A DNA stretch of 64,000 nt, taken from positions 1-64,000 of the forward strand of contig NZ_JBGCCU010000018.1 in NCBI RefSeq assembly GCF_041261445.1. The letters are read 5' to 3'. The stretch is from Catenulispora sp. EB89. GTDB taxonomy: Bacteria > Actinomycetota > Actinomycetes > Streptomycetales > Catenulisporaceae. The translations under genes were made by a program, and so were the position numbers. The notes beneath the pieces were generated by a model that did no database searches, was not told the origin of the DNA, and saw nothing but the letters and a program-made list of their open reading frames with translations. Positions within the stretch are counted from its first letter, which is position 1. Each line of letters opens with the position of its first letter. Of this stretch, positions 1-64,000 are shown piece by piece.

Positions 1-823
1 GGCGGCGGCGAGGGCACCGTATCCGAAGCCCACCTGGTCAAATTCAGCGCAGTTGACAACGGGCCAGAACTCTTAACTACGCGGCATTGGCCCGGACTGG
101 CGGTGTCAAGCCGAACGAAACCCGACCACAGCAGCGTGTGATGCGGCTTTACCCCGCCAGGCCGGGATGGTTCCCTTTAGGGCGACGTCAGCGACGAGGG
201 ATCCGGGACTCGGCGACCAACACACGAACCGCCGCCGAGGCGGGGGGTTGGGGATCCCTCAGAGCCTCGAGTGCCCCCGCCGGAGGCGCCTGCTCTTGAC
301 TGTTGGTGCCCACCACACGCGGCCGCCACCCGCCCACCTGACGTGTGCGCAGTGACTCGGACCGGTGCGCGGTCGTGCCCAGCAACACCGCCAGCCGCCA
401 GCGTAACCAGCGGGGCACCACCGAACTGCGCCACCCAGCGGATCCTTCTTAAAGCCCTGCGAAGCCGTAAAAAGCTCTTACAACCCACCACCAAACCGCA
501 CCCGCCACACCACAGCCACCCGCACCCGCACCCGCACCGACACCTACACCGACACATCAAGCAGGACCGCAGATTCTTACAGCTTCGCCTAAGGTTCGGT
601 GACCTCACAGGGGGACCCAGTTCGGTCGAGCGTCGCAGATTGCGCTGGCGGCCGACGGTTTTCGCGCGCACGACCGCGCGGCAGTCCGATCTACTGCGCC
701 CCCGCAGCCCCAAGCGCGAGTCAGAACCGTCCAAAGATTCGTGTTATGCCGCTCGGCCCCGCCCCGTCTCCTCTATATGGTCATCGCACAACCACCACCG
801 TCGACCCCAGAGGACGGCCCGGC
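1..823. other. Non-coding or unassigned left edge
   Basis: No reading frame here looks like a protein. The open frames have Arg/Pro/Cys-rich compositions typical of antisense or out-of-frame reading of GC-rich DNA, and none has a good ribosome-binding site. Frame 1 is open from the window edge to a TGA near 139-141 and could be the tail of an upstream gene, but nothing in it is recognisable. A lower-GC patch around 440-485 and a short C/A-rich hexamer repeat around 517-555 are the only local structure. The last 100 bases must carry the promoter of the sigma-factor operon, but I could not assign -35/-10 boxes. Confidence 0.5.
517..555. repeat. CACCCG-type hexamer repeat
   Basis: Imperfect tandem copies of a six-base unit (CACCCG drifting to CACCGA and CACCTA) lie in the leader region of the sigma/glucanase operon. 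This is simple-sequence DNA and no function is evident. Confidence 0.5.
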
Positions 824-2782
824 ATGAGAGCACCGCGGGGCGGATTCGACGTCGCCACCGTGCTGGCGGCGCAGCGCGGGGATCAGGAGGCGCTGCGTGA
901 CCTCGTCGCTGAGGCGCTGCCGCTGGTCTACAACATCATCGGGTTCGCGCTGCGGGCGCATGCCGATGTCGATGACGCCGTCCAGGAGACCATGATGCGC
1001 GCGGTGCGCGGACTGCGTGACGTGCGCGATCCCGGGGCTTTTCGGTCCTGGCTGGTCGCGGTCGCGGTGCGGCAGGTGCACGATCAGCAGCGGGCGCGCA
1101 GCGCGGTGCAGGCGCGCACCATGCCGTTGGAGGAGGCGGTGGCGGTTGCCGATCCCGCCGCCGACTTCGCGGATCTGACCGCGCTGAAGCTCGATCTCAC
1201 CGGGCAGCGGCGGGAGGTCGCCGAGGCGGCCGGGTGGCTCGACGACGGGAACCGGGAGTTGCTGGGCCTGTGGTGGCTGGCCGAGCACGGCCGGCTGGAC
1301 CGTGCCGACATCGCCGCCGCGCTCGGTGTGCCGCAGAACCAGGCCGCGGTGCGGATCCAGCGGCTGAAGCAGCAGCTGTCCGCGACGCGCGTCGTCGTCC
1401 GGGCGTTGCGTGCGCCGGAGCGCTGCCGTGGTCTGTCGGATCTGACGAGCCGGTGGGACGGGCACCGGAACGCCTTGTGGCGCAAGCGCTTCGTCGGCCA
1501 CACGCGGGACTGCGAGGTGTGCGACGCCCGGTCGCGCGACCTGATCCCGGTCGAGAAGCTGCTGGCCGGGCTGCCGTTGGCTGTGGTGCCGGCGGCGCTG
1601 GCCGCGGAAGTGTTCCGGACGGCGCTGGCGGCGGGCGTCGGCGGTACCGTCGGGTCCGCGACGGCCGGCGCGTCCGGTGCCACGGGAGCCGCGCACGGTC
1701 CCGGAAGCGCAGCAGGATTCGCGCACGGTTCCACCAAGCTGCTGGGCTTCCTCCCCGCGAAGGCGCCGGCGGTGATCGCCGCGGTCGTCGCGGTGAGCAG
1801 CGTCGGCGTGGCCGCGACCGCGGTCTGGGCCGGCGCGCAGACGTCCGGGACCGTGCCGAAGCCGACGCCGGCCGCGGCCGGCGCCACGACGACCTCCCCG
1901 AGCGCCGTCGCCGCGAGCCCGTCGGCCCTCCCGACCTCGACGCCGTTGCCGACCTCGTCGCCGAAGCCCTCGAAAACCCAGAGCCCGACCCAGACCCCGA
2001 CCTCGACCAAAACCGCCCCCGCACCTCCGCCCTCGCATCCGGCGGTCACCGGCCCGAAGAAGGGCGTCGCGGCCTGGAGCGCTCCCGGCTTCGACGCGGC
2101 GCTGACCGCCTCCAAGGCGTCCTGGTACTACGACTGGTCGCCGAGCCGCATGGACCACATCGGGAGCGCGGGACCGGAGTTCGTACCGATGATCTGGGGC
2201 GCCAAGAACACCGACTCCGCGACCCTGGCCACCGCCAAGTCGCAGGGCTCCGTCCTGCTCGGCTTCAACGAGCCGGACATGTCCGCGCAGTCGAACATGA
2301 CCGTCGAGCAGGCCCTGGACCTGTGGCCCAAGCTCCAGGCGACCGGGCTGCGCCTGGGCAGCCCGGCGGTCGCCTACGACGCCGCGACGCCCGGCGGCTG
2401 GCTCGACCGCTTCATGGCCGGCGCCGCCGCGCGCGGCTACCGCGTCGACTTCATCACCGTGCACTGGTACGGCTCGGACTTCCGCCCCGGCCCCGCGACC
2501 GACCAGCTGCGGACCTACCTGCAATCCATCCACGACCGCTACCACCTGCCGATCTGGGTCACGGAGTACGCGCTCATCTCCTTCTCCGGCGGCGGCTCCC
2601 AATACCCGGCCCCCGACCAGCAGGCGGCCTTCGTGACCGATTCCGCGGCGATGCTCGATTCCTTGCCGTACGTCGAGCGCTACGCGTGGTTCGGCCTGGC
2701 GGCGTCCGGGTCCCAGACGGGCACGGCGCTGTTCCAGAACGGCGGCCCGACACCGATGGGGGTGGCTTATGAAGGATCCTGA
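824..2782 (+). CDS. ECF sigma factor fused to membrane-anchored GH128-like glucanase
   Basis: A 652-residue multidomain protein. Residues 1-200 carry sigma-70 regions 2 and 4 (acidic DDAVQE helix; HTH near ADIAAALGVPQNQAAVRIQRL). An anti-sigma-like zinc-finger segment (HTRDCEVC, about residue 225) follows, then one hydrophobic helix at about 313-337, a Ser/Thr/Pro linker, and an extracellular glycoside hydrolase domain from about 405. That domain has GFNEPD (E483, acid/base) and WVTEYAL (E581, nucleophile), typical of GH128 / Asl1-like beta-1,3-glucanases. The ATG at 824 has AGAGGA 9-15 bases upstream; the frame is open further upstream but that part is not protein-like. The topology puts the sigma domain in the cytoplasm and the enzyme outside. 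Actinobacterial ECF groups with membrane and carbohydrate-active C-terminal extensions are known; signalling through the hydrolase domain is inference. Confidence 0.85.
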   Translation: MRAPRGGFDVATVLAAQRGDQEALRDLVAEALPLVYNIIGFALRAHADVDDAVQETMMRAVRGLRDVRDPGAFRSWLVAVAVRQVHDQQRARSAVQARTMPLEEAVAVADPAADFADLTALKLDLTGQRREVAEAAGWLDDGNRELLGLWWLAEHGRLDRADIAAALGVPQNQAAVRIQRLKQQLSATRVVVRALRAPERCRGLSDLTSRWDGHRNALWRKRFVGHTRDCEVCDARSRDLIPVEKLLAGLPLAVVPAALAAEVFRTALAAGVGGTVGSATAGASGATGAAHGPGSAAGFAHGSTKLLGFLPAKAPAVIAAVVAVSSVGVAATAVWAGAQTSGTVPKPTPAAAGATTTSPSAVAASPSALPTSTPLPTSSPKPSKTQSPTQTPTSTKTAPAPPPSHPAVTGPKKGVAAWSAPGFDAALTASKASWYYDWSPSRMDHIGSAGPEFVPMIWGAKNTDSATLATAKSQGSVLLGFNEPDMSAQSNMTVEQALDLWPKLQATGLRLGSPAVAYDAATPGGWLDRFMAGAAARGYRVDFITVHWYGSDFRPGPATDQLRTYLQSIHDRYHLPIWVTEYALISFSGGGSQYPAPDQQAAFVTDSAAMLDSLPYVERYAWFGLAASGSQTGTALFQNGGPTPMGVAYEGS

Positions 2783-3845
2783 GAAGCAGTCTGAGAAGCA
2801 GCCGCGATGGTTGCTGTCGCTGACCGTCGCAATGTTCTGTGTCATGGCGGCTGCCGGCTGTTCCAGCACATCGCCGTCGTCGCCGTCCGCGGCATCCACG
2901 GCGGCCAACGGGACCCCGACCTCGGCCAACTCGACAGCTGCTCAACCGACGCAGACGCCGACATCGGCACCATTCGCGTCTCCTTCGGCCTCGTCTTCCG
3001 CAGGTGTGTCCAGCGCCTCGCCGACCGCCACCGCCGACACCACCGCCACCACAGCCACCACCACATCGCGGACCACCACCCCGACGCCCCGAACGTCATC
3101 CGCCTCCACATCCACCGCCTCCGCGACCACAGGCGCATCGGGTTCTCGAACCCTGACTATGGTCAACAAACTCAACCAAACCATCTGGCCCGCAGTAGCC
3201 GCCGACCCCAAACACCCCGTCGCCGCCACCGGCTGGGTCCTGGCACCCGGAGCCAGCGTCACCATCAGCATCCCCGACCACTGGGACGTCCGCGTCTGGG
3301 CCCGCGCCGGCTGCGTCTTCAACGCTGCCGGGACCGGCCACTGTCTGTCAGGGGACTGTCAAGGCAAGTTCCAGTGCGGCAGCACCTGGGGCGAGTTCCC
3401 GTCCACCCTCGCCGAGTTCAACCTCAACGCCTGGCAGGGCATGGACTTCTACGACGTCAGCCTCGTCGAGGGCAACAACCTGCCGATGTACGTCAACCAG
3501 TCCGGCGGCCGTGCCCCGGACCCGATGAGCCCCGACGGCTGCACCAAGGCCGGCTGCACCCGCGACGCCAGCGCCTCGTGCCCGTCGGTGCTCCAGGTGG
3601 TGCGCGGCGGGACGGTCACCGCGTGCAAGAGCTCGTGCCTGGCGCTCGGCGGCGACCAGATGTGCTGTCTCGGCCAGTGGTCGAGCCGGGCCGCGTGCGA
3701 CCCGACCAAGTGGCCCGTCGATTCGGCGGCGGTGTTCAAGAAGGCCGAGCCGTTCGCGTACTCGTACGTGGACGACGACGCCACCAGTGTCCTGACATGC
3801 ACGGGGGAGTGCAGCTATCGCATAACCTGGGGAGTGAGCCCATGA
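2769..3845 (+). CDS. Thaumatin-like lipoprotein
   Basis: 358 residues. The N-terminus has a basic stretch, a hydrophobic core and a lipobox-like AAGC with the lipidation Cys at residue 31. A long Ser/Thr/Pro-rich linker follows, then a Cys-rich thaumatin-like domain from about residue 130 to the end. That domain starts with a TMVNKLNQTIWPA strand and carries the family's DFYDVSLVEG and NLPMYV motifs and a C-terminal EPFAYSYVDDD. Thaumatin-like proteins bind or hydrolyse beta-1,3-glucans and many are antifungal. The start overlaps the end of the sigma/glucanase gene by 14 bases, so the two are probably translationally coupled. The predicted location is the outer face of the membrane. Confidence 0.87.
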   Translation: MKDPEKQSEKQPRWLLSLTVAMFCVMAAAGCSSTSPSSPSAASTAANGTPTSANSTAAQPTQTPTSAPFASPSASSSAGVSSASPTATADTTATTATTTSRTTTPTPRTSSASTSTASATTGASGSRTLTMVNKLNQTIWPAVAADPKHPVAATGWVLAPGASVTISIPDHWDVRVWARAGCVFNAAGTGHCLSGDCQGKFQCGSTWGEFPSTLAEFNLNAWQGMDFYDVSLVEGNNLPMYVNQSGGRAPDPMSPDGCTKAGCTRDASASCPSVLQVVRGGTVTACKSSCLALGGDQMCCLGQWSSRAACDPTKWPVDSAAVFKKAEPFAYSYVDDDATSVLTCTGECSYRITWGVSP

Positions 3846-4897
3846 CCGGCCATCGCGGCGGACGTCGCACGTACCAACCGATCGTCGCGGGCGGCCTGGC
3901 GGCGGTGGCCGCCCTGGCCCTCGTGCTCTGGCTCGCCGGCGCCGGATCCAGCCGGAGCGGCAGCGTTCAGGCCGGGCAGTCCGTGTCCACGACGCAGCAG
4001 GGCACCATCGGATCGACGCCGACACAGACACAGACGCAGAGCGCGCCGGGATCGTCTTCGCAGTCGTCCTCGTCCGCGACGTCGGCCAGCTCGTCGGCGC
4101 ACGCAAGCACGAGCACGAGCCGGAGCACGAGCGCCACGTCGGGATCGTCCTCGGCGACCGGCTCCTCGTCGGCCCCGACCGCGCCCGGCACCACGACGCA
4201 GTCAGCGTCCAACCCGACCTCGGTCGCCCGCCCCGCCGGCGGCCATCTGATCACCATCGTCAACGCCGTCAACCAGACCATCTGGGCGACCACGAATCCC
4301 AACGCCCAGCACCCGATCCCGCAGACCAGCTGGCGTCTCGACCCGGGCCAGAGCGTCACGTTCGCGGTGCCGCAGGGCTGGGGCGGCCGCGTGTGGGGAC
4401 GTACCGGGTGCAACGGCAGCGGCCACTGCCTGAGCGGCGACAACCCGCCGGCCACCCTCGCCGAGCTGACCCTCGACTCGTTCGACGGCCTGGACTTCTA
4501 CGACGTCAGCCTCGTCGACGGCTCGAACCTCCCGATGTACATCAACACCAGCCACCGCGTCGGCACGGACCCGGTCTCGGCCGACGGCTGCTACCAGGGC
4601 GCCTGCACCAAGCCGATTGTCTGCCCCGGCCCGATGCAGGTGAAGGCGGCCGGCCAGGTCGTGGCGTGCACGACCCCGTGCGCGGCGTTCGGCGGCGACG
4701 CGTACTGCTGCCGCGGCGCGTGGTCGGGACGCGAGAACTGCGACCCGGCCAAGTGGCCCGTCGACTACGCGAAGCTCGTTTATAAGGACGCTGAGCCGTA
4801 TGCGTACTCCTACGCCTTCGACGACTCGGCGACCATGTCCTGCAAGGGTGATTGCGACTACCGGATCGTGTTCGGGGTGACGCCTGGCTCCGGGTGA
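3842..4897 (+). CDS. Membrane-anchored thaumatin-like protein
   Basis: 351 residues and a paralogue of the preceding gene. A single hydrophobic helix at about 12-32 lacks a lipobox Cys, so it is a signal anchor rather than a lipoprotein signal. Residues 33-135 are a Ser/Thr/Gln-rich low-complexity linker. The thaumatin-like domain (about 137-351) repeats the same motifs: IVNAVNQTIWA, DFYDVSLVDG, NLPMYIN and EPYAYSYAFDD. The ATG sits in an ATGA overlap with the previous stop, completing a three-gene operon. Its 3' end overlaps the convergent CvnD gene by 40 bases. Together with the GH128-like domain upstream, the operon looks built to bind or cleave fungal or algal beta-glucan. Confidence 0.87.
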   Translation: MTGHRGGRRTYQPIVAGGLAAVAALALVLWLAGAGSSRSGSVQAGQSVSTTQQGTIGSTPTQTQTQSAPGSSSQSSSSATSASSSAHASTSTSRSTSATSGSSSATGSSSAPTAPGTTTQSASNPTSVARPAGGHLITIVNAVNQTIWATTNPNAQHPIPQTSWRLDPGQSVTFAVPQGWGGRVWGRTGCNGSGHCLSGDNPPATLAELTLDSFDGLDFYDVSLVDGSNLPMYINTSHRVGTDPVSADGCYQGACTKPIVCPGPMQVKAAGQVVACTTPCAAFGGDAYCCRGAWSGRENCDPAKWPVDYAKLVYKDAEPYAYSYAFDDSATMSCKGDCDYRIVFGVTPGSG

Positions 4898-5520
4898 GTC
4901 AGGGCCAGGAGATACGTGCTCAGATCGAGCAGGACATCGCGGCACGAGCTCCGTTCCCGGGCGTCGCACAGCACGACCGGGACGGAGAGCGGCAGGTCCA
5001 TCGCCGCGCGCAGGTCCTCGACCGGGTAGAGCGGAGCGTCGGGGAAGCAGTTCGCCGCGACGACGAACGGGACGCCACGGTCTTCCAAGCGTTCCAGCAC
5101 GTCGAAGCTCTCCTCCAGCCGCCGGACGTCGACCAGCACGATCGCGCCGAGCGCGCCCTCGACCAGGCCATCCCACAGGAACCAGAAGCGTTCCTGGCCC
5201 GGGGTGCCGAACAGGTAGAGGACCACGCGGTCGTCGAGGCTGATGCGGCCGAAGTCCATGGCGACGGTCGTGGTGGTCTTCGTCGGCGGGGCGCCCGCCG
5301 GTGCGGGCCCTGACATGGGCTCCTCGGTGGTCAGCGGGGCGATGTCGCTCACCGAGGTGACGAAGGTGGTCTTGCCGACACCGAGCGGTCCGACCACCGC
5401 GATCTTCAGGGCGACCGTGGTGGTCGTGGGCAGGCCGGGTTCCAGGCCCGGCTCCCCGGCGGCATCGGATATGCCGGCCGCGTCGGCAGCGGGGGCGCGG
5501 TTAGAGGCGCCGGAGGCCAT
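4858..5520 (-). CDS. cvnD: Conservon GTPase CvnD
   Basis: 220-residue small GTPase of the CvnD/MglA-like family. After a disordered N-terminus the P-loop GPLGVGKTT lies at about residues 44-52. A switch/G3 segment is seen as LFGTPGQERF, where DxxG is replaced by TPGQ as usual in this family. There is a hydrophobic VVAANCF segment in the G4 position. In Streptomyces conservons, CvnA-D form a membrane-associated complex resembling eukaryotic G-protein signalling, with the GTPase as output switch. The gene starts 20 bases inside the end of cvnC and its tail overlaps the convergent thaumatin gene. This is the last gene of the cvnABCD operon. Confidence 0.9.
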   Translation of the reverse strand: MASGASNRAPAADAAGISDAAGEPGLEPGLPTTTTVALKIAVVGPLGVGKTTFVTSVSDIAPLTTEEPMSGPAPAGAPPTKTTTTVAMDFGRISLDDRVVLYLFGTPGQERFWFLWDGLVEGALGAIVLVDVRRLEESFDVLERLEDRGVPFVVAANCFPDAPLYPVEDLRAAMDLPLSVPVVLCDARERSSCRDVLLDLSTYLLALTHPEPGVTPNTIR

Positions 5521-5998
5521 TGATCACCTGCTCGAGCAGTTCGGGGTCGATGGCGGCGGGCCGGACCGGCCGCCGCTGGACGGCCAGCCCGGCCGCCAGG
5601 AGGTCGGCGACGAGCACGGCGGTGGCGCTGAAGGGCAGGCGCAGGTGGGCCGAGAGCTCGGCGACGGACAGCGGCCGGCGGCACAGGCGCATGATCGTGG
5701 CCTGTTCCGGCGGCAGGCCCGGCGGCGCGGCGTCGGTGGCCACGATCAGCGTGACCAGGTCGAGGTCGGTGCCCGGGGCGGAGCGGCCGTTGGTGATGAC
5801 GTAGACGCGCTCCAGGCGTGCGCGGCGGTGCGGAGTGGCCGCCGACGGTTCCGGGCCGGCGGTCGGTGCCGCCGACTCCGGGGTGCCGTCCTGCGCCACG
5901 TCGCTCGCGGCGTGCCGGGGCAGCGCGGGCCTCGGGGGCGGCCGGAACGGCCCGGACTCCGGCCAGGACGTCCGGGGCGGCGGCGATCCGGTGCTCAC
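5501..5998 (-). CDS. cvnC: Conservon protein CvnC (DUF742)
   Basis: 165 residues. After about 65 residues of Pro/Ala-rich sequence there is a DUF742 domain with RVYVITNGRS, TLIVATD and a winged-helix-like segment (QATIMRLCRRPLSVAELSAHLRLP). The GTG at 5998 overlaps the cvnB stop in a GTGA arrangement. The frame is open further upstream, but only inside cvnB and cvnA, so those residues are rejected. CvnC is a conserved conservon member, perhaps a scaffold or DNA-binding-like module between the Roadblock protein and the GTPase. Exact function is unknown for the family. Confidence 0.88.
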   Translation of the reverse strand: MSTGSPPPRTSWPESGPFRPPPRPALPRHAASDVAQDGTPESAAPTAGPEPSAATPHRRARLERVYVITNGRSAPGTDLDLVTLIVATDAAPPGLPPEQATIMRLCRRPLSVAELSAHLRLPFSATAVLVADLLAAGLAVQRRPVRPAAIDPELLEQVINGLRRL

Positions 5999-6405
5999 GA
6001 CGTCACCGGCCCTCCTCGGCGCGCCGGACTCGCCAGGTGCTCGCCGATGCGGACCACGAGATCGCGCATCTGCCGTCCCATCAGCCCCGCGTCGACGCCG
6101 TCGTCGGCCACCACGGCCAGGAACGCGCCGTCGCCGGCGGCCATCACGTAGAAGAAGCCGCCGCCGACCTCGATCACGATCACCCGGGTGCGCTGGTCCG
6201 CGCCGGGGAACAGCTCGGCCACCGCCCCCGACAGGCTCTGCAGGCCGGCGCAGACCGCGGCCAGGCGGTCCGCGACGGCTTCGTCGACGGCGTAGTGCGC
6301 CAGGCGCAGGCCGTCCGCGGTGAGCACCAGCGCGTGCCGGGCTCCCGGGACGTCCTCGACGAGGCCTTTGAGGAGCCAGTCCATCTGCACGCCGGGTCGG
6401 GTCAC
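5995..6405 (-). CDS. cvnB: Conservon Roadblock/LC7 protein CvnB
   Basis: 136 residues forming one Roadblock/LC7 domain: MDWLLKGLVEDVPGARHALVLTADGL at the start, then an SLSGAVAELFPG helix, the VIVIEVGGGFFYVMAAG strands and a C-terminal helix. Roadblock proteins bind small Ras-like GTPases and act as regulators or GAPs of the MglA/CvnD class. I start it at the GTG at 6405, which overlaps the cvnA stop as GTGA; the ATG at 6384 is an alternative. It sits between the sensor-like cvnA and cvnC with no intergenic space. Confidence 0.9.
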   Translation of the reverse strand: MTRPGVQMDWLLKGLVEDVPGARHALVLTADGLRLAHYAVDEAVADRLAAVCAGLQSLSGAVAELFPGADQRTRVIVIEVGGGFFYVMAAGDGAFLAVVADDGVDAGLMGRQMRDLVVRIGEHLASPARRGGPVTS

Positions 6406-7871
6406 GACGCCGCACCTCGCTGTCCGTCGTCGTTTCGGGGGTCGCTGTCGCGGTCTTCGTGCTCTGATCCGGGGTCGTGCTCGCCGCCGCGGAAGGCATC
6501 CAGCCACTGGCCGGGGACGGGGGTTCCGTTGCGGGTGTCGCGCTGTGCCGGCACCGGGGTCGTCGGAGTTATCGGCGACATCGGCGACATAGAGCTCATC
6601 GGCGTCATCGTCGGCGGACGGCGGCGCCGTTGCGGGAGCCCGCCGGGCCGGCCGTCGTACGTGCCGTTCGCGCGCGGGCTCGGTTCGTCGGGGGAGCGCG
6701 GATCGGGGAGAACCGGACCGCCGGCCGATTCGCCGGCGGTGTGCTCCAGCACGAGCTCCTTCGGCACCAGGAGTTGGGCCTTGACCCCGCCTGCCGGCGA
6801 GGGCCGCACCGTGGCCTGGAACCCGACGGTGTGCGCGAGGCGGCCGATCACGGCCAGACCGAGCCTCGGGGAGCCGCCGACGTCGGCCAGGTCCAGCCCC
6901 GGCGCGCCGGGGTCGGCCAGCACGCGGGCCACGTGCTCGGCGGCCTGCGGCGCCATGCCCACCCCGGCGTCGACGACCTCGATCACGACCCCGGTGGCGG
7001 TGCGGCGGGCGGTGAGGATGACGCGGGAATCAGGGGGCGAATAGCGGGTCGCGTTGTCGAGGAGTTCGGCCAGGGCGTGCACGACCGCCTCCACCGCGGT
7101 GCCGGCCAGCTCGACCTCCGGGGCCGCCGCGAGCTCGACCCGGCGGTAGTCGACGATCCGGGACATCGCGCCGCGCAGGACGCTGAAGACCGGGACCGGC
7201 TCGCTCCACTGGCGTCCGGCACGCTCGCCGGCCAGGACCACCAGGCTGTCGGCGAAGCGGCCGATCAGGGCGGTGCCGTGGTCCAGGCGCATCAGGTCGG
7301 CGAAGACGGCCGGGTCGTCGCCGTGGCGTTCCTGCATCTCGCCGAGGTCGCCGAGCTGGCGGTGGACGATCGCCTGGACCCGGCGGCCGATGTTCACGAA
7401 GGCGCGCTCGGTGAAGTCGGGGGCGGTGGCGGCCGGGTCGCGGGCCAGAGCCCGGTCCCGGTCCCGGTCTCGTTCCCGGTCTCGATCTCGGGTACGCGGT
7501 TGCGGTTGCTCCTGCGCCTGCTCGGCCCGGTCGCTGCTGCCGTTGCCACTACCGGTACTGCTGCCGCCACTACTGCCGTTGGCGCCGCTGCCGCTGCCGC
7601 TACTGCTGCCGCCAGGCTCGCGCAGCCGGCCGCTGTGCGCCTGCCGCCACCGCGCGTTCTCGGCCTCGGCTTCGTCGCAGCGCAGCCGCAGTGTCGCCAC
7701 GCGCCGTCGTGCTATCAGCACCATGACGCCCCAGCCGGCCACAGCCCCGCAGAACGCGAGCGTTGTCCCCATCGCCGTCCCCACCACCGATATCGATGCC
7801 TCCCCAGCCCCCACCCGCCAGTCACCCAACGCAGCCGACGGGTCACAGCGCATACCCCTATCGCAGTCCAC
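6402..7871 (-). CDS. cvnA: Conservon histidine-kinase-like ATPase CvnA
   Basis: Up to 489 residues. One transmembrane helix lies near residues 34-55. A low-complexity Gly/Ser and Arg/Asp-repeat segment (about 85-145) follows. The core has a degenerate dimerisation region and a HATPase_c domain (N box ELLDNATRYSPP at about 267-278; G1 box DAGVGM at about 302). The large extracellular sensing region found in many CvnA proteins is missing, so input may come from inside the cell or from partners. Start choice is uncertain: the GTG at 7871, ATG at 7853 and ATG at 7772 (right before the helix) are all possible and no ribosome site decides it. It heads the cvnABCD operon. Confidence 0.85.
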   Translation of the reverse strand: MDCDRGMRCDPSAALGDWRVGAGEASISVVGTAMGTTLAFCGAVAGWGVMVLIARRRVATLRLRCDEAEAENARWRQAHSGRLREPGGSSSGSGSGANGSSGGSSTGSGNGSSDRAEQAQEQPQPRTRDRDRERDRDRDRALARDPAATAPDFTERAFVNIGRRVQAIVHRQLGDLGEMQERHGDDPAVFADLMRLDHGTALIGRFADSLVVLAGERAGRQWSEPVPVFSVLRGAMSRIVDYRRVELAAAPEVELAGTAVEAVVHALAELLDNATRYSPPDSRVILTARRTATGVVIEVVDAGVGMAPQAAEHVARVLADPGAPGLDLADVGGSPRLGLAVIGRLAHTVGFQATVRPSPAGGVKAQLLVPKELVLEHTAGESAGGPVLPDPRSPDEPSPRANGTYDGRPGGLPQRRRRPPTMTPMSSMSPMSPITPTTPVPAQRDTRNGTPVPGQWLDAFRGGEHDPGSEHEDRDSDPRNDDGQRGAAS

Positions 7872-8245
7872 GATGATCCCGCAGCGTGTTTGTGCGATTG
7901 CCGAAGGCGATCGCCGGCCCCCGCACCCGCCGCACGGCGCGTCGTCGCAGGCCCCCGCGCCGCACGCCGCCGACGCCGCCGCAAGACCGCCGAACCGCGA
8001 GGCGGACTCCTACCGGACTCCGGAAGGCACCCGCCGCTCACGCGCCCCGGCAGTGCCAGGGTCGTGGCCCGTGAAGGCGTCCCACCGCGGCGTGGACGCC
8101 GAGTCCGCCCGGATCGCGTGGCGAGCCGGGATGAAGGTGGTGAAGCGTGCCAGCACGGAGAAGGACCGAAGAGCCGGCCGCCCCGGTCCCCGCCCGCAGG
8201 CCCCCCGCCCGCGGGGCGGGTCATACCCCAGCGAAGGAGTACTCC
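7872..8245. promoter_or_regulatory. Divergent promoter region, cvnA / Roadblock-like gene
   Basis: About 370 bases between divergent genes, with no plausible coding sequence (open frames are Arg/Pro-rich shadows). It must hold the promoters of the conservon and of the small gene at 8246. A perfect 7-bp hairpin (stems 8204-8210 and 8214-8220) lies about 12 bases upstream of the GAAGGAG ribosome-binding site of the downstream gene. It could modulate translation, though such GC hairpins are common by chance here. Confidence 0.4.
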
Positions 8246-8620
8246 ATGTCGATGACCATTGACGTCGCGTTGAAAGAAGCCATGCGCACCGAGGGCGCGA
8301 TCGGTGCGGCCCTGGTCGACTACGGCAGCGGCATGTCCCTCGGCGAGATCAGCGTCTCCAAGGAACTCGACCTGACTGTCGCCGCCGCCGGAAACACCGA
8401 GGTCGTCCGCGCGAAGATGCGCACGATGGAGATGCTCAAGATGAACGACACCATCGAGGACATCCTGATAACCCTCGGCCGCCAGTACCACATCATCAGG
8501 CCCCTGTCCTCCCGCAGCGGCTCCGGCCTGTTCCTCTACCTGGCCCTGGACCGCACCCGCGGCAACCTGGCCCTGGCCCGCCACCAGATGCGCGTGGTGG
8601 CCGAGAGCATCGAGATCTGA
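8246..8620 (+). CDS. Small Roadblock-like protein
   Basis: 124 residues, no signal peptide or membrane helix. The order of elements (amphipathic helix VALKEAMRTEGAIGA, strand AALVDYGSGMSLGE, long helix NTEVVRAKMRTMEML, strands EDILITLG and YHIIRPL, strand GLFLYLALD, final helix) matches a Roadblock/LC7 fold. The sequence is far from CvnB, so the assignment is by pattern only. The ATG at 8246 has GAAGGAG at 8233-8239. It stands alone, divergent from the conservon, and might be an extra GTPase partner. A hairpin immediately follows the stop. Confidence 0.7.
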   Translation: MSMTIDVALKEAMRTEGAIGAALVDYGSGMSLGEISVSKELDLTVAAAGNTEVVRAKMRTMEMLKMNDTIEDILITLGRQYHIIRPLSSRSGSGLFLYLALDRTRGNLALARHQMRVVAESIEI

Positions 8621-8645
8621 GCTCCGCCGACGGGACGCGGAGCTC
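8619..8645 (+). terminator. Hairpin after Roadblock-like gene
   Basis: Perfect 9-bp inverted repeat (8619-8627 and 8637-8645) with a 9-base loop, starting at the stop codon. There is no U-tract, as usual for actinobacterial terminators. Confidence 0.5.
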
Positions 8646-8892
8646 CATCAGGTTCGCGGCGACGCCGCCGCGGATACCGACGGCTGGTCGGCTCAAGGAG
8701 GTGAGGCGCCTGCTTTCAGGCTGAACGGATCGGCTTATGACCGCCTGCGAGAAAGTTCAGAAGTCTCTGGTGGGGAGCAGGCGGTCACCCACTTTCGAAT
8801 TCCTCCCCACCCGATGTCCGTTTTCCGCCCCCGGCTCCGACCACCAGATGAGAGCGTCCACGCCGGACGCCCCCACCGTAAGGAGCGCAGCC

Positions 8893-9252
8893 GTGAAGTA
8901 CATTCTGGAGATCATCCTCAACCCCAAGACCAATGCGTCCCTGACCGAGGAGCAGCTGGCCACCATCGGTCCGGGCCACGAGAAGCTGATCGGGATCATC
9001 TCGGAGTCCGGCGAGCTCGTCGCCATGGACGGCATCGCCGAGCCCGCCAAGAGCACCGTGGTGCGGGTGCGCGACGGCAAGACGGTGACCTCCGAGGGTT
9101 CGCTGTTCGAGGGTGAGGACTACTTCGGCGGCTACTACATCGTCGATGTCGCCAGCCAGGAGCGGGCCGTCGAGCTCGCCGCCATGATTCCGGACGTGCA
9201 CTGGTCCGCCGTCGAGGTCCGGCCGATCCTCGAGGGGCCCGAGGAGGGCTGA
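8893..9252 (+). CDS. YCII/DGPF-family protein
   Basis: 119 residues with the ferredoxin-like YCII pattern: MKYILEIILNP strand, EEQLATIG helix, then VVRVRDGKTVTSEGSLFEGEDYFGGYYIVDVAS and a C-terminal SAVEVRPI strand. YCII-family proteins often sit beside ECF42-type sigma factors (as the second copy at 19316 does) and their role is not settled. I start at the GTG at 8893, eight bases after AAGGAG. An in-frame ATG at 8737 would add 52 residues of non-conserved sequence. It lies upstream of a flavin oxidase gene. Confidence 0.8.
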   Translation: MKYILEIILNPKTNASLTEEQLATIGPGHEKLIGIISESGELVAMDGIAEPAKSTVVRVRDGKTVTSEGSLFEGEDYFGGYYIVDVASQERAVELAAMIPDVHWSAVEVRPILEGPEEG

Positions 9253-9449
9253 GGCGCCACGCGGCTCATGCCACGCAGCATGCGGTAGATGCGACGCGGC
9301 CCCAAAGCGCCGCATCTCCACCCGTGCGCACACCAGTTCGTTCCGGCGCGTCCCAGCCGTGTCCGGATCCCCGTCTCGGCTCCGACCACCGGGTAGAGAA
9401 GCGAACAGCGCCGCCGTGTGCTGCTCAACGGGAAAAGAAGGAGTACACC

Positions 9450-10817
9450 ATGGACAGCGCCGTGGAGCCCGGGGCCATCGAGTCCCTGCGGGCCGAAGTC
9501 ACCGGTGAGGTTCTCGTACCGGGCGACGACGGCTACGACGCCCGGGCCGACATTTTCGTCTACCGCGGGCACCCGGCCGTGATCGTGCGGGCGAAGAGCG
9601 ACCAGGACGTGGCCCGGGGTATCGGCTTCGCGGTCGAGCACGGTCTGGAGATCTCCACCCGCAGCGGGGGCCACAGCAACGCCGGCTACAGCACCAACGT
9701 CGGCGGCCTGGTCCTGGACCTGTCGCCGTTGGACGGCGTCGAAGTGCTGGACGAGGCCGAGCGCCTGGTGCGCCTCGGCGCCGGCGCGTTGTGGTCCGGC
9801 GTCGCCGCGGAGCTGGCGCCGTACGGCCTGGCGTTCACCTCCGGCGACACCGCCAGCGTGGGCGTCGGCGGCCTGCTGCCCGGCGGCGGCGTGGGCTGGA
9901 TGGCCCGCAAGTACGGCCTGTCCCTGGACAGCCTGGTCGGCGCGACCGTCGTCACCGCCGACGGCCGCATCCTGTCGGCCGACGCCGAGGAGAACCCGGA
10001 CCTGTTCTGGGCGATCCGCGGCGGCGGCGGCAACTTCGGCGTGGTGACGTCCTTCACCGTCATCGCGCAGCCGGTCGCCCAGGTCTTCTTCGGCGGGATC
10101 TCCTTCTCCCGGGAGGAGAGCGAGACCGTCCTGCGCGGCTGGGTGTCCTACATGGACTCCGCTCCCGAGGAGCTCACGGCCACCGCCATGTGCTGGCCGA
10201 CCTTCGGCCAGGACGAGGCCCCGCCGCTGACCATCATGGTCTGCTACGCCGGCGACGACGACGCGGCCGCCGCGCTGGCCATCGACCCGATCCGCAAGCT
10301 CGGCACCGTCGTGGACGACCAGGTCCGTCTGATGCCCTACGGCGGCGTGCTGGCCGACGTCAACGAACCGCCTCCGGGCTGGAAGCCGTACGTCCGCAAC
10401 CGCCTCACCCCGGACCTGACCCCGGACCTGGCCACGGCGATGCTCGCCGAGCAGGCCAACCTCCAGAACCTGTACGTCGAGATCCGCAGCATCGGCGGGG
10501 CCCTGAGCCTGGTGCCGGAGGACGCGACCGCGTTCGCGCACCGCTCCACCCAGGCCCTGATCATGGGCGTGCTGCTCGGCTCCCCGGAGGACAACGAGCC
10601 GCTGATGCCCGCCTACGAGGCGTTCTGGTCCGCGGTGGCCCCGTCGGCGTCCGGTGCCTACAGCGGCTTCCTGAGCAACATCAGCGAGGCGGACATCATC
10701 GCGGTGTACCCGCACCGGGTGTACAGCAAGCTGGCGGCGCTGAAGCAGGAGTACGACCCCAACAACATCTTCCACCTGAACGTCAACATCCTCCCGGCCG
10801 GAGCCGACCAGGGCTGA
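9450..10817 (+). CDS. BBE-family FAD-linked oxidase
   Basis: 455 residues. An FAD-binding type-4 (PP-loop) domain fills the N-terminal half and a berberine-bridge C-terminal piece (YDPNNIFHLNVNI) ends the protein. H75 in RSGGHS is the expected 8-alpha-histidyl FAD attachment site. The usual second attachment Cys before VGVGG is absent (SGDTASVGVGG), so FAD is probably singly linked. Such enzymes oxidise sugars, polyketides or alkaloid-like substrates in secondary metabolism. There is no Tat or Sec signal, so it is cytoplasmic. AAGAAGGAG precedes the ATG at 9450. A strong bidirectional terminator follows. Confidence 0.88.
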   Translation: MDSAVEPGAIESLRAEVTGEVLVPGDDGYDARADIFVYRGHPAVIVRAKSDQDVARGIGFAVEHGLEISTRSGGHSNAGYSTNVGGLVLDLSPLDGVEVLDEAERLVRLGAGALWSGVAAELAPYGLAFTSGDTASVGVGGLLPGGGVGWMARKYGLSLDSLVGATVVTADGRILSADAEENPDLFWAIRGGGGNFGVVTSFTVIAQPVAQVFFGGISFSREESETVLRGWVSYMDSAPEELTATAMCWPTFGQDEAPPLTIMVCYAGDDDAAAALAIDPIRKLGTVVDDQVRLMPYGGVLADVNEPPPGWKPYVRNRLTPDLTPDLATAMLAEQANLQNLYVEIRSIGGALSLVPEDATAFAHRSTQALIMGVLLGSPEDNEPLMPAYEAFWSAVAPSASGAYSGFLSNISEADIIAVYPHRVYSKLAALKQEYDPNNIFHLNVNILPAGADQG

Positions 10818-10981
10818 TTCCCCGGGCCGGGACGTCGCCAGGCGTCCCGGCTTCGGGCCCGGCGAGGCTGCGCGCCGCACCAAGCGACCAAGCGCATGGC
10901 ACCCACCAAGCAAACAAGCGCATGGCACCGAAGAGCACCGCACCAAAGCACACCGCACCAAAGCACACCGCACCGAAGCGA

Positions 10982-11012
10982 AGCGGCGCCGTGCATCACG
11001 CACGGCGCCGCT
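10982..11012. terminator. Bidirectional terminator
   Basis: A perfect 13-bp stem (10982-10994 with 11000-11012) and 5-base loop lie between the convergent flavin oxidase and molybdopterin oxidoreductase genes. Just upstream (10900-10980) is a run of short ACCGCACCAAAGC-like repeats with no coding sense. Confidence 0.8.
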
Positions 11013-11037
11013 CAGCATTCGCGGCCGAGGATCGCCC

Positions 11038-13209
11038 TCACGCCGGCAGCGCCACCTCCACCAGCAGCCCCGCCGCCACCGGCATCACGCTCACCGGCAC
11101 CCCGTTGAACACCGCGTTCCCCGACACCGGATCCACCACCGCCGCGTCGGTCAGGGCATTGGCATTCACCCCGGCGTTCTTCCGCGCCACCGTCTGCCCG
11201 GTCTCCTCGTGCCCCCACCCGTGCGGCAGGCTCACCACCCCCGGCATGATCGTCTCGGTGGCCTCCACCACCACCTCGACCTCCCCGGCCGCCGACCGCA
11301 CCCGCGCCCGGTCCCCGAGCCCGAGCCGCGCCACGTCCTCCGGATGGATCTGCAGCGTGCACCGATTGCTGCCGCCGATCAGCGACGGCACGTTGTGCAT
11401 CCAGCTGTTGTTCGACCGCAGGTGCCGGCGTCCGATCAACACCATCTCCGGCACCGGATCCCGCAGCCGCTCCAGCAGCCGCGGCACATCCGCGGCCAGC
11501 GCCGCCGGCGCCAGATCGACCCTGCCCGAGGCGGTGCACAGGATCTCCGGCAGCCGCGGCTGGAGCGGACCGAGGTCCAGACCGTGCGGCGCCTCCCGCA
11601 TCGCCTCCAGCGACAGGCCATAGGATCCCAGCTTCAGTAGCGCGTCCAGAATCTGCTCGGTCCCGTCGTCGCCGTCCAGACCGGCGCGCATCTCCGGCAC
11701 CGTCGCGAGCAGCTGCCCGAGGAACATCTCCTCGGCCCCGGCCGGATCGGCATCAGGACCCTGACCGGCCAGCATCAGCAGCAGCTTGGCCAGGATCGCG
11801 GCCTCCGAGCGCTGGTCCTCGCGCAGCGGCAGCGCCGGCGGTGAGAAGCGCGCGTAGTTGCGGACCATGATGATCTGCACCAGGAAATCGAAGTGCGGAC
11901 TTTGCAACATCCGCGGCGGCGGCAGGATCACGTTCGCGTGCCGCGTGGTCTCGTTCAGGTAGGGATCGACGCAGACCATGAAGTCCAGGTCCGACAGCGC
12001 CCGGGCCAGACGCGGCGCGCCCGGTGCGGACAGCGCCGGGTTGCCCCCGATCGTGATCAGAGCCCTGATCTGCCCCTCGCCCGGCGTCTCGATCTCGTCC
12101 GCCATCGTGGCGACCGGGAACTCCCCGAGCACTTCCGGCAGGCCGCGCACCCGGCTGTGCCAGGCGCCGGTGGTGAACGGCTGTCCGTTGCGGAAGATCT
12201 CCAGGGCCGCGGTCTTGGCGAACATGACGCCGCCGGGCCGGTCCAGGTTCCCCGTCAGGGCATTGATGACGTCGACCAGCCACTGCGCCGTCGAGCCGAA
12301 CTCGGCGGTGCAGGTCCCGATCCGGGCGTACACCGACGCCGACGGCGCCGCCGCGAGCTCGCGCGCCAGCCGCACCGTCGTCGCGGCCGGCACGCCGCAG
12401 GCCGCCTCCACCGCCTCCGGCGTGAAGTCACGAGCCAGGGCCCTGAGTTCATCCAGTCCGGTGACCTCCACGTCCAGCGCGGTCAGGCCCTCGGCCAGCA
12501 GCGTGTGCACGATGCCGAACAGCAGGTACGGATCCGTCCCGGGACGGATGAACAGGTGCTCGTCGGCGAGCTCGGCGGTCCGCGTACGCCGCGGGTCCAC
12601 GACTACGACCTTGCCGCCGCGCTCCTGCAACGCCCGCAGCCGGCCCTTGAAGTTCGGCGCCACGCACAGCGAGCCGTTGGACTCCACCGGATTGGCCCCG
12701 AGGATCAGCATGTAGTCGGTGCGGTCCAGGTCCGGGACGGCTACCGCGAACGCGTCCCCGAACATCAGGCCGCTGGCGACGTGCTTGGGCATCTGGTCGA
12801 TGGTGCTCGCCGAATAGACGTTGCGGCTGCCCAGAACCTGCGTCAGCGGCTGCCGGTAGAGAAACCCGGCCATGGTGTGGAACGTCGGGTTGCCGAAGTA
12901 CAGCGCCACGGCGTCACGGCCGTGCGCCGCCATCGTCTCGGTGAGCCCGCGGTGCACCTCGGCGAACGCCTCGTCCCAACTGGCCGGCCGCAGCTTCCCG
13001 TCGACCCGGTCCCGGACCAGCGGCTGCGCCAGCCGGTCCGGATCCTCGTCCAGCTTGCCCAGCGCCGCGCCCTTCGGGCACAGGAAACCCTTGCTGAACG
13101 GGTCGTCCTGGTCGCCCTCCACGCGCAGCACGGAACCGGCGTCGTCCAGGGTCAGCCGCAGCCCGCAGGCCGTCTCGCACAGGGGACACGTCCGCAGCGC
13201 AGTCTTCAT
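11038..13209 (-). CDS. Molybdopterin oxidoreductase with N-terminal 4Fe-4S site
   Basis: 723 residues of the DMSO-reductase superfamily. The N-terminal 4Fe-4S ligands are C8, C11, C15 and C44 (TCPLCETACG and GFLCPKG). The bis-MGD-binding body carries NPVESNG, VVVDPRRT and GNPALSAPGAPR, and the C-terminal molydopterin-dinucleotide-binding domain has RRHLRSNNSWMHN and HPEDVARLGL. No Tat signal is present, so it acts in the cytoplasm, like assimilatory nitrate reductases and related catabolic oxidoreductases. The substrate cannot be told from sequence. There is no companion electron-transfer subunit nearby. The ATG at 13209 gives the Cys motif its usual position. Confidence 0.9.
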   Translation of the reverse strand: MKTALRTCPLCETACGLRLTLDDAGSVLRVEGDQDDPFSKGFLCPKGAALGKLDEDPDRLAQPLVRDRVDGKLRPASWDEAFAEVHRGLTETMAAHGRDAVALYFGNPTFHTMAGFLYRQPLTQVLGSRNVYSASTIDQMPKHVASGLMFGDAFAVAVPDLDRTDYMLILGANPVESNGSLCVAPNFKGRLRALQERGGKVVVVDPRRTRTAELADEHLFIRPGTDPYLLFGIVHTLLAEGLTALDVEVTGLDELRALARDFTPEAVEAACGVPAATTVRLARELAAAPSASVYARIGTCTAEFGSTAQWLVDVINALTGNLDRPGGVMFAKTAALEIFRNGQPFTTGAWHSRVRGLPEVLGEFPVATMADEIETPGEGQIRALITIGGNPALSAPGAPRLARALSDLDFMVCVDPYLNETTRHANVILPPPRMLQSPHFDFLVQIIMVRNYARFSPPALPLREDQRSEAAILAKLLLMLAGQGPDADPAGAEEMFLGQLLATVPEMRAGLDGDDGTEQILDALLKLGSYGLSLEAMREAPHGLDLGPLQPRLPEILCTASGRVDLAPAALAADVPRLLERLRDPVPEMVLIGRRHLRSNNSWMHNVPSLIGGSNRCTLQIHPEDVARLGLGDRARVRSAAGEVEVVVEATETIMPGVVSLPHGWGHEETGQTVARKNAGVNANALTDAAVVDPVSGNAVFNGVPVSVMPVAAGLLVEVALPA

Positions 13210-13351
13210 GGTGAAGGACGCTAGCAACGGCGCGGCGCGGGCCCTTCTTGCTGCGTGCGAAGCGGCGCGTACCGGTTCGGCACCCCCGAAGATGTCCCGC
13301 CGCGCCGAGCGCGTGATCGTGGTGGCAGACCTGTCGAAGAAAGGATTCGCC

Positions 13352-14938
13352 ATGGCTCCGCATGCCGAGCCGGCCACTGTCGCCGGACCGCTGACCGCCT
13401 TCCGGAAAGCCGACTCCGAAGCGCTGGCCGGGGCGTTCAGCCGCCTGGTCGGCACGTTCTGGACCGGCGGAGTGCTGACCGATCCCGCCTCGGCGCGGGA
13501 CGCCGTCCCCGACCTGCTGGCCGCCTGGGACGGCGCCGACGCCGCGCACCGCGGCCACCTGGCGATCGCCCTCGGGCTGTTCGCCGAGGCCGAGTACCCG
13601 GCGCTCGACGGCCCGGTCGCCACCGCCGTGCGCGCGGGCCTGGACGCCGTCCTCGACGAGGTCCGCGGCACCACCGCCGTCACCCCGCTCACGCTGGCGT
13701 CGCTGTACCTGCTCTCGCACTTCCCGCACGAGCGGGCCCGCATCTGGCCCGCCTTCGACGGCGTCCCGCTGGACCCCGACGACCGGACCCGGCTGGACCG
13801 CGGGCTGACGCTGCTCGACCCCGACGACCCGGACCTGGGCCGGGCCTGGCCCTCGCCGTTCGACTGGGCCATCGACGAGCAGGAGCGGGAGTTCGACCGG
13901 GCCTGGATCAGGACCCTGACGCCGGAGCAGGTCGTCACGACCTGGAACGACGACACCCGCACGATGTGGGCCACCGCCGGCGCCAAGGCCCTGTGGTCGG
14001 TGACCAACGGCGTGGTGCCCACGCCGGTCGCCGATCAGAGTCCTTACTGGGCTGCCCTGCACGAGGCGCCGGGAGCCGTCGACGCGACGTCGTTCGGCCG
14101 GCACGAAGCGGCGCTGCGCTGCACCTCCTGCGGGAGCGCGCTCACCTTCCAGACCAAGGGCGCGCGCTGCCAGAGCTGTTCGACGTTCTACCCGGTCACC
14201 GTCGGCGGGATCCTCGACCTGTCCCGCCGCGAGCGCTCCGGCGCCGGGGTCAGCGACGACGCCGAGGACGTCGAGGCCGACGTGCTCCAGAACGCCGCCG
14301 TGATGAGTACCGTTGGACAGCACTACGAGTCCGGGCTGCGTCCGGCCTTCCTGCGCATCATGGGCCAGAACTGGGACGGCGGCGTCACGCCGGCGATCGA
14401 GGACGCCTACATCGCCGACCGGCTGCGCGCGGCGGCCGAGGCGCGCGCCGACGGCCCGGTCCTGGACCTCGCGGCCGGTGCCGGGCGCTGGACCTGGGTG
14501 GTCACCGACGCCGTCGGCGCCGACCGGGTCATCGCGCTGGACCTCAACGACGCCATGCTCTACTGGCTGCGCGGCCGGTTGCCGCAGGTGGCCGCCGTGC
14601 GGGCCAGCGCACTGGAGCTGCCGCTGGCCGACGGCAGCCTGACCGCCGCCAACTTCTGGAACGCCTTGCAGGCGGTGCCGGACGCGGCGCAGGCGCTCGC
14701 CGAGGTCGGCCGCTGCCTGCGGCCCGGCGGCGTGCTGACGCTGATGACGTTCCGGTGGGCCGACGACGCGGTGTACCGGTACTTCCAGCACTCGCACATC
14801 TTCCCGGGCGCGCCCGACGGCTATCTGCTGTTCGAGCGCGAGGAGATCCGGTCGTGGCTGGCCGCCGCCGGGCTGAGTGTTGTCGAGGAGTCGGGGCCGG
14901 GGACGTTCGTGTTCATCACCGCGAAGCGGGAGGGCTGA
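13352..14938 (+). CDS. SAM methyltransferase with helical N-domain and zinc ribbon
   Basis: 528 residues in three parts. About 1-250 is an all-helical domain of unknown family. About 265-295 is a zinc ribbon (CTSCGSALTF, then CQSCSTFYPV). A class-I methyltransferase follows, with motif I as LDLAAGAGRWTWVVTDAVGADR, ALDLNDAML, an LRPGGVLTLMTF strand and a C-terminal strand ending FVFITAKR. The zinc ribbon plus methyltransferase pair resembles TrmR/Trm112-type or RlmA-like architectures, but here the domain lies beside biosynthetic genes, so a small-molecule or carrier-bound substrate is plausible (inference). The ATG at 13352 follows GAAGAAAGGA. The next gene starts 3 bases after its stop. Confidence 0.8.
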   Translation: MAPHAEPATVAGPLTAFRKADSEALAGAFSRLVGTFWTGGVLTDPASARDAVPDLLAAWDGADAAHRGHLAIALGLFAEAEYPALDGPVATAVRAGLDAVLDEVRGTTAVTPLTLASLYLLSHFPHERARIWPAFDGVPLDPDDRTRLDRGLTLLDPDDPDLGRAWPSPFDWAIDEQEREFDRAWIRTLTPEQVVTTWNDDTRTMWATAGAKALWSVTNGVVPTPVADQSPYWAALHEAPGAVDATSFGRHEAALRCTSCGSALTFQTKGARCQSCSTFYPVTVGGILDLSRRERSGAGVSDDAEDVEADVLQNAAVMSTVGQHYESGLRPAFLRIMGQNWDGGVTPAIEDAYIADRLRAAAEARADGPVLDLAAGAGRWTWVVTDAVGADRVIALDLNDAMLYWLRGRLPQVAAVRASALELPLADGSLTAANFWNALQAVPDAAQALAEVGRCLRPGGVLTLMTFRWADDAVYRYFQHSHIFPGAPDGYLLFEREEIRSWLAAAGLSVVEESGPGTFVFITAKREG

Positions 14939-14941
14939 GGC

Positions 14942-16246
14942 GTGGGCGGCGAAAACCCGACCGTCGTCGAGATACTGCTCGCCGATCATCCGGTTCGCGG
15001 CGGGTTCCTGGACCCGGTACGGCAGCGGGCCGCGGAGTTCGAGGCGGCGCATCCCGGCTACGAGGTGCGCGTTTCGGCGTACCGGACGTTCACCGGGGGC
15101 GACGAGTTCGTCCGGATCCTGGATTCCGGCCGGGTCCCGGCCATCGTCGACGTCTACTTCACCGAGACCCAGCTGGCCCGCGACGCGGTCTCCGCGACCG
15201 GCGGACCGCTGTTCACCCCGGTGCAGCGCGCGGTCGCCGGGCGTCGGGAGATCCTGGGCGAGCCGGTGGTCCTCGACGACTTCGTCGAGGCCGCGCACCG
15301 GTACTACAGCTACGACGGCGAACTGGTGTCGATGCCGTTCAGCGTCTCCACCGGCCTGATGTACGCGAACACCGGGATGATGCGCGCGGCCGGGATCTCG
15401 GAGGTGCCGCAGGACTGGGAGGCGTTGGAGGAGGCGTGCCGGGCCGTCACGCGGCTGGACGGCGGCCCTTCGCACGGCGTCGCGTGGGCCGTCGACGGCT
15501 GGTTCTTCCAGCACTTCGTGGGCCAGCAGGGCGGCCTGCTGGCGGACCGGGACAACGGCCGGTCGGGGCGGGCCCGGAAGGTGGACCTGGCCTCGGAGGA
15601 ACTGCTGACGTGGGCCACGTGGTGGCAGCGGCTGAACAAGGACGGCCTGTACCTGCACACCGGTGTGGCACAGGACTGGGCGGGGACGTTCGAGGCCTTC
15701 ATCGGGGGCCGCATCGCGTTCCTCTACAACTCCTCGGTGATGGCCGAACCGCTGATGTCGGCCGCGGCCCAGGCCGGGATCGACGCCGTCGCGGCGCACC
15801 TGCCGCGCAACGGCGCCGTGCCGTACGCCGGCGACGTCCTCGGCGGCGACTCCCTGTGGCTGGCCGCCGGCCTGCCCCCGGAGGTGGAGGACGGCGCGCT
15901 GGCGTTCCTGCAGTACCTGCTGAACCCGGCAGCCGCCGCCGCGTGGCACAAGTCGAGCGGCTTCATCCCCGCGACCCACGGCGCGCACCGCCTGCTCGAA
16001 GCAGAGGGCTGGTTCGCCCAGAAACCGCACCACCTGACGGCCCCAGCCCAACTCGCCGCCTCCGACGGCTCCCCGGCCGCCACCGGCGCCCTGCTCGGCG
16101 ACCTCGCGAGCACCCACGCCGACCTGGTCCAGGCCATGACGGACGTGCTGGAGCAAGGCGCCGACCCGGCACGCCGCTTCGCACAGGCCACAGCCACGGC
16201 GCAGCAGCGCCTGGACGCGTACAACGCGCGGACCGCCGCACGATAG
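14942..16246 (+). CDS. Leaderless solute-binding-protein homologue
   Basis: 434 residues clearly related to family-1 extracellular solute-binding proteins (UgpB/MalE type): VEILLADHPVRGGF, VDVYFTETQ, YYSYDGELVSMPFSVSTGLMYAN, DWEALEEAC, GRIAFLYNSS and LAFLQYLLNPAAAAAWHKSSGFIPAT are typical. It has no signal peptide or lipobox; the GTG at 14942 leads straight into the first beta strand, so it should stay in the cytoplasm. No ABC permease or ATPase gene is nearby. It is probably co-transcribed with the methyltransferase, 3 bases upstream. A cytosolic binding fold recruited as an enzyme or carrier is the likely explanation, but nothing here proves it. Confidence 0.8.
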   Translation: MGGENPTVVEILLADHPVRGGFLDPVRQRAAEFEAAHPGYEVRVSAYRTFTGGDEFVRILDSGRVPAIVDVYFTETQLARDAVSATGGPLFTPVQRAVAGRREILGEPVVLDDFVEAAHRYYSYDGELVSMPFSVSTGLMYANTGMMRAAGISEVPQDWEALEEACRAVTRLDGGPSHGVAWAVDGWFFQHFVGQQGGLLADRDNGRSGRARKVDLASEELLTWATWWQRLNKDGLYLHTGVAQDWAGTFEAFIGGRIAFLYNSSVMAEPLMSAAAQAGIDAVAAHLPRNGAVPYAGDVLGGDSLWLAAGLPPEVEDGALAFLQYLLNPAAAAAWHKSSGFIPATHGAHRLLEAEGWFAQKPHHLTAPAQLAASDGSPAATGALLGDLASTHADLVQAMTDVLEQGADPARRFAQATATAQQRLDAYNARTAAR

Positions 16247-16665
16247 GCCATCCCGAGAACCGGCGGCACCGCGATGGAAGCCGGTGCCGCCGCCGCGCGT
16301 CCAGGTCGGGACGCGCTGGGGCGCGGTAGTGAGGGCTGCCGCGCCCCTTTGGCATGCGCCTTTCACCAGTGCGCGGCCGGCACCAGATCGGTGCCGGCCG
16401 CCAGGTTCCTGCGCTGGTCTTGGCGGATCCGGCAACCGGAAGACTCAACGCGACCAGCCACCCGCATCGCCTACCGCAGCGAGGCGTTCGCCGCCTCGGC
16501 AGCGCCAGCAGCCGGCACCGTCTACCGGTACCGGCTGCCAGCATCCCCCACCGCGACCGCGTCACCGAAGTCTTCGTCGCCTCCGCAGGGCGGTCAGCCC
16601 CCGCAGTCAACCCGGCGGCCGGCGCCACCCACCGGCACCGGCCGCCAGCTCTCAGGCCTCAGGAC
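16247..16665. other. Intergenic region between convergent genes
   Basis: About 420 bases separate the convergent solute-binding-like gene and FAD monooxygenase. Apart from a terminator-like hairpin near its left end I see nothing; open frames are low-complexity shadows. Confidence 0.5.
16261..16292 (+). terminator. Hairpin terminator
   Basis: Perfect 11-bp stem (16261-16271 with 16282-16292) and 10-base loop, 14 bases after the stop of the solute-binding-like gene. Confidence 0.65.
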
Positions 16666-18099
16666 TCAGCCCACCGGAGCCTTCGCCGCCCCGGCCCCCG
16701 CTTCCGCACCCTCCGCGACCGCCGGCGGCACCGCCGCCGGACCCGCCGGCCCGCGCAGCGCGTTCAGCAGCACCCGCGCCACCATCGCGGGGCGCATCAG
16801 CTGCTCCGGACGGTCGAGCATCCCGGCGGCGCGCATGTAGCCGCGGGTCACCGAGCTGTCGCGGGTGGCCGCGACCTGGACCATCGCCAGGTAGCGCTGG
16901 CCCATGCGGACCTTGAGGTCGCGCTTGCCCTCGACGCCTTCGAAGCCCAGGTCGACGGTGCGCGTCATCTCCCACGGCGGGTCGATGACGTCGTGCGCCA
17001 GGTCGCGGAAGTACTGTGCGGCGTCCGGTGTGGCGCCGGAGTGCAGGTGACGGCGCAGTGTCAGGGCGGACAGCGCCGCGACCGTCATGCCCTGCGCGTA
17101 CACCGGGTTGAAGCACGACACCGCGTCGCCGATCACCAGCAGGCCGGCCGGGAAGCGGGTCATCTGCTCGTAGTGGCGGCGCTGCGTGGTCGGGAAGCGG
17201 AAGGCGACCGGCTCGTCCAGCGGTTCGGCGTGCTTCAGCGCCTCGTGGATGTCCGGGACCGGCAGGCCCTTGACGAACTCGTACAGCCCCTGCTGGTCCG
17301 TCGGCGGGTGGTCGCCGAGGATGCCGTAGACGGTCAGCAGGGTCTTGTCGCCCTCGGTCTTGGTGAAGATGCAGCCGCGCGGGACGTCGGGGGACGCGAC
17401 CGCGATGATGGCGAGGTCGCCGTTGTAGGGGTCGGCCTTCATCTTGTAGTTCTGGGTGACGTAGCCCAGCCCGATGTTGGTCCGCTCCTCCTCGACCCGC
17501 GGGTAGCCCATCTCCTCCAGCCACACCGGGGTGCGCGAGCCGCGCCCGGTGGCGTCGACCACCAGGTCGGCCGCGATCGTCTCGCCGGGCTCGCCGCTCT
17601 TCTGGACCTTGACGCCGGTCACCTGCGCGTGGTCGGCGGTCGCGGTCAGGCCCAGGATGTCGCAGCGTTCGACGAAGCGGATGTTCGCCAGCTCCGCAGT
17701 GCGCTCCCGGATCCGGCGCTCCATCAGCGGCGCCGAGGCCGGGACCGCGATGTAGCCGATGTCGGCGCGCTTGACCGGGCGCCCGCGGAAGTACCAGCGG
17801 ACCGAGCCGGAGAAGTCGCCGAACGGGGTGCCGTCGGCGATGAGCTGGTCGGTGATGCCGGGATAGAGCTCCTCCATCACCACCCGGCCGCGCACGTGCA
17901 TGGCGTTGATGTGCTTGCCCTGGGGGCGTCCGCGGCGCGGGCCGTCGACGCCGGTGACCGCGTCCCGGTCGACGACCAGGACCTCGTCGTAGGCCTCGGC
18001 GAGCACGCGGGCCGCGAACAGCCCCGCGATGCTGCCGCCCAGTACGACGGCGCGGGTCGGGGCGCCGTCGGCCGCCGGCGGGGTTGCTTCCTGGGGCAT
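16666..18099 (-). CDS. FAD-dependent monooxygenase
   Basis: 477 residues of the p-hydroxybenzoate-hydroxylase-like class A family. The Rossmann fingerprint is VVLGGSIAGLFAARVLAEA near residues 18-36. The second FAD/NADPH motif is seen as DLVVDATGRGSRT, and the FAD-ribityl motif as LLVIGDAVSCFNPVYAQGM. This subfamily commonly hydroxylates or epoxidises aromatic or polyketide-like intermediates. The ATG at 18099 has AGGAGGTG 7-14 bases upstream. It is transcribed divergently from a RebM-like methyltransferase, sharing a 230-base promoter region. The C-terminus ends in an Ala/Pro-rich tail. Confidence 0.88.
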   Translation of the reverse strand: MPQEATPPAADGAPTRAVVLGGSIAGLFAARVLAEAYDEVLVVDRDAVTGVDGPRRGRPQGKHINAMHVRGRVVMEELYPGITDQLIADGTPFGDFSGSVRWYFRGRPVKRADIGYIAVPASAPLMERRIRERTAELANIRFVERCDILGLTATADHAQVTGVKVQKSGEPGETIAADLVVDATGRGSRTPVWLEEMGYPRVEEERTNIGLGYVTQNYKMKADPYNGDLAIIAVASPDVPRGCIFTKTEGDKTLLTVYGILGDHPPTDQQGLYEFVKGLPVPDIHEALKHAEPLDEPVAFRFPTTQRRHYEQMTRFPAGLLVIGDAVSCFNPVYAQGMTVAALSALTLRRHLHSGATPDAAQYFRDLAHDVIDPPWEMTRTVDLGFEGVEGKRDLKVRMGQRYLAMVQVAATRDSSVTRGYMRAAGMLDRPEQLMRPAMVARVLLNALRGPAGPAAVPPAVAEGAEAGAGAAKAPVG

Positions 18100-18253
18100 C
18101 TCGCCCACCTCCTGGGGATCGGGTGCCGGATGGCGTGTCAGCTTCACGATGTGGTCCCGGCCCCCCGCCGGGCATCTCCTGGATTGCGAGCCGACAGGCG
18201 CCGCGACCTGCGCAAGTACGGAGATGAGGGCCCTGATCGCCGCCGCGACCATG

Positions 18254-18300
18254 GACCGAGGACCCGACCAAGACCCGACCAAGACCCGACCGAGGACCCG
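18254..18300. repeat. 11-bp tandem repeat in divergent promoter
   Basis: About four imperfect copies of the unit ACCCGACCAAG lie between the divergent FAD monooxygenase and methyltransferase genes, ending about 30 bases before the methyltransferase start. The position would suit a regulator-binding array, but simple slippage is equally possible. Confidence 0.55.
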
Positions 18301-18331
18301 GTGTATCCGGTCCATCCCGAGAGGAGAAGCC

Positions 18332-19177
18332 ATGGAGAGCGCGGCAACCACTGGCGACCGGCCCGAGGCCGACGGGATCGCCGAGATGTTCGACGAGTCG
18401 TCCGACATGTCGAACGCCTTCAACGACGGCCAGGTGCACCTGGCCTACTGGTACGACGACGAGGACCAGGCCCCGCTCGTCGAGGCCACGCAGCGCCTGA
18501 CCCGCAAAGTGGCCGACTCGCTGCACCTGCGCAAGGGCGAGCGCGTCCTCGACGTCGGCTGCGGCCTCGGCGCCCCGGCGATCCAGCTCGCCACCGAGTA
18601 CGACGTCGAGGTCACCGGCGTCAACATCAGCACCCGCCAGGTCGCCGAGGCGCACGCCCGGGCCCGCGCGGCCGGACTCGGCGACCAGGTGACCTTCCAG
18701 GCCGGCGACTACCGCTCGCTGGACTTCCCGGACGGCAGCTTCGACGCGGTCGTCGCGATGGAGGCCCTGGTCTACGTCAGCGACCTCGTCCCCACGCTCC
18801 GCGGCCTGCTCCGGGTGCTGCGCCCCGGCGGCCGGCTGTCGCTGACCGAGCCGACCCGCGCGGGGCTCGGCGTCGTGGCCGCCAGCCAGTTCGCCGCGAA
18901 CTTCGGCTCGAAGTGGCTGCTGTCGGTGGCCGAGTGGCTGGATCCGTTGCGGGAGGCCGGATTCGAGCTCCTGGAGTACCTGCAGTGCGGGCCGCGGGTG
19001 TTCGGTATGGGCCCCAAGTACGTGCACGCCGTCGAGACGCGGCGCGCCGAGCTGGCCGCCCAGTTCGGCGACGGCGCCGTCGACCAACTCCGCCAGACGC
19101 TGGAGGCCTTCTTCGCGCCGGGGGACACCGGCGAGATCGGCTACGCGGTCATCACCGTGCAGAAGCCCTGGAACTGA
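18332..19177 (+). CDS. RebM-like SAM methyltransferase
   Basis: 281-residue class-I methyltransferase. The N-terminal GQVHLAYWYDDED lid motif, RVLDVGCGLGAPAIQLA (motif I), DVEVTGVNIS, FDAVVAMEALVYVSD and LRVLRPGGRLSLTE match the RebM / sterol-methyltransferase-like family. That family O- or N-methylates sugars and other late natural-product intermediates. A close paralogue is encoded at 29934-30764, sharing the CGPRVFGMGPKYV segment. The ATG at 18332 follows GAGGAGA. YCII and sigma-factor genes follow downstream. Confidence 0.88.
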   Translation: MESAATTGDRPEADGIAEMFDESSDMSNAFNDGQVHLAYWYDDEDQAPLVEATQRLTRKVADSLHLRKGERVLDVGCGLGAPAIQLATEYDVEVTGVNISTRQVAEAHARARAAGLGDQVTFQAGDYRSLDFPDGSFDAVVAMEALVYVSDLVPTLRGLLRVLRPGGRLSLTEPTRAGLGVVAASQFAANFGSKWLLSVAEWLDPLREAGFELLEYLQCGPRVFGMGPKYVHAVETRRAELAAQFGDGAVDQLRQTLEAFFAPGDTGEIGYAVITVQKPWN

Positions 19178-19315
19178 TCCGCCTCGCCGCGGGTATCCGA
19201 AGTCGGCCCCGGAATCCGCCCCGATGTCCGCCCCGATGTCCGATGCCGCGAGTCTGCTCCGACTACCTCCAGAGCCGCGCCCGACCGGGCGCCCGCAGGC
19301 GAGGGAAAAAGCACC

Positions 19316-19678
19316 GTGAAGTACATGCTGCTGATCTACAACAACCCGGACAACATCGAGGCCATGCCCGAGGAGGAGCGCGAGGCCGTCATGAGCAGCG
19401 TCGACAGCATCCTGGCGGAGCTCGCGGCGTCCGGCGAGATGGTCGGCGCCGAGGCGCTGGCGCACCCGTCGACCACCAAGACCGTGCGGGTGGTCGACGG
19501 CGTGCCGGAGACCACCGACGGGCCCTACGTCGGAGCCAAGGAGATGCTGGCCGGCTACCTGACGATCGAGTCCGACAGCCTCGAGCGCGCGGTCGAGATC
19601 GCCTCGCGCTGGCCGGACGCCCGGCACGGGGCCATGGAAGTCCGCGCGGTGATGCATCCCGGCGGCATGGAGATGTGA
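19316..19678 (+). CDS. YCII/DGPF-family protein next to ECF42
   Basis: 120 residues: MKYMLLIYNNPDNIE, then MSSVDSILAELAASGEMVGAEAL and the diagnostic DGPYVGAKEMLAGYLTIE, ending in a VRAVMHP strand. This is the canonical DGPF-type partner encoded immediately before ECF42 sigma factors. The GTG at 19316 is used because it opens exactly at the conserved first strand. Its stop overlaps the sigma factor's GTG start (GTGA), implying coupled translation. No enzymatic residues are established for the family. Confidence 0.88.
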   Translation: MKYMLLIYNNPDNIEAMPEEEREAVMSSVDSILAELAASGEMVGAEALAHPSTTKTVRVVDGVPETTDGPYVGAKEMLAGYLTIESDSLERAVEIASRWPDARHGAMEVRAVMHPGGMEM

Positions 19679-20967
19679 CCATCCGCACCGACGTCGAGGA
19701 CCTGCTGCGCAGCCTGGCGCCGCAGGTGCTCGGTGCTCTCGTGCGCCGCTACGGGCAGTTCGAGGCCTGCGAGGACGCGGTCCAGGAGGCCCTGCTCGAC
19801 GCGGCCGTGCAGTGGCCGGCCGACGGCGTCCCGGAGCGCCCGGCCGGCTGGCTGACGACCGTCGCCTCCCGCCGGCTGGCCGACCAGGTCCGCAGCGAGA
19901 GCGCCCGACGGCGCCGCGAGGCCGCGGTGGCGGCGCTGGAGACCCCGCTGGAGCCGGTGGTGTCGGGCCCGGACGACCTCGACCACGCCCCCGACCGCGA
20001 CGACACCCTCCTGCTGCTGTTCCTGTGCTGCCACCCGGCGCTGTCGCCGTCCTCGCAGATCGCGCTGACCCTGCGGGCCGTCGGCGGACTGAGCACCGCC
20101 CAGATCGCGGCGGCGTTCCTGGTCCCCGAGGCCACCATGTCGCGGCGGATCCTGCGCGCCAAGCAGCGCATCAAGGCCACGGACATCCCCTTCCGGATGC
20201 CGCCGCCGGACAAACGCGACGACCGCCTGCGGGTCGTCCTCCAGGTCCTCTACCTGATCTTCAACGAGGGCTACACGGCCAGCTCCGGACCCGACCTCCA
20301 GCGCGCCGAACTCGCGCACGAGGCGATCCGGCTGACCCGCGCCGTCCACCGCCTGCTGCCCGACGACAACGAGGTGGCCGGGCTGCTCGCCCTCATGCTC
20401 CTGACCGACGCGCGCCGCCCGGCCCGCACCGCGCCCGACGGCGCCCTGATCCCGTTCGCCGAACAGGACCGCGGCCTGTGGGACCCGGTGTCGCTGAAGG
20501 AAGGGGTCGAACTCATCACCAGCACGCTGGCCCGCGGCCCCCTCGGGCCGTACCAGCTCCAGGCCGCGATCGCCGCCGTGCACACCGAGGCGCCGCGCAT
20601 GGAGGAGACGGACTGGCCCCAGATCCTCGCGCTCTACGAGCTGCTGTCACGGGTGTCGGACAACCCGATCGTGGCCCTCAACCACGCGGTCGCCATCGCG
20701 ATGGCGCACGGCCCGCAGGCCGGCCTGGCGCAGCTGCGCACCCTGGACTCCGACGGACGGCTGGCCGACCACCACCGCCTCGAAGCGGTCCGCGCACACC
20801 TGCTGGAGATGGCCGGCGAACCGGGCCCGGCGCGCGAGAGCTACCTGCTCGCCGCCCACCGCACCACCAGCCTGCCCGAACGCCGCTACCTCGAAGGACG
20901 CGCGGCGGCAATCACGAAGATGCGCGACCCGGCCGGCGCTGATGAGAATCGAGACGCGGCCACATAA
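19675..20967 (+). CDS. ECF42-type RNA polymerase sigma factor
   Basis: 430 residues. The sigma2 domain (RYGQFEACEDAVQEALLDAA, then PAGWLTTVASRRLADQ) and sigma4 HTH (GLSTAQIAAAFLVPEATMSRRILRAK) occupy the first 170 residues. The DDRLRVVLQVLYLIFNEGY segment and a long TPR-like C-terminal extension (NPIVALNHAVAIAMAHG, EPGPARESYLLAAHRT) define the ECF42 group. These factors lack an anti-sigma gene and are thought to be controlled through the extension. The DGPF partner is directly upstream. The sigma factor sits in the middle of the biosynthetic block and could control it. Confidence 0.92.
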   Translation: MTIRTDVEDLLRSLAPQVLGALVRRYGQFEACEDAVQEALLDAAVQWPADGVPERPAGWLTTVASRRLADQVRSESARRRREAAVAALETPLEPVVSGPDDLDHAPDRDDTLLLLFLCCHPALSPSSQIALTLRAVGGLSTAQIAAAFLVPEATMSRRILRAKQRIKATDIPFRMPPPDKRDDRLRVVLQVLYLIFNEGYTASSGPDLQRAELAHEAIRLTRAVHRLLPDDNEVAGLLALMLLTDARRPARTAPDGALIPFAEQDRGLWDPVSLKEGVELITSTLARGPLGPYQLQAAIAAVHTEAPRMEETDWPQILALYELLSRVSDNPIVALNHAVAIAMAHGPQAGLAQLRTLDSDGRLADHHRLEAVRAHLLEMAGEPGPARESYLLAAHRTTSLPERRYLEGRAAAITKMRDPAGADENRDAAT

Positions 20968-21109
20968 CAGTGCACTGATCATCCGTTCACACCTTGCCCC
21001 GGGATCTTCCACGTCTGGCCGATCGCATCCGTGACGGACTCGAGCCGCATCACTCTGATCGATTTCCTCCACAACGCCAGCGTCAGCCTTCACCGAGGAG
21101 AGATCTCAC

Positions 21110-22456
21110 ATGACGACGACGTCGGACACCCAGCCGACAACCGCGGCGCTCTCACTGCAACAGCAGTTCCTGTGCATCTTCGCCCAGGGCTTCGAATCCG
21201 GGCCGTTCGGGCCGCACTACACGGAGGTCTTCGCCTGGCGGGTCCGCGGCGACGTCGACGAGCGCGCCATGCGCCAGGCGCTGGCCGACGTGGTCGAGCG
21301 GCACGAGGCGCTGCGCACCCTGATCGACCTGGAGAACGGCGGGCAGCACGTGCTGCCCGCCGTCCAGCCCGAACTGCTGGTGGTCGACCTGGACGGCACG
21401 CCAGGCGCCGACCGGGACCGGCTCTCCGAGGAACTGATGATCGAGGCCGAGACCCGGCTGTTCCCGGCCGACCGGATCCCGTTGATCCGCGCCGTTCTCG
21501 GCCGCTTCGACGACCAGGACTCCGTCCTGGTCCTGTGCGCGCACCACAGCGCCGCCGACGTCTGGTCGATCCAGGTGATCCTCCAGGACCTGGCGGAGAG
21601 CTACACGGCGCGCGCCGCCGGGAAGGAACCGCAGCTGCCCGAAGCGACTCAGTACCGCGATTACGTCGCCGCGCAGCAGCAGGACGCGGCCGGGGCGAAG
21701 GTCGCCGCCTCGCGCGCCTACTGGCGGGAAGCACTGAGCGGCGCCAAGATCATGGTCGCACCGGTGCACCCCACGGGTCAGACCCCTGCGACGAGCTACC
21801 ACCGCTTCACCACCGAAGCGCAGCTGAGCACCGAGGTGTCCAAGCTCGCCAAGGCGACGCGCAGCTCGACGTTCATGGTGCTGCTGGCCGCGTTCACCGT
21901 CTTCGTCAACCGCCGCACCGACGCGACTGACATCGTGGTGCCCACGTTCGGGCCGGGCCGCGAGCCCCGCTTCCAGTCCACGGTCGGGTCGTTCTTCAAC
22001 TTCGTCCCGCTGCGCGTGGACCTGGCCGGCTGCCGCACCTTCCGCGACGTCATCGCCCGCACCAGGACCGCCTGCGTCGGCGCGTTCTCGCACGAGCTGC
22101 CGCTGCTGCACGTGCTCGCCGAGGCGCCCGAGCTGATGTCCTCGGCCGGCCCCGACGCGGTGCCGACCCTGTTCCAGGCCGTCCAGCCGCCGTATCTGAT
22201 GCAGGGCAACCAGATCGGCGACCTGGAGTACACCGCGATCTGGCGGCGCGTCATCCCGCAGCCGCTCGGCTCCGACACCCCCGACGGCATGATCTGGTCG
22301 ATGCACCTCAGCGAGACCGAAGTGGTCGGCGGCCTCAGCTTCAGCCGCCACCTGTTCGAGCGGGCCGAGGTCGAGGAGCAGGTGGCCGGGTTCCTTGGGG
22401 TGATCGGCGAGATGGTGGCCGACCCGGACTCGGAGATCCGGGGGACGGCGCGATGA
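21110..22456 (+). CDS. Free-standing NRPS condensation domain
   Basis: 448 residues, a single condensation (C) domain without adenylation or carrier modules. The catalytic HHxxxD motif is present as HHSAAD (H145, H146, D150). N-terminal LSLQQQFLCIF, the RHEALRT segment and the C-terminal TVGSFFNFVPLRVDL (latch region) support the family. Stand-alone C enzymes of this kind form amide or ester bonds between a carrier-bound acyl group and a soluble acceptor. The discrete carrier protein at 25416 is the likely donor (inference). Its end overlaps the next gene as ATGA. GAGGAGAG precedes the ATG at 21110. Confidence 0.9.
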   Translation: MTTTSDTQPTTAALSLQQQFLCIFAQGFESGPFGPHYTEVFAWRVRGDVDERAMRQALADVVERHEALRTLIDLENGGQHVLPAVQPELLVVDLDGTPGADRDRLSEELMIEAETRLFPADRIPLIRAVLGRFDDQDSVLVLCAHHSAADVWSIQVILQDLAESYTARAAGKEPQLPEATQYRDYVAAQQQDAAGAKVAASRAYWREALSGAKIMVAPVHPTGQTPATSYHRFTTEAQLSTEVSKLAKATRSSTFMVLLAAFTVFVNRRTDATDIVVPTFGPGREPRFQSTVGSFFNFVPLRVDLAGCRTFRDVIARTRTACVGAFSHELPLLHVLAEAPELMSSAGPDAVPTLFQAVQPPYLMQGNQIGDLEYTAIWRRVIPQPLGSDTPDGMIWSMHLSETEVVGGLSFSRHLFERAEVEEQVAGFLGVIGEMVADPDSEIRGTAR

Positions 22457-23721
22457 CGACCACTGAGAACACAGTGAACGCCGTGCGCGGCACGGCCGCG
22501 CCGGCCGAGCCGGACGTCACCCCGGCCATGCTGATCGAGCGGGCCAAGGCGATGGTGCCCGCGCTGGTCGCGCGCCAGGCCGAGACCGAACAGCGGACCT
22601 ACTACGCCGAGGACACCCACCAGGCGTTCCGCGACGCGGGCTTCTACCGCGTCACGGTGCCCAAGCGGTACGGCGGCTACGAGTTCAGCTTCGACACCTT
22701 CCTGCAGATCGCCATGACCCTGACCCGCGCCTGCGCCTCCACCGGCTGGATGTACTGCCTCGGAGCGGCGCACTCGCTGTTCGCCGGCAGCATGTTCGGC
22801 GAGAAGGCACAGGCCGAGATCTTCAGCGGCGGGGACTTCATCGCGCCGCTCGTCAACGCGCCCTACGGCACCGCCCGGCGCGCCGAGGACGGCGGCTGGA
22901 TCCTGGACGGCGTCTGGCGGTACTGCTCAGGTGCGCCGTACGCGACGCACCTGATCGGCAACACGATGATCGTCGGGGACGACGCCGACGGTGCCGACCC
23001 CACGGCCCCGCCGCGCCGACTGCTGTTCATCGCCCCCCGCGACCAGTGGGAAATGCTCGACGACTGGGGCGGGCAGCTCGGCCTCAAGGGCAGCGGATCG
23101 CACAGCATCCGGATCGCCGGCGGACACATCCCCGAGCACTTCGGCATCGAGGTCAACTTCGAGGAGATCTCGGTCACCGAGGGCACCCCGGGCCGCGACC
23201 TGCACGAGCACCCGCAGTACGGCGGCGCGCCGGCGAGCTCGATGGCCCTGGAAGGCGCACACATCGCGGTCGGCATGTGCCAGGGCGCGCTGGAGGCGTA
23301 CACGGAGCTGATGTTCTCCCGCACCACGATCCTGCCGCCGTTCGGACCCAGAGCGGAGGACCCCGACTTCCAACTCTGGTACGGCAAGGCCGCCGGCATG
23401 ATCGACGCCGCCGAGACCCTGGTGCTCGCGGCCTCGCGGCGCTGGCACGAACTGGCCGGGGAACCGGTCGGGGCGTTCACCGCCGAGGAGGACCTGCGGA
23501 TCGCGATCACCTGCCGGGAGGGCACCGAACTGGCCTGGCGGGCCGTCGACGAGATCCTCCAGCCGACCGCCGGCAGCCCGGCCGTCCGGGAGGGCACACG
23601 CCTGGAACGGGTCTGGCGCGACCTGTCCACCGGCCGCACGCACGCCAGCTCCGCCGTGCTGCTCACCACCGTCGCCAACCGCGGGTACGCGCAGCTGAAG
23701 CTGGCCGGCGCGCGCCCTTGA
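22453..23721 (+). CDS. Acyl-CoA-dehydrogenase-fold flavin monooxygenase
   Basis: 422 residues of the group D flavin-dependent monooxygenase / acyl-CoA dehydrogenase fold (HpaB-HsaA-ActVA-ORF5 relatives). The helical N-domain has FRDAGFYRVTVPKRYGGYE, the central beta domain has GGWILDGVWRYCSGAPYATH and the C-terminal helices have EGTELAWRAVDEILQPTAGS. It would use FMNH2 or FADH2 from a separate reductase to hydroxylate an aromatic or carrier-bound substrate; no reductase gene is adjacent. It overlaps the condensation gene (ATGA), so the two act in the same pathway. A perfect 14-bp terminator hairpin follows. Confidence 0.87.
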   Translation: MTTTENTVNAVRGTAAPAEPDVTPAMLIERAKAMVPALVARQAETEQRTYYAEDTHQAFRDAGFYRVTVPKRYGGYEFSFDTFLQIAMTLTRACASTGWMYCLGAAHSLFAGSMFGEKAQAEIFSGGDFIAPLVNAPYGTARRAEDGGWILDGVWRYCSGAPYATHLIGNTMIVGDDADGADPTAPPRRLLFIAPRDQWEMLDDWGGQLGLKGSGSHSIRIAGGHIPEHFGIEVNFEEISVTEGTPGRDLHEHPQYGGAPASSMALEGAHIAVGMCQGALEAYTELMFSRTTILPPFGPRAEDPDFQLWYGKAAGMIDAAETLVLAASRRWHELAGEPVGAFTAEEDLRIAITCREGTELAWRAVDEILQPTAGSPAVREGTRLERVWRDLSTGRTHASSAVLLTTVANRGYAQLKLAGARP

Positions 23722-23732
23722 GCTGAAACAGA

Positions 23733-23764
23733 CCGGCGGCGGGGCGAGAACGCCCCGCCGCCGG
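23733..23764 (+). terminator. Strong hairpin terminator
   Basis: Perfect 14-bp GC stem (23733-23746 with 23751-23764), AGAA tetraloop, 12 bases after the monooxygenase stop. Confidence 0.85.
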
Positions 23765-23807
23765 CTTAGTCGTGTTCAGCCGCGTCCGTTCGTGCCTGGT
23801 CGTGATT

Positions 23808-23923
23808 AGTGAGCCGACTTCGAGATTCGCCCGCGCGATGATGGCGGTGCGCCCTCGCCCGACCTGCGCGTTGGTGCAGAACTCGATTCACGTGGTGTCG
23901 GCGAATCTCGAAGTCGGCTCACT
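23808..23923. repeat. Perfect 24-bp inverted repeat with 68-bp spacer
   Basis: Positions 23808-23831 are the exact reverse complement of 23900-23923. The enclosed 68 bases have no open gene. The element lies between two convergent genes, 44 bases beyond a conventional terminator and 8 bases from the end of the P450 gene. Its length, perfection and short spacer resemble a MITE-like or IS-derived element, or a long-loop terminator for the P450; no target duplication could be recognised. Confidence 0.75.
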
Positions 23924-23931
23924 GGCCGTAC

Positions 23932-25212
23932 TCAGAGATGGATCGGCAGCGTGCGGCGGCCGTTCATGATGAACGTGCCCTGCCCGGCCAGCTCGTCCGG
24001 CTCCACCGCCAGGCGCAGGTCGGGGAAGCGCGCGAACAGCGCCTCCACGGCGATGCGCACCTCCATCCGGGTCAGCGCCGGGCCGACGCAGCGGTGCACG
24101 CCGTGGCCGAACGCCACGTGCCGCTTGTCCGCGCGCAGGGCGTCGAACTCCCCGGCATCGGCCCCGTGCAGCTCCGGGTCGCGGCCGGTCGCGGCGTAGC
24201 CGACCACCACCGGGTCGCCCCGGGAGATGGTCACGCCGGCCACCTCGACGTCCTCCGTCGCGAACCGGAACGGCAGGTTCGCGACCGGCGCGTCGGCGCG
24301 CAGCGTCTCCTCCACCACGTCCTCCCAGTCCACCTCGCCGCTCGCCGCCAGGGCGCGCTGGCCGGGCTGGACGAGCAGCGCCAGGACGGCGTTGACGATG
24401 AGGTTCCGGGCCGGTTCGGCGCCGGTGTTGAACATCAGCTGCGCCAGGCCGACCAGCTCGGCGTCGGCGTCAGGCGCCGCATCGGAGCCGGTATCGGAGC
24501 CGGTATCAGAGCCCGCATGGACTCCGGCCACCGGGCATCCGCCGCTCGGCGCCGAAGCCGCGATCAGATCACTGATCAGATCCTCCCCGGGCTCCCGCCG
24601 CTTCTCCACGACCAGTGCGGAGATTTTGCCCTGCATCGCCAGGAAATCCGCCCGCGCCTTCTGCGGGTCCGGCTCGACGTACCCCGCGAGGCCCAGGATG
24701 CCGTCCGGGTCGCCCTCGGGCACGCCGAGCAGTTCGCCGATGACCCGCGTCGCCACCTGGTGCGCGTACTGCGCCTTGAGGTCGACCGGCTCGCCCGGCT
24801 GCTTCGCCGCGTACTCGGCCAGCTCGTCCAGGGCGTGCGCCACGATCCGCTCGACCCGCGGCCGCAGCGCGGCGATCCGCTGCGGGCTGAAGGCGCCGGC
24901 GACCAGTTTGCGCTGGCGGTTGTGCTGCTCGCCCTCGTTGGTGGACATGTTGTCCATCCGGGCCCAGGCGATCAGGGGGAAGTCCGGGGCCAGATCGCCC
25001 TGAACGTAGGCCGGCCAGTGCTCCCGGGCGTTCTTGGAGAACCGTTCGTCGGCCAGGATCTGCCGGGCGGCGTGGTAGCCGGTCACCGACCAGGCCTCCA
25101 GGCCGCCGGGGAGCAGCACCCGGGTGACCGGCCCGCGGGCCCGGAGCCGGGCCGCCTCGCCGTGGATGTCGGTGCCGGCCGGATCGATGACGAACAGCGA
25201 ATCGTCGTCCAC
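23932..25212 (-). CDS. Cytochrome P450
   Basis: 426-residue bacterial P450. The haem-binding loop FGHGVHRCVG puts the cysteinate at C375, and the K-helix ExxR is EETLR near residue 300. The I-helix lacks the usual AGxxTT: it reads NTGAEPARN, with the catalytic acid-alcohol pair replaced, as in some natural-product P450s acting on carrier-bound substrates. An insertion of about 20 residues with SDTGSD repeats precedes the I-helix. I start at the GTG at 25212, five bases after AGGAGG. It is divergent from the carrier protein gene, with a shared promoter region of 200 bases, and likely oxidises a carrier-tethered substrate (inference). Confidence 0.88.
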   Translation of the reverse strand: MDDDSLFVIDPAGTDIHGEAARLRARGPVTRVLLPGGLEAWSVTGYHAARQILADERFSKNAREHWPAYVQGDLAPDFPLIAWARMDNMSTNEGEQHNRQRKLVAGAFSPQRIAALRPRVERIVAHALDELAEYAAKQPGEPVDLKAQYAHQVATRVIGELLGVPEGDPDGILGLAGYVEPDPQKARADFLAMQGKISALVVEKRREPGEDLISDLIAASAPSGGCPVAGVHAGSDTGSDTGSDAAPDADAELVGLAQLMFNTGAEPARNLIVNAVLALLVQPGQRALAASGEVDWEDVVEETLRADAPVANLPFRFATEDVEVAGVTISRGDPVVVGYAATGRDPELHGADAGEFDALRADKRHVAFGHGVHRCVGPALTRMEVRIAVEALFARFPDLRLAVEPDELAGQGTFIMNGRRTLPIHL

Positions 25213-25415
25213 GTCTACCTCCTGTGAGGACGGATCGGTACAGATCCCTCCCATGGTGTGCGGCGGCCGCCGTCACAGGGTTCTTCGACGGTGCCCGGTG
25301 GCAGGGCAGTTCAGGAGATGTGTCGCATATGCCGGGGCTGCGAAAGTCGAAATCGATGGCGTCGGGACTCCCCCCAACACCGGAGCACCTCTGACTTCAT
25401 TTGAGGAGCAGCGAC

Positions 25416-25670
25416 ATGACCACTCAGCAGCAGCCGGCCACCGCGGACATCGCCCAGCGGGTCGCCGCGATCTGGACCGACGTCCTGGGGCCGGGCTCCG
25501 ACCGGGCCGGCGCCACGTTCTTCGAGCTCAACGGACAGTCCATCGCCGCCGTGCGGATCGCCGCGGCGGTCGAGGAGCAACTGGGCGTCACGCTCGACAT
25601 CGGCGACCTGTTCGAGGACCCGGACCTGGAGACCCTCACCCGGGACATCCTGGCCCGCGTCGAGGGGTGA
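25416..25670 (+). CDS. Discrete peptidyl/acyl carrier protein
   Basis: 84 residues, one carrier domain. The phosphopantetheine-attachment Ser is S42 in FFELNGQSIAAVRI, where NGQS replaces the usual GGHS. Helix IV ends with LETLTRDILARV. The PCP-like signature before the Ser and the nearby free-standing condensation domain suggest it carries an amino or aryl acid. It needs an external adenylation enzyme, since none is in the block; a PPTase domain exists at 38158-42681. GAGGAG precedes the ATG at 25416. Confidence 0.88.
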   Translation: MTTQQQPATADIAQRVAAIWTDVLGPGSDRAGATFFELNGQSIAAVRIAAAVEEQLGVTLDIGDLFEDPDLETLTRDILARVEG

Positions 25671-25676
25671 GCTCTG

Positions 25677-26558
25677 ATGCCCGAACTGACCCACGTCACC
25701 CCCGCCGTCCCGCTCGACGACGTCGTCGAGATCCTGGAACGCGACGGCGCGGTCATCGTCGACGACTTCGTCGACGCCGAGACGCTCGCCGCCCTCCAGG
25801 CGGACCTCGCCCCCGGCCTGGAAGCGGCCGGCTACAGCGAGAGCGGCTACGACGGCCAGAAGACCAAGCGGCTGTCCAGCCTGTTCCACCGCTCGCCGGG
25901 CCCCATGACCGACGTGGTCCTGCAGCCGCAGTTCCTCGGCGCGGCCCGGCGCCTGCTGCAGCAGCCCACGCACATGTGGATCGGCAAGGTCCGGATGGAG
26001 GTGACGCCGAGCATCCAGGTCAGCTTCACCCAGGCGATCCGGATCGATCCGGGCCAGGGCCGCCAGCCGCTGCACCGCGACGACGCGATGCACCTGTGGC
26101 GCCACCCGGGCCCGCCGTGCCGGCTGCAGCTCATGCTGGCGATGTCCGAGTTCACCGCCGCCAACGGCGCGACCCTGGTCATCCCCGGCAGCCACCGCTG
26201 GGACGACGAGCGGGCCCCGGCGTACGCCGAGACCGTCCCGGCCGTCATGGCCACCGGCTCCGCGCTGCTCTGGCCGGGCGCGGTCTACCACGGCGGCGGC
26301 GCCAACACCACGGACACCCCGCGCTACAGCCTGTCCGTCGGGCTCGACCTGGGCAACCTGCGGCAGGAGGAGAACCAGTACCTCGCCGTGCCCCGGGAGA
26401 CCGTGCAGACCCTGCCGGAGGAGGTGCAGCGCCTGCTCGGCTGGGAGCGCTGCCCTCCCGGCCTCGGCCAGGTCGAGACGCAGGACCCGCTGCTGTTGCT
26501 GGAGCGGACGCATCAGGAGCTGTCCAGCAGGCCGCGCGGGGCGAATCCGTTGCGGTAG
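25677..26558 (+). CDS. Phytanoyl-CoA-dioxygenase-family oxygenase
   Basis: 293 residues of the PhyH family of Fe(II)/2-oxoglutarate enzymes. The metal ligands are visible as HRD (H133, D135) and the distal H205 in YHGGGAN, followed by the 2OG-binding region RYSLSVGLDLG. In biosynthetic clusters PhyH enzymes hydroxylate, halogenate or desaturate aliphatic positions; no halogenase-type Asp loss is seen, so hydroxylation is expected. The ATG at 25677 is six bases after the carrier-protein stop, so the two genes form an operon and the carrier-bound acyl group may be the substrate. A terminator hairpin follows. Confidence 0.88.
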   Translation: MPELTHVTPAVPLDDVVEILERDGAVIVDDFVDAETLAALQADLAPGLEAAGYSESGYDGQKTKRLSSLFHRSPGPMTDVVLQPQFLGAARRLLQQPTHMWIGKVRMEVTPSIQVSFTQAIRIDPGQGRQPLHRDDAMHLWRHPGPPCRLQLMLAMSEFTAANGATLVIPGSHRWDDERAPAYAETVPAVMATGSALLWPGAVYHGGGANTTDTPRYSLSVGLDLGNLRQEENQYLAVPRETVQTLPEEVQRLLGWERCPPGLGQVETQDPLLLLERTHQELSSRPRGANPLR

Positions 26559-26573
26559 CGGTTTTGGGCGAAC

Positions 26574-26612
26574 GCAGCCGGTGTGCTCTGCGGAAGCAGG
26601 CGCACCGGCTGC
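26574..26612 (+). terminator. Hairpin terminator
   Basis: Perfect 10-bp stem (26574-26583 with 26603-26612) and 19-base loop, 16 bases after the PhyH stop. Confidence 0.6.
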
Positions 26613-26818
26613 TTCGTTCACCGGGACCGGAGGCCGCCCGGAGCCACGCACAACCCGGTACCGCCGAACGTGATCGGAACGGCGCATATTCGCCATTGTC
26701 CGATCCAGACGCCGAATGTCGATAAGTGCCGATCCCGCATTCTGGAAGATGCCTGCCTGACCCAGCGCCCCCAGACTTGTGGCTCGCTCCCGGCCCCCAT
26801 TTGACGAAGCGGGCACAC

Positions 26819-28015
26819 ATGACAGAGGCAACGGCAAACCGTGCCGCCAGACTCCCCTCCCTGACCGCGCTACGATTCGACGCCGCCTTCATGGTCTTCA
26901 TCTATCATTCGAACTATTTGGGTGCGTTTCGTAACACAAGGGTGCAGAAGGACTACGGCTTCGTCACCAACAGTGCCGGCGCGGTCGGTGTCTCGTTCTT
27001 CTTCGTCCTCAGCGGGTTCGTCCTGACCTGGGTCGCGAAGCCGGCTGACACGAAGGTGCAGTTCTGGCGTCGGCGGTTCCTGAAGATCTTCCCGAACCAC
27101 GCCGTGATCTGGCTGGTCATGGTCGGCATGCTGGCCGTGTCGGGCACCAGGATCATGGTCGAGCCGGCGGCCGCCAACCTCTTCCTGGTGAACTCCTGGG
27201 TTCCGAACATGAACAACCTGCTCTACGCGGTCAACGGGGTCACGTGGTCGCTGTCCGCGGAGATCGTCTTCTACCTGCTGTTCCCGTTCCTGATCCTGGG
27301 CATCGCCAGGATCCGGGCCGACCAGCTCTGGTACTGGGCCGTCGGCGTGGCGGCGTTGTCCCTGTCGGTTCCGCTGCTGTCGAAGACCTTCCTGCCCAAC
27401 GCTCCGATGTTCCCGGGGTACACCGAGTTCTCCTGGCCGCAGATGTGGTTCGCCTACCAGTTCCCGCTGGTGCGCTGCCTGGAGTTCGTCGTCGGCATCC
27501 TCTTCGCCCGCATCGTGATCAGCGGACGGTGGGTCCGGATCGGCCTGGGTCCGGCCGCGCTCATCGTGCTCGCGGTGTACGTGTCGTCCCTGTGGCTGCC
27601 CCAGCTCTGGGTGTTCGCCGCGCCCTACTCGTTCCCGCTCGGGCTGCTGGTCTCGGCCGCGGCCACGAGCGACATCGCCGGTCGCAGGACCGTGCTGACC
27701 CGCCGTCCGGTGGTCTGGCTGGGCGAGATCTCGTATGCGTTCTTCCTGATCCATCTCAACGTGCTGAAGTCCGCGCAGGCGGCGTTCAAGGGGGAGTGGA
27801 TGGGGTACGGCGACTACGACTCGACATCGTGGAGCACGCCGGTGGCGGTGCTGTTCCTGCTGGGCTGTCTGGCCGTCAGCGTCTTCCTGGCCTGGCTGCT
27901 CTACCGGTTCGTGGAGACGCCGATCATGCGGAAGTGGTCCAGGCCCGGTCGCGCCGGCCGGCGCGCGTGGTTCGCGGCGGTGCGGTCAGCGAGGCCGCGA
28001 CCACGGGCCGAGTGA
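26819..28015 (+). CDS. Acyltransferase-3 family membrane protein
   Basis: 398 residues, about ten transmembrane helices. It begins SLTALRFDAAFMVFIYHSNY, the N-terminal RxxAxxxVxxxH region that marks acyltransferase family 3, and contains WSLSAEIVFYLLFPF and GEISYAFFLIHLN. These integral membrane enzymes O-acylate sugars, antibiotics or surface polymers from cytosolic acyl-CoA. A role in acylating the product of this block is plausible but unproved. I use the ATG at 26819 rather than the one at 26726, whose extra residues are Pro-rich; the ribosome site is weak in both cases. Confidence 0.87.
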   Translation: MTEATANRAARLPSLTALRFDAAFMVFIYHSNYLGAFRNTRVQKDYGFVTNSAGAVGVSFFFVLSGFVLTWVAKPADTKVQFWRRRFLKIFPNHAVIWLVMVGMLAVSGTRIMVEPAAANLFLVNSWVPNMNNLLYAVNGVTWSLSAEIVFYLLFPFLILGIARIRADQLWYWAVGVAALSLSVPLLSKTFLPNAPMFPGYTEFSWPQMWFAYQFPLVRCLEFVVGILFARIVISGRWVRIGLGPAALIVLAVYVSSLWLPQLWVFAAPYSFPLGLLVSAAATSDIAGRRTVLTRRPVVWLGEISYAFFLIHLNVLKSAQAAFKGEWMGYGDYDSTSWSTPVAVLFLLGCLAVSVFLAWLLYRFVETPIMRKWSRPGRAGRRAWFAAVRSARPRPRAE

Positions 28016-28025
28016 GCGCGGCGGT

Positions 28026-28056
28026 CCGTCCGCCACCCGATGCCGGTGGCGGACGG
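28026..28056. terminator. Bidirectional terminator
   Basis: Perfect 12-bp stem (28026-28037 with 28045-28056) and 7-base loop between the convergent acyltransferase and MFS genes. Confidence 0.8.
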
Positions 28057-28064
28057 AACCGTTG

Positions 28065-29648
28065 TCAGGATTCGGTCAAGGTGGCGGGCTCGGCGATCGG
28101 ATCCGGTTGGCCGGCTGCCTCACCCGCGCCGGCCGCCGCCTGCGCGTCCGGCTTCTGGCGCATCGTGAACCAGGTCAGGACGATCACGACCGCGATGGTC
28201 ACGATGCCGCACACGGCCACCATGTGCAGCCCGTCGGTGAAGGAGTCGCGGGCCTTGACCAGCAGCGCCTGGGACTGGTCGGCCGGGAGCTTGGCCGCGG
28301 CGGCGACCGCGTCCGCCAGGGTCTGGCGGACCCCGGGGACCGTCGAGTGCGCCATGCCGGACTGGTAGAACGCGGCGCCGACGCTGCCGAGCACGGCCAG
28401 TCCGAGGTTCGTTCCGAAGTAGTTGCCGGTCTCCGACAGCGACGCCGCCGAGCCCGCCTTCTCCGGCGGCGCCGACCCGACGACCAGGCCGGTGCCGAGC
28501 ACGAACAGCGGCCCGATGCCCAGGGCCACCAGCCCCACGCTCAGCGACACCACGCTGACGTCGGTGGTGCGCGTCACAGTACTGAGCAGGGCCAGGCCGA
28601 CGACGCACAGCACGAGTCCGCCGAGAATCGCGGTGCTGGACTGGACCTTCTTCATGAGCGCCGGGGTGACCATGGCCCCGATCGCGATGCCCGCGCCGGT
28701 CGGGGCCTGCCACAGCCCGGCCTTGGCCGGGTCCAGCCCGACCACGCTCTGGATGAACTGGCTGGTCAGCAGGCCCGCTCCGGCGAGCGTCCCGGAGCCG
28801 ATGAGCATGGCCAGCAGCGAGCTGCTGAACCGGACGTTGCGGAACAGGCGCAGGTCCAGCAGCGGGTTGGGCAGCCGCAGCTGACGGAGCGTGAACACGA
28901 TGCCGAACACCACGCCGACGACGATGCCGATGGCCGGCCCCACCGCCGAGCTTCCGTCGCCGGCCGACAGCTGCTGGATGCCGTAGACCACCGGCAGGAT
29001 CGAGGCCAGCGACAGCACCACGCTGACCAGGTCCAGCCGATTGGCCTGGGGGCTGCGGTACTCGGGCAGCAGGATCGGCCCGACGATCAGCAGCAGCAGC
29101 ATGACCGGTGTGCCGAGCAGGAACACCGAGCCCCACCAGAAGTGCTGGAGCAGGATGCCGCCGACGACCGGACCGAGCGCGGTCCCGCCGAACGCACAGA
29201 AGGCCCACAGCGAGATCGCCGTGCCCATCTGCTTGGGGTTCCGGAACATGTTGCTGATCAGCGCCAGCGTCGACGGCGACAGCGTGGCGCCGGCGATGCC
29301 CAGCAGCGCCCGGGCGATGATCAGCATCAGCGGACTGGTCGAGAACGCCGCGAGCAGCGAGGCGGCGAAGAAGCCGCCCGCGCCGATCATCAGGAGCTTG
29401 CGCCGCCCGATCCGGTCGCCGAGCGTGCCCATCGTGATCAGGAACCCGGCGAGCATGAACCCGTAGATGTCCGTGATCCACAGCTGCTGGGTGCCGCTCG
29501 CGTGCAGGTCGGCGCTCAGATGGGGCAGTGCCAGGAACAGGCCGCCGATGTCGAAGGAGACAAGCAGCGTGGGCAACGCCAGTGCGGCCAGCCCCAGCCA
29601 TTCCCGGCGCCCGGCCAACGGGGCCGCGTCCGGAGTCGTGTCACTCAT
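28065..29648 (-). CDS. MFS drug exporter (DHA2, 14-TMS)
   Basis: 527 residues with 14 predicted membrane helices, typical of the EmrB/QacA DHA2 family. Motif A is GTLGDRIGRRKLLMIG and motif C-like segments are seen in SPSTLALISNMF and GGTALGPVVGGILL. It would export a small hydrophobic product by proton antiport, making it the likely self-resistance or export pump of the adjacent biosynthetic block. The ATG at 29648 has GGAAGG upstream. No TetR regulator is adjacent. Confidence 0.92.
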   Translation of the reverse strand: MSDTTPDAAPLAGRREWLGLAALALPTLLVSFDIGGLFLALPHLSADLHASGTQQLWITDIYGFMLAGFLITMGTLGDRIGRRKLLMIGAGGFFAASLLAAFSTSPLMLIIARALLGIAGATLSPSTLALISNMFRNPKQMGTAISLWAFCAFGGTALGPVVGGILLQHFWWGSVFLLGTPVMLLLLIVGPILLPEYRSPQANRLDLVSVVLSLASILPVVYGIQQLSAGDGSSAVGPAIGIVVGVVFGIVFTLRQLRLPNPLLDLRLFRNVRFSSSLLAMLIGSGTLAGAGLLTSQFIQSVVGLDPAKAGLWQAPTGAGIAIGAMVTPALMKKVQSSTAILGGLVLCVVGLALLSTVTRTTDVSVVSLSVGLVALGIGPLFVLGTGLVVGSAPPEKAGSAASLSETGNYFGTNLGLAVLGSVGAAFYQSGMAHSTVPGVRQTLADAVAAAAKLPADQSQALLVKARDSFTDGLHMVAVCGIVTIAVVIVLTWFTMRQKPDAQAAAGAGEAAGQPDPIAEPATLTES

Positions 29649-29800
29649 GGTAAATCCTTCCTCGCTCACCACAGTGGGTCGGCACCCCGCGCGTGGCGCC
29701 TTCACCTGGTAGTCGGAGCAGATCCGGAGAACCCGACACGTGAGGTGATCCGAGTTCGACGGTCCGTGGTCGGTACGAGCTACGCCCCGACGCGCGAAGC

Positions 29801-29842
29801 AGGCCGGCGCCCGCGCACTGTGCGGGGTGCGGGCGCCGGCCT
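29801..29842 (-). terminator. Hairpin terminator
   Basis: Perfect 14-bp stem (29801-29814 with 29829-29842), downstream of the minus-strand methyltransferase and upstream of the MFS gene. The DNA between it and 29934 is a G/T-rich simple repeat on the plus strand. Confidence 0.7.
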
Positions 29843-29933
29843 GTGGTGGGGGTGGTGTGTGCGGTGCTTGTCGTGTGCGTGGTGCGTGGTGCCTGTGGTG
29901 CGTGTCTCGTGCTCGCGGCGCGAGTCGTGCCGG

Positions 29934-30764
29934 TTAGGAGCGCGGCTTGCCGAACGCCGCGATGGTGTAGCCGATCCGGTTGGCGCTGATCTCGAAGAAC
30001 CCGGAGAGCCCGCCCTCCAACCCCTCGTACGCCTCGCTTCCGAACCGGTCGACCACGGAATCGCGGACCCCCCGCGCGGCCTCGATGTACTTCGGGCCCA
30101 TGCCGAAGACCCGCGGACCGCACTCGGTGTACTCCTCGACCACGAAGCCGGCCGCGGTGAACTTCTCGATCCAGCCCGGCAGGGTGAGCAGGTTGTTCAG
30201 GCCGAGGGCGGCGAAGAACTCCTCGACCTCGCGCGCGCTCGCCTCGGACGCGACCGTGTAGTCGACCAGCCCGACGCGTCCGCCGGGGCGCAACACACGG
30301 TGCAACTCGCGCAGTACCCGCTCCAGATCGGGCGCGTGGATGAGCGACTCCATCGCCAGGACCGCGTCGAACGAGGCGTCGGCGAAGGGCAGCGCCATGT
30401 AGTCGGCGCGCTGGTAGCGGACCTGTTCCTGCATCCCCGCCGCGGCCGCCCGGGCCGTCGCGGCGTCCACCTCGGCCTGGCTGACCGTGACGCCGGTGAC
30501 CTGCGCGCCGGTGGTCTCGGCCACGTCGAGGGCGGGCAGCCCGAGCCCGCAGCCGGCGTCCAGGACCCGGTCTCCGGGCCGGAGGTTGATCGCGTCAGCG
30601 ACCTTCCGCGTGATGCGCCGCGACGCCTCGCGCAACGGCGTGGTGTCCTCCTCGCCGTACCAGTAGGAAAGGTGCACCTGCCCCTCGTTGAGGAGATTGG
30701 TCATCGAGGCCGACTCGTCGTACCGCCGGCCCATTTCGTCGGGTCCGATTACTGTCTTCGCCAC
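29934..30764 (-). CDS. RebM-like SAM methyltransferase (second copy)
   Basis: 276 residues, paralogous to the methyltransferase at 18332. GQVHLSYWYGEEDTTPL matches that protein's lid motif. RVLDAGCGLGLPALDVA is motif I, and QVTGVTVSQAEVD, FDAVLAMESLIHAPD, LHRVLRPGGRVGLVDY and the shared ECGPRVFGMGPKY segment follow. Two such enzymes at both ends of the block suggest two methylations of the same scaffold (inference). It is in the same orientation as the MFS gene but separated by a terminator. Confidence 0.88.
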   Translation of the reverse strand: MAKTVIGPDEMGRRYDESASMTNLLNEGQVHLSYWYGEEDTTPLREASRRITRKVADAINLRPGDRVLDAGCGLGLPALDVAETTGAQVTGVTVSQAEVDAATARAAAAGMQEQVRYQRADYMALPFADASFDAVLAMESLIHAPDLERVLRELHRVLRPGGRVGLVDYTVASEASAREVEEFFAALGLNNLLTLPGWIEKFTAAGFVVEEYTECGPRVFGMGPKYIEAARGVRDSVVDRFGSEAYEGLEGGLSGFFEISANRIGYTIAAFGKPRS

Positions 30765-30864
30765 GGTCGTCCACTCTCATTCCGGCAATTGCGGACATGT
30801 CGGAGTGTCACTCTAGTGCGGTGATTTGCGGGCCTTCTTCTTTGTGATTGCTCGAAATGGGCTG

Positions 30865-33800
30865 CTATTGCGATTCGCGATGGAGATCGATTTCGTGCGC
30901 GGTTTCGGCGACCTCGGGATGGAGTGAGGCGCGTAGTGCCGTGACGACCTCACGCCAGGATTCGCTGGGCGTCCCGGGGCCGGTCCTGGTGTCGATGACC
31001 GCGCTCGCGAGCTGTGCGGCGACCAGACCACCGCTCAGGTCGCCGCGGTCGGCCAAGGTTTGTGCGGCAGCCAGCACCCCGGCTGGCGGACGCTCGCCGA
31101 GCTCGTGGTTGATCTGCTCCCTCAGCCGCTGCTCGGACACGCCCGCGAGGTAAGGACGGCCCGCCAGCAGGTCGGCGTAGGCGACGAGCCGACTGTCGAG
31201 ATCGTCGGCCGCCGGGTCCACGAGCGCCAGCGCCAGCCGGACGGCGAACCGCGTGTGCCGGGGCTCGCCGGCCAGCGCCGCGAGGCACCGCTCGACGAGA
31301 TCCAGCGACCACGGCTCAGGGTTCTGATAGCGGTTCCGGAGGCCGGTGAGGGTCCCGGTCAGCGCCGAGGCGAGCTTGGCCCGGGCCGGATCGTCGGCGA
31401 GGCGGCGCAGCACATCCGGGACCCGGTCGGCGCCGGATCCGGTCAGGATCAGGGCCCTGATGAGCTCCGAGGCCAGCTCGGCCTCGTCGGCGTCCGGCCC
31501 GAACAGGGTGCCGACGAGCTCGTCGAACCCGCCCCGGTACCACGGCGCCCAGACCCCGAACGCCTTCAGCCCCCGGAACCGGACACCGCCGTCGTCCGAG
31601 GCCCGCAGCAGGTTCCGGACCAGCGCCGCATAGGCGGCGCGCGCTTCCGGCGGGTACTGCCGCGGGTGGGGCTGGAAGAGCGTGCGGATCATCAGCTCGC
31701 TCATCGCCGGGCCGACGGCGGCGGCGACGGCGTCCAGCGCGCGCGGGTCCTCGGTGGCGTCGCGCAGCACGACGGCGATCGCCACCCGCACGTCGCGGTG
31801 CGTATCAGGCTGCTGCCAGGCGCGGAGGAGGACGTCCAAGTGGCCCGGGGTGCGGTTGCGGCGGAGCTGGCGGACGGCCTGCTTGCGCAGCGTGACCTTG
31901 CTGTCCGGAGCGAAGAGGGCTGATTCGAGCGCCGGACCGAGGACCGAGGGGCGCACTCGTGCGCAGCACGCGGTCAGGGCCGCGACGGCTTCGGGCGACT
32001 GCGGGCCGTTGGCCTCGGCGAGGAGGCGGGGGAGTGCGGCTTCGGGGGATTCGGCGACGGGCGGTTCCGCAGCATGCAGCTCGGCGTTCGGTTGCGCGGC
32101 AGGTAGCTCGGCGCTCGGCTGGGCGGCATGCAGCTCGACGCTCGGTTCCGCGGCACGCAGCTCGAGGCTCGGTTGCGCGGCACGCAGCTTGGCGCCCGTC
32201 TGCGCGGCATGCAGCTCGGCACTCGGCTGCGCGAGATCTGTTTCCTCGGCAGCGCCTGCATTCTGCGCGGCCTGCTCCGGTGTTCCGCTCGGCATTGCCC
32301 TTGTCGCTTCGGCGGGCGTCGTGAGCTCCGGGCAGTTCTCCGCCCGCCGCCCCAGCGCCCGTCGCAGATCCCTGACAACAGCGGCGTCGTCGAGCCACGG
32401 CCGCAGCACCGCGACCAGCTCGCGTTCCTGCCCCGGCTGGAGCGCCAGGTCCAGCCGCCAGTAGTCCGGCGGCGCGACGTGACGGTAGCCGTAGCCACGT
32501 CGCCGCCTTCCCCGCAGCTGCGGCGGCGGGTTCAGCTCCTCCTCGGTCGGCACCTCCAGCCCCGCCGCGCCGAACCGCGCGACGAGCTGCCGGTGTACGT
32601 CCAACGCCCACGCCACCAGACCCGGCGACGTCTGGTGCCGCAGCGTCCGGCGGGCCAGCAGCCGGAGGGTCCGCCGCGCCTGCTCCGACGAGTCGCGCGC
32701 GTCCATCGCGGCCGCCGTCAGCCGCTCCAGGACCGGCACCCACTCGTCCCCGAACACCGCGACCGGCAGGCCGACCAGCGACTCGAGGAAGCTGCGGCGC
32801 ACCGGATCCTGCTCGTTCAGCACGCGCGGGGCCAGCGCCTCGACCTGCCGCAGCACCTCCGCCGCGTTGCCGGTCGCCGCCGCGCAGCGCAGGAGCAGGG
32901 ACCGCGCAGCCGTCCGCACCGTCGTGGTGCCCGAGGCGGCGGCTTCGGTCAGCACCTCGACCGCTTCGGCGAACGGCAGATACGAGGCCAGCATCAGCTC
33001 GATCGCCTCGGCCTGCGACCGGCGCCGGTTCGCGTGCCACTGCGGCTGGTGCCACTCCAGCATTCGCCGCGCCTCGGCCTCGGCCCGCGCTCGCGGCAGC
33101 ACGTCGAGCAGCGGTTCGGCCCACATCGGCTGGAGCTCCGGCGCGGCTGCGGCGAAGGCGTCGACGAGGGCTTCGCGGCGCGCCGTCGGCAGGTGTCGCA
33201 GCACGGCCCACAGCGTGTAGACGTCGCCGTCCACGGAGGCGAGGATTCCGGCGTCGTCCAGGGCGGCGACGGCATCGTAGTGCCGGCGGTTCGTCTTCTT
33301 CCGGTCGTCGTGGGACGCCACGGACCAGGCGCGCATCGGGTCGGCTTTCACCAGCGCGGTGACCGCGCGGGAGGGAAGCTGGAGTCCGTAGCGGTTCGGC
33401 TGCTTCTCCAGCAGCGCGATCGTCCGGATCGGCAGCGACTCCGCGAGGACGCCGAGAACGGTGCCCCACCGCCGCCAGAACCCGTAGCCGGGCACGCCGA
33501 GCGCCGGATCGCCGCTCTCGATGTGCGTCATCACGACGTCCGGATGCCTCCGGGCGAGCGCGGTCCACGAGCCCACCGCGTGCGCCAGCTCCGGCAGCCG
33601 CCGCGCTGCCACGTCCGCGGAACACGCGGGCAGCAGCGCCGCGGCCTCGCCGTCGCCCCACTGCCGGCGCACCGACGGCAGCAGGCGGTCGGCCAGCGCG
33701 GTGCGGCGCGCGTGGAGGAGGGTTCGGTAGAAGGCTTGACGCAGGTCCAGCGGGGCGTCCGTCAGGACGGCCGCCGCGGCGTCGTCGGTGATGTCGGTGA

Positions 33801-33936
33801 CCGGGAGGGTCCTGACCGCGCGTAGCGCGGCCCGCCTCAGAGCGAGGTCGTCTCCCCGGAGTGCTTGCTCGATCACCGGGAGGTCCCGGTCGATCATGGC
33901 CTGGTGCAACGCCTCCCGGCGTTCTCGCTCGATCAT
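30865..33936 (-). CDS. Large alpha-helical repeat (HEAT-like) protein, function unknown
   Basis: 1023 residues, almost entirely predicted helix. HEAT-like units are visible at the N-terminus (LPVIEQALRGDDLALRRAAL) and C-terminal half (DSKVTLRKQAVRQLRRNRTPGHLDVLLRAW and VAIAVVLRDATEDPRALDAV). A low-complexity linker at about 570-625 is made of six imperfect 9-residue copies of AQPSAELHA, and an ELTTPAEAT region precedes it. There is no signal peptide, membrane helix or recognised catalytic motif. I start at the ATG at 33936, since the upstream extension of the frame is shadow of the hydrolase gene. The role is probably a scaffold; I do not recognise the family. Confidence 0.75.
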   Translation of the reverse strand: MIERERREALHQAMIDRDLPVIEQALRGDDLALRRAALRAVRTLPVTDITDDAAAAVLTDAPLDLRQAFYRTLLHARRTALADRLLPSVRRQWGDGEAAALLPACSADVAARRLPELAHAVGSWTALARRHPDVVMTHIESGDPALGVPGYGFWRRWGTVLGVLAESLPIRTIALLEKQPNRYGLQLPSRAVTALVKADPMRAWSVASHDDRKKTNRRHYDAVAALDDAGILASVDGDVYTLWAVLRHLPTARREALVDAFAAAAPELQPMWAEPLLDVLPRARAEAEARRMLEWHQPQWHANRRRSQAEAIELMLASYLPFAEAVEVLTEAAASGTTTVRTAARSLLLRCAAATGNAAEVLRQVEALAPRVLNEQDPVRRSFLESLVGLPVAVFGDEWVPVLERLTAAAMDARDSSEQARRTLRLLARRTLRHQTSPGLVAWALDVHRQLVARFGAAGLEVPTEEELNPPPQLRGRRRRGYGYRHVAPPDYWRLDLALQPGQERELVAVLRPWLDDAAVVRDLRRALGRRAENCPELTTPAEATRAMPSGTPEQAAQNAGAAEETDLAQPSAELHAAQTGAKLRAAQPSLELRAAEPSVELHAAQPSAELPAAQPNAELHAAEPPVAESPEAALPRLLAEANGPQSPEAVAALTACCARVRPSVLGPALESALFAPDSKVTLRKQAVRQLRRNRTPGHLDVLLRAWQQPDTHRDVRVAIAVVLRDATEDPRALDAVAAAVGPAMSELMIRTLFQPHPRQYPPEARAAYAALVRNLLRASDDGGVRFRGLKAFGVWAPWYRGGFDELVGTLFGPDADEAELASELIRALILTGSGADRVPDVLRRLADDPARAKLASALTGTLTGLRNRYQNPEPWSLDLVERCLAALAGEPRHTRFAVRLALALVDPAADDLDSRLVAYADLLAGRPYLAGVSEQRLREQINHELGERPPAGVLAAAQTLADRGDLSGGLVAAQLASAVIDTRTGPGTPSESWREVVTALRASLHPEVAETAHEIDLHRESQ
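32068..32233 (-). repeat. 27-bp coding minisatellite
   Basis: About six imperfect tandem 27-bp units inside the large helical-repeat gene, each encoding a 9-residue unit (AQPSAELHA and variants). The frame is maintained throughout, so length change would alter only the linker between the two halves of the protein. Confidence 0.8.
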
Positions 33937-34082
33937 GCTCCGACGGTGCCGTCGACCTTTCGCGTGTTCATGATCGCGATGTTTGCAGGTTGGCGGCCTG
34001 CGCCGCAACGGGATTGCCGGGCGGCGGGGTGGTTGCCGGGCGGTGGCGCGACGCTCGCGCGGCGATCGGGACTCCCGCGCGG

Positions 34083-34802
34083 TCAGGCGTGCGCGAGCTT
34101 GAGGAACAGTTCGCTGAGCTCGAGCGGCATCGTGATCATGCAGTCGTGCCCGGTCGGCAGCTCCCACACCTGCGCGGGCGTGCCGTTCGGCTGCGTGGCG
34201 GCGACGGGTCGGCGGACCACGCCCTCGGGCCTGGCCCCGGTGCAGTGGATGTGCGTGCGCGGGATCGCTTTCACGGCCGGGTTGTCGAGGTGCACCGGCT
34301 GCGTCAGGCACAGCACCGGCTGGTCGGAGAGCATCGTGCGCAACCAGGCGACGTCCGCCGGCTCCGTCACGCCGAACAGCCCGAGGGGCGCCGGCTGCTC
34401 CGGCATCGGCGGGATCCGCCAGCCCTCGGCGGCCTCGATCATGTACTTGGTCACCGGCAGCACATCGAGCGCACTCTCCCCATCCTCCGGCACCATCGCG
34501 TCGAGATAGACCAGGTGCGAGACACGCTCCGGAACTTCGTTGGCCACAGAGGAGATGACCAACCCCGCGTAGCTGTGCCCGACGAGGACCACATCGGTGA
34601 GGTCGTGGTCGCGGATCAGCCCGACGACGTCCTCGACGTGCGTCTCGAGCCCCACTTCGGGGCCGAGCAGGTGCGCCTTGTCGCCGTAGCCGGTCAGCGA
34701 CGGCGCGAACACGCGGTGCCCGGCGTCTTCCAGCAGCGGGACGACCCGCTCCCAGCACTGCCCGCTGTGCCAGGCGCCGTGGACCAAAAGGAAAGTGGAC
34801 AT
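34083..34802 (-). CDS. Alpha/beta hydrolase (esterase family)
   Basis: 239 residues of the salicylate-esterase/hydroxynitrile-lyase-like branch: LVHGAWHSGQCWERVVPLLE at the start, nucleophile S77 in GHSYAG, HLVYLDAMVPEDG, and a catalytic His in TGHDCMI near the C-terminus. Plant and bacterial members cleave small esters; the substrate is not evident here. The ATG at 34802 is divergent from an HxlR-type regulator, with a 113-base shared promoter that contains candidate operators, so the regulator very probably controls it. Confidence 0.88.
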   Translation of the reverse strand: MSTFLLVHGAWHSGQCWERVVPLLEDAGHRVFAPSLTGYGDKAHLLGPEVGLETHVEDVVGLIRDHDLTDVVLVGHSYAGLVISSVANEVPERVSHLVYLDAMVPEDGESALDVLPVTKYMIEAAEGWRIPPMPEQPAPLGLFGVTEPADVAWLRTMLSDQPVLCLTQPVHLDNPAVKAIPRTHIHCTGARPEGVVRRPVAATQPNGTPAQVWELPTGHDCMITMPLELSELFLKLAHA

Positions 34803-34915
34803 GGTGGTTACCTTTCGTGCCTCGGTACTCTTTGAGAACCACATCCATGCTGGTGCACGCGAAGCACCACGGGCAACAAGGCACTTTTCAGTGCCTCGGT
34901 TCTCTGGAGGTAACC
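34803..34915. promoter_or_regulatory. Divergent promoter with paired operator-like repeats
   Basis: A 15-base direct repeat with one mismatch occurs at 34817-34831 and 34891-34905 (GTGCCTCGG[A/T]CTCT type, with a T before the variable base). The left copy continues into an imperfect palindrome (GGTACTC-TT-TGAGAACC). The outer edges carry GGTTACC/GGTAACC inverted copies next to both start codons. The arrangement suits binding of the dimeric HxlR regulator encoded at 34916 and autoregulation. Confidence 0.55.
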
Positions 34916-35290
34916 GTGGACACGGCGAATGGCGACGCGTGCCGGACCCGCGTGGTGCTGGAGATCGTCGGCGACAAGTGGTCGCTGCTGGTCGTGCGCA
35001 ACCTCCGGGACGGCCCGCGCCGCTTCGGCGAGCTCAAGAAGGCCATCGACGGCATCAGCCAACGGATGCTCACCGTCACCCTGCGCAGCCTGGAGCGCGA
35101 CGGGATCCTGACGCGCACGGTGCGCAACGTCATGCCCCCGCACGTGAGCTACGAGCTGACCCCGATGGGCGTCACGCTGCGCGAGGCCGCCGCGCCGCTG
35201 CTGGAGTGGAGCATCGCGCACCTGTCGCAGATCGACGATGCCCGGGCCGACTACGACGCTCGGCCTGACTACGATTCCCCCGCCGACTGA
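34916..35290 (+). CDS. HxlR-family winged-helix regulator
   Basis: 124 residues with the HxlR signature: C-terminal to a Cys near the start (DACRTRVVLEIVGDKWSLLVVRNL), then GPRRFGELKKAIDGISQRMLTVTLRSLERDGILTR (recognition helix and wing) and PPHVSYELTPMGVTL. The single N-terminal Cys may serve as a redox or aldehyde sensor, as in some family members. I choose the GTG at 34916, after GGAGG, because upstream ATGs would add 11-33 residues foreign to the family and would bury the operator repeats in coding sequence. Confidence 0.87.
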   Translation: MDTANGDACRTRVVLEIVGDKWSLLVVRNLRDGPRRFGELKKAIDGISQRMLTVTLRSLERDGILTRTVRNVMPPHVSYELTPMGVTLREAAAPLLEWSIAHLSQIDDARADYDARPDYDSPAD

Positions 35291-35352
35291 CCGGCCATTT
35301 CCCCGCTCGGTCTACGACCCTCGCGACCGCTGACCGGCCCTCTCCGCTTCGT

Positions 35353-37023
35353 CTACGACATCTGCGAAAACTGTCCGGCTCTCTCCACACCTCGGTTCCG
35401 CAGGGTCCCCGGCCCATCCGGCGCAAGCATCCCCTCCAAATACCCGGCCGCAGCCTCCGCACCCCCCGCGCTCCGGAACGACTCCCCAACCCGCCCCGCC
35501 GCAGCCGCGAACTCCGGCTCCCCCAACACCCGATCCAACGCCGCCCCGATCTGCACCGCGCCCGCGTGCGCAAACCGAATCCGCACCCCCGCCCCAGCCG
35601 CCACAACCTGCTGCGCGACCACCGGCTGATCGTCCCGGATCGGCGCGACGACCAACGGCACCCCGTGATACAGCGCCTCGCACACCGTGTTCTGCCCCGC
35701 GTGACAGATGGCCGCACTGGCCCGCCGCAGCACCTCCAACTGCGGGACGTGCGGCACCGCCAGCACGTTCTCCGCCACCGCCGCACCGACCGACCCGCCG
35801 ACCGCCCCCGCCGGATCCGCGACAACGCCGAACAACCCCGGCCGCTCCCCGATCGCCTCCGCACACGCCCGCAGAAACGACGCCCCCGCATCCGAATTCG
35901 CGGTCCCGACACCGGCGAACACCAGCCGCCGCCCACCAGGCACCCGATGCCACGGAAAGCTCGGATCCGCCGGCCGCTCCGCAATCGACGGCCCAACGTA
36001 GCGCAGCGTTTCGTGCAACGCCCCAACCTCCCCCGACAGCGCAGCGGTGCTGTACGCGAGCACCAGGTGCGGCGAGAACCGCAGGTCGCCATACGTACTC
36101 TGATACCGCGCGGAAGCCGCCGTGGTCGGCAACCCACTGCGCACCTCAAGCTCCAGCAGCAACTCCCGAACCCACGCATCAACCTTCGGCATCGCCGCGA
36201 GCGGATTCCCCAACTCCGCAGCCGTACTCGCCGAAGTCGCCCACGGCACCCCCCGCCGCATAGCCACCACGGCCCCACCGACAGCCTGCTGGTCGACCAC
36301 CATGACGTCAGGCTCAAACCCCTCAACCGCCGCCGCCACCCCCGGAATCATCGCCTCCGCAAGCGGAACAAGAAACGTCTCCCACAAGAACTTCAACGCC
36401 CCCGGCCCCCGCAACCCCGCCGGCCGCACCACCGCATCACCCGACCCGCCGGCCACACCGCACTCCAACACCCGCGCCCCAGCCCCCGCCAACCGCCGAA
36501 CCACCCCCGCATGCCCAGCCCAAGCAACCTCATGCCCCCGCGCAACCAGCGCCGCCGCAACCCCCACAAGCGGATTCACATGCCCCACCAACGGCGGCAC
36601 GACAATCAAAAACCGCCCCGCCCCGCGCGCACCCGAATCGATTCCGTCGACACCTCCCTGCTTCGCGCCGCGCGCCGCCTGCCACGCCGGGCTCGCCGCG
36701 CTCGCGCCAGGCCCCGCTCGGCCTTCCATGCTTGCCTCGCCAGCCCCCGCCAGCACCGCCGCGCTGACACCGGAATCCGCCTGCTCTCCTTCACTCGCGC
36801 GGCATGTCGCTTGGCCTGCCACGTTCGTGCCGACCGCTGCTTGGCCTGCCATGCTCGTGCCGACCGCCGCATGGTCTGCTGCTTGGCCCGCCGCATGGTC
36901 CGCCACACTTGCCGCGCTCGCGCCGGATCCTGCTCCCTTTGCCGCACTCTTGCTGCTGTCGCCCGCCGTCGGGTCTGCCGCGTTCGTGCCAGAGCTGCGC
37001 CCAGCCACCTCCATCCCCCTCAC
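35353..37023 (-). CDS. Macrolide-type glycosyltransferase (GT1/MGT)
   Basis: Up to 556 residues. The catalytic part (from about residue 140) is a GT-B enzyme of the UGT/EryCIII-like family. FLIVVPPLVGHVNPLVGVAAALVARGHEV opens the acceptor domain, and HAGQNTVCEALYHGVPLVVAPIRDDQPVVAQQVV is the donor-binding signature. The first 130-140 residues are Ala/Gly/Gln/Thr-rich, imperfectly repeated and probably disordered. That is unusual, and the true start may be internal. The GTG at 37023 overlaps the hydrolase stop (GTGA), supporting a coupled start there; ATG 37014 is close. It is last in the Pfa-like operon and is expected to glycosylate the released chain. Confidence 0.85.
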   Translation of the reverse strand: MRGMEVAGRSSGTNAADPTAGDSSKSAAKGAGSGASAASVADHAAGQAADHAAVGTSMAGQAAVGTNVAGQATCRASEGEQADSGVSAAVLAGAGEASMEGRAGPGASAASPAWQAARGAKQGGVDGIDSGARGAGRFLIVVPPLVGHVNPLVGVAAALVARGHEVAWAGHAGVVRRLAGAGARVLECGVAGGSGDAVVRPAGLRGPGALKFLWETFLVPLAEAMIPGVAAAVEGFEPDVMVVDQQAVGGAVVAMRRGVPWATSASTAAELGNPLAAMPKVDAWVRELLLELEVRSGLPTTAASARYQSTYGDLRFSPHLVLAYSTAALSGEVGALHETLRYVGPSIAERPADPSFPWHRVPGGRRLVFAGVGTANSDAGASFLRACAEAIGERPGLFGVVADPAGAVGGSVGAAVAENVLAVPHVPQLEVLRRASAAICHAGQNTVCEALYHGVPLVVAPIRDDQPVVAQQVVAAGAGVRIRFAHAGAVQIGAALDRVLGEPEFAAAAGRVGESFRSAGGAEAAAGYLEGMLAPDGPGTLRNRGVERAGQFSQMS

Positions 37024-37823
37024 GCCGACCCCCGCTCAGCGAGCCGATGCGCCCCCAGCCACCCGAGAATCAAATCCAGCACCCGCGCCGGCGCCTCCAC
37101 CAGCACCGAGTGCTCCAGGCCCGGCAGCACCACCGGCTCGCAGCGTGGCATCAGGGTCCGCAGAAGCGTGGCCTGCTCCGCCAGGTCGCTCTTCGACCCA
37201 TACAACGCCAGCGTCGGGCACTCGATGGCCGCGACCTCCGCCTTCGCCAGCACTGTGCTCGCCGGCAGGTCGCGCTCCAGCGTCGTCGCGCCGAGCAGGC
37301 GTGCGGCGCGCTTGGCCCGGCGTGCCAGGTCGCGGCCGTAGCGTGCGGTGATCCATGCTGTTGCTTCCCAGGTGCCGAGTTGTGTCGTTGCCTTGTGCAG
37401 GTTCGCGGCCATCTTCGTCGACCACGCCGCGGTGGCCGGTTCCGACTCGATGGCGACGATCCCCGCGACGCGCTCCGGGTGCCGCGCCGCGAAGCCGTAG
37501 ACCACCGTTCCGCCGAAGGAGTTCCCGAGGAAGGAGGCCGTGCTCACGTCGAGCGCGTCGAGCAGCCCGGCCAGGTCCTCGACGAAGTCGTCGACCCGGT
37601 ATCCGGACGCCGGCTGCTCCGACTTGCCGTGCCCCCGCAGGTCGTACAGCACCACACGGAACCCGGCGTCCCGCAGCGCCTGCGCGACCGTGAAGTAGTA
37701 GCTTGCGAGACTGTCGATGAGAATCCCGTGCACGCACACGATGGTCGGTGGATCCACCGACCCGGCACGCGGCAGCAGCACCTCGTAGTTCTGACGAATC
37801 CCGTTGGCGACGGCGGCGGGCAT
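37020..37823 (-). CDS. Alpha/beta hydrolase in Pfa-like operon
   Basis: 267 residues. The oxyanion region is IVCVHGILID, nucleophile S102 lies in GNSFGG, and catalytic His is in GLEHSVLVEAP. It lies between the discrete ACP (5 bases upstream) and the glycosyltransferase (overlap). The position fits an external thioesterase or lipase-like release enzyme for the acyl chain built by the two megasynthases, since neither carries a thioesterase domain; this is inference. No signal peptide. Confidence 0.87.
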   Translation of the reverse strand: MPAAVANGIRQNYEVLLPRAGSVDPPTIVCVHGILIDSLASYYFTVAQALRDAGFRVVLYDLRGHGKSEQPASGYRVDDFVEDLAGLLDALDVSTASFLGNSFGGTVVYGFAARHPERVAGIVAIESEPATAAWSTKMAANLHKATTQLGTWEATAWITARYGRDLARRAKRAARLLGATTLERDLPASTVLAKAEVAAIECPTLALYGSKSDLAEQATLLRTLMPRCEPVVLPGLEHSVLVEAPARVLDLILGWLGAHRLAERGSA

Positions 37824-37828
37824 TGCGA

Positions 37829-38161
37829 TCAGCCCGCGTCGGTGTCGGCGCCGACGAGTGCCGCGGTGACGTAGGCGACCAGCTGCCCGACCGTCAGCTC
37901 GATGATCTCGTCCAGCCCCAGATCGGCGATGAACTCGGCGAGATTCACCCGCTCCCCGTACCGCTCCGCGAGCTTCCCGGCCAGCGCGACGAGATCCACG
38001 CTCTCCAGTTCCAAATCGTCGTGGAACCGGCTGTCCCACTCGACCTCGATGTCATCGAGCCCGTACTCGTCCAGGATCGACCGCAGCATGGCGGCAACTG
38101 CCGTCAGCACCGCCTCGGCGTCCTCGGCGGGTGCGGGCGGGGTCGTCGTCTCGGTGGTCAC
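37829..38161 (-). CDS. Discrete acyl carrier protein
   Basis: 110 residues. The attachment serine is S54 in DDLELESVDLVAL, with a short Thr/Pro/Glu-rich leader. Helices II-III (LAEFIADLGLDEIIELTVGQLVAYV) fit an ACP. The GTG at 38161 overlaps the PKS stop (GTGA). As the first megasynthase has only one ACP and the second has none, this protein may supply the second carrier site needed for chain transfer, or carry the finished chain to the hydrolase. Confidence 0.88.
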   Translation of the reverse strand: MTTETTTPPAPAEDAEAVLTAVAAMLRSILDEYGLDDIEVEWDSRFHDDLELESVDLVALAGKLAERYGERVNLAEFIADLGLDEIIELTVGQLVAYVTAALVGADTDAG

Positions 38162-41100
38162 GTGTCCCTCTCCTGATGGTTGTCGGCCTCCGGACCCTCG
38201 GTCCAGGCGACCACGTACTCTCGTGCGGGTAGATCGTCCGGATTGGCAAGCCGTTCCAGGCGCACGCGGAACCGGCTGCCGTCCACCTCGACCACGGCTT
38301 CGGACGCCGTGACATCCACGACCGCGAAACGCCGAGGATTGCCGGCCAAGCCGGTCCCCAACGCCTTCGCGACGGCTTCCTTGGCCGTCCAGAATCGGGC
38401 GAACCACAGGTCCTCCCCGCCACCGTCGGCAGCGAGCAGGCGCAGGCGCGCGAATTCGTCCTCTGACAGCGCGAAATCGAGCGTCGCCGGATCCCGCGCG
38501 ACTACCTGCTCGACATCGATCCCGACCCCCGCACGACCACCGGCAGCCGGCCGTACGATCGCGACGCCCACATCACCGGCATGCGCGATCGACACCGCGA
38601 ACGACGCCAACGGCGTCCCATGCGTCCCCGTCACGAAGGGCCGCCCGACGCCGTCGTTCCCCACCGTGATCTCGGCCGGGTAGAACTTCCGCGGCCCGCT
38701 CTCATCCCAGACCGCCTGCCGAACCGCGTCCTTGACGGCGATCCGCCCCAGCAACCACTGCCGTCGGCCACGAGGCGGCCGCGCCTCGAACAAGTCCCGC
38801 TCGGCCGCACCGAGATAACTCCGCATCCGCAGCTGCCGCGACGCCGGATCGGTCCAACGATCGAAGACGGCGAACCAGCCGCCGGCCTCCCGCCGCGCCA
38901 GCAGCGCACCACCCGGATCATGCTCAACGGCCTTGGTATCCGGATGACTTCCGAACCGCCGATCAGTCCACCCCGAGATCTCCGCCCACACCCGACCGCC
39001 GCTGACGAGCTGAGCGTCCGCGACCACAACCGTGTCCTCAACGCTGCGGATCCGCACATGACAGGACACTGGCTCACGCGGCGTCGGCCCATAGAACGCG
39101 ATCCGCTTCATCCCCATCGGGAACACCACAGTCCGCTCGGGCAACGTGTCCATGACCCAGTACCCGAGCAACTGACCGACGTTGTCCAAAATGGCGCCCG
39201 GAGTGTCCAGCGCGGAAATCAGACCCCGCACATGCCGATCCCCGATCGCTATCAGCTCCCTGACTCCCTGGAACAGGGGGCCATGGAACATCCACCGATC
39301 CTCATACAGAGATCGCGCCGCAATGGAAGCCGGACGCTCACCAACCAGATCGACCGGCCACACCTCAGGCGCGCGAGGAAACGCAGTCCCGGTCTCGATC
39401 GTCGCGCGCGCGTACCGCCCGAACTCGACCGCGAACTCCGCGAACTCCGCGAACTCCGCGCCCTCACCCGGCCGAACGACGACGTCCACGACAGTCGCCG
39501 GCGCGGCCGCGGTCCACTGGTCGAACCGCGCGTCCCGCACCGCGATCACGCCAGGACCCGCAGCATCCATCATGTGCTGAATGACCGTGGTCGCCGGAAC
39601 GACGGGGAACCGGTCGGTCACATCCGGCCAGTCCGCACGCTGCGGGAAGAAGCAGTGGTCCAGGAGATAAGGCATCGACTCGGTGTCGACCGCGAGCGAG
39701 ATCCGCCGCTCCCGCGTGCCCACATCCCCAGCCACCGCGGCGCTCGCGCTTGCCGCCGCTTCCCGTCCCTGCGTCCCCACACCCCCGGCTTGCCGCGCAG
39801 CCAACACAGCACCCGCGCTAGCCGCCGTCTCCCGCAGGAGCAGCGCGACTTCCGCCGCCACCGGATGCCGCGCCGCAAGCTCGTCGAGCTCCGTCAGTTC
39901 CCTGACAACCGGCGTTGGCGCAAGCGCCAAAGCCCTGTCGCCCAAAGAAACAAGCGCCCCGCCGAGATCAAGCTGAACCGAAGCCGAACCCCCACGCCGC
40001 GAAGCCGAAGCCTTCCCGCGCTCACCAAAAGCCCCGTCGCGCGTCTCAAACCCCTCAGCCCAAAACGCAGCCGCGACCCTCCGAAGCTGAGCCACCCCGT
40101 CCCGCTGCGGCGCATTGGCCGCGATCGCCAAGTGATCCCGCTCCCCGAGCACATCCCCGATCACCGTCGCCAACGCCCCGGTACCCACCTGCACGAACGC
40201 CCGCATCCCGGCGCCGTACATGGCCTCGATCGTCTCCCGGAACCGCACCGTCTCCACCAGATGCCTGACGAAAACCCGCCGCACCTCCTCCGCCTCGCGC
40301 GGAAACGGCGCAGCCAGCGTCGCCGACCACACCGGCACCGCCGGCGCACGCAGCTCGAAGCCCTCGAAAGCCGCCACAATCGGGCCGAGATACGGTTCGA
40401 GCATCGGCGTGTGGAACCCCGACCGGAACGGCAGCACCTGACACAACACGTTCTGCCGGCGAAGCGCCCGCAACAGCGAGTCCATCGTGTCCTCAGGCCC
40501 GCACACAACACACTGACTCGGCCCGTTGTCGTGCGACAACTCGACCCCCGGATACTGCGGCAACACCGCCGCGACCCGCGCGGCCCCCGCCCCCACAGCC
40601 CCGAAAACCAACCCCGGCACCCGCACCGAATCCGGGTCGAAGCCCGAGACGAAATCGTCCACCGCCGAGCCGGCCAACATCCCCGCACTCACCATCGCGG
40701 TCCATTCCCCAACGCTGTGCCCCGCGACCGCCGCCGGCCGAATCCCCACCTCCCGCAGCGCACGCTCCAGAAGCCGACCGACCTCGAACACGCCGAGCCC
40801 ATGCGAACCGACACTGTCCGCGCTGTGCCCCGCCGACGCTCCCCACGCCGCTCCCAGCACCTCGGCGACGTCATCGACGCGCGGTGCGAAATCGACCTCA
40901 AGCCCCGGGAAAACAAAGGCGATCCGCTCGGCGCCGCGCTCGGCGAGCAGCGGACGCCGAGTGAACCACACATCGCCGCGCCCGCGCCACGGCTGCCCAT
41001 TGGCGATGACGCGCCGCGCCAGCTTGAAGGTCCGCGCCGTGGGGCCGACCATCGCGATCCGGCAATCACCGCTGCCGCGCCGCCACAACGAGACAGGGTC

Positions 41101-42681
41101 CCGCTCCGACTCCACCGCGTCGAGCATCTCGGCAAGCGTCCCGAGGTCGTCGGCCGCCAGCCGAATCTCCCGCTCAGGCCCCGCACCAGCCGCACCAGCC
41201 GTACCAGCCGCAACGCCTGACGCCCGCCGCTGCCGCCTCACCTCCCGCGGCGCCTGCTCCAACACAACATGCGCATTGATCCCCCCGAACCCGAACGCAT
41301 TCACCCCAGCCCGCCGAGGCACCCCGCTCCCAGCCTCCGGCCACTCCTCGGCCTCGGCCAACGTCCGAAACCGCGTGCTCTTCACATCAGGGTGCGGATC
41401 CTCACAATGCAACGTCGGCAGCAGCACTCCGTGATGCACCGCCAGCGCAGCCTTCACCAGACTGGCGATCCCCGCCGCAGGCATCGTGTGCCCGATCATC
41501 GACTTCACCGACCCGAGCGCCGGCGCACCGTCCACACCGCCCTCATCAGTCCGCGCCGGACCGAAGACCTCTGCGATAGTCATCAACTCCGCACGATCCC
41601 CAGCGTGCGTCGCCGTACCGTGCGCCTCCAGCAACCCGATCGCGTCGGCGGCCAGCGGGTCCAACCCGGCCGCCGCCCATGCCGCCCGCACCGCCCGGAT
41701 CTGCCCGGCAGGCTCCGGATTCAGCAAGCTCGCAGCCCGTCCATCGCTGGCCACGCCGGTACCGCGGAGCACCGCGTAAATCCGGTCGCCGGCCGCGACC
41801 GCGTCCGCCAACCGCTTGAGCACCACCACACCGGTGCCCTCGCCGATCAGGATCCCGTCCGCCCCACGATGGAACGGCCGGATCCGCCCCGTCCGGGAGA
41901 GCGCCCCGAGCTGGCTGAACACGCTCCAGAACGTGATGTCGTGGCAGTGGTGCACCCCGCCGGCGAGCATCGCGTCGCAGCGTCCTGACGCCAGCTCGGC
42001 CACCGCCTGGTCGACCGCGACCAGCGACGAGGCACACGCCGCGTCCACCGTGTACGCCGGACCGCGCAGGTCCAGCCGGTTCGCGATCCGGGACGCCGCC
42101 AGGTTCGGGACCAGCCCGATCGCGGCCTCGGGGCGGTTCGGCCCGAGCGTTTCGGTGAAGGCCGCCTGAACCGCGTCCACCTGCTCCTGCGGCAGCCCGG
42201 GTATCAGCTCTCGAAGAGTCCGGACCAACTGATTGGCGGTGCGGACCCGCTGATCCAGACGCACCAGGCCCGGCGTCAGATAGCCCCCGCGCCCCAGCAC
42301 GACGCCGACCCGGTCCCCGCCCGGCAGCCGCTCCCGACCACCCGCGTCGGCGATGGCCTCGGCCGCCACCCGCAGCGCGATCAGCTGGTCCGGCTCGGCG
42401 CCGGCGACCGAGTCCGGCATGACCCCGTACGCGAGCGGGTCGAACTCGGCGAGCTCGTCCACGAAGCCGCCACGGCGCGTGTAGATCCGGTCCGGCCGCG
42501 ATGGATCCGCCGCGGGGTCGTGGAACTCCGGGTCCCAGCGGTGCGCCGGGACGTCGGTGATGCAGTCGGTGCCGGCGACCAGGTTGCGCCAGTAGGCGTC
42601 GAGGTCGCGCGCCCCGGGCAGCAGCACCGCCATCCCGACGACGGCGACCGGCGCCGCGCCCGCCGCCTCGCTCGTGCTCAC
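38158..42681 (-). CDS. Pfa-like polyketide/fatty acid synthase: KS-AT-DH-PPTase
   Basis: 1507 residues. The KS domain (about 10-455) has C216 in DAACASS, plus EAHGTATHAGD and SMIGHTMPAAG. The AT (about 560-890) has S656 in GHSVGEW and GFHTP. A hot-dog/PKS-type DH (about 1000-1280) has H1009 in LLDHCFFPQ and D1166 in DNVGQLLGYWV. The C-terminal Sfp-type PPTase (about 1340-1500) has VGIDVEQVV and FWTAKEAVAKALG. There is no ACP or KR. The set complements the upstream megasynthase: together they hold what a PUFA synthase (PfaA-D) or enediyne-type iterative PKS needs, including its own PPTase. The GTG at 42681 overlaps the upstream stop; GTG 42684 is the alternative. Confidence 0.9.
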   Translation of the reverse strand: MSTSEAAGAAPVAVVGMAVLLPGARDLDAYWRNLVAGTDCITDVPAHRWDPEFHDPAADPSRPDRIYTRRGGFVDELAEFDPLAYGVMPDSVAGAEPDQLIALRVAAEAIADAGGRERLPGGDRVGVVLGRGGYLTPGLVRLDQRVRTANQLVRTLRELIPGLPQEQVDAVQAAFTETLGPNRPEAAIGLVPNLAASRIANRLDLRGPAYTVDAACASSLVAVDQAVAELASGRCDAMLAGGVHHCHDITFWSVFSQLGALSRTGRIRPFHRGADGILIGEGTGVVVLKRLADAVAAGDRIYAVLRGTGVASDGRAASLLNPEPAGQIRAVRAAWAAAGLDPLAADAIGLLEAHGTATHAGDRAELMTIAEVFGPARTDEGGVDGAPALGSVKSMIGHTMPAAGIASLVKAALAVHHGVLLPTLHCEDPHPDVKSTRFRTLAEAEEWPEAGSGVPRRAGVNAFGFGGINAHVVLEQAPREVRRQRRASGVAAGTAGAAGAGPEREIRLAADDLGTLAEMLDAVESERDPVSLWRRGSGDCRIAMVGPTARTFKLARRVIANGQPWRGRGDVWFTRRPLLAERGAERIAFVFPGLEVDFAPRVDDVAEVLGAAWGASAGHSADSVGSHGLGVFEVGRLLERALREVGIRPAAVAGHSVGEWTAMVSAGMLAGSAVDDFVSGFDPDSVRVPGLVFGAVGAGAARVAAVLPQYPGVELSHDNGPSQCVVCGPEDTMDSLLRALRRQNVLCQVLPFRSGFHTPMLEPYLGPIVAAFEGFELRAPAVPVWSATLAAPFPREAEEVRRVFVRHLVETVRFRETIEAMYGAGMRAFVQVGTGALATVIGDVLGERDHLAIAANAPQRDGVAQLRRVAAAFWAEGFETRDGAFGERGKASASRRGGSASVQLDLGGALVSLGDRALALAPTPVVRELTELDELAARHPVAAEVALLLRETAASAGAVLAARQAGGVGTQGREAAASASAAVAGDVGTRERRISLAVDTESMPYLLDHCFFPQRADWPDVTDRFPVVPATTVIQHMMDAAGPGVIAVRDARFDQWTAAAPATVVDVVVRPGEGAEFAEFAEFAVEFGRYARATIETGTAFPRAPEVWPVDLVGERPASIAARSLYEDRWMFHGPLFQGVRELIAIGDRHVRGLISALDTPGAILDNVGQLLGYWVMDTLPERTVVFPMGMKRIAFYGPTPREPVSCHVRIRSVEDTVVVADAQLVSGGRVWAEISGWTDRRFGSHPDTKAVEHDPGGALLARREAGGWFAVFDRWTDPASRQLRMRSYLGAAERDLFEARPPRGRRQWLLGRIAVKDAVRQAVWDESGPRKFYPAEITVGNDGVGRPFVTGTHGTPLASFAVSIAHAGDVGVAIVRPAAGGRAGVGIDVEQVVARDPATLDFALSEDEFARLRLLAADGGGEDLWFARFWTAKEAVAKALGTGLAGNPRRFAVVDVTASEAVVEVDGSRFRVRLERLANPDDLPAREYVVAWTEGPEADNHQERDT

Positions 42682-45600
42682 CACTGCGAAGCCGTGTAGA
42701 CCACGGCCGCCGGGCCGTCGCCCCAAGCCAGCTCACGCAGCAGCGCCAACACCCCCTCCTCGGGATCGATCAGCGCAATACCCCGCTTGCCATACGACTG
42801 CGCCAGCTCCGGCGTCACCATCCCGCCATGCTCGGCCGAAGGCGCCCATGGCCCCCAATGAACAGTCAGACAGTGCGCCCCAGTCCGAGCCGACCAATCC
42901 GCCCCCAACGCCTCCAATGCGTCGTTGGCGCTCGCGTAGTCGCCCTGCCCACGGTTGCCGAACACCGCCGCGATGCTGCCGAACAGCACCGTGTACCGCG
43001 GCCGTTCCGGCAGATCATCGAGCCCTGCCAGCAACACCCGCGCACCGTCGGCCTTGGTGGCGAAAACGCGAGCGAAGGACGCCGGATCCTTCTCGGCGAT
43101 GAGCTTGTCCTCGATGACGCCGGCCGCGTAGAAGACCGCGTCGATCCGGCCGTGCTCGGCGTGGATCCCCTTCAAAAGCCGGTGCAGCGCCTCGCTGTTC
43201 TGCACGTCGAGCGAGTGGTAGCGCACTGTGCTTCCCAGAGCACTGATCCGCGAGACCGTCGCAGACACCTCGCGACCGGCCAGAATGCGGCCGACCTCGC
43301 GCTCGATCTGCGCCGGCGCGCTCAGCCCGCCGGCGATGAGCGCGGCCCGCAGAGCCACCCCGTCGGCGGCCGACGCCGTCGCCGCAGGCTCGGCACAGTC
43401 CGGCAACGGCGTCCGGCCGACGAGTTCCACGCGGCAGCGACACGCAGCCGCCACGGCCTCGGCGACGTGCGCCGTGATCCCACGCGCGCCCCCGACGAGA
43501 ACGACGACCGAGTCCCGGTCCAGCCCGAGCGCCTGCACCTCGGCAGCCCCGTCCCCGGCCGGTCCGGCGCCGCTCGCGGCCAGTGCTCCCAGCGGGGTTT
43601 CCACCGGAGTGATCCGGCGCCGCAGCCCCTCGGATCGCAGGACGACCGGCTCCCGGTCCGCCCCGACGATCTCCTCGACAATCTGCGCCGCGAGGTCTTC
43701 GGCAGACGCGTCCCGGTCGACTTCGACGAGTCGCGCGGTGGTCTGCGGATATTCACGGTCGATGGTGCGCCACAGACCGCGCAACCCCGCGCCGGCGACC
43801 CGGTCCTGAGCCGGCGCGACGGCGACGAACCACCGCGGTGATCCGGCCAACGCCTCCTTGATCTCGGCAAAACCGTGCGGGAGTAGCCGGGCTTCCTCGC
43901 TGTCGCCGGCGCCGAGCGCTCCGAGATGCACGATCCCGTCAGCACGCACCCTGTCGCCGACGGTCGCGCCGTGCTCCGCGAGCCGACTCGCCAGCGCCTG
44001 CTCCACAGCCCCGGTGCCGACCGCTCCGACGATCGCGAAGCGGGCCCCGGCCAGTACTCCTGTATCAATGGGCCCTGCGAAGCCGTGCTCCTCCTCGCGC
44101 ATGACGAAGCGCTTCGGCGCGGCCGCCGCCATCGCCATGCCAGTGCCCGAAGACGCGGGAGCGCCGCTCGACACATCCGGTTCGGAATCGCCGTCGAGGT
44201 GCGCACGAAGCCAGTCGGCGATGGCGTGCGCCGTCCGCGCCTTGGCCAGCTCCTCCAACTGCTCGTCTTCGAGCTCGGCAGCCGCCAGCCCCAGGCGCTC
44301 GGCAAGCTCCCCGGCAATCTCCGTGCGTTTGATGGAATCGATGCTCAACTCCGCCTCAAGGTCGAGGTCGGGCTCGATCATGTCGGTCGGATATCCGGTC
44401 CGGGCGCTGATGATCCCCAGGATCGTGCCGAGCAGATCGGCGGCGGGATCCTCGGCCCGGTCCGGCTTCGGTGGCTCGGGCGCGGCGGCCACCGGCGCTG
44501 CGGCGATCGCGGGGACGGCCAACGGCGCGGCCGGTCTCTCAGGGTCCTGCCACACCACGCGCCCGGCCCCCGGCGCACCACCGAGGTACGCCAGCATCAC
44601 GTCCCGCTGCGCGGCGATCATCTCGCGGTTGGTTCTCAGGAACTCGGCGAGCAGCGCGTCCTGGCTGGCCGGGCCGGCCGGAGTCACGGAATCGGGCGTC
44701 AAGATGCTCCCCTCCAGGGAGATTCGTCGAGCCGGGGTGAGACCGCCGGGCACGCAGGACCCGTCGGCGGTGCGGACGAGGTGGCCGTCGACCGTCCAGC
44801 CCGGCCGGGCCGCCGCGGTCGCGGTCGACGCGTCCCGGGCGTCGCGGCCCTCGAACAGCCAACCGGTGCGCAGCGCGACGCCGGAGGCGGCCAGCCGGGC
44901 CACGGCCGTGAGCAGGCCGCGCAGCCCGGCGCCGGGCTTGTCCTCGCAGGCGACGGCCAGGTGCGGGCGGTCCTCCAGGATCGCGTCCACGAGGCGTGTC
45001 AGAACCCTGCCGGGACCGGCTTCGACGAACACCCGGACGCCCGCGGCGTACATCGCCTCGATCTCGTCGGCGAAGCGCACCGGCGAGCCGATCTGCGCGG
45101 TCAGCTCGGCCCGGACGTCGTCGGCGCCCGGGCCGTACGGGGCAGCCGTCCGGTTCGCGTAGACCGGCGTCTCGGGAGCACGGACCGGGACGTCCTTCAG
45201 CAGCCGGGCGAACGCCTCACCCGCCGCCGCGACGACCGGGCTGTGGAACGCGCAGGCGACCGCGATGCGCTTCGCGCCGAACCCGGCGGACCGCAGCCGG
45301 GACACCGCCTCGTCCACGGCCTCGGTGGGGCCGGAGATCACGACCTGCTTCGGAGAGTTCTGATTCGCCGGGATCACCCGGTCGGCGAGCCCGTGCTGCT
45401 GGAGTACCGCGACGATGTCCCGGCTCCCCGCGGCGACCGCGGCCATGGAACCCGGGTCGTCGCCGGCCGCCTCCAGGATCACCTCCGCGCGTCCCCGGCT
45501 GGCGTCCAGCAAGGCGGCGGGATCCAGCGCGCCGGCGCTGGCCAACGCGACCAGTTCGCCGTAGCTGTGACCGGCGACCGCGTCGGGCCGGATGCCGAGC

Positions 45601-48600
45601 TTGCGCAGCAGATGGTCCACGGCGAGCCCGGCGATCCCGAGCACCGGCTGCGCGACGCGGGTGTCGCGGACGCGCAGGTCCTGCTCGGCGGCGGTGGCGT
45701 CGTCGAAGGCGCGCGGCGGGTTCAGGACGTCGGCCCACTCGCGGCCGAGCCGCAGGTAGTGCTGGAGCTCGGGGAAGGCGACGAACAACTCGGCGAGCAT
45801 CCCGGGGCGCTGGCTGCCCTGCCCGGGGAAGAGGAACGCCGTGCCCCCGGATTCCGGCACGCCGGGTCCGAAGAACACCTCGTCGGGCGGCTGGTGCAGC
45901 CCTGCGGCCGGATCGTGCTCACCGGCCAGCGCGCGCTCGGCGAGGGACGCGAAGTCGTCGAGATCCGAGGCGACCAGGGCGATCCAGGCGCGATCGGTCC
46001 GTGCGTCGGATGCCCGGGCCGCGGCCAGCGCCAGGTCGCGGAGCCGCCACGGGGTCTTGCCGGAGTCGGCGGTCGTCCGGTCCAGCAGTGTCCTGATGGC
46101 GCGGTGCGCGGCGGCGCGATCGGGACCACGGAAGACGAAGAGCTCCGCAGGCCATTCCGCCCGGCTGTGGCGGGGATCCACGGCGTGTTCGTGTCCTGAG
46201 AGCACGACGTGGAAGTTGGTGCCGCCGAACCCGAAAGCGCTGACGCCCGCGAGGCGTTCGCCCGGCGCCACCGCCCAGGGCGTCGCGGCGGCGCGGAAGG
46301 CGAACGGGCTCTCGGCGGCGCTCCACGCGGGGTTCGGGCTGGTGAGGTTCACCGTCGGCGGCCGCACGCCGGTGTGCACCGCGAGCGCCGTCTTGACGAG
46401 TCCGGCCAGGCCCGCGGCGCACTTGGTGTGGCCGATCTGGGACTTGACCGAGCCCAGCGCGCAGCCTCCGGGCTCGGCGCCCTCCTCGGCGAACAGCTTC
46501 GTCAGGGTACTGAGTTCGGTGCGGTCGCCGACCACGGTCCCGGTGCCGTGCGCCTCGACGAGGCCGACCCGGGCCGGGGACACGCTCGCCGACCGGTAGG
46601 CACGGTCCAGCGCCCGCCGCTGGCCTTCCGGCCGGGGCGCCGTCAGCCCCAGCGCGCGTCCGTCGCTGGCGCTGCCGACGCCTTTGACCACGGCGTAGAC
46701 GCGGTCGCCGTCGCGTTCGGCGTCCGCGAGCCGCTTCAGCACGACGCAGGCCGCACCCTCGCCGAGCGCGATGCCGTCGGCGGAGGCGTCGAAGGCGCGG
46801 GTGCGGCCGGTCGGCGACAGCGCGTGGACCGAGGAGAACAGCAGGAAGTCGTTGATCCCGTTGTGCATGTCGACGCCGCCGCACAGCACCAGGTCGCTGG
46901 TGCCGAGGGTGAGCTCCTTGCACGCGACGTCGACCGCCGCGAGCGAGGACGCGCACGCCGCGTCCACGGTGTAGTTGGCGCCCCCCAGGTCCAGGCGGTT
47001 GGCGATGCGGCCGGCGATGACGTTCGAGAGGACGCCGGTGAACGAGTCCTCGGTGAGCCGGGGGAGTTGGGCGTCGAGCTCGGCGGGCAGCGGGCCGAGG
47101 TAGGCGGGCAGCGTGGTGCGCAGGACGCCCGCGTTGGACAGATCGCTGCCAGCTTCCGCGCCGAAGACCACCGAGGTGCGGTCGTGGTCCACGCCGGGCC
47201 GGCCGTATCCGGCGTCGACGAGCGCCCGCCGGGCCACTTCCAACGCCAGCAGCTGCGCCGGCTCGATGCTGTTCAGCGCGTTCGGCGGGATCCCGTAGCG
47301 CAGCGGGTCGAAGGGGATCGGCGGGAGGAAGCCGCCCCACTTGGAGGGTGTGCCTCGGCCGGCCGCAGAGCCGACGGCGTCCGGGTCGAAGAAGAGCTCT
47401 GAGTCCCAGCGCTCCGCCGGGACCTCGGTGACGCGGTCCGCGCCGTCGAGGATCGTGGCCCAGAACGCCGCGAGGTCCGGGGAGCCGGGGAAGACGCAGG
47501 CCATGCCGACGATGGCGATGTCCAGCGGCGCCGGGGGTTCTTGGGCGGAGTCCTCGGATTCGGGGCGTATTCCGAGCACGCGGGCCGCCTCGGACGCGTT
47601 CGCGGCGTAGAACGCGCTCGCGCCTTCCGTTACCTCGGCGTGCAGGTCGGCGACCGTGGTGACGGAGTCGCGGAGCACCGCTACCTGGCCCGCCATGAAC
47701 AGGCCTTCGCGAAGCTGGCGGTCCTCGTCGACCGGAAGCAACTCGGAGCCCTCACGGATCAGTGCTTTGCTGGCGATGCGCAGGCGGCCGACGTTGAGCT
47801 GTTCGAGCTGTTCCCACGCCTCACGCTCGGGGACGTCGCGGGCTCGCAGCTCCTGCCGCAGGGTCTGGAACTCGGTGGTGAACGGGCTGACGATGCCGCG
47901 CGTGGTGTGCCCGGGCGCGGATTCCAGCAGGGCGGTCGCGTCGGCGGCGAGGGCCTGACGTTGGAACAGCGGCTGGATCGCGCCGCGTTCCACGGCTTCT
48001 TCAGTGAACAGGTAGGCGGTGCCCATCAGCACGCCGATCTGCACTCCGGCGCCGACCACCGAGCGGGCCATCGCGGCGACCATCGCGGCCGAGCGGGCGT
48101 CGTGGATGCCGCCGGCGAACAGGATTTGGAGGTCGTCGGCCGGTCCGTCTGCCGCCGCTCCGGTTGCCGGCTTGGCCTTCTCGCGCTCGGCGAGCCAGTC
48201 CTCGATGACGCCGAGCTGCGCCTCCCAGAGCGGGAAACTCGCGCGCGGGCCGGTGTGGCCGCCGCATTCCGAGCCCTCGAAGATGAATCTGCGGGTTCCG
48301 GCCGTGATGAACTGGCGGAGCAGGCCGGGGGAGGGGGCGTGCAGGAACGTCGCGATGCCGACGTCTTCGAGGGCGCGGGCCTGGGTGGGGCGTCCGCCCG
48401 CGACGATCGCGTACGCCGGTCGCAGCTCCCTGACGATCTCCAGCTGCGCGGCCCGGACTTCGGCAGGAGCGAATCCGAGGATTCCGACGCCCCAGGGACG
48501 TTCGCCGAGCGCGGCTGCGGTCTGCTCCATCATCGCGCGGGTCTGTTCGCGGTTCGCGAGCGCCAGGGCGAGGAACGGCAGTGCTCCGTCGTCGGCGACG

Positions 48601-49565
48601 GCTGCGGCGAACGACGCCTGGTCGCTGACGCGCGTCATCGGACCCTGAGCCACCGGTATACGGAGGCTGAGAGCGGCGGCGAGATGCCCTTGCGGGGCAA
48701 GGGATTCGGCGCCGTTCTCGTCGCGGATCGCTTCGATGATCGCCGAGCGCACTGCCCGTACCGCGCCGGCGGTGTCGGTGTGGCGCTTCAGGAAGCGGTC
48801 GGCCAGGAACCCGTCCTGGCCGATGGGGACGGATGCGGGCGCGCGGAGTACCCGGTGGCCGTCGATGACGACCGTCTCGGAGCCGTCCATGGCACGAAGC
48901 GCGGTGCGGATCTCCTCGGGCAGTTCGGCTTCCGGAAGCAGCGCCAGCTGGGTGTCGAGGACGACGCCGGCCGCGCCGCCGATGACGGCCGCGGCGGCGG
49001 TGTGCTCACCGATGCCGCCGGCGGCCCAGACCGGGAGGTCGAGGCCCGGCTCGGCGAGGAGGCGCTGGAGCAGGACGAAGGTGCTCAGCTCGCCGACGGG
49101 TCCGCCTGCCTCGGATCCCCTGGCGATCAGGCCGTGGGCGCCAGCGGTCGCGGCGGCGTGCGCCTCGGCGACGTCGGTGACCTCGACCAGGACGCGGCAG
49201 CCGGTCGCAGCCAGCTCGTCCACGCTCCACGGTGCTTCCTGGCCGAGTACGACCAGGTTGATCCGCCCCGCACCGACCCTTCCCGCACCGACCCGTCCCG
49301 CACCGATCTGCCTCGCGCCGGTCCCGATGAGCTCGGCCGCTTCGGCGAGCTCCAGCGCGCAGCCGCGCCCGCACCGGACGCCGAAGCCGTCGGGGAGCCA
49401 TTCCGCAGCCAGGGCCAGCGCCTCGCGCGCCGCCCTCCCGCCGGTGCCGAGGTCCACGACCCCGGTGCCACCGCCCCGGCCGACCGCCGCGGCCAGGCGT
49501 GCGTTCGGGATTCCGCAGGGTCCGATCCCGACGACCAGGTCTCGTCGATCCCGTGCAACGGGCAT
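42678..49565 (-). CDS. Pfa-like megasynthase: NMO/ER x2-KS-AT-ACP-KR
   Basis: 2295 residues. Residues about 5-300 and 310-620 are two tandem nitronate-monooxygenase/PfaD-like TIM barrels. The second keeps GPMTRVSD, EGSECGGHTGP and FAGGIHDARSA; the first keeps AAGGIGEHTAAAAVIGGAAGV but looks partly degenerate. Then come KS (about 680-1120, C871 in DAACASS, EAHGTGT, IGHTKCAAG), AT (about 1250-1560, S1334 in GHSYGE, FHS), a single ACP (S1744 in AELSIDSIKRTEI, the Pfa-type DSIKR motif) and KR (about 2010-2280, VGGARGI, Y2210 in GDYASAND). PfaA proteins usually have several tandem ACPs and a separate PfaD; here there is one ACP and the ER is fused in front. GGACGGAG precedes the ATG at 49565. Confidence 0.92.
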   Translation of the reverse strand: MPVARDRRDLVVGIGPCGIPNARLAAAVGRGGGTGVVDLGTGGRAAREALALAAEWLPDGFGVRCGRGCALELAEAAELIGTGARQIGAGRVGAGRVGAGRINLVVLGQEAPWSVDELAATGCRVLVEVTDVAEAHAAATAGAHGLIARGSEAGGPVGELSTFVLLQRLLAEPGLDLPVWAAGGIGEHTAAAAVIGGAAGVVLDTQLALLPEAELPEEIRTALRAMDGSETVVIDGHRVLRAPASVPIGQDGFLADRFLKRHTDTAGAVRAVRSAIIEAIRDENGAESLAPQGHLAAALSLRIPVAQGPMTRVSDQASFAAAVADDGALPFLALALANREQTRAMMEQTAAALGERPWGVGILGFAPAEVRAAQLEIVRELRPAYAIVAGGRPTQARALEDVGIATFLHAPSPGLLRQFITAGTRRFIFEGSECGGHTGPRASFPLWEAQLGVIEDWLAEREKAKPATGAAADGPADDLQILFAGGIHDARSAAMVAAMARSVVGAGVQIGVLMGTAYLFTEEAVERGAIQPLFQRQALAADATALLESAPGHTTRGIVSPFTTEFQTLRQELRARDVPEREAWEQLEQLNVGRLRIASKALIREGSELLPVDEDRQLREGLFMAGQVAVLRDSVTTVADLHAEVTEGASAFYAANASEAARVLGIRPESEDSAQEPPAPLDIAIVGMACVFPGSPDLAAFWATILDGADRVTEVPAERWDSELFFDPDAVGSAAGRGTPSKWGGFLPPIPFDPLRYGIPPNALNSIEPAQLLALEVARRALVDAGYGRPGVDHDRTSVVFGAEAGSDLSNAGVLRTTLPAYLGPLPAELDAQLPRLTEDSFTGVLSNVIAGRIANRLDLGGANYTVDAACASSLAAVDVACKELTLGTSDLVLCGGVDMHNGINDFLLFSSVHALSPTGRTRAFDASADGIALGEGAACVVLKRLADAERDGDRVYAVVKGVGSASDGRALGLTAPRPEGQRRALDRAYRSASVSPARVGLVEAHGTGTVVGDRTELSTLTKLFAEEGAEPGGCALGSVKSQIGHTKCAAGLAGLVKTALAVHTGVRPPTVNLTSPNPAWSAAESPFAFRAAATPWAVAPGERLAGVSAFGFGGTNFHVVLSGHEHAVDPRHSRAEWPAELFVFRGPDRAAAHRAIRTLLDRTTADSGKTPWRLRDLALAAARASDARTDRAWIALVASDLDDFASLAERALAGEHDPAAGLHQPPDEVFFGPGVPESGGTAFLFPGQGSQRPGMLAELFVAFPELQHYLRLGREWADVLNPPRAFDDATAAEQDLRVRDTRVAQPVLGIAGLAVDHLLRKLGIRPDAVAGHSYGELVALASAGALDPAALLDASRGRAEVILEAAGDDPGSMAAVAAGSRDIVAVLQQHGLADRVIPANQNSPKQVVISGPTEAVDEAVSRLRSAGFGAKRIAVACAFHSPVVAAAGEAFARLLKDVPVRAPETPVYANRTAAPYGPGADDVRAELTAQIGSPVRFADEIEAMYAAGVRVFVEAGPGRVLTRLVDAILEDRPHLAVACEDKPGAGLRGLLTAVARLAASGVALRTGWLFEGRDARDASTATAAARPGWTVDGHLVRTADGSCVPGGLTPARRISLEGSILTPDSVTPAGPASQDALLAEFLRTNREMIAAQRDVMLAYLGGAPGAGRVVWQDPERPAAPLAVPAIAAAPVAAAPEPPKPDRAEDPAADLLGTILGIISARTGYPTDMIEPDLDLEAELSIDSIKRTEIAGELAERLGLAAAELEDEQLEELAKARTAHAIADWLRAHLDGDSEPDVSSGAPASSGTGMAMAAAAPKRFVMREEEHGFAGPIDTGVLAGARFAIVGAVGTGAVEQALASRLAEHGATVGDRVRADGIVHLGALGAGDSEEARLLPHGFAEIKEALAGSPRWFVAVAPAQDRVAGAGLRGLWRTIDREYPQTTARLVEVDRDASAEDLAAQIVEEIVGADREPVVLRSEGLRRRITPVETPLGALAASGAGPAGDGAAEVQALGLDRDSVVVLVGGARGITAHVAEAVAAACRCRVELVGRTPLPDCAEPAATASAADGVALRAALIAGGLSAPAQIEREVGRILAGREVSATVSRISALGSTVRYHSLDVQNSEALHRLLKGIHAEHGRIDAVFYAAGVIEDKLIAEKDPASFARVFATKADGARVLLAGLDDLPERPRYTVLFGSIAAVFGNRGQGDYASANDALEALGADWSARTGAHCLTVHWGPWAPSAEHGGMVTPELAQSYGKRGIALIDPEEGVLALLRELAWGDGPAAVVYTASQW

Positions 49566-49822
49566 CGCGGCTCCGTCCTGCGCGCGGCGCGGCCGTAAGG
49601 CCACTGATTTATGGTTACCAACGGGTAGGGAGTTTGGCACATCGAACGTGATGTCGGAAGATAGTCCGCTGTTAAGCTGTATCAACGAAATTGCACACAG
49701 AGGGTGTCTTCTGACCCTGAGACAAAACTTGCGGCTCGAACGCCCTGATCGGCGCTTCGAACCCTGATTTCGGCCCTTTGGCCGCTCTGGCGCCGGGATG
49801 CGAGCTGTGATACTCAATTCGC
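49566..49822. promoter_or_regulatory. Divergent promoter region of the Pfa-like operon
   Basis: 257 bases between the megasynthase and a divergent methyltransferase gene. The stretch 49605-49745 is clearly richer in A/T than its surroundings, consistent with promoters. A GGTTACCAACGGGTAGGG segment near 49612-49630 may be an operator, but I could not define -35/-10 boxes with confidence. No coding sequence is seen. Confidence 0.5.
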
Positions 49823-51013
49823 GTGGGTCCGACCGATGAGCCCGAGCCGACACACCAGCCCGCCGCCGCCCCGGAGCCTGCCGGAGCACCGGCCGCGACC
49901 GCGACGGCACCTCGCCGCGCCGAGGCGATCGCCTTACGCCGCCCCATCTACGAGGCCGACCTCAAGGACGGCCTCGAGCGGTTCTTCGAACCGCGCCGCA
50001 CCGTCTGCCCGTGGTGCGCCTCGGACCGGCTCCGCGAGCGCCTGCACACCACCGACCTGCTCCAGCACAAGCCCGGCGACTTCCGCCTGGACCGCTGCCT
50101 GGACTGCGGGCACATCTTCCAGAATCCGCGCCTGAGCTCAGAAGGACTTGAGTTCTACTACCGCGATTTCTACGACGGACTCGGCGAGAAGAGCAGCGGC
50201 GGCATCTTCGCGGGCCGCGGCGCGACATACCGCCGCCGCGCGCAGGCGTTGCTGCCGCACGTCTCCGGAGTCCTCGGAGTCCCCGGAGTCCCCGGCGTCT
50301 CCGGCTCCGCCGGCGCACCGGGCACCTGGCTGGACGTCGGCACCGGCCACGGCCACTTCTGCGAGGCGGCACGCGAAGTCTTCCCGGACACCGCCTTCGA
50401 CGGCCTCGACTTCACCGACGGCGCCGAACTCGCCGAGCGCGCCGGCCGCGTCCGTTACGGCTACCGCGGCAGCTTCGTCGACGTCGCGTCGTCGGTCGCG
50501 GAGACCTACGACGTGGTGAGCATGTTCCACTACCTGGAGCACAGCGTGGAGCCGGCCCTGGAACTGGAGGCGGCGCACAAGGCGCTGCGCCCCGGTGGAC
50601 TCCTGCTGATCGAGGTCCCCGACGCGGCCAGCCGCTACTCCCGCCTCCTCGGCCGCCGCTGGCTCCCCTGGCTGCAACCGCAACACCTGCACTTCACCCC
50701 GGTCCAGAACCTCCGCACCCGCCTCACCGCGCTCGGCTTCACCGTGCTCGCCGAACAACACGCCGAACCCCACGACCGCGTCGACCTCCTCGCCGCCACC
50801 TGGTTCGTCCTGGACGCCCTCGCCCCCCGCGACGAGGCCCCGTGGCTCCCGCAGCGCCCGGGGCGCGTGAAGCGGACGGCGCGCGTGGTGATCGTGACGC
50901 TTGGCGTTCCGGCCTTGGTCGCGGCGACGATTCTCGACCGGATCATTCCCAAGGCCCTGATACGCCGCCTGCGGCTTTCCAACGCGTACCGGGTGGTTGC
51001 GCGGCGCGAGTAA
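49823..51013 (+). CDS. Zinc-finger class-I methyltransferase with C-terminal hydrophobic helix
   Basis: 396 residues. A disordered Pro/Ala N-terminus is followed by a Cys4 finger (CPWCASDRL and CLDCGHIFQNPRL), then a Methyltransf_23-type domain with TWLDVGTGHGHFCEAA, FDGLDFTDGAELAERAG, VVSMFHYLEHS and ALRPGGLLLIEVPDAASRYSR. A hydrophobic helix near the C-terminus (VVIVTLGVPALVAATIL) may anchor it to the membrane. This layout is common in methyltransferases of sugar, lipid and surface-polymer pathways. It is divergent from the megasynthase gene, so methylation of that product is possible. The GTG at 49823 has no strong ribosome site; a short insertion of GVPGV repeats lies before motif I. Confidence 0.8.
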   Translation: MGPTDEPEPTHQPAAAPEPAGAPAATATAPRRAEAIALRRPIYEADLKDGLERFFEPRRTVCPWCASDRLRERLHTTDLLQHKPGDFRLDRCLDCGHIFQNPRLSSEGLEFYYRDFYDGLGEKSSGGIFAGRGATYRRRAQALLPHVSGVLGVPGVPGVSGSAGAPGTWLDVGTGHGHFCEAAREVFPDTAFDGLDFTDGAELAERAGRVRYGYRGSFVDVASSVAETYDVVSMFHYLEHSVEPALELEAAHKALRPGGLLLIEVPDAASRYSRLLGRRWLPWLQPQHLHFTPVQNLRTRLTALGFTVLAEQHAEPHDRVDLLAATWFVLDALAPRDEAPWLPQRPGRVKRTARVVIVTLGVPALVAATILDRIIPKALIRRLRLSNAYRVVARRE

Positions 51014-51047
51014 CATCGGTGGCTTCCGGCCGATGGACGGGGGTTCG

Positions 51048-52277
51048 ATGAAAACATCGGGGCTGACGGAAGCGTGCATCGAGGACGCGGGCGGTATCTT
51101 GGTAGCGCCTTCCGAGCTGCAAGATAACGACGTGGTCAGGGACTTCTTCGGGTCCGTCATCACGCCGGAGGACCTTGTTGCGGGCTCGCTCGACCTCGCC
51201 GAGAAGACCGTTTACCTTTGTGGCGACATAGCCGAGATCGACAGCTATCGGGTGCGTAAGGTTTCCCGGGTATTCGTCGTCCGCGAGCTGTCACACGGGT
51301 ACCGCGAGGACGTCGACAATCCGTGGAGCGTCGTCGATATCGGCCGGGTCCCCATCCGCATGGGCGGCGTCGGCGTGTACTACCGCCGATTCTTCGACCT
51401 TGGCGACGACCACTTCGGGCGGATCAGTGCGGAGCACGAGTTCCAGTCCCTGACGGAGTCCAGCAAGCCGGGGACGGCCCACCGCAGCGGGATCTATCTG
51501 ACGCCGGTAACACAGAACACTGATGAACTCCACTTCCGCCTGCTGCGCTGTTCCACGAACTTCTCGGGGCCGACGGAGAACTTCCGCCCGACCGACACGC
51601 GCATCGTCGAGGATCTGAACCGCGAGGCCGCCGCTGTTTTCCGGGACCCGGCAGCGCTGAATCACGTCCTCGCGCAGATCTACCACAACACGCTCGCCAC
51701 AGCTGAGCGCAAGCAGGCCAAGGCCAAGATTTCGGCTCACGCGGACAAGACCAAGGACATGCCTGTCAACGGCATCATGGCGTTCTGCACCTTTTACGAT
51801 CAGCTCGACAAGCTACAGCCCCTCGCCGAAGACAGCTTCGACTACGGCGTGAAGGGCGTCAGTGGGCTGACCAAACTCCACTTCCGCCTCAAGGAGTCGA
51901 CCGAACGACCCGAGGAGTCCGGGCTCCCTTCGCAGTTCACTGTGACGCTCTATCCCGGCTCCGCGTTCTTCATGCCGCTGTCCACCAACCGCCTCTATAC
52001 GCACGAGATCCGGCCGTCGATGTTGGACGCCGGACTGCTCCCGACCCGCCTGGGATACGTCGTGCGCTGTTCGAACGCCGAAGCCGTTCATAAGGACGGC
52101 CGCACGTTCCTCAAACTGGCCGGGGACCTGGTGGAACTGGAGGCGCCCACGCCGGACGGCATGGACGAGCTGCGCAGGCTGTACGCGGAGGAGAACAGGA
52201 CCTCGTCCTTCATCGATTACGGCAACGACATTCTCTTCAGCATGAACGCGGGAGACTACGATGCCCCGCGGGTCTGA
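51048..52277 (+). CDS. Degenerate AlkB-like oxygenase homologue, partner of next gene
   Basis: 409 residues of unrecognised family. About 180 unique residues come first. The C-terminal half then aligns by eye with the AlkB-like protein encoded next: KLHFRLKES versus KLTFEPKES, YPGSAFFMPLSTNRLYTHEI versus THNSIVAFSVDANRRLKHKI, and LGYVVRCS..DGRTFL versus LGVTFRTS..DGQAYL. The distal His (THEI) and 2OG-binding Arg are kept, but the HxD pair is missing (YDQLDKL in its place). It may be an inactive subunit or use different metal ligands. The ATG at 51048 is preferred over ATG 51033; GGACGGGGG lies upstream. It overlaps the next gene by 17 bases. Confidence 0.6.
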   Translation: MKTSGLTEACIEDAGGILVAPSELQDNDVVRDFFGSVITPEDLVAGSLDLAEKTVYLCGDIAEIDSYRVRKVSRVFVVRELSHGYREDVDNPWSVVDIGRVPIRMGGVGVYYRRFFDLGDDHFGRISAEHEFQSLTESSKPGTAHRSGIYLTPVTQNTDELHFRLLRCSTNFSGPTENFRPTDTRIVEDLNREAAAVFRDPAALNHVLAQIYHNTLATAERKQAKAKISAHADKTKDMPVNGIMAFCTFYDQLDKLQPLAEDSFDYGVKGVSGLTKLHFRLKESTERPEESGLPSQFTVTLYPGSAFFMPLSTNRLYTHEIRPSMLDAGLLPTRLGYVVRCSNAEAVHKDGRTFLKLAGDLVELEAPTPDGMDELRRLYAEENRTSSFIDYGNDILFSMNAGDYDAPRV

Positions 52278-53031
52278 GATCTCGGATGAGATCCTGTCGT
52301 ACTCCTTGCCGACCGAGGCGAATCTCTTCGCGGAGCTGTCCGCCTCGGTGAGTTGGGAAGACGTCGGAAAAGGCCGGCGAGGCGCCGTCCTCACCAGGGT
52401 CGACGAGGCGGGCGGCGTACCGCTCGTACGCACCACCACGCGATACCGCAGCCCGGCGCAACGTTTCCGGCCGCTGCACGAGCGGCTGGCGCAGCAGATT
52501 CAAGAGCGCGCGGCAATTCCGGTCGGCTTCAACAACGCCCTCATCGAGACCTATACGAACGCTTACACGACCATGGGCGGCCACTCCGACCAGGCCCTCG
52601 ATCTGGCCGCCGAGTCGTTCATCGCCGTGTTCTCGTGCTACCGGAATCCCGAAGCGGGCCCGCCGAGGAAGCTGACCTTCGAACCAAAGGAATCCGGCGG
52701 CGAGAAGTTCGAGATCCCGCTCACCCACAACAGCATCGTCGCCTTCTCGGTCGACGCGAATCGGCGGCTCAAGCACAAGATCACCTTGGACGCGTCCGCC
52801 CAGGCGGCGGACAACCAGTGGCTGGGCGTGACCTTCCGAACATCAAAGACCCTCGTCCGGTTCCGCGACGGACAGGCTTATCTCACACCCGAAGCGCGCC
52901 TCACGTCGGCCGACGACGAGCAGCAGCGCGAGTTCTACCGACTACGCCGCCGCGAGAACAACGAGACGGACTTCGTCTACCCTCCGCTGCTGTACACCGT
53001 CAGCGACAGCGATCTGATGCCGCCGGTCTGA
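52261..53031 (+). CDS. AlkB-like 2-oxoglutarate/Fe(II) oxygenase
   Basis: 256 residues with the AlkB-type jelly-roll order. NNALIETYTNAYTTMGGHSDQ supplies the HxD iron ligands, FIAVFSCYRNP and RKLTFEPK are strands, LTHNSIVAFS precedes RRLKHKI with the distal His, and WLGVTFRTSK corresponds to the RxxLTFR-type 2OG-binding strand. AlkB enzymes demethylate alkylated nucleic acids; related bacterial proteins hydroxylate other substrates. The unusual N-terminus (LPTEANLFAEL, QRFRPLHERL) is compatible with a nucleotide-recognition lid. It overlaps its degenerate homologue by 17 bases, so the two are translated together and may form a heterodimer (inference). Confidence 0.7.
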   Translation: MPRGSEISDEILSYSLPTEANLFAELSASVSWEDVGKGRRGAVLTRVDEAGGVPLVRTTTRYRSPAQRFRPLHERLAQQIQERAAIPVGFNNALIETYTNAYTTMGGHSDQALDLAAESFIAVFSCYRNPEAGPPRKLTFEPKESGGEKFEIPLTHNSIVAFSVDANRRLKHKITLDASAQAADNQWLGVTFRTSKTLVRFRDGQAYLTPEARLTSADDEQQREFYRLRRRENNETDFVYPPLLYTVSDSDLMPPV

Positions 53032-53152
53032 CCGGGGAGCCACTAGCGCGATGCGAACGCATGTGCGAAGCCTCAATAATTCCCCCAGACCCGGGTAGGC
53101 CCCCTTCATCTCGAACATCTCGAAGTTCGACCGAAGCCGGCTGAAGGACGAC

Positions 53153-54541
53153 ATGGCGCGCAATCGCTACGCGGACCTGCTGCGGGTCGTGGCCATCAGC
53201 GGGGTGGTCTACGGCCACTGGCTCCTGGTCTCGGTCACCTACCAGCACGGGCGGTTGTCCGGCGTCAACGCGATCGACTTCATCGGCTGGGGGCGCTGGG
53301 TCACCTGGGCCATGCAGGTGATGCCGGTCTTCTTCCTCGTCGGCGGCTACGTCAACGCCGGGTCCTGGACCGCGCACCAGGCCCGGGGCGAGGGCTGGAC
53401 CCGGTGGGTCCGCGACCGGGTCATGCGGCTGCTGTGGCCGACCGCCGTCTACATCGCCGTGGCGATCGTCGCGGTCGTGATCGCGCAGGCGGCGGGGGCG
53501 CCGCACGCGGAGCTCGCCGAGATCGCCTGGCTCATGGCCCTGCACCTGTGGTTCCTGCCGGTCTACCTGCTGCTCAACGCGCTCACGCCGGTCCTGCTGG
53601 CCGCGCACCGGCGGTGGGGGCTGGCGGTGCCGGCCGCGATGGCCGTGGCGACCGCGCTGGTCGCGGTGGTCAGGACCGTCCCCGGCCTGCACTTCGTCGG
53701 TTACGCCAACTACCTGTTCGTGTGGGGCGGCATCCACCAGTGGGGCTTCGCGTGGCTGGACGGCAGGCTGACCACGCCGCGTTGGCGTCCGTATGTGATG
53801 GCCGTAGTCGGGGCCGCGCTGCTGGTGGGCCTGGTGGCGTCCGGTACCTACAAGGCCGACATGGTCGGCTCCGGCAACACCAACCCGCCCTCGATCGCCC
53901 TCCTGGCGTTCGCGGCGGCCCAGTCGGGTCTGGTGCTGGCGGCGGAGCCCTGGGCCTCCCGGCGGCTGGCCGGGCCGCGCCTGTGGCCGCGGGTGAAGCG
54001 CCTGAACAGCGTGGTCATGAACGTCTACCTGTGGCACTTCGTGCCCGCGCTCATCGTCGCGATCGCCTTCTACACCACCGGGGTGTTCGCGCAGCCCGCC
54101 ATCGGCAGCGCGCGGTGGTGGGAGGTGCGGGTGGTCTGGCTGGCCCTGCTGACGGTGCTGCTGGTCGCGGTGGTCGCGGCCGTCACCTGGGCCGAGCGGC
54201 CGATGCTGCGCCTGCCCGGCGGCGTCGGCCCGGCCGGGTGGTGGTCACCGGTGCTGCTGGTGGTCGGCATCGCGGCCGCGGCTCAGAGCCTGGCCACGTT
54301 CGCCGTGGACGGCTTCGCGCCAGGCGGGCGCCTGCCGTGGGCCGCGCTGGCCGGTTTCGTAGTCGGGCTGGTCGCGACCCTGCTGACGGGTCGAGTACCG
54401 AAGCCCGGCGACGACGATCACCGGCCACAGCGACTGGAGTCCCGTGACGACGCGCTCGGCGAGCCCGGCATAGCCGTGACCGTTCAGTTCGAACAGAAAC
54501 CAGGCCGCGCTGACCAGTACCAGCGCGGTGAAGGCGGCTGA
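53153..54541 (+). CDS. Acyltransferase-3 family membrane protein with run-on tail
   Basis: 462 residues, about ten transmembrane helices. YADLLRVVAISGVVYGHWLL is the N-terminal RxxAxxxVxxxH motif, followed by VMPVFFLVGGYVNAG, ALHLWFLPVYLLLN and NVYLWHFVPALIVAI. The hydrophobic, well-formed protein ends near LLTGRV (about position 54396). The last 48 residues are hydrophilic and are antisense to the real coding part of the convergent DUF998 gene. The normal stop seems to have been lost, perhaps through a deletion that joined the two genes tail to tail. Substrate unknown. Confidence 0.85.
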   Translation: MARNRYADLLRVVAISGVVYGHWLLVSVTYQHGRLSGVNAIDFIGWGRWVTWAMQVMPVFFLVGGYVNAGSWTAHQARGEGWTRWVRDRVMRLLWPTAVYIAVAIVAVVIAQAAGAPHAELAEIAWLMALHLWFLPVYLLLNALTPVLLAAHRRWGLAVPAAMAVATALVAVVRTVPGLHFVGYANYLFVWGGIHQWGFAWLDGRLTTPRWRPYVMAVVGAALLVGLVASGTYKADMVGSGNTNPPSIALLAFAAAQSGLVLAAEPWASRRLAGPRLWPRVKRLNSVVMNVYLWHFVPALIVAIAFYTTGVFAQPAIGSARWWEVRVVWLALLTVLLVAVVAAVTWAERPMLRLPGGVGPAGWWSPVLLVVGIAAAAQSLATFAVDGFAPGGRLPWAALAGFVVGLVATLLTGRVPKPGDDDHRPQRLESRDDALGEPGIAVTVQFEQKPGRADQYQRGEGG

Positions 54542-54967
54542 CGTCGCCGGCCGCAGCGGCCACGGGGTGGACCGACCGTCCTCCATCGCCAGGCAGGGCC
54601 AGGCCGCGAGCGTCGCGAACGCCATCCCGGTGGCCACGACGTGCTGCGGCGTGGTGCCGCCGTCGCCGGGCTCCGGGAAGGCCGCCACCGCGATCGAGAA
54701 GGTACCGCCGAGGAGCAGGCACATCCGCCCCGCGGGCCGTATTCGCTTGAGCCCGTACGCAGTGAGGAAATAGCACAATCCGATGCCGGCGAACACCGAC
54801 GTCATCAACCACCGGTCGGTCGCCCGTTCGGCGGCCAGCGCGCTGATGGTGTGGCTGAGCGGATCGAAGCCCGCGGGCTGCCGATCCTCCGCGGCCGTCC
54901 AGCCGCCGATCAGCAGGACCGGGGCCGCGCCGGATGACAGCAGCGTCCACCATGGAACGAGCGACAT
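54245..54967 (-). CDS. DUF998 membrane protein with run-on tail
   Basis: 240 residues in total, of which about 190 form a DUF998 protein with six membrane helices (LVPWWTLLSSGAAPVLLIGG, DPLSHTISALAAE, then four further helices ending VVAGLRYS). The DPLSHTISALA segment is characteristic. The remaining 50 residues are hydrophilic and antisense to the acyltransferase's last helices, so the natural stop is missing here as well. I start at the ATG at 54967; ATG 55009 is the alternative. Function of the family is unknown. Confidence 0.75.
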   Translation of the reverse strand: MSLVPWWTLLSSGAAPVLLIGGWTAAEDRQPAGFDPLSHTISALAAERATDRWLMTSVFAGIGLCYFLTAYGLKRIRPAGRMCLLLGGTFSIAVAAFPEPGDGGTTPQHVVATGMAFATLAAWPCLAMEDGRSTPWPLRPATSAAFTALVLVSAAWFLFELNGHGYAGLAERVVTGLQSLWPVIVVAGLRYSTRQQGRDQPDYETGQRGPRQAPAWREAVHGERGQALSRGRDADHQQHR

Positions 54968-55080
54968 ACGCACACCGTAAGTGTGACGGTTTGATCGGAC
55001 TTGTTCCACGGGACTCGGGCAGAGTGGCGCGCTGGGCCATGTGGGGGATCGGGACGCTCAGACGGCCACTGTGCGCTTCA

Positions 55081-55908
55081 TCAGCCGTGGATGGTCGTGG
55101 TCCCTGTGGTCCCTGTGGTCCCTGTGGTCGCCGTGGTCCCCGTGATCGCCGTGCCGGTGAGTTCGGCGCAGTAGTCGAGGAGCGCGTCTTGAACCGCCGC
55201 GTCGTGCGCTTCGGCGGAAACGAAGCGCACCTGCTGGTGGTAGAAGTGCCGACCGGTGACCAGCGCGGCCTTGTCGTCGCTGACGGCCAGCCAGGCCTGA
55301 GTCACAGGGCCCTGATCCAGATCGTCCGGCGCGCCGCGGCCGCCCATCTTCGTCGCGACCCACCCGGGTTCCACCGAGTTCGACAGCACGTCCGGCCACC
55401 GGCGCGCGACACCGAACGCCAGCAGCACATCGAACAGCTTGCTGTCGCTGTAGGCCTGCGAACCGCTCCAACGGCGTCCGGCCCACTGCGCATCGGACAG
55501 GTCCGGATCCCCGCCGCGGGCCATGCCCGAGCTGAGGTAGACCAGCCGGTCCGGCCGCGTCATCAGCGCGGTCAGCAGGTAGGGCGCGAGCACGTTGACC
55601 GTGAACAGCTGGGACAGGCCGTCGGCGGTCTCGACCCGGCGCGGCTCGCGGTAGCCGAGGCCGGCGTTGTGGATGACGGCGTCGAACCGGCCCGCCGCAT
55701 TGGCCGCGGCGGCGAGCGACCGGATCCCGTCGAGCGACCCCAGATCGGCCACCAGCACGTCCTCGGCGGCCGGCACGGCGGCGCGCGTCTGTTCGGCGCG
55801 CTTGTCGTTGCGAGCGTGCAAAGTGACCGAATGGCCCTGCGCGATCAGCAGCCGGCCGGCCATCAGGCCGAGGCCGTCGGAGGACCCGGTGATCAGTACG
55901 TGAGCCAT
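55081..55908 (-). CDS. Short-chain dehydrogenase/reductase
   Basis: 275 residues. The Rossmann motif TGSSDGLG lies at residues 7-14, NAG is present as HNAGLG, and the catalytic Tyr-Lys pair is in YSDSK. NVLAPYLLTALM and SVEPGWVATKMGG are family-typical. Cofactor (NADP by the Arg in ARND) is likely; the substrate is unknown. The last 20 residues are an ITGTT-type repeat produced by a 9-bp tandem repeat and are not part of the fold. AAGGTGGT precedes the ATG at 55908. It is divergent from an epimerase gene. Confidence 0.88.
   Translation of the reverse strand: MAHVLITGSSDGLGLMAGRLLIAQGHSVTLHARNDKRAEQTRAAVPAAEDVLVADLGSLDGIRSLAAAANAAGRFDAVIHNAGLGYREPRRVETADGLSQLFTVNVLAPYLLTALMTRPDRLVYLSSGMARGGDPDLSDAQWAGRRWSGSQAYSDSKLFDVLLAFGVARRWPDVLSNSVEPGWVATKMGGRGAPDDLDQGPVTQAWLAVSDDKAALVTGRHFYHQQVRFVSAEAHDAAVQDALLDYCAELTGTAITGTTATTGTTGTTGTTTIHG
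55090..55160 (-). repeat. 9-bp tandem repeat in SDR 3' end
   Basis: About seven imperfect copies of GTGGTCCCT (plus-strand reading) encode a GTT-type C-terminal tail of the SDR. In-frame slippage would only change tail length. Confidence 0.7.
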
Positions 55909-56141
55909 TGTCGTACCACCTTCTGGAGAGCGTTCGAGCTTCTGTAGAGCGTTCGAGCTTCGCCGGCGGCCGCTGCCGCTGCGACACGTCCACTCTCGGC
56001 CTCCCGGCCCCACGCTGCCCAAGACCTGTTTCGCACCCTGTGATGCCCTGCGGGTATCACAGAGAGCCGAAGAGGTCTTGGACGCCGGCGTCGATCAAGC
56101 CGCATCGTGGAGACGAACCCGAGAGCGGTGGAGGACGACAA

Positions 56142-56999
56142 ATGAAGATTTTCCTGACAGGCGGATCCGGCTACATCGGCCGGGCCACGATCGCCGAGCT
56201 GCTGCGCCACGGCCACACCGTGGAGGCACTGGCGCGCAGCGAGCAGTCGGCCCAGGCCGTCGCGGGCGTCGGCGCGGTCGCGGTCCACGGCGGCCTCGCC
56301 GACCTGGACGTGCTCCGGCACGCCGCCGCCCGCGCCGACGCGGTGATCCACCTCGCGCAGGCCGACTCCCCGGACACGGAACTCGCCGCGGCCACCGCCA
56401 TGCAGGACGGCGTCGGGCCCGGCACGTACGTGCACACCGGCGGCAGTTGGGTCTACGGCGACACCGACGGCGTCCAGGACGAGACCGCACCGTGGAACCC
56501 GCCGAGCGTCGTGGCATGGCGCAAGCCGGTCGAGGACCAGGTCCTGGCGCGCGCCGCCGAAGGAGGCCGCCCGGTCGTCGTGCAACCCGGCCTGCTCTAC
56601 GGCGGCGACAACCGGCTGATCGACCACTTCCTCATCACCCCGGGCAAGCGCGCCGGCGCCGTCCCGTACATCGGCGACGGCACCAACCACTGGTCACTGA
56701 TCCACATCGACGACGTCGCCACGCTCTACACCGCCGCCCTCGCGGCGCAACCCGGATCGGTCTACCTCGGCGTCGGCGAGAACCACCCGACGATGAAGGA
56801 AGTCGCCGAGGCGGCATCGCGCGGCGCCGGCCTCGGCGGCAAGACAGCCTCGATCACCCTCGAGCAGGCCCGCACCCAGATGGGCCCCGTCGCGGACGCG
56901 TTCGCGCTGGACCAGCGCTTGACGTCGGCCAAGGCTCGGCGTGAGTTGGGCTGGGTGCCGGTGCACGACGATCCGCTCGGGACTTTCGAGCGGGGCTGA
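56142..56999 (+). CDS. NAD-dependent epimerase/dehydratase family protein
   Basis: 285 residues of the extended-SDR fold. MKIFLTGGSGYIGRATIAELL is the dinucleotide-binding start, and HTGGSWVYGD, VVVQPGLLYGG and WSLIHIDDVATLY are typical of atypical SDRs of the NmrA/epimerase border. The catalytic YxxxK is not obvious (the corresponding region reads VVAWRKPVED), so it may be a reductase-like or sensory member rather than a true sugar epimerase. GGAGGAC precedes the ATG at 56142. It shares a promoter region of 233 bases with the divergent SDR. Confidence 0.82.
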   Translation: MKIFLTGGSGYIGRATIAELLRHGHTVEALARSEQSAQAVAGVGAVAVHGGLADLDVLRHAAARADAVIHLAQADSPDTELAAATAMQDGVGPGTYVHTGGSWVYGDTDGVQDETAPWNPPSVVAWRKPVEDQVLARAAEGGRPVVVQPGLLYGGDNRLIDHFLITPGKRAGAVPYIGDGTNHWSLIHIDDVATLYTAALAAQPGSVYLGVGENHPTMKEVAEAASRGAGLGGKTASITLEQARTQMGPVADAFALDQRLTSAKARRELGWVPVHDDPLGTFERG

Positions 57000-57293
57000 G
57001 AAGCCGACGGAACCGCAGGGGAGTCGACCCACGCAACCTCCGCTACTGCCTTGCGGTAGTCGAGAACCCCGCCCGGTCCCCGTGCTCCACAGCGCCGAGG
57101 AAGAGCTCAAACCCATAGTTGGCCGACGAGGGCGGAAGCCGTGGCACCGGGGCCAGCCGACGGAACCGTCGGAAGGCTGGCTCGTGTACGGGATGTCAGT
57201 CGGCGAACGCATTCCGTCATCGGCAGGTTCGATCCGAGGTGAGTCAGGGTACTTACTCCGGCGTATCCGGATCGAACCGGCCTGGGGGGCCAC
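57000..57293. other. Intergenic region with small hairpin
   Basis: No gene is seen. A perfect 7-bp hairpin with a 2-base loop (57157-57163 with 57166-57172) is the only structure; the downstream 120 bases precede the nuclease gene and must contain its promoter. Confidence 0.4.
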
Positions 57294-58832
57294 ATGGCGC
57301 GCAAGAAGTCACTGATGCAGCAGATGCTGGCCGCCCAGCGGGAACGTCAGCGCCATGCTGAAGCTGAACAGAAACGGCAGGCCGCGGCGCTGGACCGCGC
57401 GGCGCGGGCCCAGCAGCAGGCCGAACTCCAGGAGCAGAAAAACCGCGACGCGCGCGAGTTGGCAACCTACAAGTCGAATCTCGCACGCGCCGAACAGGAG
57501 AAGAAGCAGCAGGCCGCAGACGCCGCCAAGATCGAGCGGGATCTGGAGCGTCGCGAGCAGCAACGAGAGCGTGAAGCGGCGCGCCAACGCGACGCCGAGG
57601 CCCGGGCGCGTAAGGCGGCGGAGGCTGAACGGTCCAAAGCCGACGCCGCCGAGGCGCGAGCGGCAAAGGCAGCCGCGGTGGAAGAGATGAAGGCCGAGGC
57701 CGCGCACCGGACGGCCGAAGTGGAACAGCGCGTCGCTGCCTTCGCCGGGGTTCTCGCTGACCGTGAGCGCGGGTTGCACCATCACCGACTGGCGCTGGAG
57801 GACGAGTTCGATTCCCGCGGCGCCGAGGCGCTGGCTGCGGCTGTTGCTGAACTGCTGGCGCAGATCGGCTATCCGGAGCACCTGCAGGACGCTGTGCGCG
57901 CGGCGTATGCCCCGGAGACACGTGAGCTGTTGCTCGAGATTGAGCTTCCCCGCCAATCGGTGATCCCGGCCGAAGCCGGCTTCCGCTACGCATCCTCCAA
58001 AGCTGCCATCGTGGCCGAGCCGAGGAAACCTGCCGAGATCCGACAGATGTTCCGTGATCTGGCCGCGCGTTTCACGTTGAGGGCTCTTGACCACGCGCTC
58101 GCGATCAGTCCGCCGAGTCTGGTGGACGTGGTTCTGGTCAACGGGCATGTGCGTGCCAAGGACCCGGCGACCGGCAAACCCATCCATCCCTGCTTGGTCA
58201 GCGTGAAGACCACCCGTGAGAACTTCGAGGAGATCGAGCTCGACGAGCCGACCCTGGACCCGGGCACATGCCTGAAGTACCTGAACGCCATGCTGTCACC
58301 GCACCCCTACGACCTCGAGGGGGTGCGCCCCGTGCTCGCCTTCGACCTCAGCCGGTTCAAGTTCGTCGAGGAGCTGGACGTGCTTTCCCAGCTCGATCAC
58401 CGCAAGGATCTTCTGCAGTTGAGCCCGACGGAGTTCGAACATCTGGTGCGTCAACTGTTTGAGGCGATGGGGCTGAAAGCATGGGTCACCCAAGCCAGCC
58501 GTGACGACGGCGTGGACGGGTTCGCCTTCAACCCCGATCCGGTGCTCGGCGGGCAGTGCGTGATTCAGGCCAAGCGGTACAGCAAGGTGATCCCCATCGA
58601 GGCGGTGCGCGCGCTGGAGGGCACCATCCAGGACAAGCGCGCCGCCAAGGGCATCTTGGTGGCGACCTCGTGGTTCAGCTCTGCCGACCGGGAATTCGCC
58701 GATCGGATGGGGCGTATAGAGCTCATCGACGGCAGCAATCTCAAGGCTCTCCTCGCCGAGCATCTCGGCCTTGACGTGGTCATCGGCTTGGAGCGTCTTC
58801 CCCTGGGGTGGCTGCCCTCTGATATCGCGTAG
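57294..58832 (+). CDS. Mrr-type restriction endonuclease with N-terminal coiled coil
   Basis: 512 residues. Residues 1-165 are a highly charged Ala/Glu/Arg/Gln coiled coil. A middle domain (about 175-370) of unknown family follows. The last 140 residues are an Mrr_cat PD-(D/E)xK nuclease: LSPTEFEHLVRQLFEAMG, then DDGVDGFAF, CVIQAKRYSKVIPIEAVRALEG and GILVATSWFSSADREFAD. The catalytic Asp and QAKR are intact. Mrr-family proteins cut modified or foreign DNA. It lies 150 bases upstream of a VWA/PP2C/kinase triad in the same orientation and probably belongs to one locus. The ATG at 57294 follows GGGGG. Confidence 0.88.
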   Translation: MARKKSLMQQMLAAQRERQRHAEAEQKRQAAALDRAARAQQQAELQEQKNRDARELATYKSNLARAEQEKKQQAADAAKIERDLERREQQREREAARQRDAEARARKAAEAERSKADAAEARAAKAAAVEEMKAEAAHRTAEVEQRVAAFAGVLADRERGLHHHRLALEDEFDSRGAEALAAAVAELLAQIGYPEHLQDAVRAAYAPETRELLLEIELPRQSVIPAEAGFRYASSKAAIVAEPRKPAEIRQMFRDLAARFTLRALDHALAISPPSLVDVVLVNGHVRAKDPATGKPIHPCLVSVKTTRENFEEIELDEPTLDPGTCLKYLNAMLSPHPYDLEGVRPVLAFDLSRFKFVEELDVLSQLDHRKDLLQLSPTEFEHLVRQLFEAMGLKAWVTQASRDDGVDGFAFNPDPVLGGQCVIQAKRYSKVIPIEAVRALEGTIQDKRAAKGILVATSWFSSADREFADRMGRIELIDGSNLKALLAEHLGLDVVIGLERLPLGWLPSDIA

Positions 58833-58981
58833 CACGAGCCGATCCGGCGGGACGGTCAGTGCGTGCCGGACCCGCGCAATCCCTGTGCGCGGCCGGTCAC
58901 CGGCTGTATGATCGGGCGATCGGCCGCATGACAGGGCTCTGATGAACGGTGTGCGGCCGTCGAATCCTTGGGGGGATGCCA

Positions 58982-59818
58982 ATGACCTATACAGCCGAGA
59001 TCAGCAGGTCCAATCCCGGATGCTTCGTGTTCCTGGTCGACCAGTCCGCGTCGATGTCGGATCCCATCGGTGGCGAGGCACCGGGGCGCAAAGCCGATGT
59101 CGTCTCGGATGCGATCAACCGGTTGCTTACAGAGCTGTCGGTGAAATGCGCCAAGGAAGAGGGTGTCAGGGACTACTTCCACGTAGCGGTCATCGGATAC
59201 GGCCATTCCGTCGGTCCGGCCCTCGGCGGCCCGCTGTCCGGCCGTGATCTCGTACCGTTGAGCCAGATCGCCGACAACCCCGCACGGGTCGAGGAACGGT
59301 CGAAGAAGGTTCCCGACGGTGCCGGCGGCCTGGTCGAGACGACAGCGAGCTTTCCGGTGTGGATGACTCCGGTAGCCAACGGAGGGACGCCGATGGTGGC
59401 CGCCCTCGGGTACGCGCGGCGGCTGATCGCGCAGTGGCTCGACGAGCATCCCGGTGGGTTTCCGCCGATCGTGCTGAACCTGTCGGACGGCGAGTCGACC
59501 GACGGTGACCCGGCGGCTGCGGCCGCTGAGATCACGTCACTGGCCAGTGCCGACGGCGGCGTCTTGTTGTTCAACCTGCACGTCTCCGCAGTAGGTGGCA
59601 CCCCCGTCGAGTTCCCGGACACGGATGCCGCGCTCCCGGATGCCCACGCGCGCACCTTGTTCGGCATCTCGAGCCTGCTGCCCGGCCACATGAGATCGTA
59701 TGCCGGCGCACAGGGCAAGAAGGTCAGCGACGGGACACGCGGCTTCGTCTACAACGCCGACATCAGTGCCGTCGTGCAGTTCCTGGACATCGGAACTCGC
59801 GCCACTGAACTGCGGTGA
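58982..59818 (+). CDS. VWA-domain protein (TerY-like)
   Basis: 278 residues, one von Willebrand A domain. MIDAS residues are intact: DQSAS (D20, S22, S24), the Thr in NGGTPM and the Asp in NLSDGES. FVFLVDQSASMS at the N-terminus and the C-terminal GFVYNADISAVVQFLDIGT fit the TerY group. In TerY-phosphorylation (TerY-P) triads such proteins act with a PP2C phosphatase and a protein kinase, encoded here in the next two genes. Cytoplasmic, no signal. ATG 58976 is an alternative start six bases upstream. Its stop overlaps the phosphatase start as GTGA. Confidence 0.87.
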   Translation: MTYTAEISRSNPGCFVFLVDQSASMSDPIGGEAPGRKADVVSDAINRLLTELSVKCAKEEGVRDYFHVAVIGYGHSVGPALGGPLSGRDLVPLSQIADNPARVEERSKKVPDGAGGLVETTASFPVWMTPVANGGTPMVAALGYARRLIAQWLDEHPGGFPPIVLNLSDGESTDGDPAAAAAEITSLASADGGVLLFNLHVSAVGGTPVEFPDTDAALPDAHARTLFGISSLLPGHMRSYAGAQGKKVSDGTRGFVYNADISAVVQFLDIGTRATELR

Positions 59819-60627
59819 CTGCGACACCGGCCTATGTTTCGCGGTTCCTCGTCCCGAAGGACGGGAATGACGCAGACCAGTGCGAAGACGCTCTCGTAGC
59901 GTGGCCGCCGGTCGAGTGCGACCAGCCGATCGCCGGCGCGTTCCTGGCCGTCCTGTGCGATGGGGCATCGGAGAGCCTGTTGGCTCGGGACTGGGCCCGC
60001 CTGCTTGCGGAGGAGCTCGCCAGCCGTGTTGAGCGGAGGCCGAGAACGGTGGGCTCCCCGGCGACCGCAGCGAAGGCGATCGCGGCGGCAGCACGCGGGT
60101 GGGACTCCTGGTTGGCCGCGTACCTCGAACGCAGGGAGAAAGACGGCAAACCGGTGGCCTGGTACGAGAAGCCGGGCCTCGAACGCGGCGCGTACGCCAC
60201 GGCCCTCGCCGTGAGCGTCCGTGCCGACGAAGACCGATGGCGATGGAACGCGGCCGCACTCGGGGACACGTGCCTGTTCCACGTCCGTGACGACCGCCTG
60301 CTTTACGCGTTCCCCGTCTCGGATCCGGCGGATTTCGGTGTGACCCCGGCATTGGCGGGGAGCCGTAACCATGACGCCGCGCTTCTCGCCAGGCACGTAA
60401 AAGTCGCGACTGGTGAGTGCGAGTCCGGTGACGCCGTCTTCATGGCGACGGACGCTCTCGCTGCGTGGTTCCTCACCAGTACGGCAACCGGTAAGCAGCC
60501 GTGGAACCTCCTCCGCGAGTTCGCAGGTCGAGAACCCTCGGAGTTCGAGGACTTCATCGCTGCGCTGCGGGCGGCCGGGGACATGCGCAATGACGACGTC
60601 GCCTTCGTCCACTTCGACATCGGATAG
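59815..60627 (+). CDS. PP2C-type protein phosphatase
   Basis: 270 residues. Metal and catalytic motifs are visible: DADQCEDA, LCDGAS (DG pair), AALGDTCLF (GD), FMATDALAAW (TD) and MRNDDVAF (ND). This is the compact PP2C of TerY-P triads, expected to dephosphorylate targets of the adjacent kinase, perhaps the VWA protein or the nucleases. Translation starts at GTG 59815, overlapping the VWA stop, and the kinase starts 5 bases after its end, so the three genes are one operon. Confidence 0.88.
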   Translation: MTATPAYVSRFLVPKDGNDADQCEDALVAWPPVECDQPIAGAFLAVLCDGASESLLARDWARLLAEELASRVERRPRTVGSPATAAKAIAAAARGWDSWLAAYLERREKDGKPVAWYEKPGLERGAYATALAVSVRADEDRWRWNAAALGDTCLFHVRDDRLLYAFPVSDPADFGVTPALAGSRNHDAALLARHVKVATGECESGDAVFMATDALAAWFLTSTATGKQPWNLLREFAGREPSEFEDFIAALRAAGDMRNDDVAFVHFDIG

Positions 60628-60632
60628 GGTCC

Positions 60633-62783
60633 ATGGCAGGAAACCAGACCTTCCCCAGTGGCGCCGACTACGCCGAGGCGATTCAGAACCCGCGGATCTG
60701 CTTCCAGGACCCCGAGCTGCGTGATGGCCGACCGGAATTGACGGGCCTCAGGCAACCCAGGCCGATTTCCGGCAACTTCGCCTCGGTGTTCTCCATGACC
60801 TCGCCGAGCGGACTCCGCTACGCGGTCAAGTGCTTCACCCGCGACGTCGCCGATCAGCGCAGCCGGTACGAGGCCATCAGCCGGCATCTCGCCGGTGTCG
60901 ACGACAGCTCCCTGTCGCAACCCTGGCGCATGGACTTCAGTTACCTGCCAGACGGAATACTCGTCCGCGGCACGCGCTGGCCCGTGCTCAAGATGGCCTG
61001 GGTCGACGGCACGGGTCTGATCAGCTGGCTGGAGACGCACCGCGCCGATCGCGTGGCCGTCCACAAACTCGCAGACCGTTTCGCCGCATTGGTCGCGGAT
61101 CTCGAAAACGCTCGCATCGGCCACGGCGACCTCCAGCACGGCAACCTGCTGGTGGCGCCCGACGGCACCTTGCGGCTCGTCGACTATGACGGCATGTTCG
61201 TGCCGGCGCTCGCCAGTGCCCGAGCCGTCGAGGAGGGACACAGGCACTACCAGGCTCCCATGCGCCGGAACTCAGGGGACTACAACGAGACCATCGATCG
61301 ATTCTCCGCGTGGGTCATCTACCTTTCGCTGATGGCGCTCTCAGTTGACTCGACTTTGTGGGACCGCCTGCGGGCCGCGGATGCCGAGCATCTCCTGACC
61401 TGCGAAGAGGACTACGCGACCCCGTCAGCGTCCTGGCGGCTCAACCAACTGGTCGCGACCGGTGGCGAGGTCGGCCGGATCGCTGAGATGGTCCGGGAGC
61501 TCGCGGGCAAACCGACTCAATCGATGCCGAAGCTCGCGCCGGCGCCACGTGGCACCTCGACAAATCCTGTGATCGGAGAGTCGCCCACGGGCCACATCGC
61601 CACAGGATCTGCCGCGCCGGGCGCCAGCCGTCGTCCGGCTTGGCTCGACGACCACATCGAGCACACACCGGCCCCCGCGCCGGCGCGGTTCACGCGCCGT
61701 CGGCCCTCCGATGCGGTCTTCGCACTCTCAGGACTGCTCATGATGGCGTTGGGACTCATCGCCATAGTCCTGGACCCGCTGATGGCCTACCTCGGCTTTG
61801 TCGTGATCGCGGTCGGGCTTGTGATCGCAGACCTCGGCCGACGAGCCCGTCCGGAGTGGCGGACGGCCCGTGACACACGCCGGTCACGGGCGAAACAGAT
61901 CTCCGCCTTCGGCGATCCGGCGGGGCGTCTCCAGCAGATGGAGCGGGACCGCGTCAGACAGGACACGCAGATCTCACAACAGATCGACGCCGTGGTCCGA
62001 GACCAACGCGAGGCAGTTACCAGGCGAGTGAACGACGTGGCGAGGGTGGACCGCACACTCGCCGGGCAGTTGTCCGCGATCTCTCAACGCAAGCAGCGGG
62101 TCGAGGCGGATCACAGCAGACGGATCACGTCGGAACTCGAGCGGATCCGAACCGCCCACGTCCAAGACCGGCTCCGTCGCCACACCATTCACCAGGGTAT
62201 CAAGGGCATCAATGGCCTGGGTCCGGCCGCGGCGGCCACACTCAGCGCACACGGTGTCCGTAGCGCGGCCGACGTCCAGATCGCGCTCGTCGCCGGAAGC
62301 GCCGCGTACTCCTCACGTATGGCGTATTTCCTGCTGCCCGGCGGCAGCAGGACGCGGATCGAGGGGATAGGGGAGGTCAAGGCTAAGGCGCTGCTCGCGT
62401 GGCGGGACGGCCTGACCCGTGAGGCGCTGCGCAGCGCGCCGACTTCGCTGCCGGCCGGCCAGGAGTCCGCCCTGCGGAACGCCAAGAGCGCCGACCTCGC
62501 AAGCCTTGATGCCGAGTACCGCATAGCCGAAGACTCAGCGCGGCTGGAGAAGACCAACCTCAACGTCAGGGCGGCTCAGGAAGCGACCCGGCTGGCCGAT
62601 CGGCACAAGGAGTTGTCGGCCGAGCTGGCGGGCGGCCGAGTGAAGTTCTCTTCGGAAGCGGCGGCGCTGCGAGACCAGGTGAACCAACGGAATCGGGTGG
62701 TCGCCGCCGCCGACGTGGAGCGGCGCGGTTGCCGCCGGTTGCGGCTTCACCGGTATTTGGTGTTCGCCGTCTTCGGTTCATGA
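60633..62783 (+). CDS. Ser/Thr-kinase-like protein with TM helices and HhH domain
   Basis: 716 residues. The kinase domain (about 20-300) has K66 in YAVKCF, catalytic loop H164-G-D166-L-Q-H-G-N171 and D184-Y-D in place of DFG. Two adjacent hydrophobic helices lie at about 364-402. A coiled coil follows, then a helix-hairpin-helix DNA-binding pair (about 520-595: GIKGINGLGPAAAATLSAHGV and IEGIGEVKAKALLAWR) and a second coiled coil. The HhH tail is a known variation of TerY-P kinases and suggests contact with DNA. With HGDLQHGN and an intact Lys, catalysis looks possible. The last 20 residues are Arg-rich and may be a run-on. Confidence 0.87.
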   Translation: MAGNQTFPSGADYAEAIQNPRICFQDPELRDGRPELTGLRQPRPISGNFASVFSMTSPSGLRYAVKCFTRDVADQRSRYEAISRHLAGVDDSSLSQPWRMDFSYLPDGILVRGTRWPVLKMAWVDGTGLISWLETHRADRVAVHKLADRFAALVADLENARIGHGDLQHGNLLVAPDGTLRLVDYDGMFVPALASARAVEEGHRHYQAPMRRNSGDYNETIDRFSAWVIYLSLMALSVDSTLWDRLRAADAEHLLTCEEDYATPSASWRLNQLVATGGEVGRIAEMVRELAGKPTQSMPKLAPAPRGTSTNPVIGESPTGHIATGSAAPGASRRPAWLDDHIEHTPAPAPARFTRRRPSDAVFALSGLLMMALGLIAIVLDPLMAYLGFVVIAVGLVIADLGRRARPEWRTARDTRRSRAKQISAFGDPAGRLQQMERDRVRQDTQISQQIDAVVRDQREAVTRRVNDVARVDRTLAGQLSAISQRKQRVEADHSRRITSELERIRTAHVQDRLRRHTIHQGIKGINGLGPAAAATLSAHGVRSAADVQIALVAGSAAYSSRMAYFLLPGGSRTRIEGIGEVKAKALLAWRDGLTREALRSAPTSLPAGQESALRNAKSADLASLDAEYRIAEDSARLEKTNLNVRAAQEATRLADRHKELSAELAGGRVKFSSEAAALRDQVNQRNRVVAAADVERRGCRRLRLHRYLVFAVFGS

Positions 62784-62823
62784 AGATGGCGTCATTCGAG
62801 CACGCGACCGCGGAGGTGGTGTC

Positions 62824-63522
62824 GTGACACGCAGACGGACCTCGACGACGACGGACGTGACGATCCTTGCGGGCCGGCTCGTGACGGTGACTGTGGTGGC
62901 TGTGGTGGCTGTGGTGAAAGCCGTGGTCAGAATGCCGTCGCTACTCTTGTTGCTCGCACCGGTGCTGTTGGTCGTGGCTGTTGACGGCGGCGCTGGAGAT
63001 CCCTTGCGCAGCGCAGTCCTGATCATCGGGACTATCGCGGGCACCGGACTCTTCGGGCGCTGGCGGTACCGGAGATGGCTGCAGAGCCAGGCCGACAGAG
63101 CGGCCGCGGAGCAGCTGCAGGCGCTTCGTGCGCGGGAGATCGCCACCTACCACGCCATGAACCCACGGCAGTTCGAGGAAGCGCTGGCTTATCTCTGCGC
63201 CAGAGACGGGTGTTCGCAGACCTCTGTCGTCGGAGGCTCCGGCGATCTGGGGGCGGACGTCGTCGCCGTCACCCCGGATGGTCGGCGACTCGTCATCCAG
63301 GCCAAACGCTACGCACAGGGAAACAATGTGTCCGGCCCGGATCTCCAGCGGTTCGGAGGGACTTGTTTCGCGATTCATGGAGCACACGTCGCCGTTGTCA
63401 TCACGACTGGTGGTTTCACCAGGCAGGCGCGCGACTACGCGGCCAGACTCGGGATCCGGCTGATCGACAATGACAGCCTCGCCGCTTGGGCATCGGGGAC
63501 AGGCCGGGCGCCGTGGCACTGA
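62824..63522 (+). CDS. Membrane-anchored Mrr-type restriction endonuclease
   Basis: 232 residues. Two hydrophobic helices (about 20-54 and 61-80) are followed by a short coiled coil and an Mrr_cat nuclease: MNPRQFEEALAYLCARDG, GSGDLGADVVAVTPDGRRLVIQAKRY (catalytic D and QxK), GTCFAIHGAHVAVVITTGGFTRQARDYA and RLIDNDSL. The membrane anchor plus nuclease is found in several predicted defence proteins. It is 40 bases after the kinase, preceded by GGAGGTGG and a GTG start at 62824, so it likely belongs to the same operon. A terminator follows. Confidence 0.88.
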   Translation: MTRRRTSTTTDVTILAGRLVTVTVVAVVAVVKAVVRMPSLLLLLAPVLLVVAVDGGAGDPLRSAVLIIGTIAGTGLFGRWRYRRWLQSQADRAAAEQLQALRAREIATYHAMNPRQFEEALAYLCARDGCSQTSVVGGSGDLGADVVAVTPDGRRLVIQAKRYAQGNNVSGPDLQRFGGTCFAIHGAHVAVVITTGGFTRQARDYAARLGIRLIDNDSLAAWASGTGRAPWH

Positions 63523-63575
63523 TCGTCACGGGTACCAACGATGTTCATACCTCATGATCGCGGTCTGCTGGCTGC

Positions 63576-63612
63576 CGGGCGCCGCCGTGCTACTCCCGCA
63601 CGACGGCGCCCG
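63576..63612. terminator. Bidirectional terminator
   Basis: 14-bp stem with one G-U-type mismatch (63576-63589 with 63599-63612), between the convergent nuclease and lectin-like genes. Confidence 0.7.
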
Positions 63613-63644
63613 CTGACGCCCGACGGCGCCCGATCCACCACTAA

Positions 63645-64000
63645 CTACGGCGCATAACTCACCACCGGGTTCGTCACCAGATGCGTGTCGGTCAGCGACC
63701 CGTCCCCGCCGGTGAACGCCACCAGCACCTTCGGCGGCAGCGTGACCGCCGCGTCCAGCACCTGCGTTCCGTCCAGCGTGACCACGACGTGCGATGCCGC
63801 GGTGATCGTGACGGTCACTGCGTGCGCCCCGGTGTTCCGGATCGCCGGGATCGCCGTGTTGGACGCGACCGCGTTCAGGTTGGCGTTGCCGAAGGTCGCC
63901 GTGCCGACCGCGCACCATGACGAGTGTCCGTAGATCCCCATGTCGCCGTAGGTGTTCAGGGAGACGAACGTTGCCGGCAGGGCCGCGACGCCGAGGCCGC
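63645..64000 (-). CDS. Lectin-like beta-sandwich protein, 5' end outside window
   Basis: The minus-strand frame is open to the window edge. The 118 visible residues (GLGVAALPATFVSLNTYGDMG at the edge, then VTVTITAASHVVVTLDG, LPPKVLVAFTGGDGSLTDTH and NPVVSYAP at the end) look like the C-terminal part of an L-type-lectin / concanavalin-like beta-sandwich, probably secreted. The start and signal peptide lie beyond the window, so length and targeting are unknown. Confidence 0.65.
   Translation of the reverse strand, partial: GLGVAALPATFVSLNTYGDMGIYGHSSWCAVGTATFGNANLNAVASNTAIPAIRNTGAHAVTVTITAASHVVVTLDGTQVLDAAVTLPPKVLVAFTGGDGSLTDTHLVTNPVVSYAP

Follow-up and report, generated by a model that had tools for sequence, protein, structure and literature searches.

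A candidate four-gene cassette pairing a TerY-P-type phospho-switch with a membrane-anchored Mrr-family nuclease in Catenulispora sp. EB89

In other bacteria TerY-P acts against phages (PMC7699616, PMC10889362); this and the other published systems are described here from excerpts of the cited papers. The system of Gao et al. 2020 (via PMC7699616, PMC11090510) has the same three gene types as the locus studied here, namely a VWA protein, a PP2C phosphatase and a protein kinase. In P. aeruginosa, most cells carrying TerY-P survive, with some cell death (PMC10889362). In the excerpts examined, neither the way phages are stopped nor an effector of the tested form is given. Links between TerY-P and restriction systems in general are already in print. 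The CoCoNuT TerY-P triad is likewise joined to a nuclease system, but its kinase carries a zinc ribbon and its partners are McrBC-like and helicase/HEPN genes, compared with one Mrr nuclease in our locus (PMC11090510). E. coli YegI-PphC-YegL also comprises the same three gene types, and autophosphorylation of YegI and its dephosphorylation by PphC have been reported (PMC13232886). GAP1-N2-associated actinobacterial genes encode a kinase, sometimes joined to TM helices, together with a PP2C and a stand-alone vWA protein, described within GTPase-centred systems (PMC7159879). PglW of type 2 BREX/Pgl ties a protein kinase to a restriction-endonuclease-fold domain in defence, but as a single fusion of several domains that works with other BREX partners it offers a functional parallel only (PMC12839542). 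A TerY triad accompanied by a single Mrr gene was not described in the literature searched, which comprised few subscription papers and was partly available as excerpts.

We analysed a 64,000-nucleotide stretch (the window) of Catenulispora sp. EB89, a soil actinomycete. The five co-oriented genes proposed by the first-pass annotation were all found as plus-strand ORFs in 57294-63522, encoding in order an Mrr nuclease (Mrr1), the VWA protein, the PP2C phosphatase, the kinase and a second Mrr nuclease (Mrr2). The VWA and PP2C genes overlap by 4 bp, and gaps of 5 bp and 40 bp separate PP2C from the kinase and the kinase from Mrr2, respectively; the spacing from Mrr1 to the VWA gene is 143 bp. 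The reading frames go beyond chance: the relatives used for comparison carry them unbroken, at dN/dS values of 0.05-0.45, although synonymous sites are near saturation in the comparisons with Actinospica. Much of the window has a G+C content of about 70-74%; it falls to 65-67% in 58001-64000, but 50001-54000 is likewise low (67-68%).

The VWA protein (58976..59818, +) matched the PADLOC TerY model over its full length (9.1e-103), and alignment showed a complete MIDAS with D22, S24, S26, T138 and D171 retained. The ATG at 58982, behind GGGGGG, may be a better start than 58976. A PDB sequence search with the VWA profile gave a weak match only, to ITIH4 (E 0.00075). The PP2C-type phosphatase (59815..60627, +) matched PADLOC PP2C (7.3e-28) and had no match in the Pfam PP2C search; residues D25, D49, D151, D213, D260 and D261 were invariant across eight sequences, including E. 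coli PphC.

The kinase (60633..62783, +) consists of a protein kinase domain, a TM hairpin (358-405), a long helix (429-516), an HhH region (519-600) and a second long helix (608-701). Its Pfam matches, Pkinase (1.4e-05) and HHH_5 (0.0028), were each below the respective cut-off. Residues K66, H164-G-D166, N171 and D184 were invariant in 33 sequences; the kinase survey was run without L024, L070, L074 and L001 (the window itself). The PADLOC STK_OB match (5.2e-71) was confined to the kinase domain and stopped at profile position 291 of 562, and the kinase of a Chloroflexota relative (L078) matched this model up to position 411. The membrane hairpin and the long helices also appeared in the predicted structure, for which the listed structure matches fell mainly within residues 11-309; since the pTM of the model is 0.48, the geometry of the arm is given as read from the secondary structure. 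In a PDB sequence search the kinase profile weakly matched LanKC (E 0.0013).

These results bear out the first-pass assignment of a MIDAS VWA protein, a PP2C and a kinase-TM-HhH protein forming a TerY-P-like phospho-switch. In the broad sense of TerY-P, the window has a TerY-clade VWA protein with a MIDAS and, encoded beside it, a PP2C and a Ser/Thr kinase. The STK_OB form has a kinase with a C-terminal OB fold, which is absent from the window kinase; unlike the system of Gao et al., as far as its excerpts describe it, the window has a tail of TM hairpin, coiled coil and HhH, and an extra Mrr gene. The tail is homologous to that of YegI: a profile of 33 kinase tails scored 53.2 bits against YegI, the best of 500 shuffles reaching 2.6, and YegI has hydrophobic segments too. 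YegL and PphC are distant from the window VWA and PP2C proteins (27% and 19% identity), and at 0.001 neither matched the PADLOC models hit by their window counterparts, TerY and PP2C, so we rejected the idea that the triad simply copies YegI/PphC/YegL. The annotated features of the 14 kb examined in E. coli K-12 include no Mrr gene.

The canonical E. coli-type Mrr layout has a separate N-terminal Mrr_N winged-helix domain. Neither Mrr1 nor Mrr2 had an Mrr_N match at E 0.1, and Mrr2 has a hydrophobic segment at that place. Mrr2 (62824..63522, +) matched Mrr_cat (7.2e-26) and has a hydrophobic N-terminus, in agreement with its first description as a membrane-anchored Mrr nuclease. E118, D145 and K161 were invariant in 10 sequences, Q159 of the D...QxK motif was almost always conserved among Mrr2 and its relatives, the predicted structure showed an endonuclease fold, and dN/dS was 0.18-0.19 in three comparisons. 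We also considered membrane anchoring as a mark of triad-linked Mrr proteins and rejected it: hydrophobic N-terminal segments scoring above the threshold occurred in 13 of 20 triad-adjacent proteins, yet in 24 of 30 non-adjacent relatives.

The borders of the unit rest on one comparison, with the C. pinisilvae locus (L003). Against window positions 45001-63500 and the next 19.5 kb of the contig, the sole homologous DNA was window 58883-63522, which holds the upstream region and the VWA, PP2C, kinase and Mrr2 genes. The upstream region (58883..58975, +) forms the 5' end of the conserved block and contains a -10-like TATGAT at 58907-58912, possibly the cassette's own promoter. The three Catenulispora loci L002, L003 and L004 have this motif at -71/-72, whereas the remaining 76 loci lack it; a sigma-70 consensus scan of 56900-63700 gave no site. 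The search for an empty site yielded none: in three further genomes (G441, G445, G448) similarity to the window stops near position 55,000, and the contig of G453 starts at the equivalent of 63,655. The cassette may be mobile. Among phages the kinase had no match, and among plasmids it had two distant ones, both cyanobacterial.

Mrr1 (57294..58832, +) is an Mrr-family nuclease by Pfam Mrr_cat (5.8e-30) and PADLOC mREase_IV (4.6e-96 over residues 133-498), and residues 14-162 gave a weak coiled-coil-type match, as the first-pass annotation had it; a PDB sequence search gave no match. It had no counterpart in the C. pinisilvae locus and none at 1e-30 in that genome, and 63 of 147 genomes from the order carried a relative of it. 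Because it also lies outside the conserved block, we take the unit to be the four-gene cassette, with Mrr1 as a neighbour; being flanked by two Mrr genes is true of the locus, not of the system.

We then compared triad loci across genomes, using the best 80 of 85 relatives, which represent 79 distinct loci, several with short flanks. Mrr genes, 18 in all and in several positions, were found in the flanks examined of 17 of the 79 loci, and within 1 kb in 10. From genome density, only 0.33 loci would be expected to have an Mrr in these flanks and 0.06 to have one within 1.5 kb, with flanks scanned by an iterated Mrr profile and genomes by PF04471; the base rate came from the window's own genome and those of 46 of the 79 loci, including all 17 Mrr-adjacent ones, so the expected value is if anything too high. 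The triad-Mrr association is thus recurrent, and the finding that would have refuted the first-pass proposal, triads that never stand next to Mrr genes, is not borne out. On a quick VWA+kinase tree, built without bootstrap from 78 rows (the window and 77 of the 79 loci, L024 and L074 being excluded for broken frames), the Mrr-adjacency label changed 10 times, at least 6 of them forced. On the Mrr tree, where long branches (Mrr1, Nonomuraea) make placement unsure, it changed 6 times, at least 5 forced, and the triad-adjacent Mrrs fell in several separate branches.

Within the family the cassette is patchy, the kinase occurring in 6 of 14 genomes. The genome's best Mrr2 match (62-100% identity) was the next gene in five of the six kinase genomes and five of seven kinase loci, some of these genomes being the assemblies that also supplied L002-L004 and, probably, L069. 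Catenulispora and Actinospica, two genera of the family, share this next-gene position. A link of the switch to two Mrr nucleases, as first proposed, therefore finds support for Mrr2, which also recurs independently, and not for Mrr1. Weighing against the link, a class-wide sample of 394 genomes had 27 VWA matches, spread over 21 genomes and with identities of only 39-49% in 25 cases; among the matches listed, the window's own alone had an Mrr nearby.

The region had also been called a candidate defence island, a view the surroundings do not support: none of the 10 flanking proteins scanned, out of 23 flanking genes called, matched PADLOC at 1e-5. Neighbour scans of other loci covered 6 of the 17 Mrr-adjacent and 8 of the 62 remaining loci, without proteins above 1200 aa and contig-end pieces. 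The surroundings of the six Mrr-adjacent loci held few defence models: seven were matched, once each, among 61 neighbour proteins, including one strong JetA (Wadjet) match and one PD-Lambda-2 match, so island clustering is possible near some of them; the eight other loci gave 16 matches, summed over models, among 82 proteins.

We put at about even the chances that 58883-63522 is a self-contained four-gene cassette in which a variant of the TerY-P-type phospho-switch has the membrane-anchored Mrr2 as its effector. Near the membrane, the HhH end of the kinase arm, which may bind or sense DNA, would contact DNA or a complex bound to it, upon which the kinase would phosphorylate itself, the VWA protein or Mrr2. 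Phosphorylation would release or recruit Mrr2, so that incoming DNA is cut at the membrane, with PP2C resetting the switch and the VWA protein acting as an adaptor. Mrr2 may thus be under phospho-control, and the cassette may defend against phage or plasmids. The abortive infection envisaged earlier is not favoured, as P. aeruginosa carriers of TerY-P mostly survive according to the excerpted account (PMC10889362).

A possible but less probable reading is that two independent defences share one transfer unit, the triad acting alone as TerY-P and Mrr2 as an ordinary type IV-like nuclease without phospho-control. The 62 of 79 triad loci without Mrr in the flanks examined (best 80 of 85 relatives) and the origin of triad-side Mrrs in several branches agree with it, as do Mrr2 relatives that lack triad proteins at 29 of 29 loci within 1.5 kb and 4 of 4 within about 7 kb. 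In group f2 of the same order, an Mrr2 relative at 1e-15 occurred in 31 of 39 genomes and a VWA match at 1e-40 in 3 of 39, and in the three with both the two genes lay far apart. However, the next-gene Mrr2 kept in two genera and the repeated independent pairing far above density speak for the coupled cassette.

We consider it unlikely that the locus, in the manner of E. coli YegI/PphC/YegL, is a signalling unit for stress or DNA maintenance, with its nuclease working in repair or chromosome turnover instead of defence. The tail homology to YegI, the reported autophosphorylation of YegI with dephosphorylation by PphC (PMC13232886) and the lack of defence genes in the scanned window flanks would suit such a role, but YegL and PphC fail the PADLOC models matched by the window's VWA and PP2C, and the cassette is patchy and relocated. 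The original five-gene device with two nucleases is already largely refuted and highly improbable: although Mrr1 adjoins the cassette, co-oriented, in both the window and C. rubra, it lies outside the conserved block and has no 1e-30 match in the cassette-bearing genomes G442 and G444, and among 20 group-f2 genomes with an Mrr1 relative in which VWA was also searched, 19 had no VWA match at 1e-40 and one (G363) had it on another contig.

Tentatively, the kinase-TM-HhH triad of multicellular actinomycetes could be a plug-in phospho-switch to which effectors that destroy DNA have been added again and again: a lone Mrr in Catenulispora, Actinospica, Nonomuraea, Actinokineospora and one Streptomyces, an Mrr-EACC1-caspase/helicase module in Streptomycetaceae, and an SF1 helicase with DUF2726 in Nocardia. 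Its HhH, at the end of a long coiled-coil arm, would probe DNA near the membrane and license the nuclease by phosphorylation. As a natural cassette tying a TerY-P-kind switch to a single nuclease whose active site is recognisable, the locus offers a direct handle on the output of the switch. If the coupled reading is true, phosphatase loss would unleash the nuclease and a dead nuclease would cancel protection, and reversible protein phosphorylation would control a restriction-type enzyme.

The genome of Catenulispora sp. EB89 (11.9 Mb, 70 contigs) carries five open reading frames in the same orientation, which fill positions 57294-63522 of the window. Pfam and PADLOC identified two Mrr-type nucleases (Mrr1, 57294-58832; Mrr2, 62824-63522), a TerY-type VWA protein (58976-59818), a PP2C (59815-60627) and a protein kinase (60633-62783), all on the forward strand, confirming the five co-oriented genes claimed by the first-pass annotation. 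The PP2C had a PADLOC match and no Pfam match, and the kinase was detected by PADLOC, its kinase and HhH Pfam scores falling under the cut-off. The closest among the loci found was that of Catenulispora rubra, with 98% identity in the VWA protein and 90-94% DNA identity across the region.

The unit is four genes, not the five with two Mrr nucleases that had been proposed. When the C. pinisilvae locus (L003) was compared with 38 kb of the window's contig, the sole DNA match was 58883-63522, which runs from just 5' of the VWA gene to the Mrr2 stop codon and leaves Mrr1 outside. The VWA and PP2C genes overlap by 4 bp, followed by gaps of 5 bp and then 40 bp, and a TATGAT hexamer at 58907 is common to the Catenulispora loci L002, L003 and L004 only. 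Comparison with C. rubra gave dN/dS values of 0.05-0.25, with C. pinisilvae 0.06-0.19 and with Actinospica 0.15-0.45. The kinase was present in 6 of 14 genomes of the family (a few of the 14 being incomplete), and in five of these six the genome's best Mrr2 match was the gene after the kinase; in the sixth, G443 (contigs C159 and C391), there are two distant kinases of this type (36%), and the Mrr2-like protein (55%) lies on another contig than they do. The unity of this cassette is well supported, and it may be mobile. Mrr1 had no match at 1e-30 in the cassette-bearing genomes G442 and G444, and 63 of the 147 genomes from this order contain a relative. VWA was absent at 1e-40 from 19 of 20 genomes of group f2, a set from this order, that were searched for both and have an Mrr1 relative, and the remaining genome carries its VWA match on a different contig. 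The EB89 genome itself encodes another Mrr1-family protein, 44% identical, on contig C27 (144274-145638).

A survey of one genome per species, in which the best 80 of 85 relatives were kept, yielded 79 loci. Every locus matched VWA, PP2C and the kinase domain, and 71 matched the kinase tail as well. The proposed association of the triad with Mrr nucleases held in part: Mrr was found in the flanks (up to 10 kb each side) of 17 loci and within 1 kb in 10, against 0.33 expected in flanks and 0.06 within 1.5 kb from the genome-wide Mrr density (117 matches in 434 Mb of 47 genomes, of which the own genome did not enter the rate), but the same flanks of the other 62 contained no Mrr. On the VWA plus kinase tree the Mrr label takes 10 changes, 6 forced by starred branches, and on the Mrr tree 6 changes, 5 forced; the pairing was therefore gained or lost several times. 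The position of Mrr also varies: downstream and co-oriented in Catenulispora and Actinospica, downstream and convergent in L076, upstream and co-oriented in Nonomuraea (L005, L011), and upstream and divergent in Actinokineospora (L007). In nine Streptomycetaceae loci the Mrr is part of a module, arranged in three different ways, that also contains EACC1 and a caspase/SF1-helicase protein. Module domains were searched in L013 and in the Mrr of L036, the other loci being assigned by similarity clusters.

These module loci are L013 (4773-9793), L020, L022, L023, L025, L031, L034, L036 and L049; EACC1 matched Pfam at 4.6e-07, and the caspase/SF1-helicase protein has about 1230 aa. In Nocardia locus L033 (13974-16751), the gene directly after the triad encodes an SF1 helicase whose C-terminal domain is DUF2726, with similar genes in L019 and L044. 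L055 and L019 each carry a second triad, oppositely oriented in L055 and on the same strand in L019, and the Chloroflexota locus L075 has three VWA paralogues in tandem.

Wider samples speak against a general pairing. A class-wide sample of 394 genomes yielded 27 VWA matches, 25 of them only 39-49% identical, and among the matches listed Mrr was nearby only at the window's own VWA. Mrr2 relatives are also common where there is no triad: in group f2, 31 of 39 genomes have one at 1e-15, versus VWA in 3 of 39, and membrane segments are equally common in such relatives.

By alignment, the four cassette proteins retain the residues that activity would be expected to need, whose individual roles are well established: D22, S24, S26, T138 and D171 in VWA, the Asp residues that PP2C has in common with E. 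coli PphC, K66, H164-G-D166, N171 and D184 in the kinase (33 sequences), and E118, D145 and K161 in Mrr2 (10 sequences). The triad falls on the TerY side because its VWA, PP2C and kinase domain match the TerY-P models of PADLOC, whereas E. coli YegL and PphC do not match those models. The kinase tail, however, is of the YegI type, and the OB fold of the tested TerY-P kinase was not found in it; judged from these matches, the triad is filed as a putative TerY-P variant without the OB-fold feature.

TerY-P is a published antiphage system, active against T7-like phages (PMC7699616); in P. aeruginosa it acts against Autographiviridae and the majority of cells survive (PMC10889362). TerY-P triads are described as accompanying CoCoNuTs in PMC11090510, which credits Anantharaman et al. 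2012 with the connection to restriction and DNA processing. PMC3710099 mentions a TerY-dependent system with CARF-nuclease proteins, and PMC7159879 describes kinase-PP2C-vWA genes with TM-linked kinases alongside GAP1-N2 systems, as well as the EACC1-caspase pair.

The suggestion that the window harbors a defence island was not borne out: none of 10 proteins scanned from 23 called flanking genes matched PADLOC at 1e-5, and the Pfam-named flanking genes were mostly metabolic, glycosyltransferase or lectin-type. Also in the window, on the reverse strand, are a glycosyltransferase (35356-37023) and a polyketide-synthase protein (38161-42726) that combines ketoacyl synthase, acyltransferase and phosphopantetheinyl transferase; a long ORF (42681-49910) adjoins them. 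Six Mrr-adjacent loci (61 neighbours) matched 7 PADLOC models at 1e-10, once each, including a strong JetA (Wadjet) and a PD-Lambda-2 match, and eight other loci (82 neighbours) gave 16 matches to 10 models. Dense defence surroundings are therefore no general explanation, and single loci may still lie in individual islands.

The first-pass interpretation is thus partly right: it survives in its TerY-P-like switch, by the PADLOC matches, and in the link to one Mrr nuclease, Mrr2, but not in Mrr1 or the island. The best explanation is a four-gene TerY-P-like phospho-switch that would control a membrane-tethered Mrr effector, Mrr2. The effector may be gated by phosphorylation, and the cassette may serve in defence.
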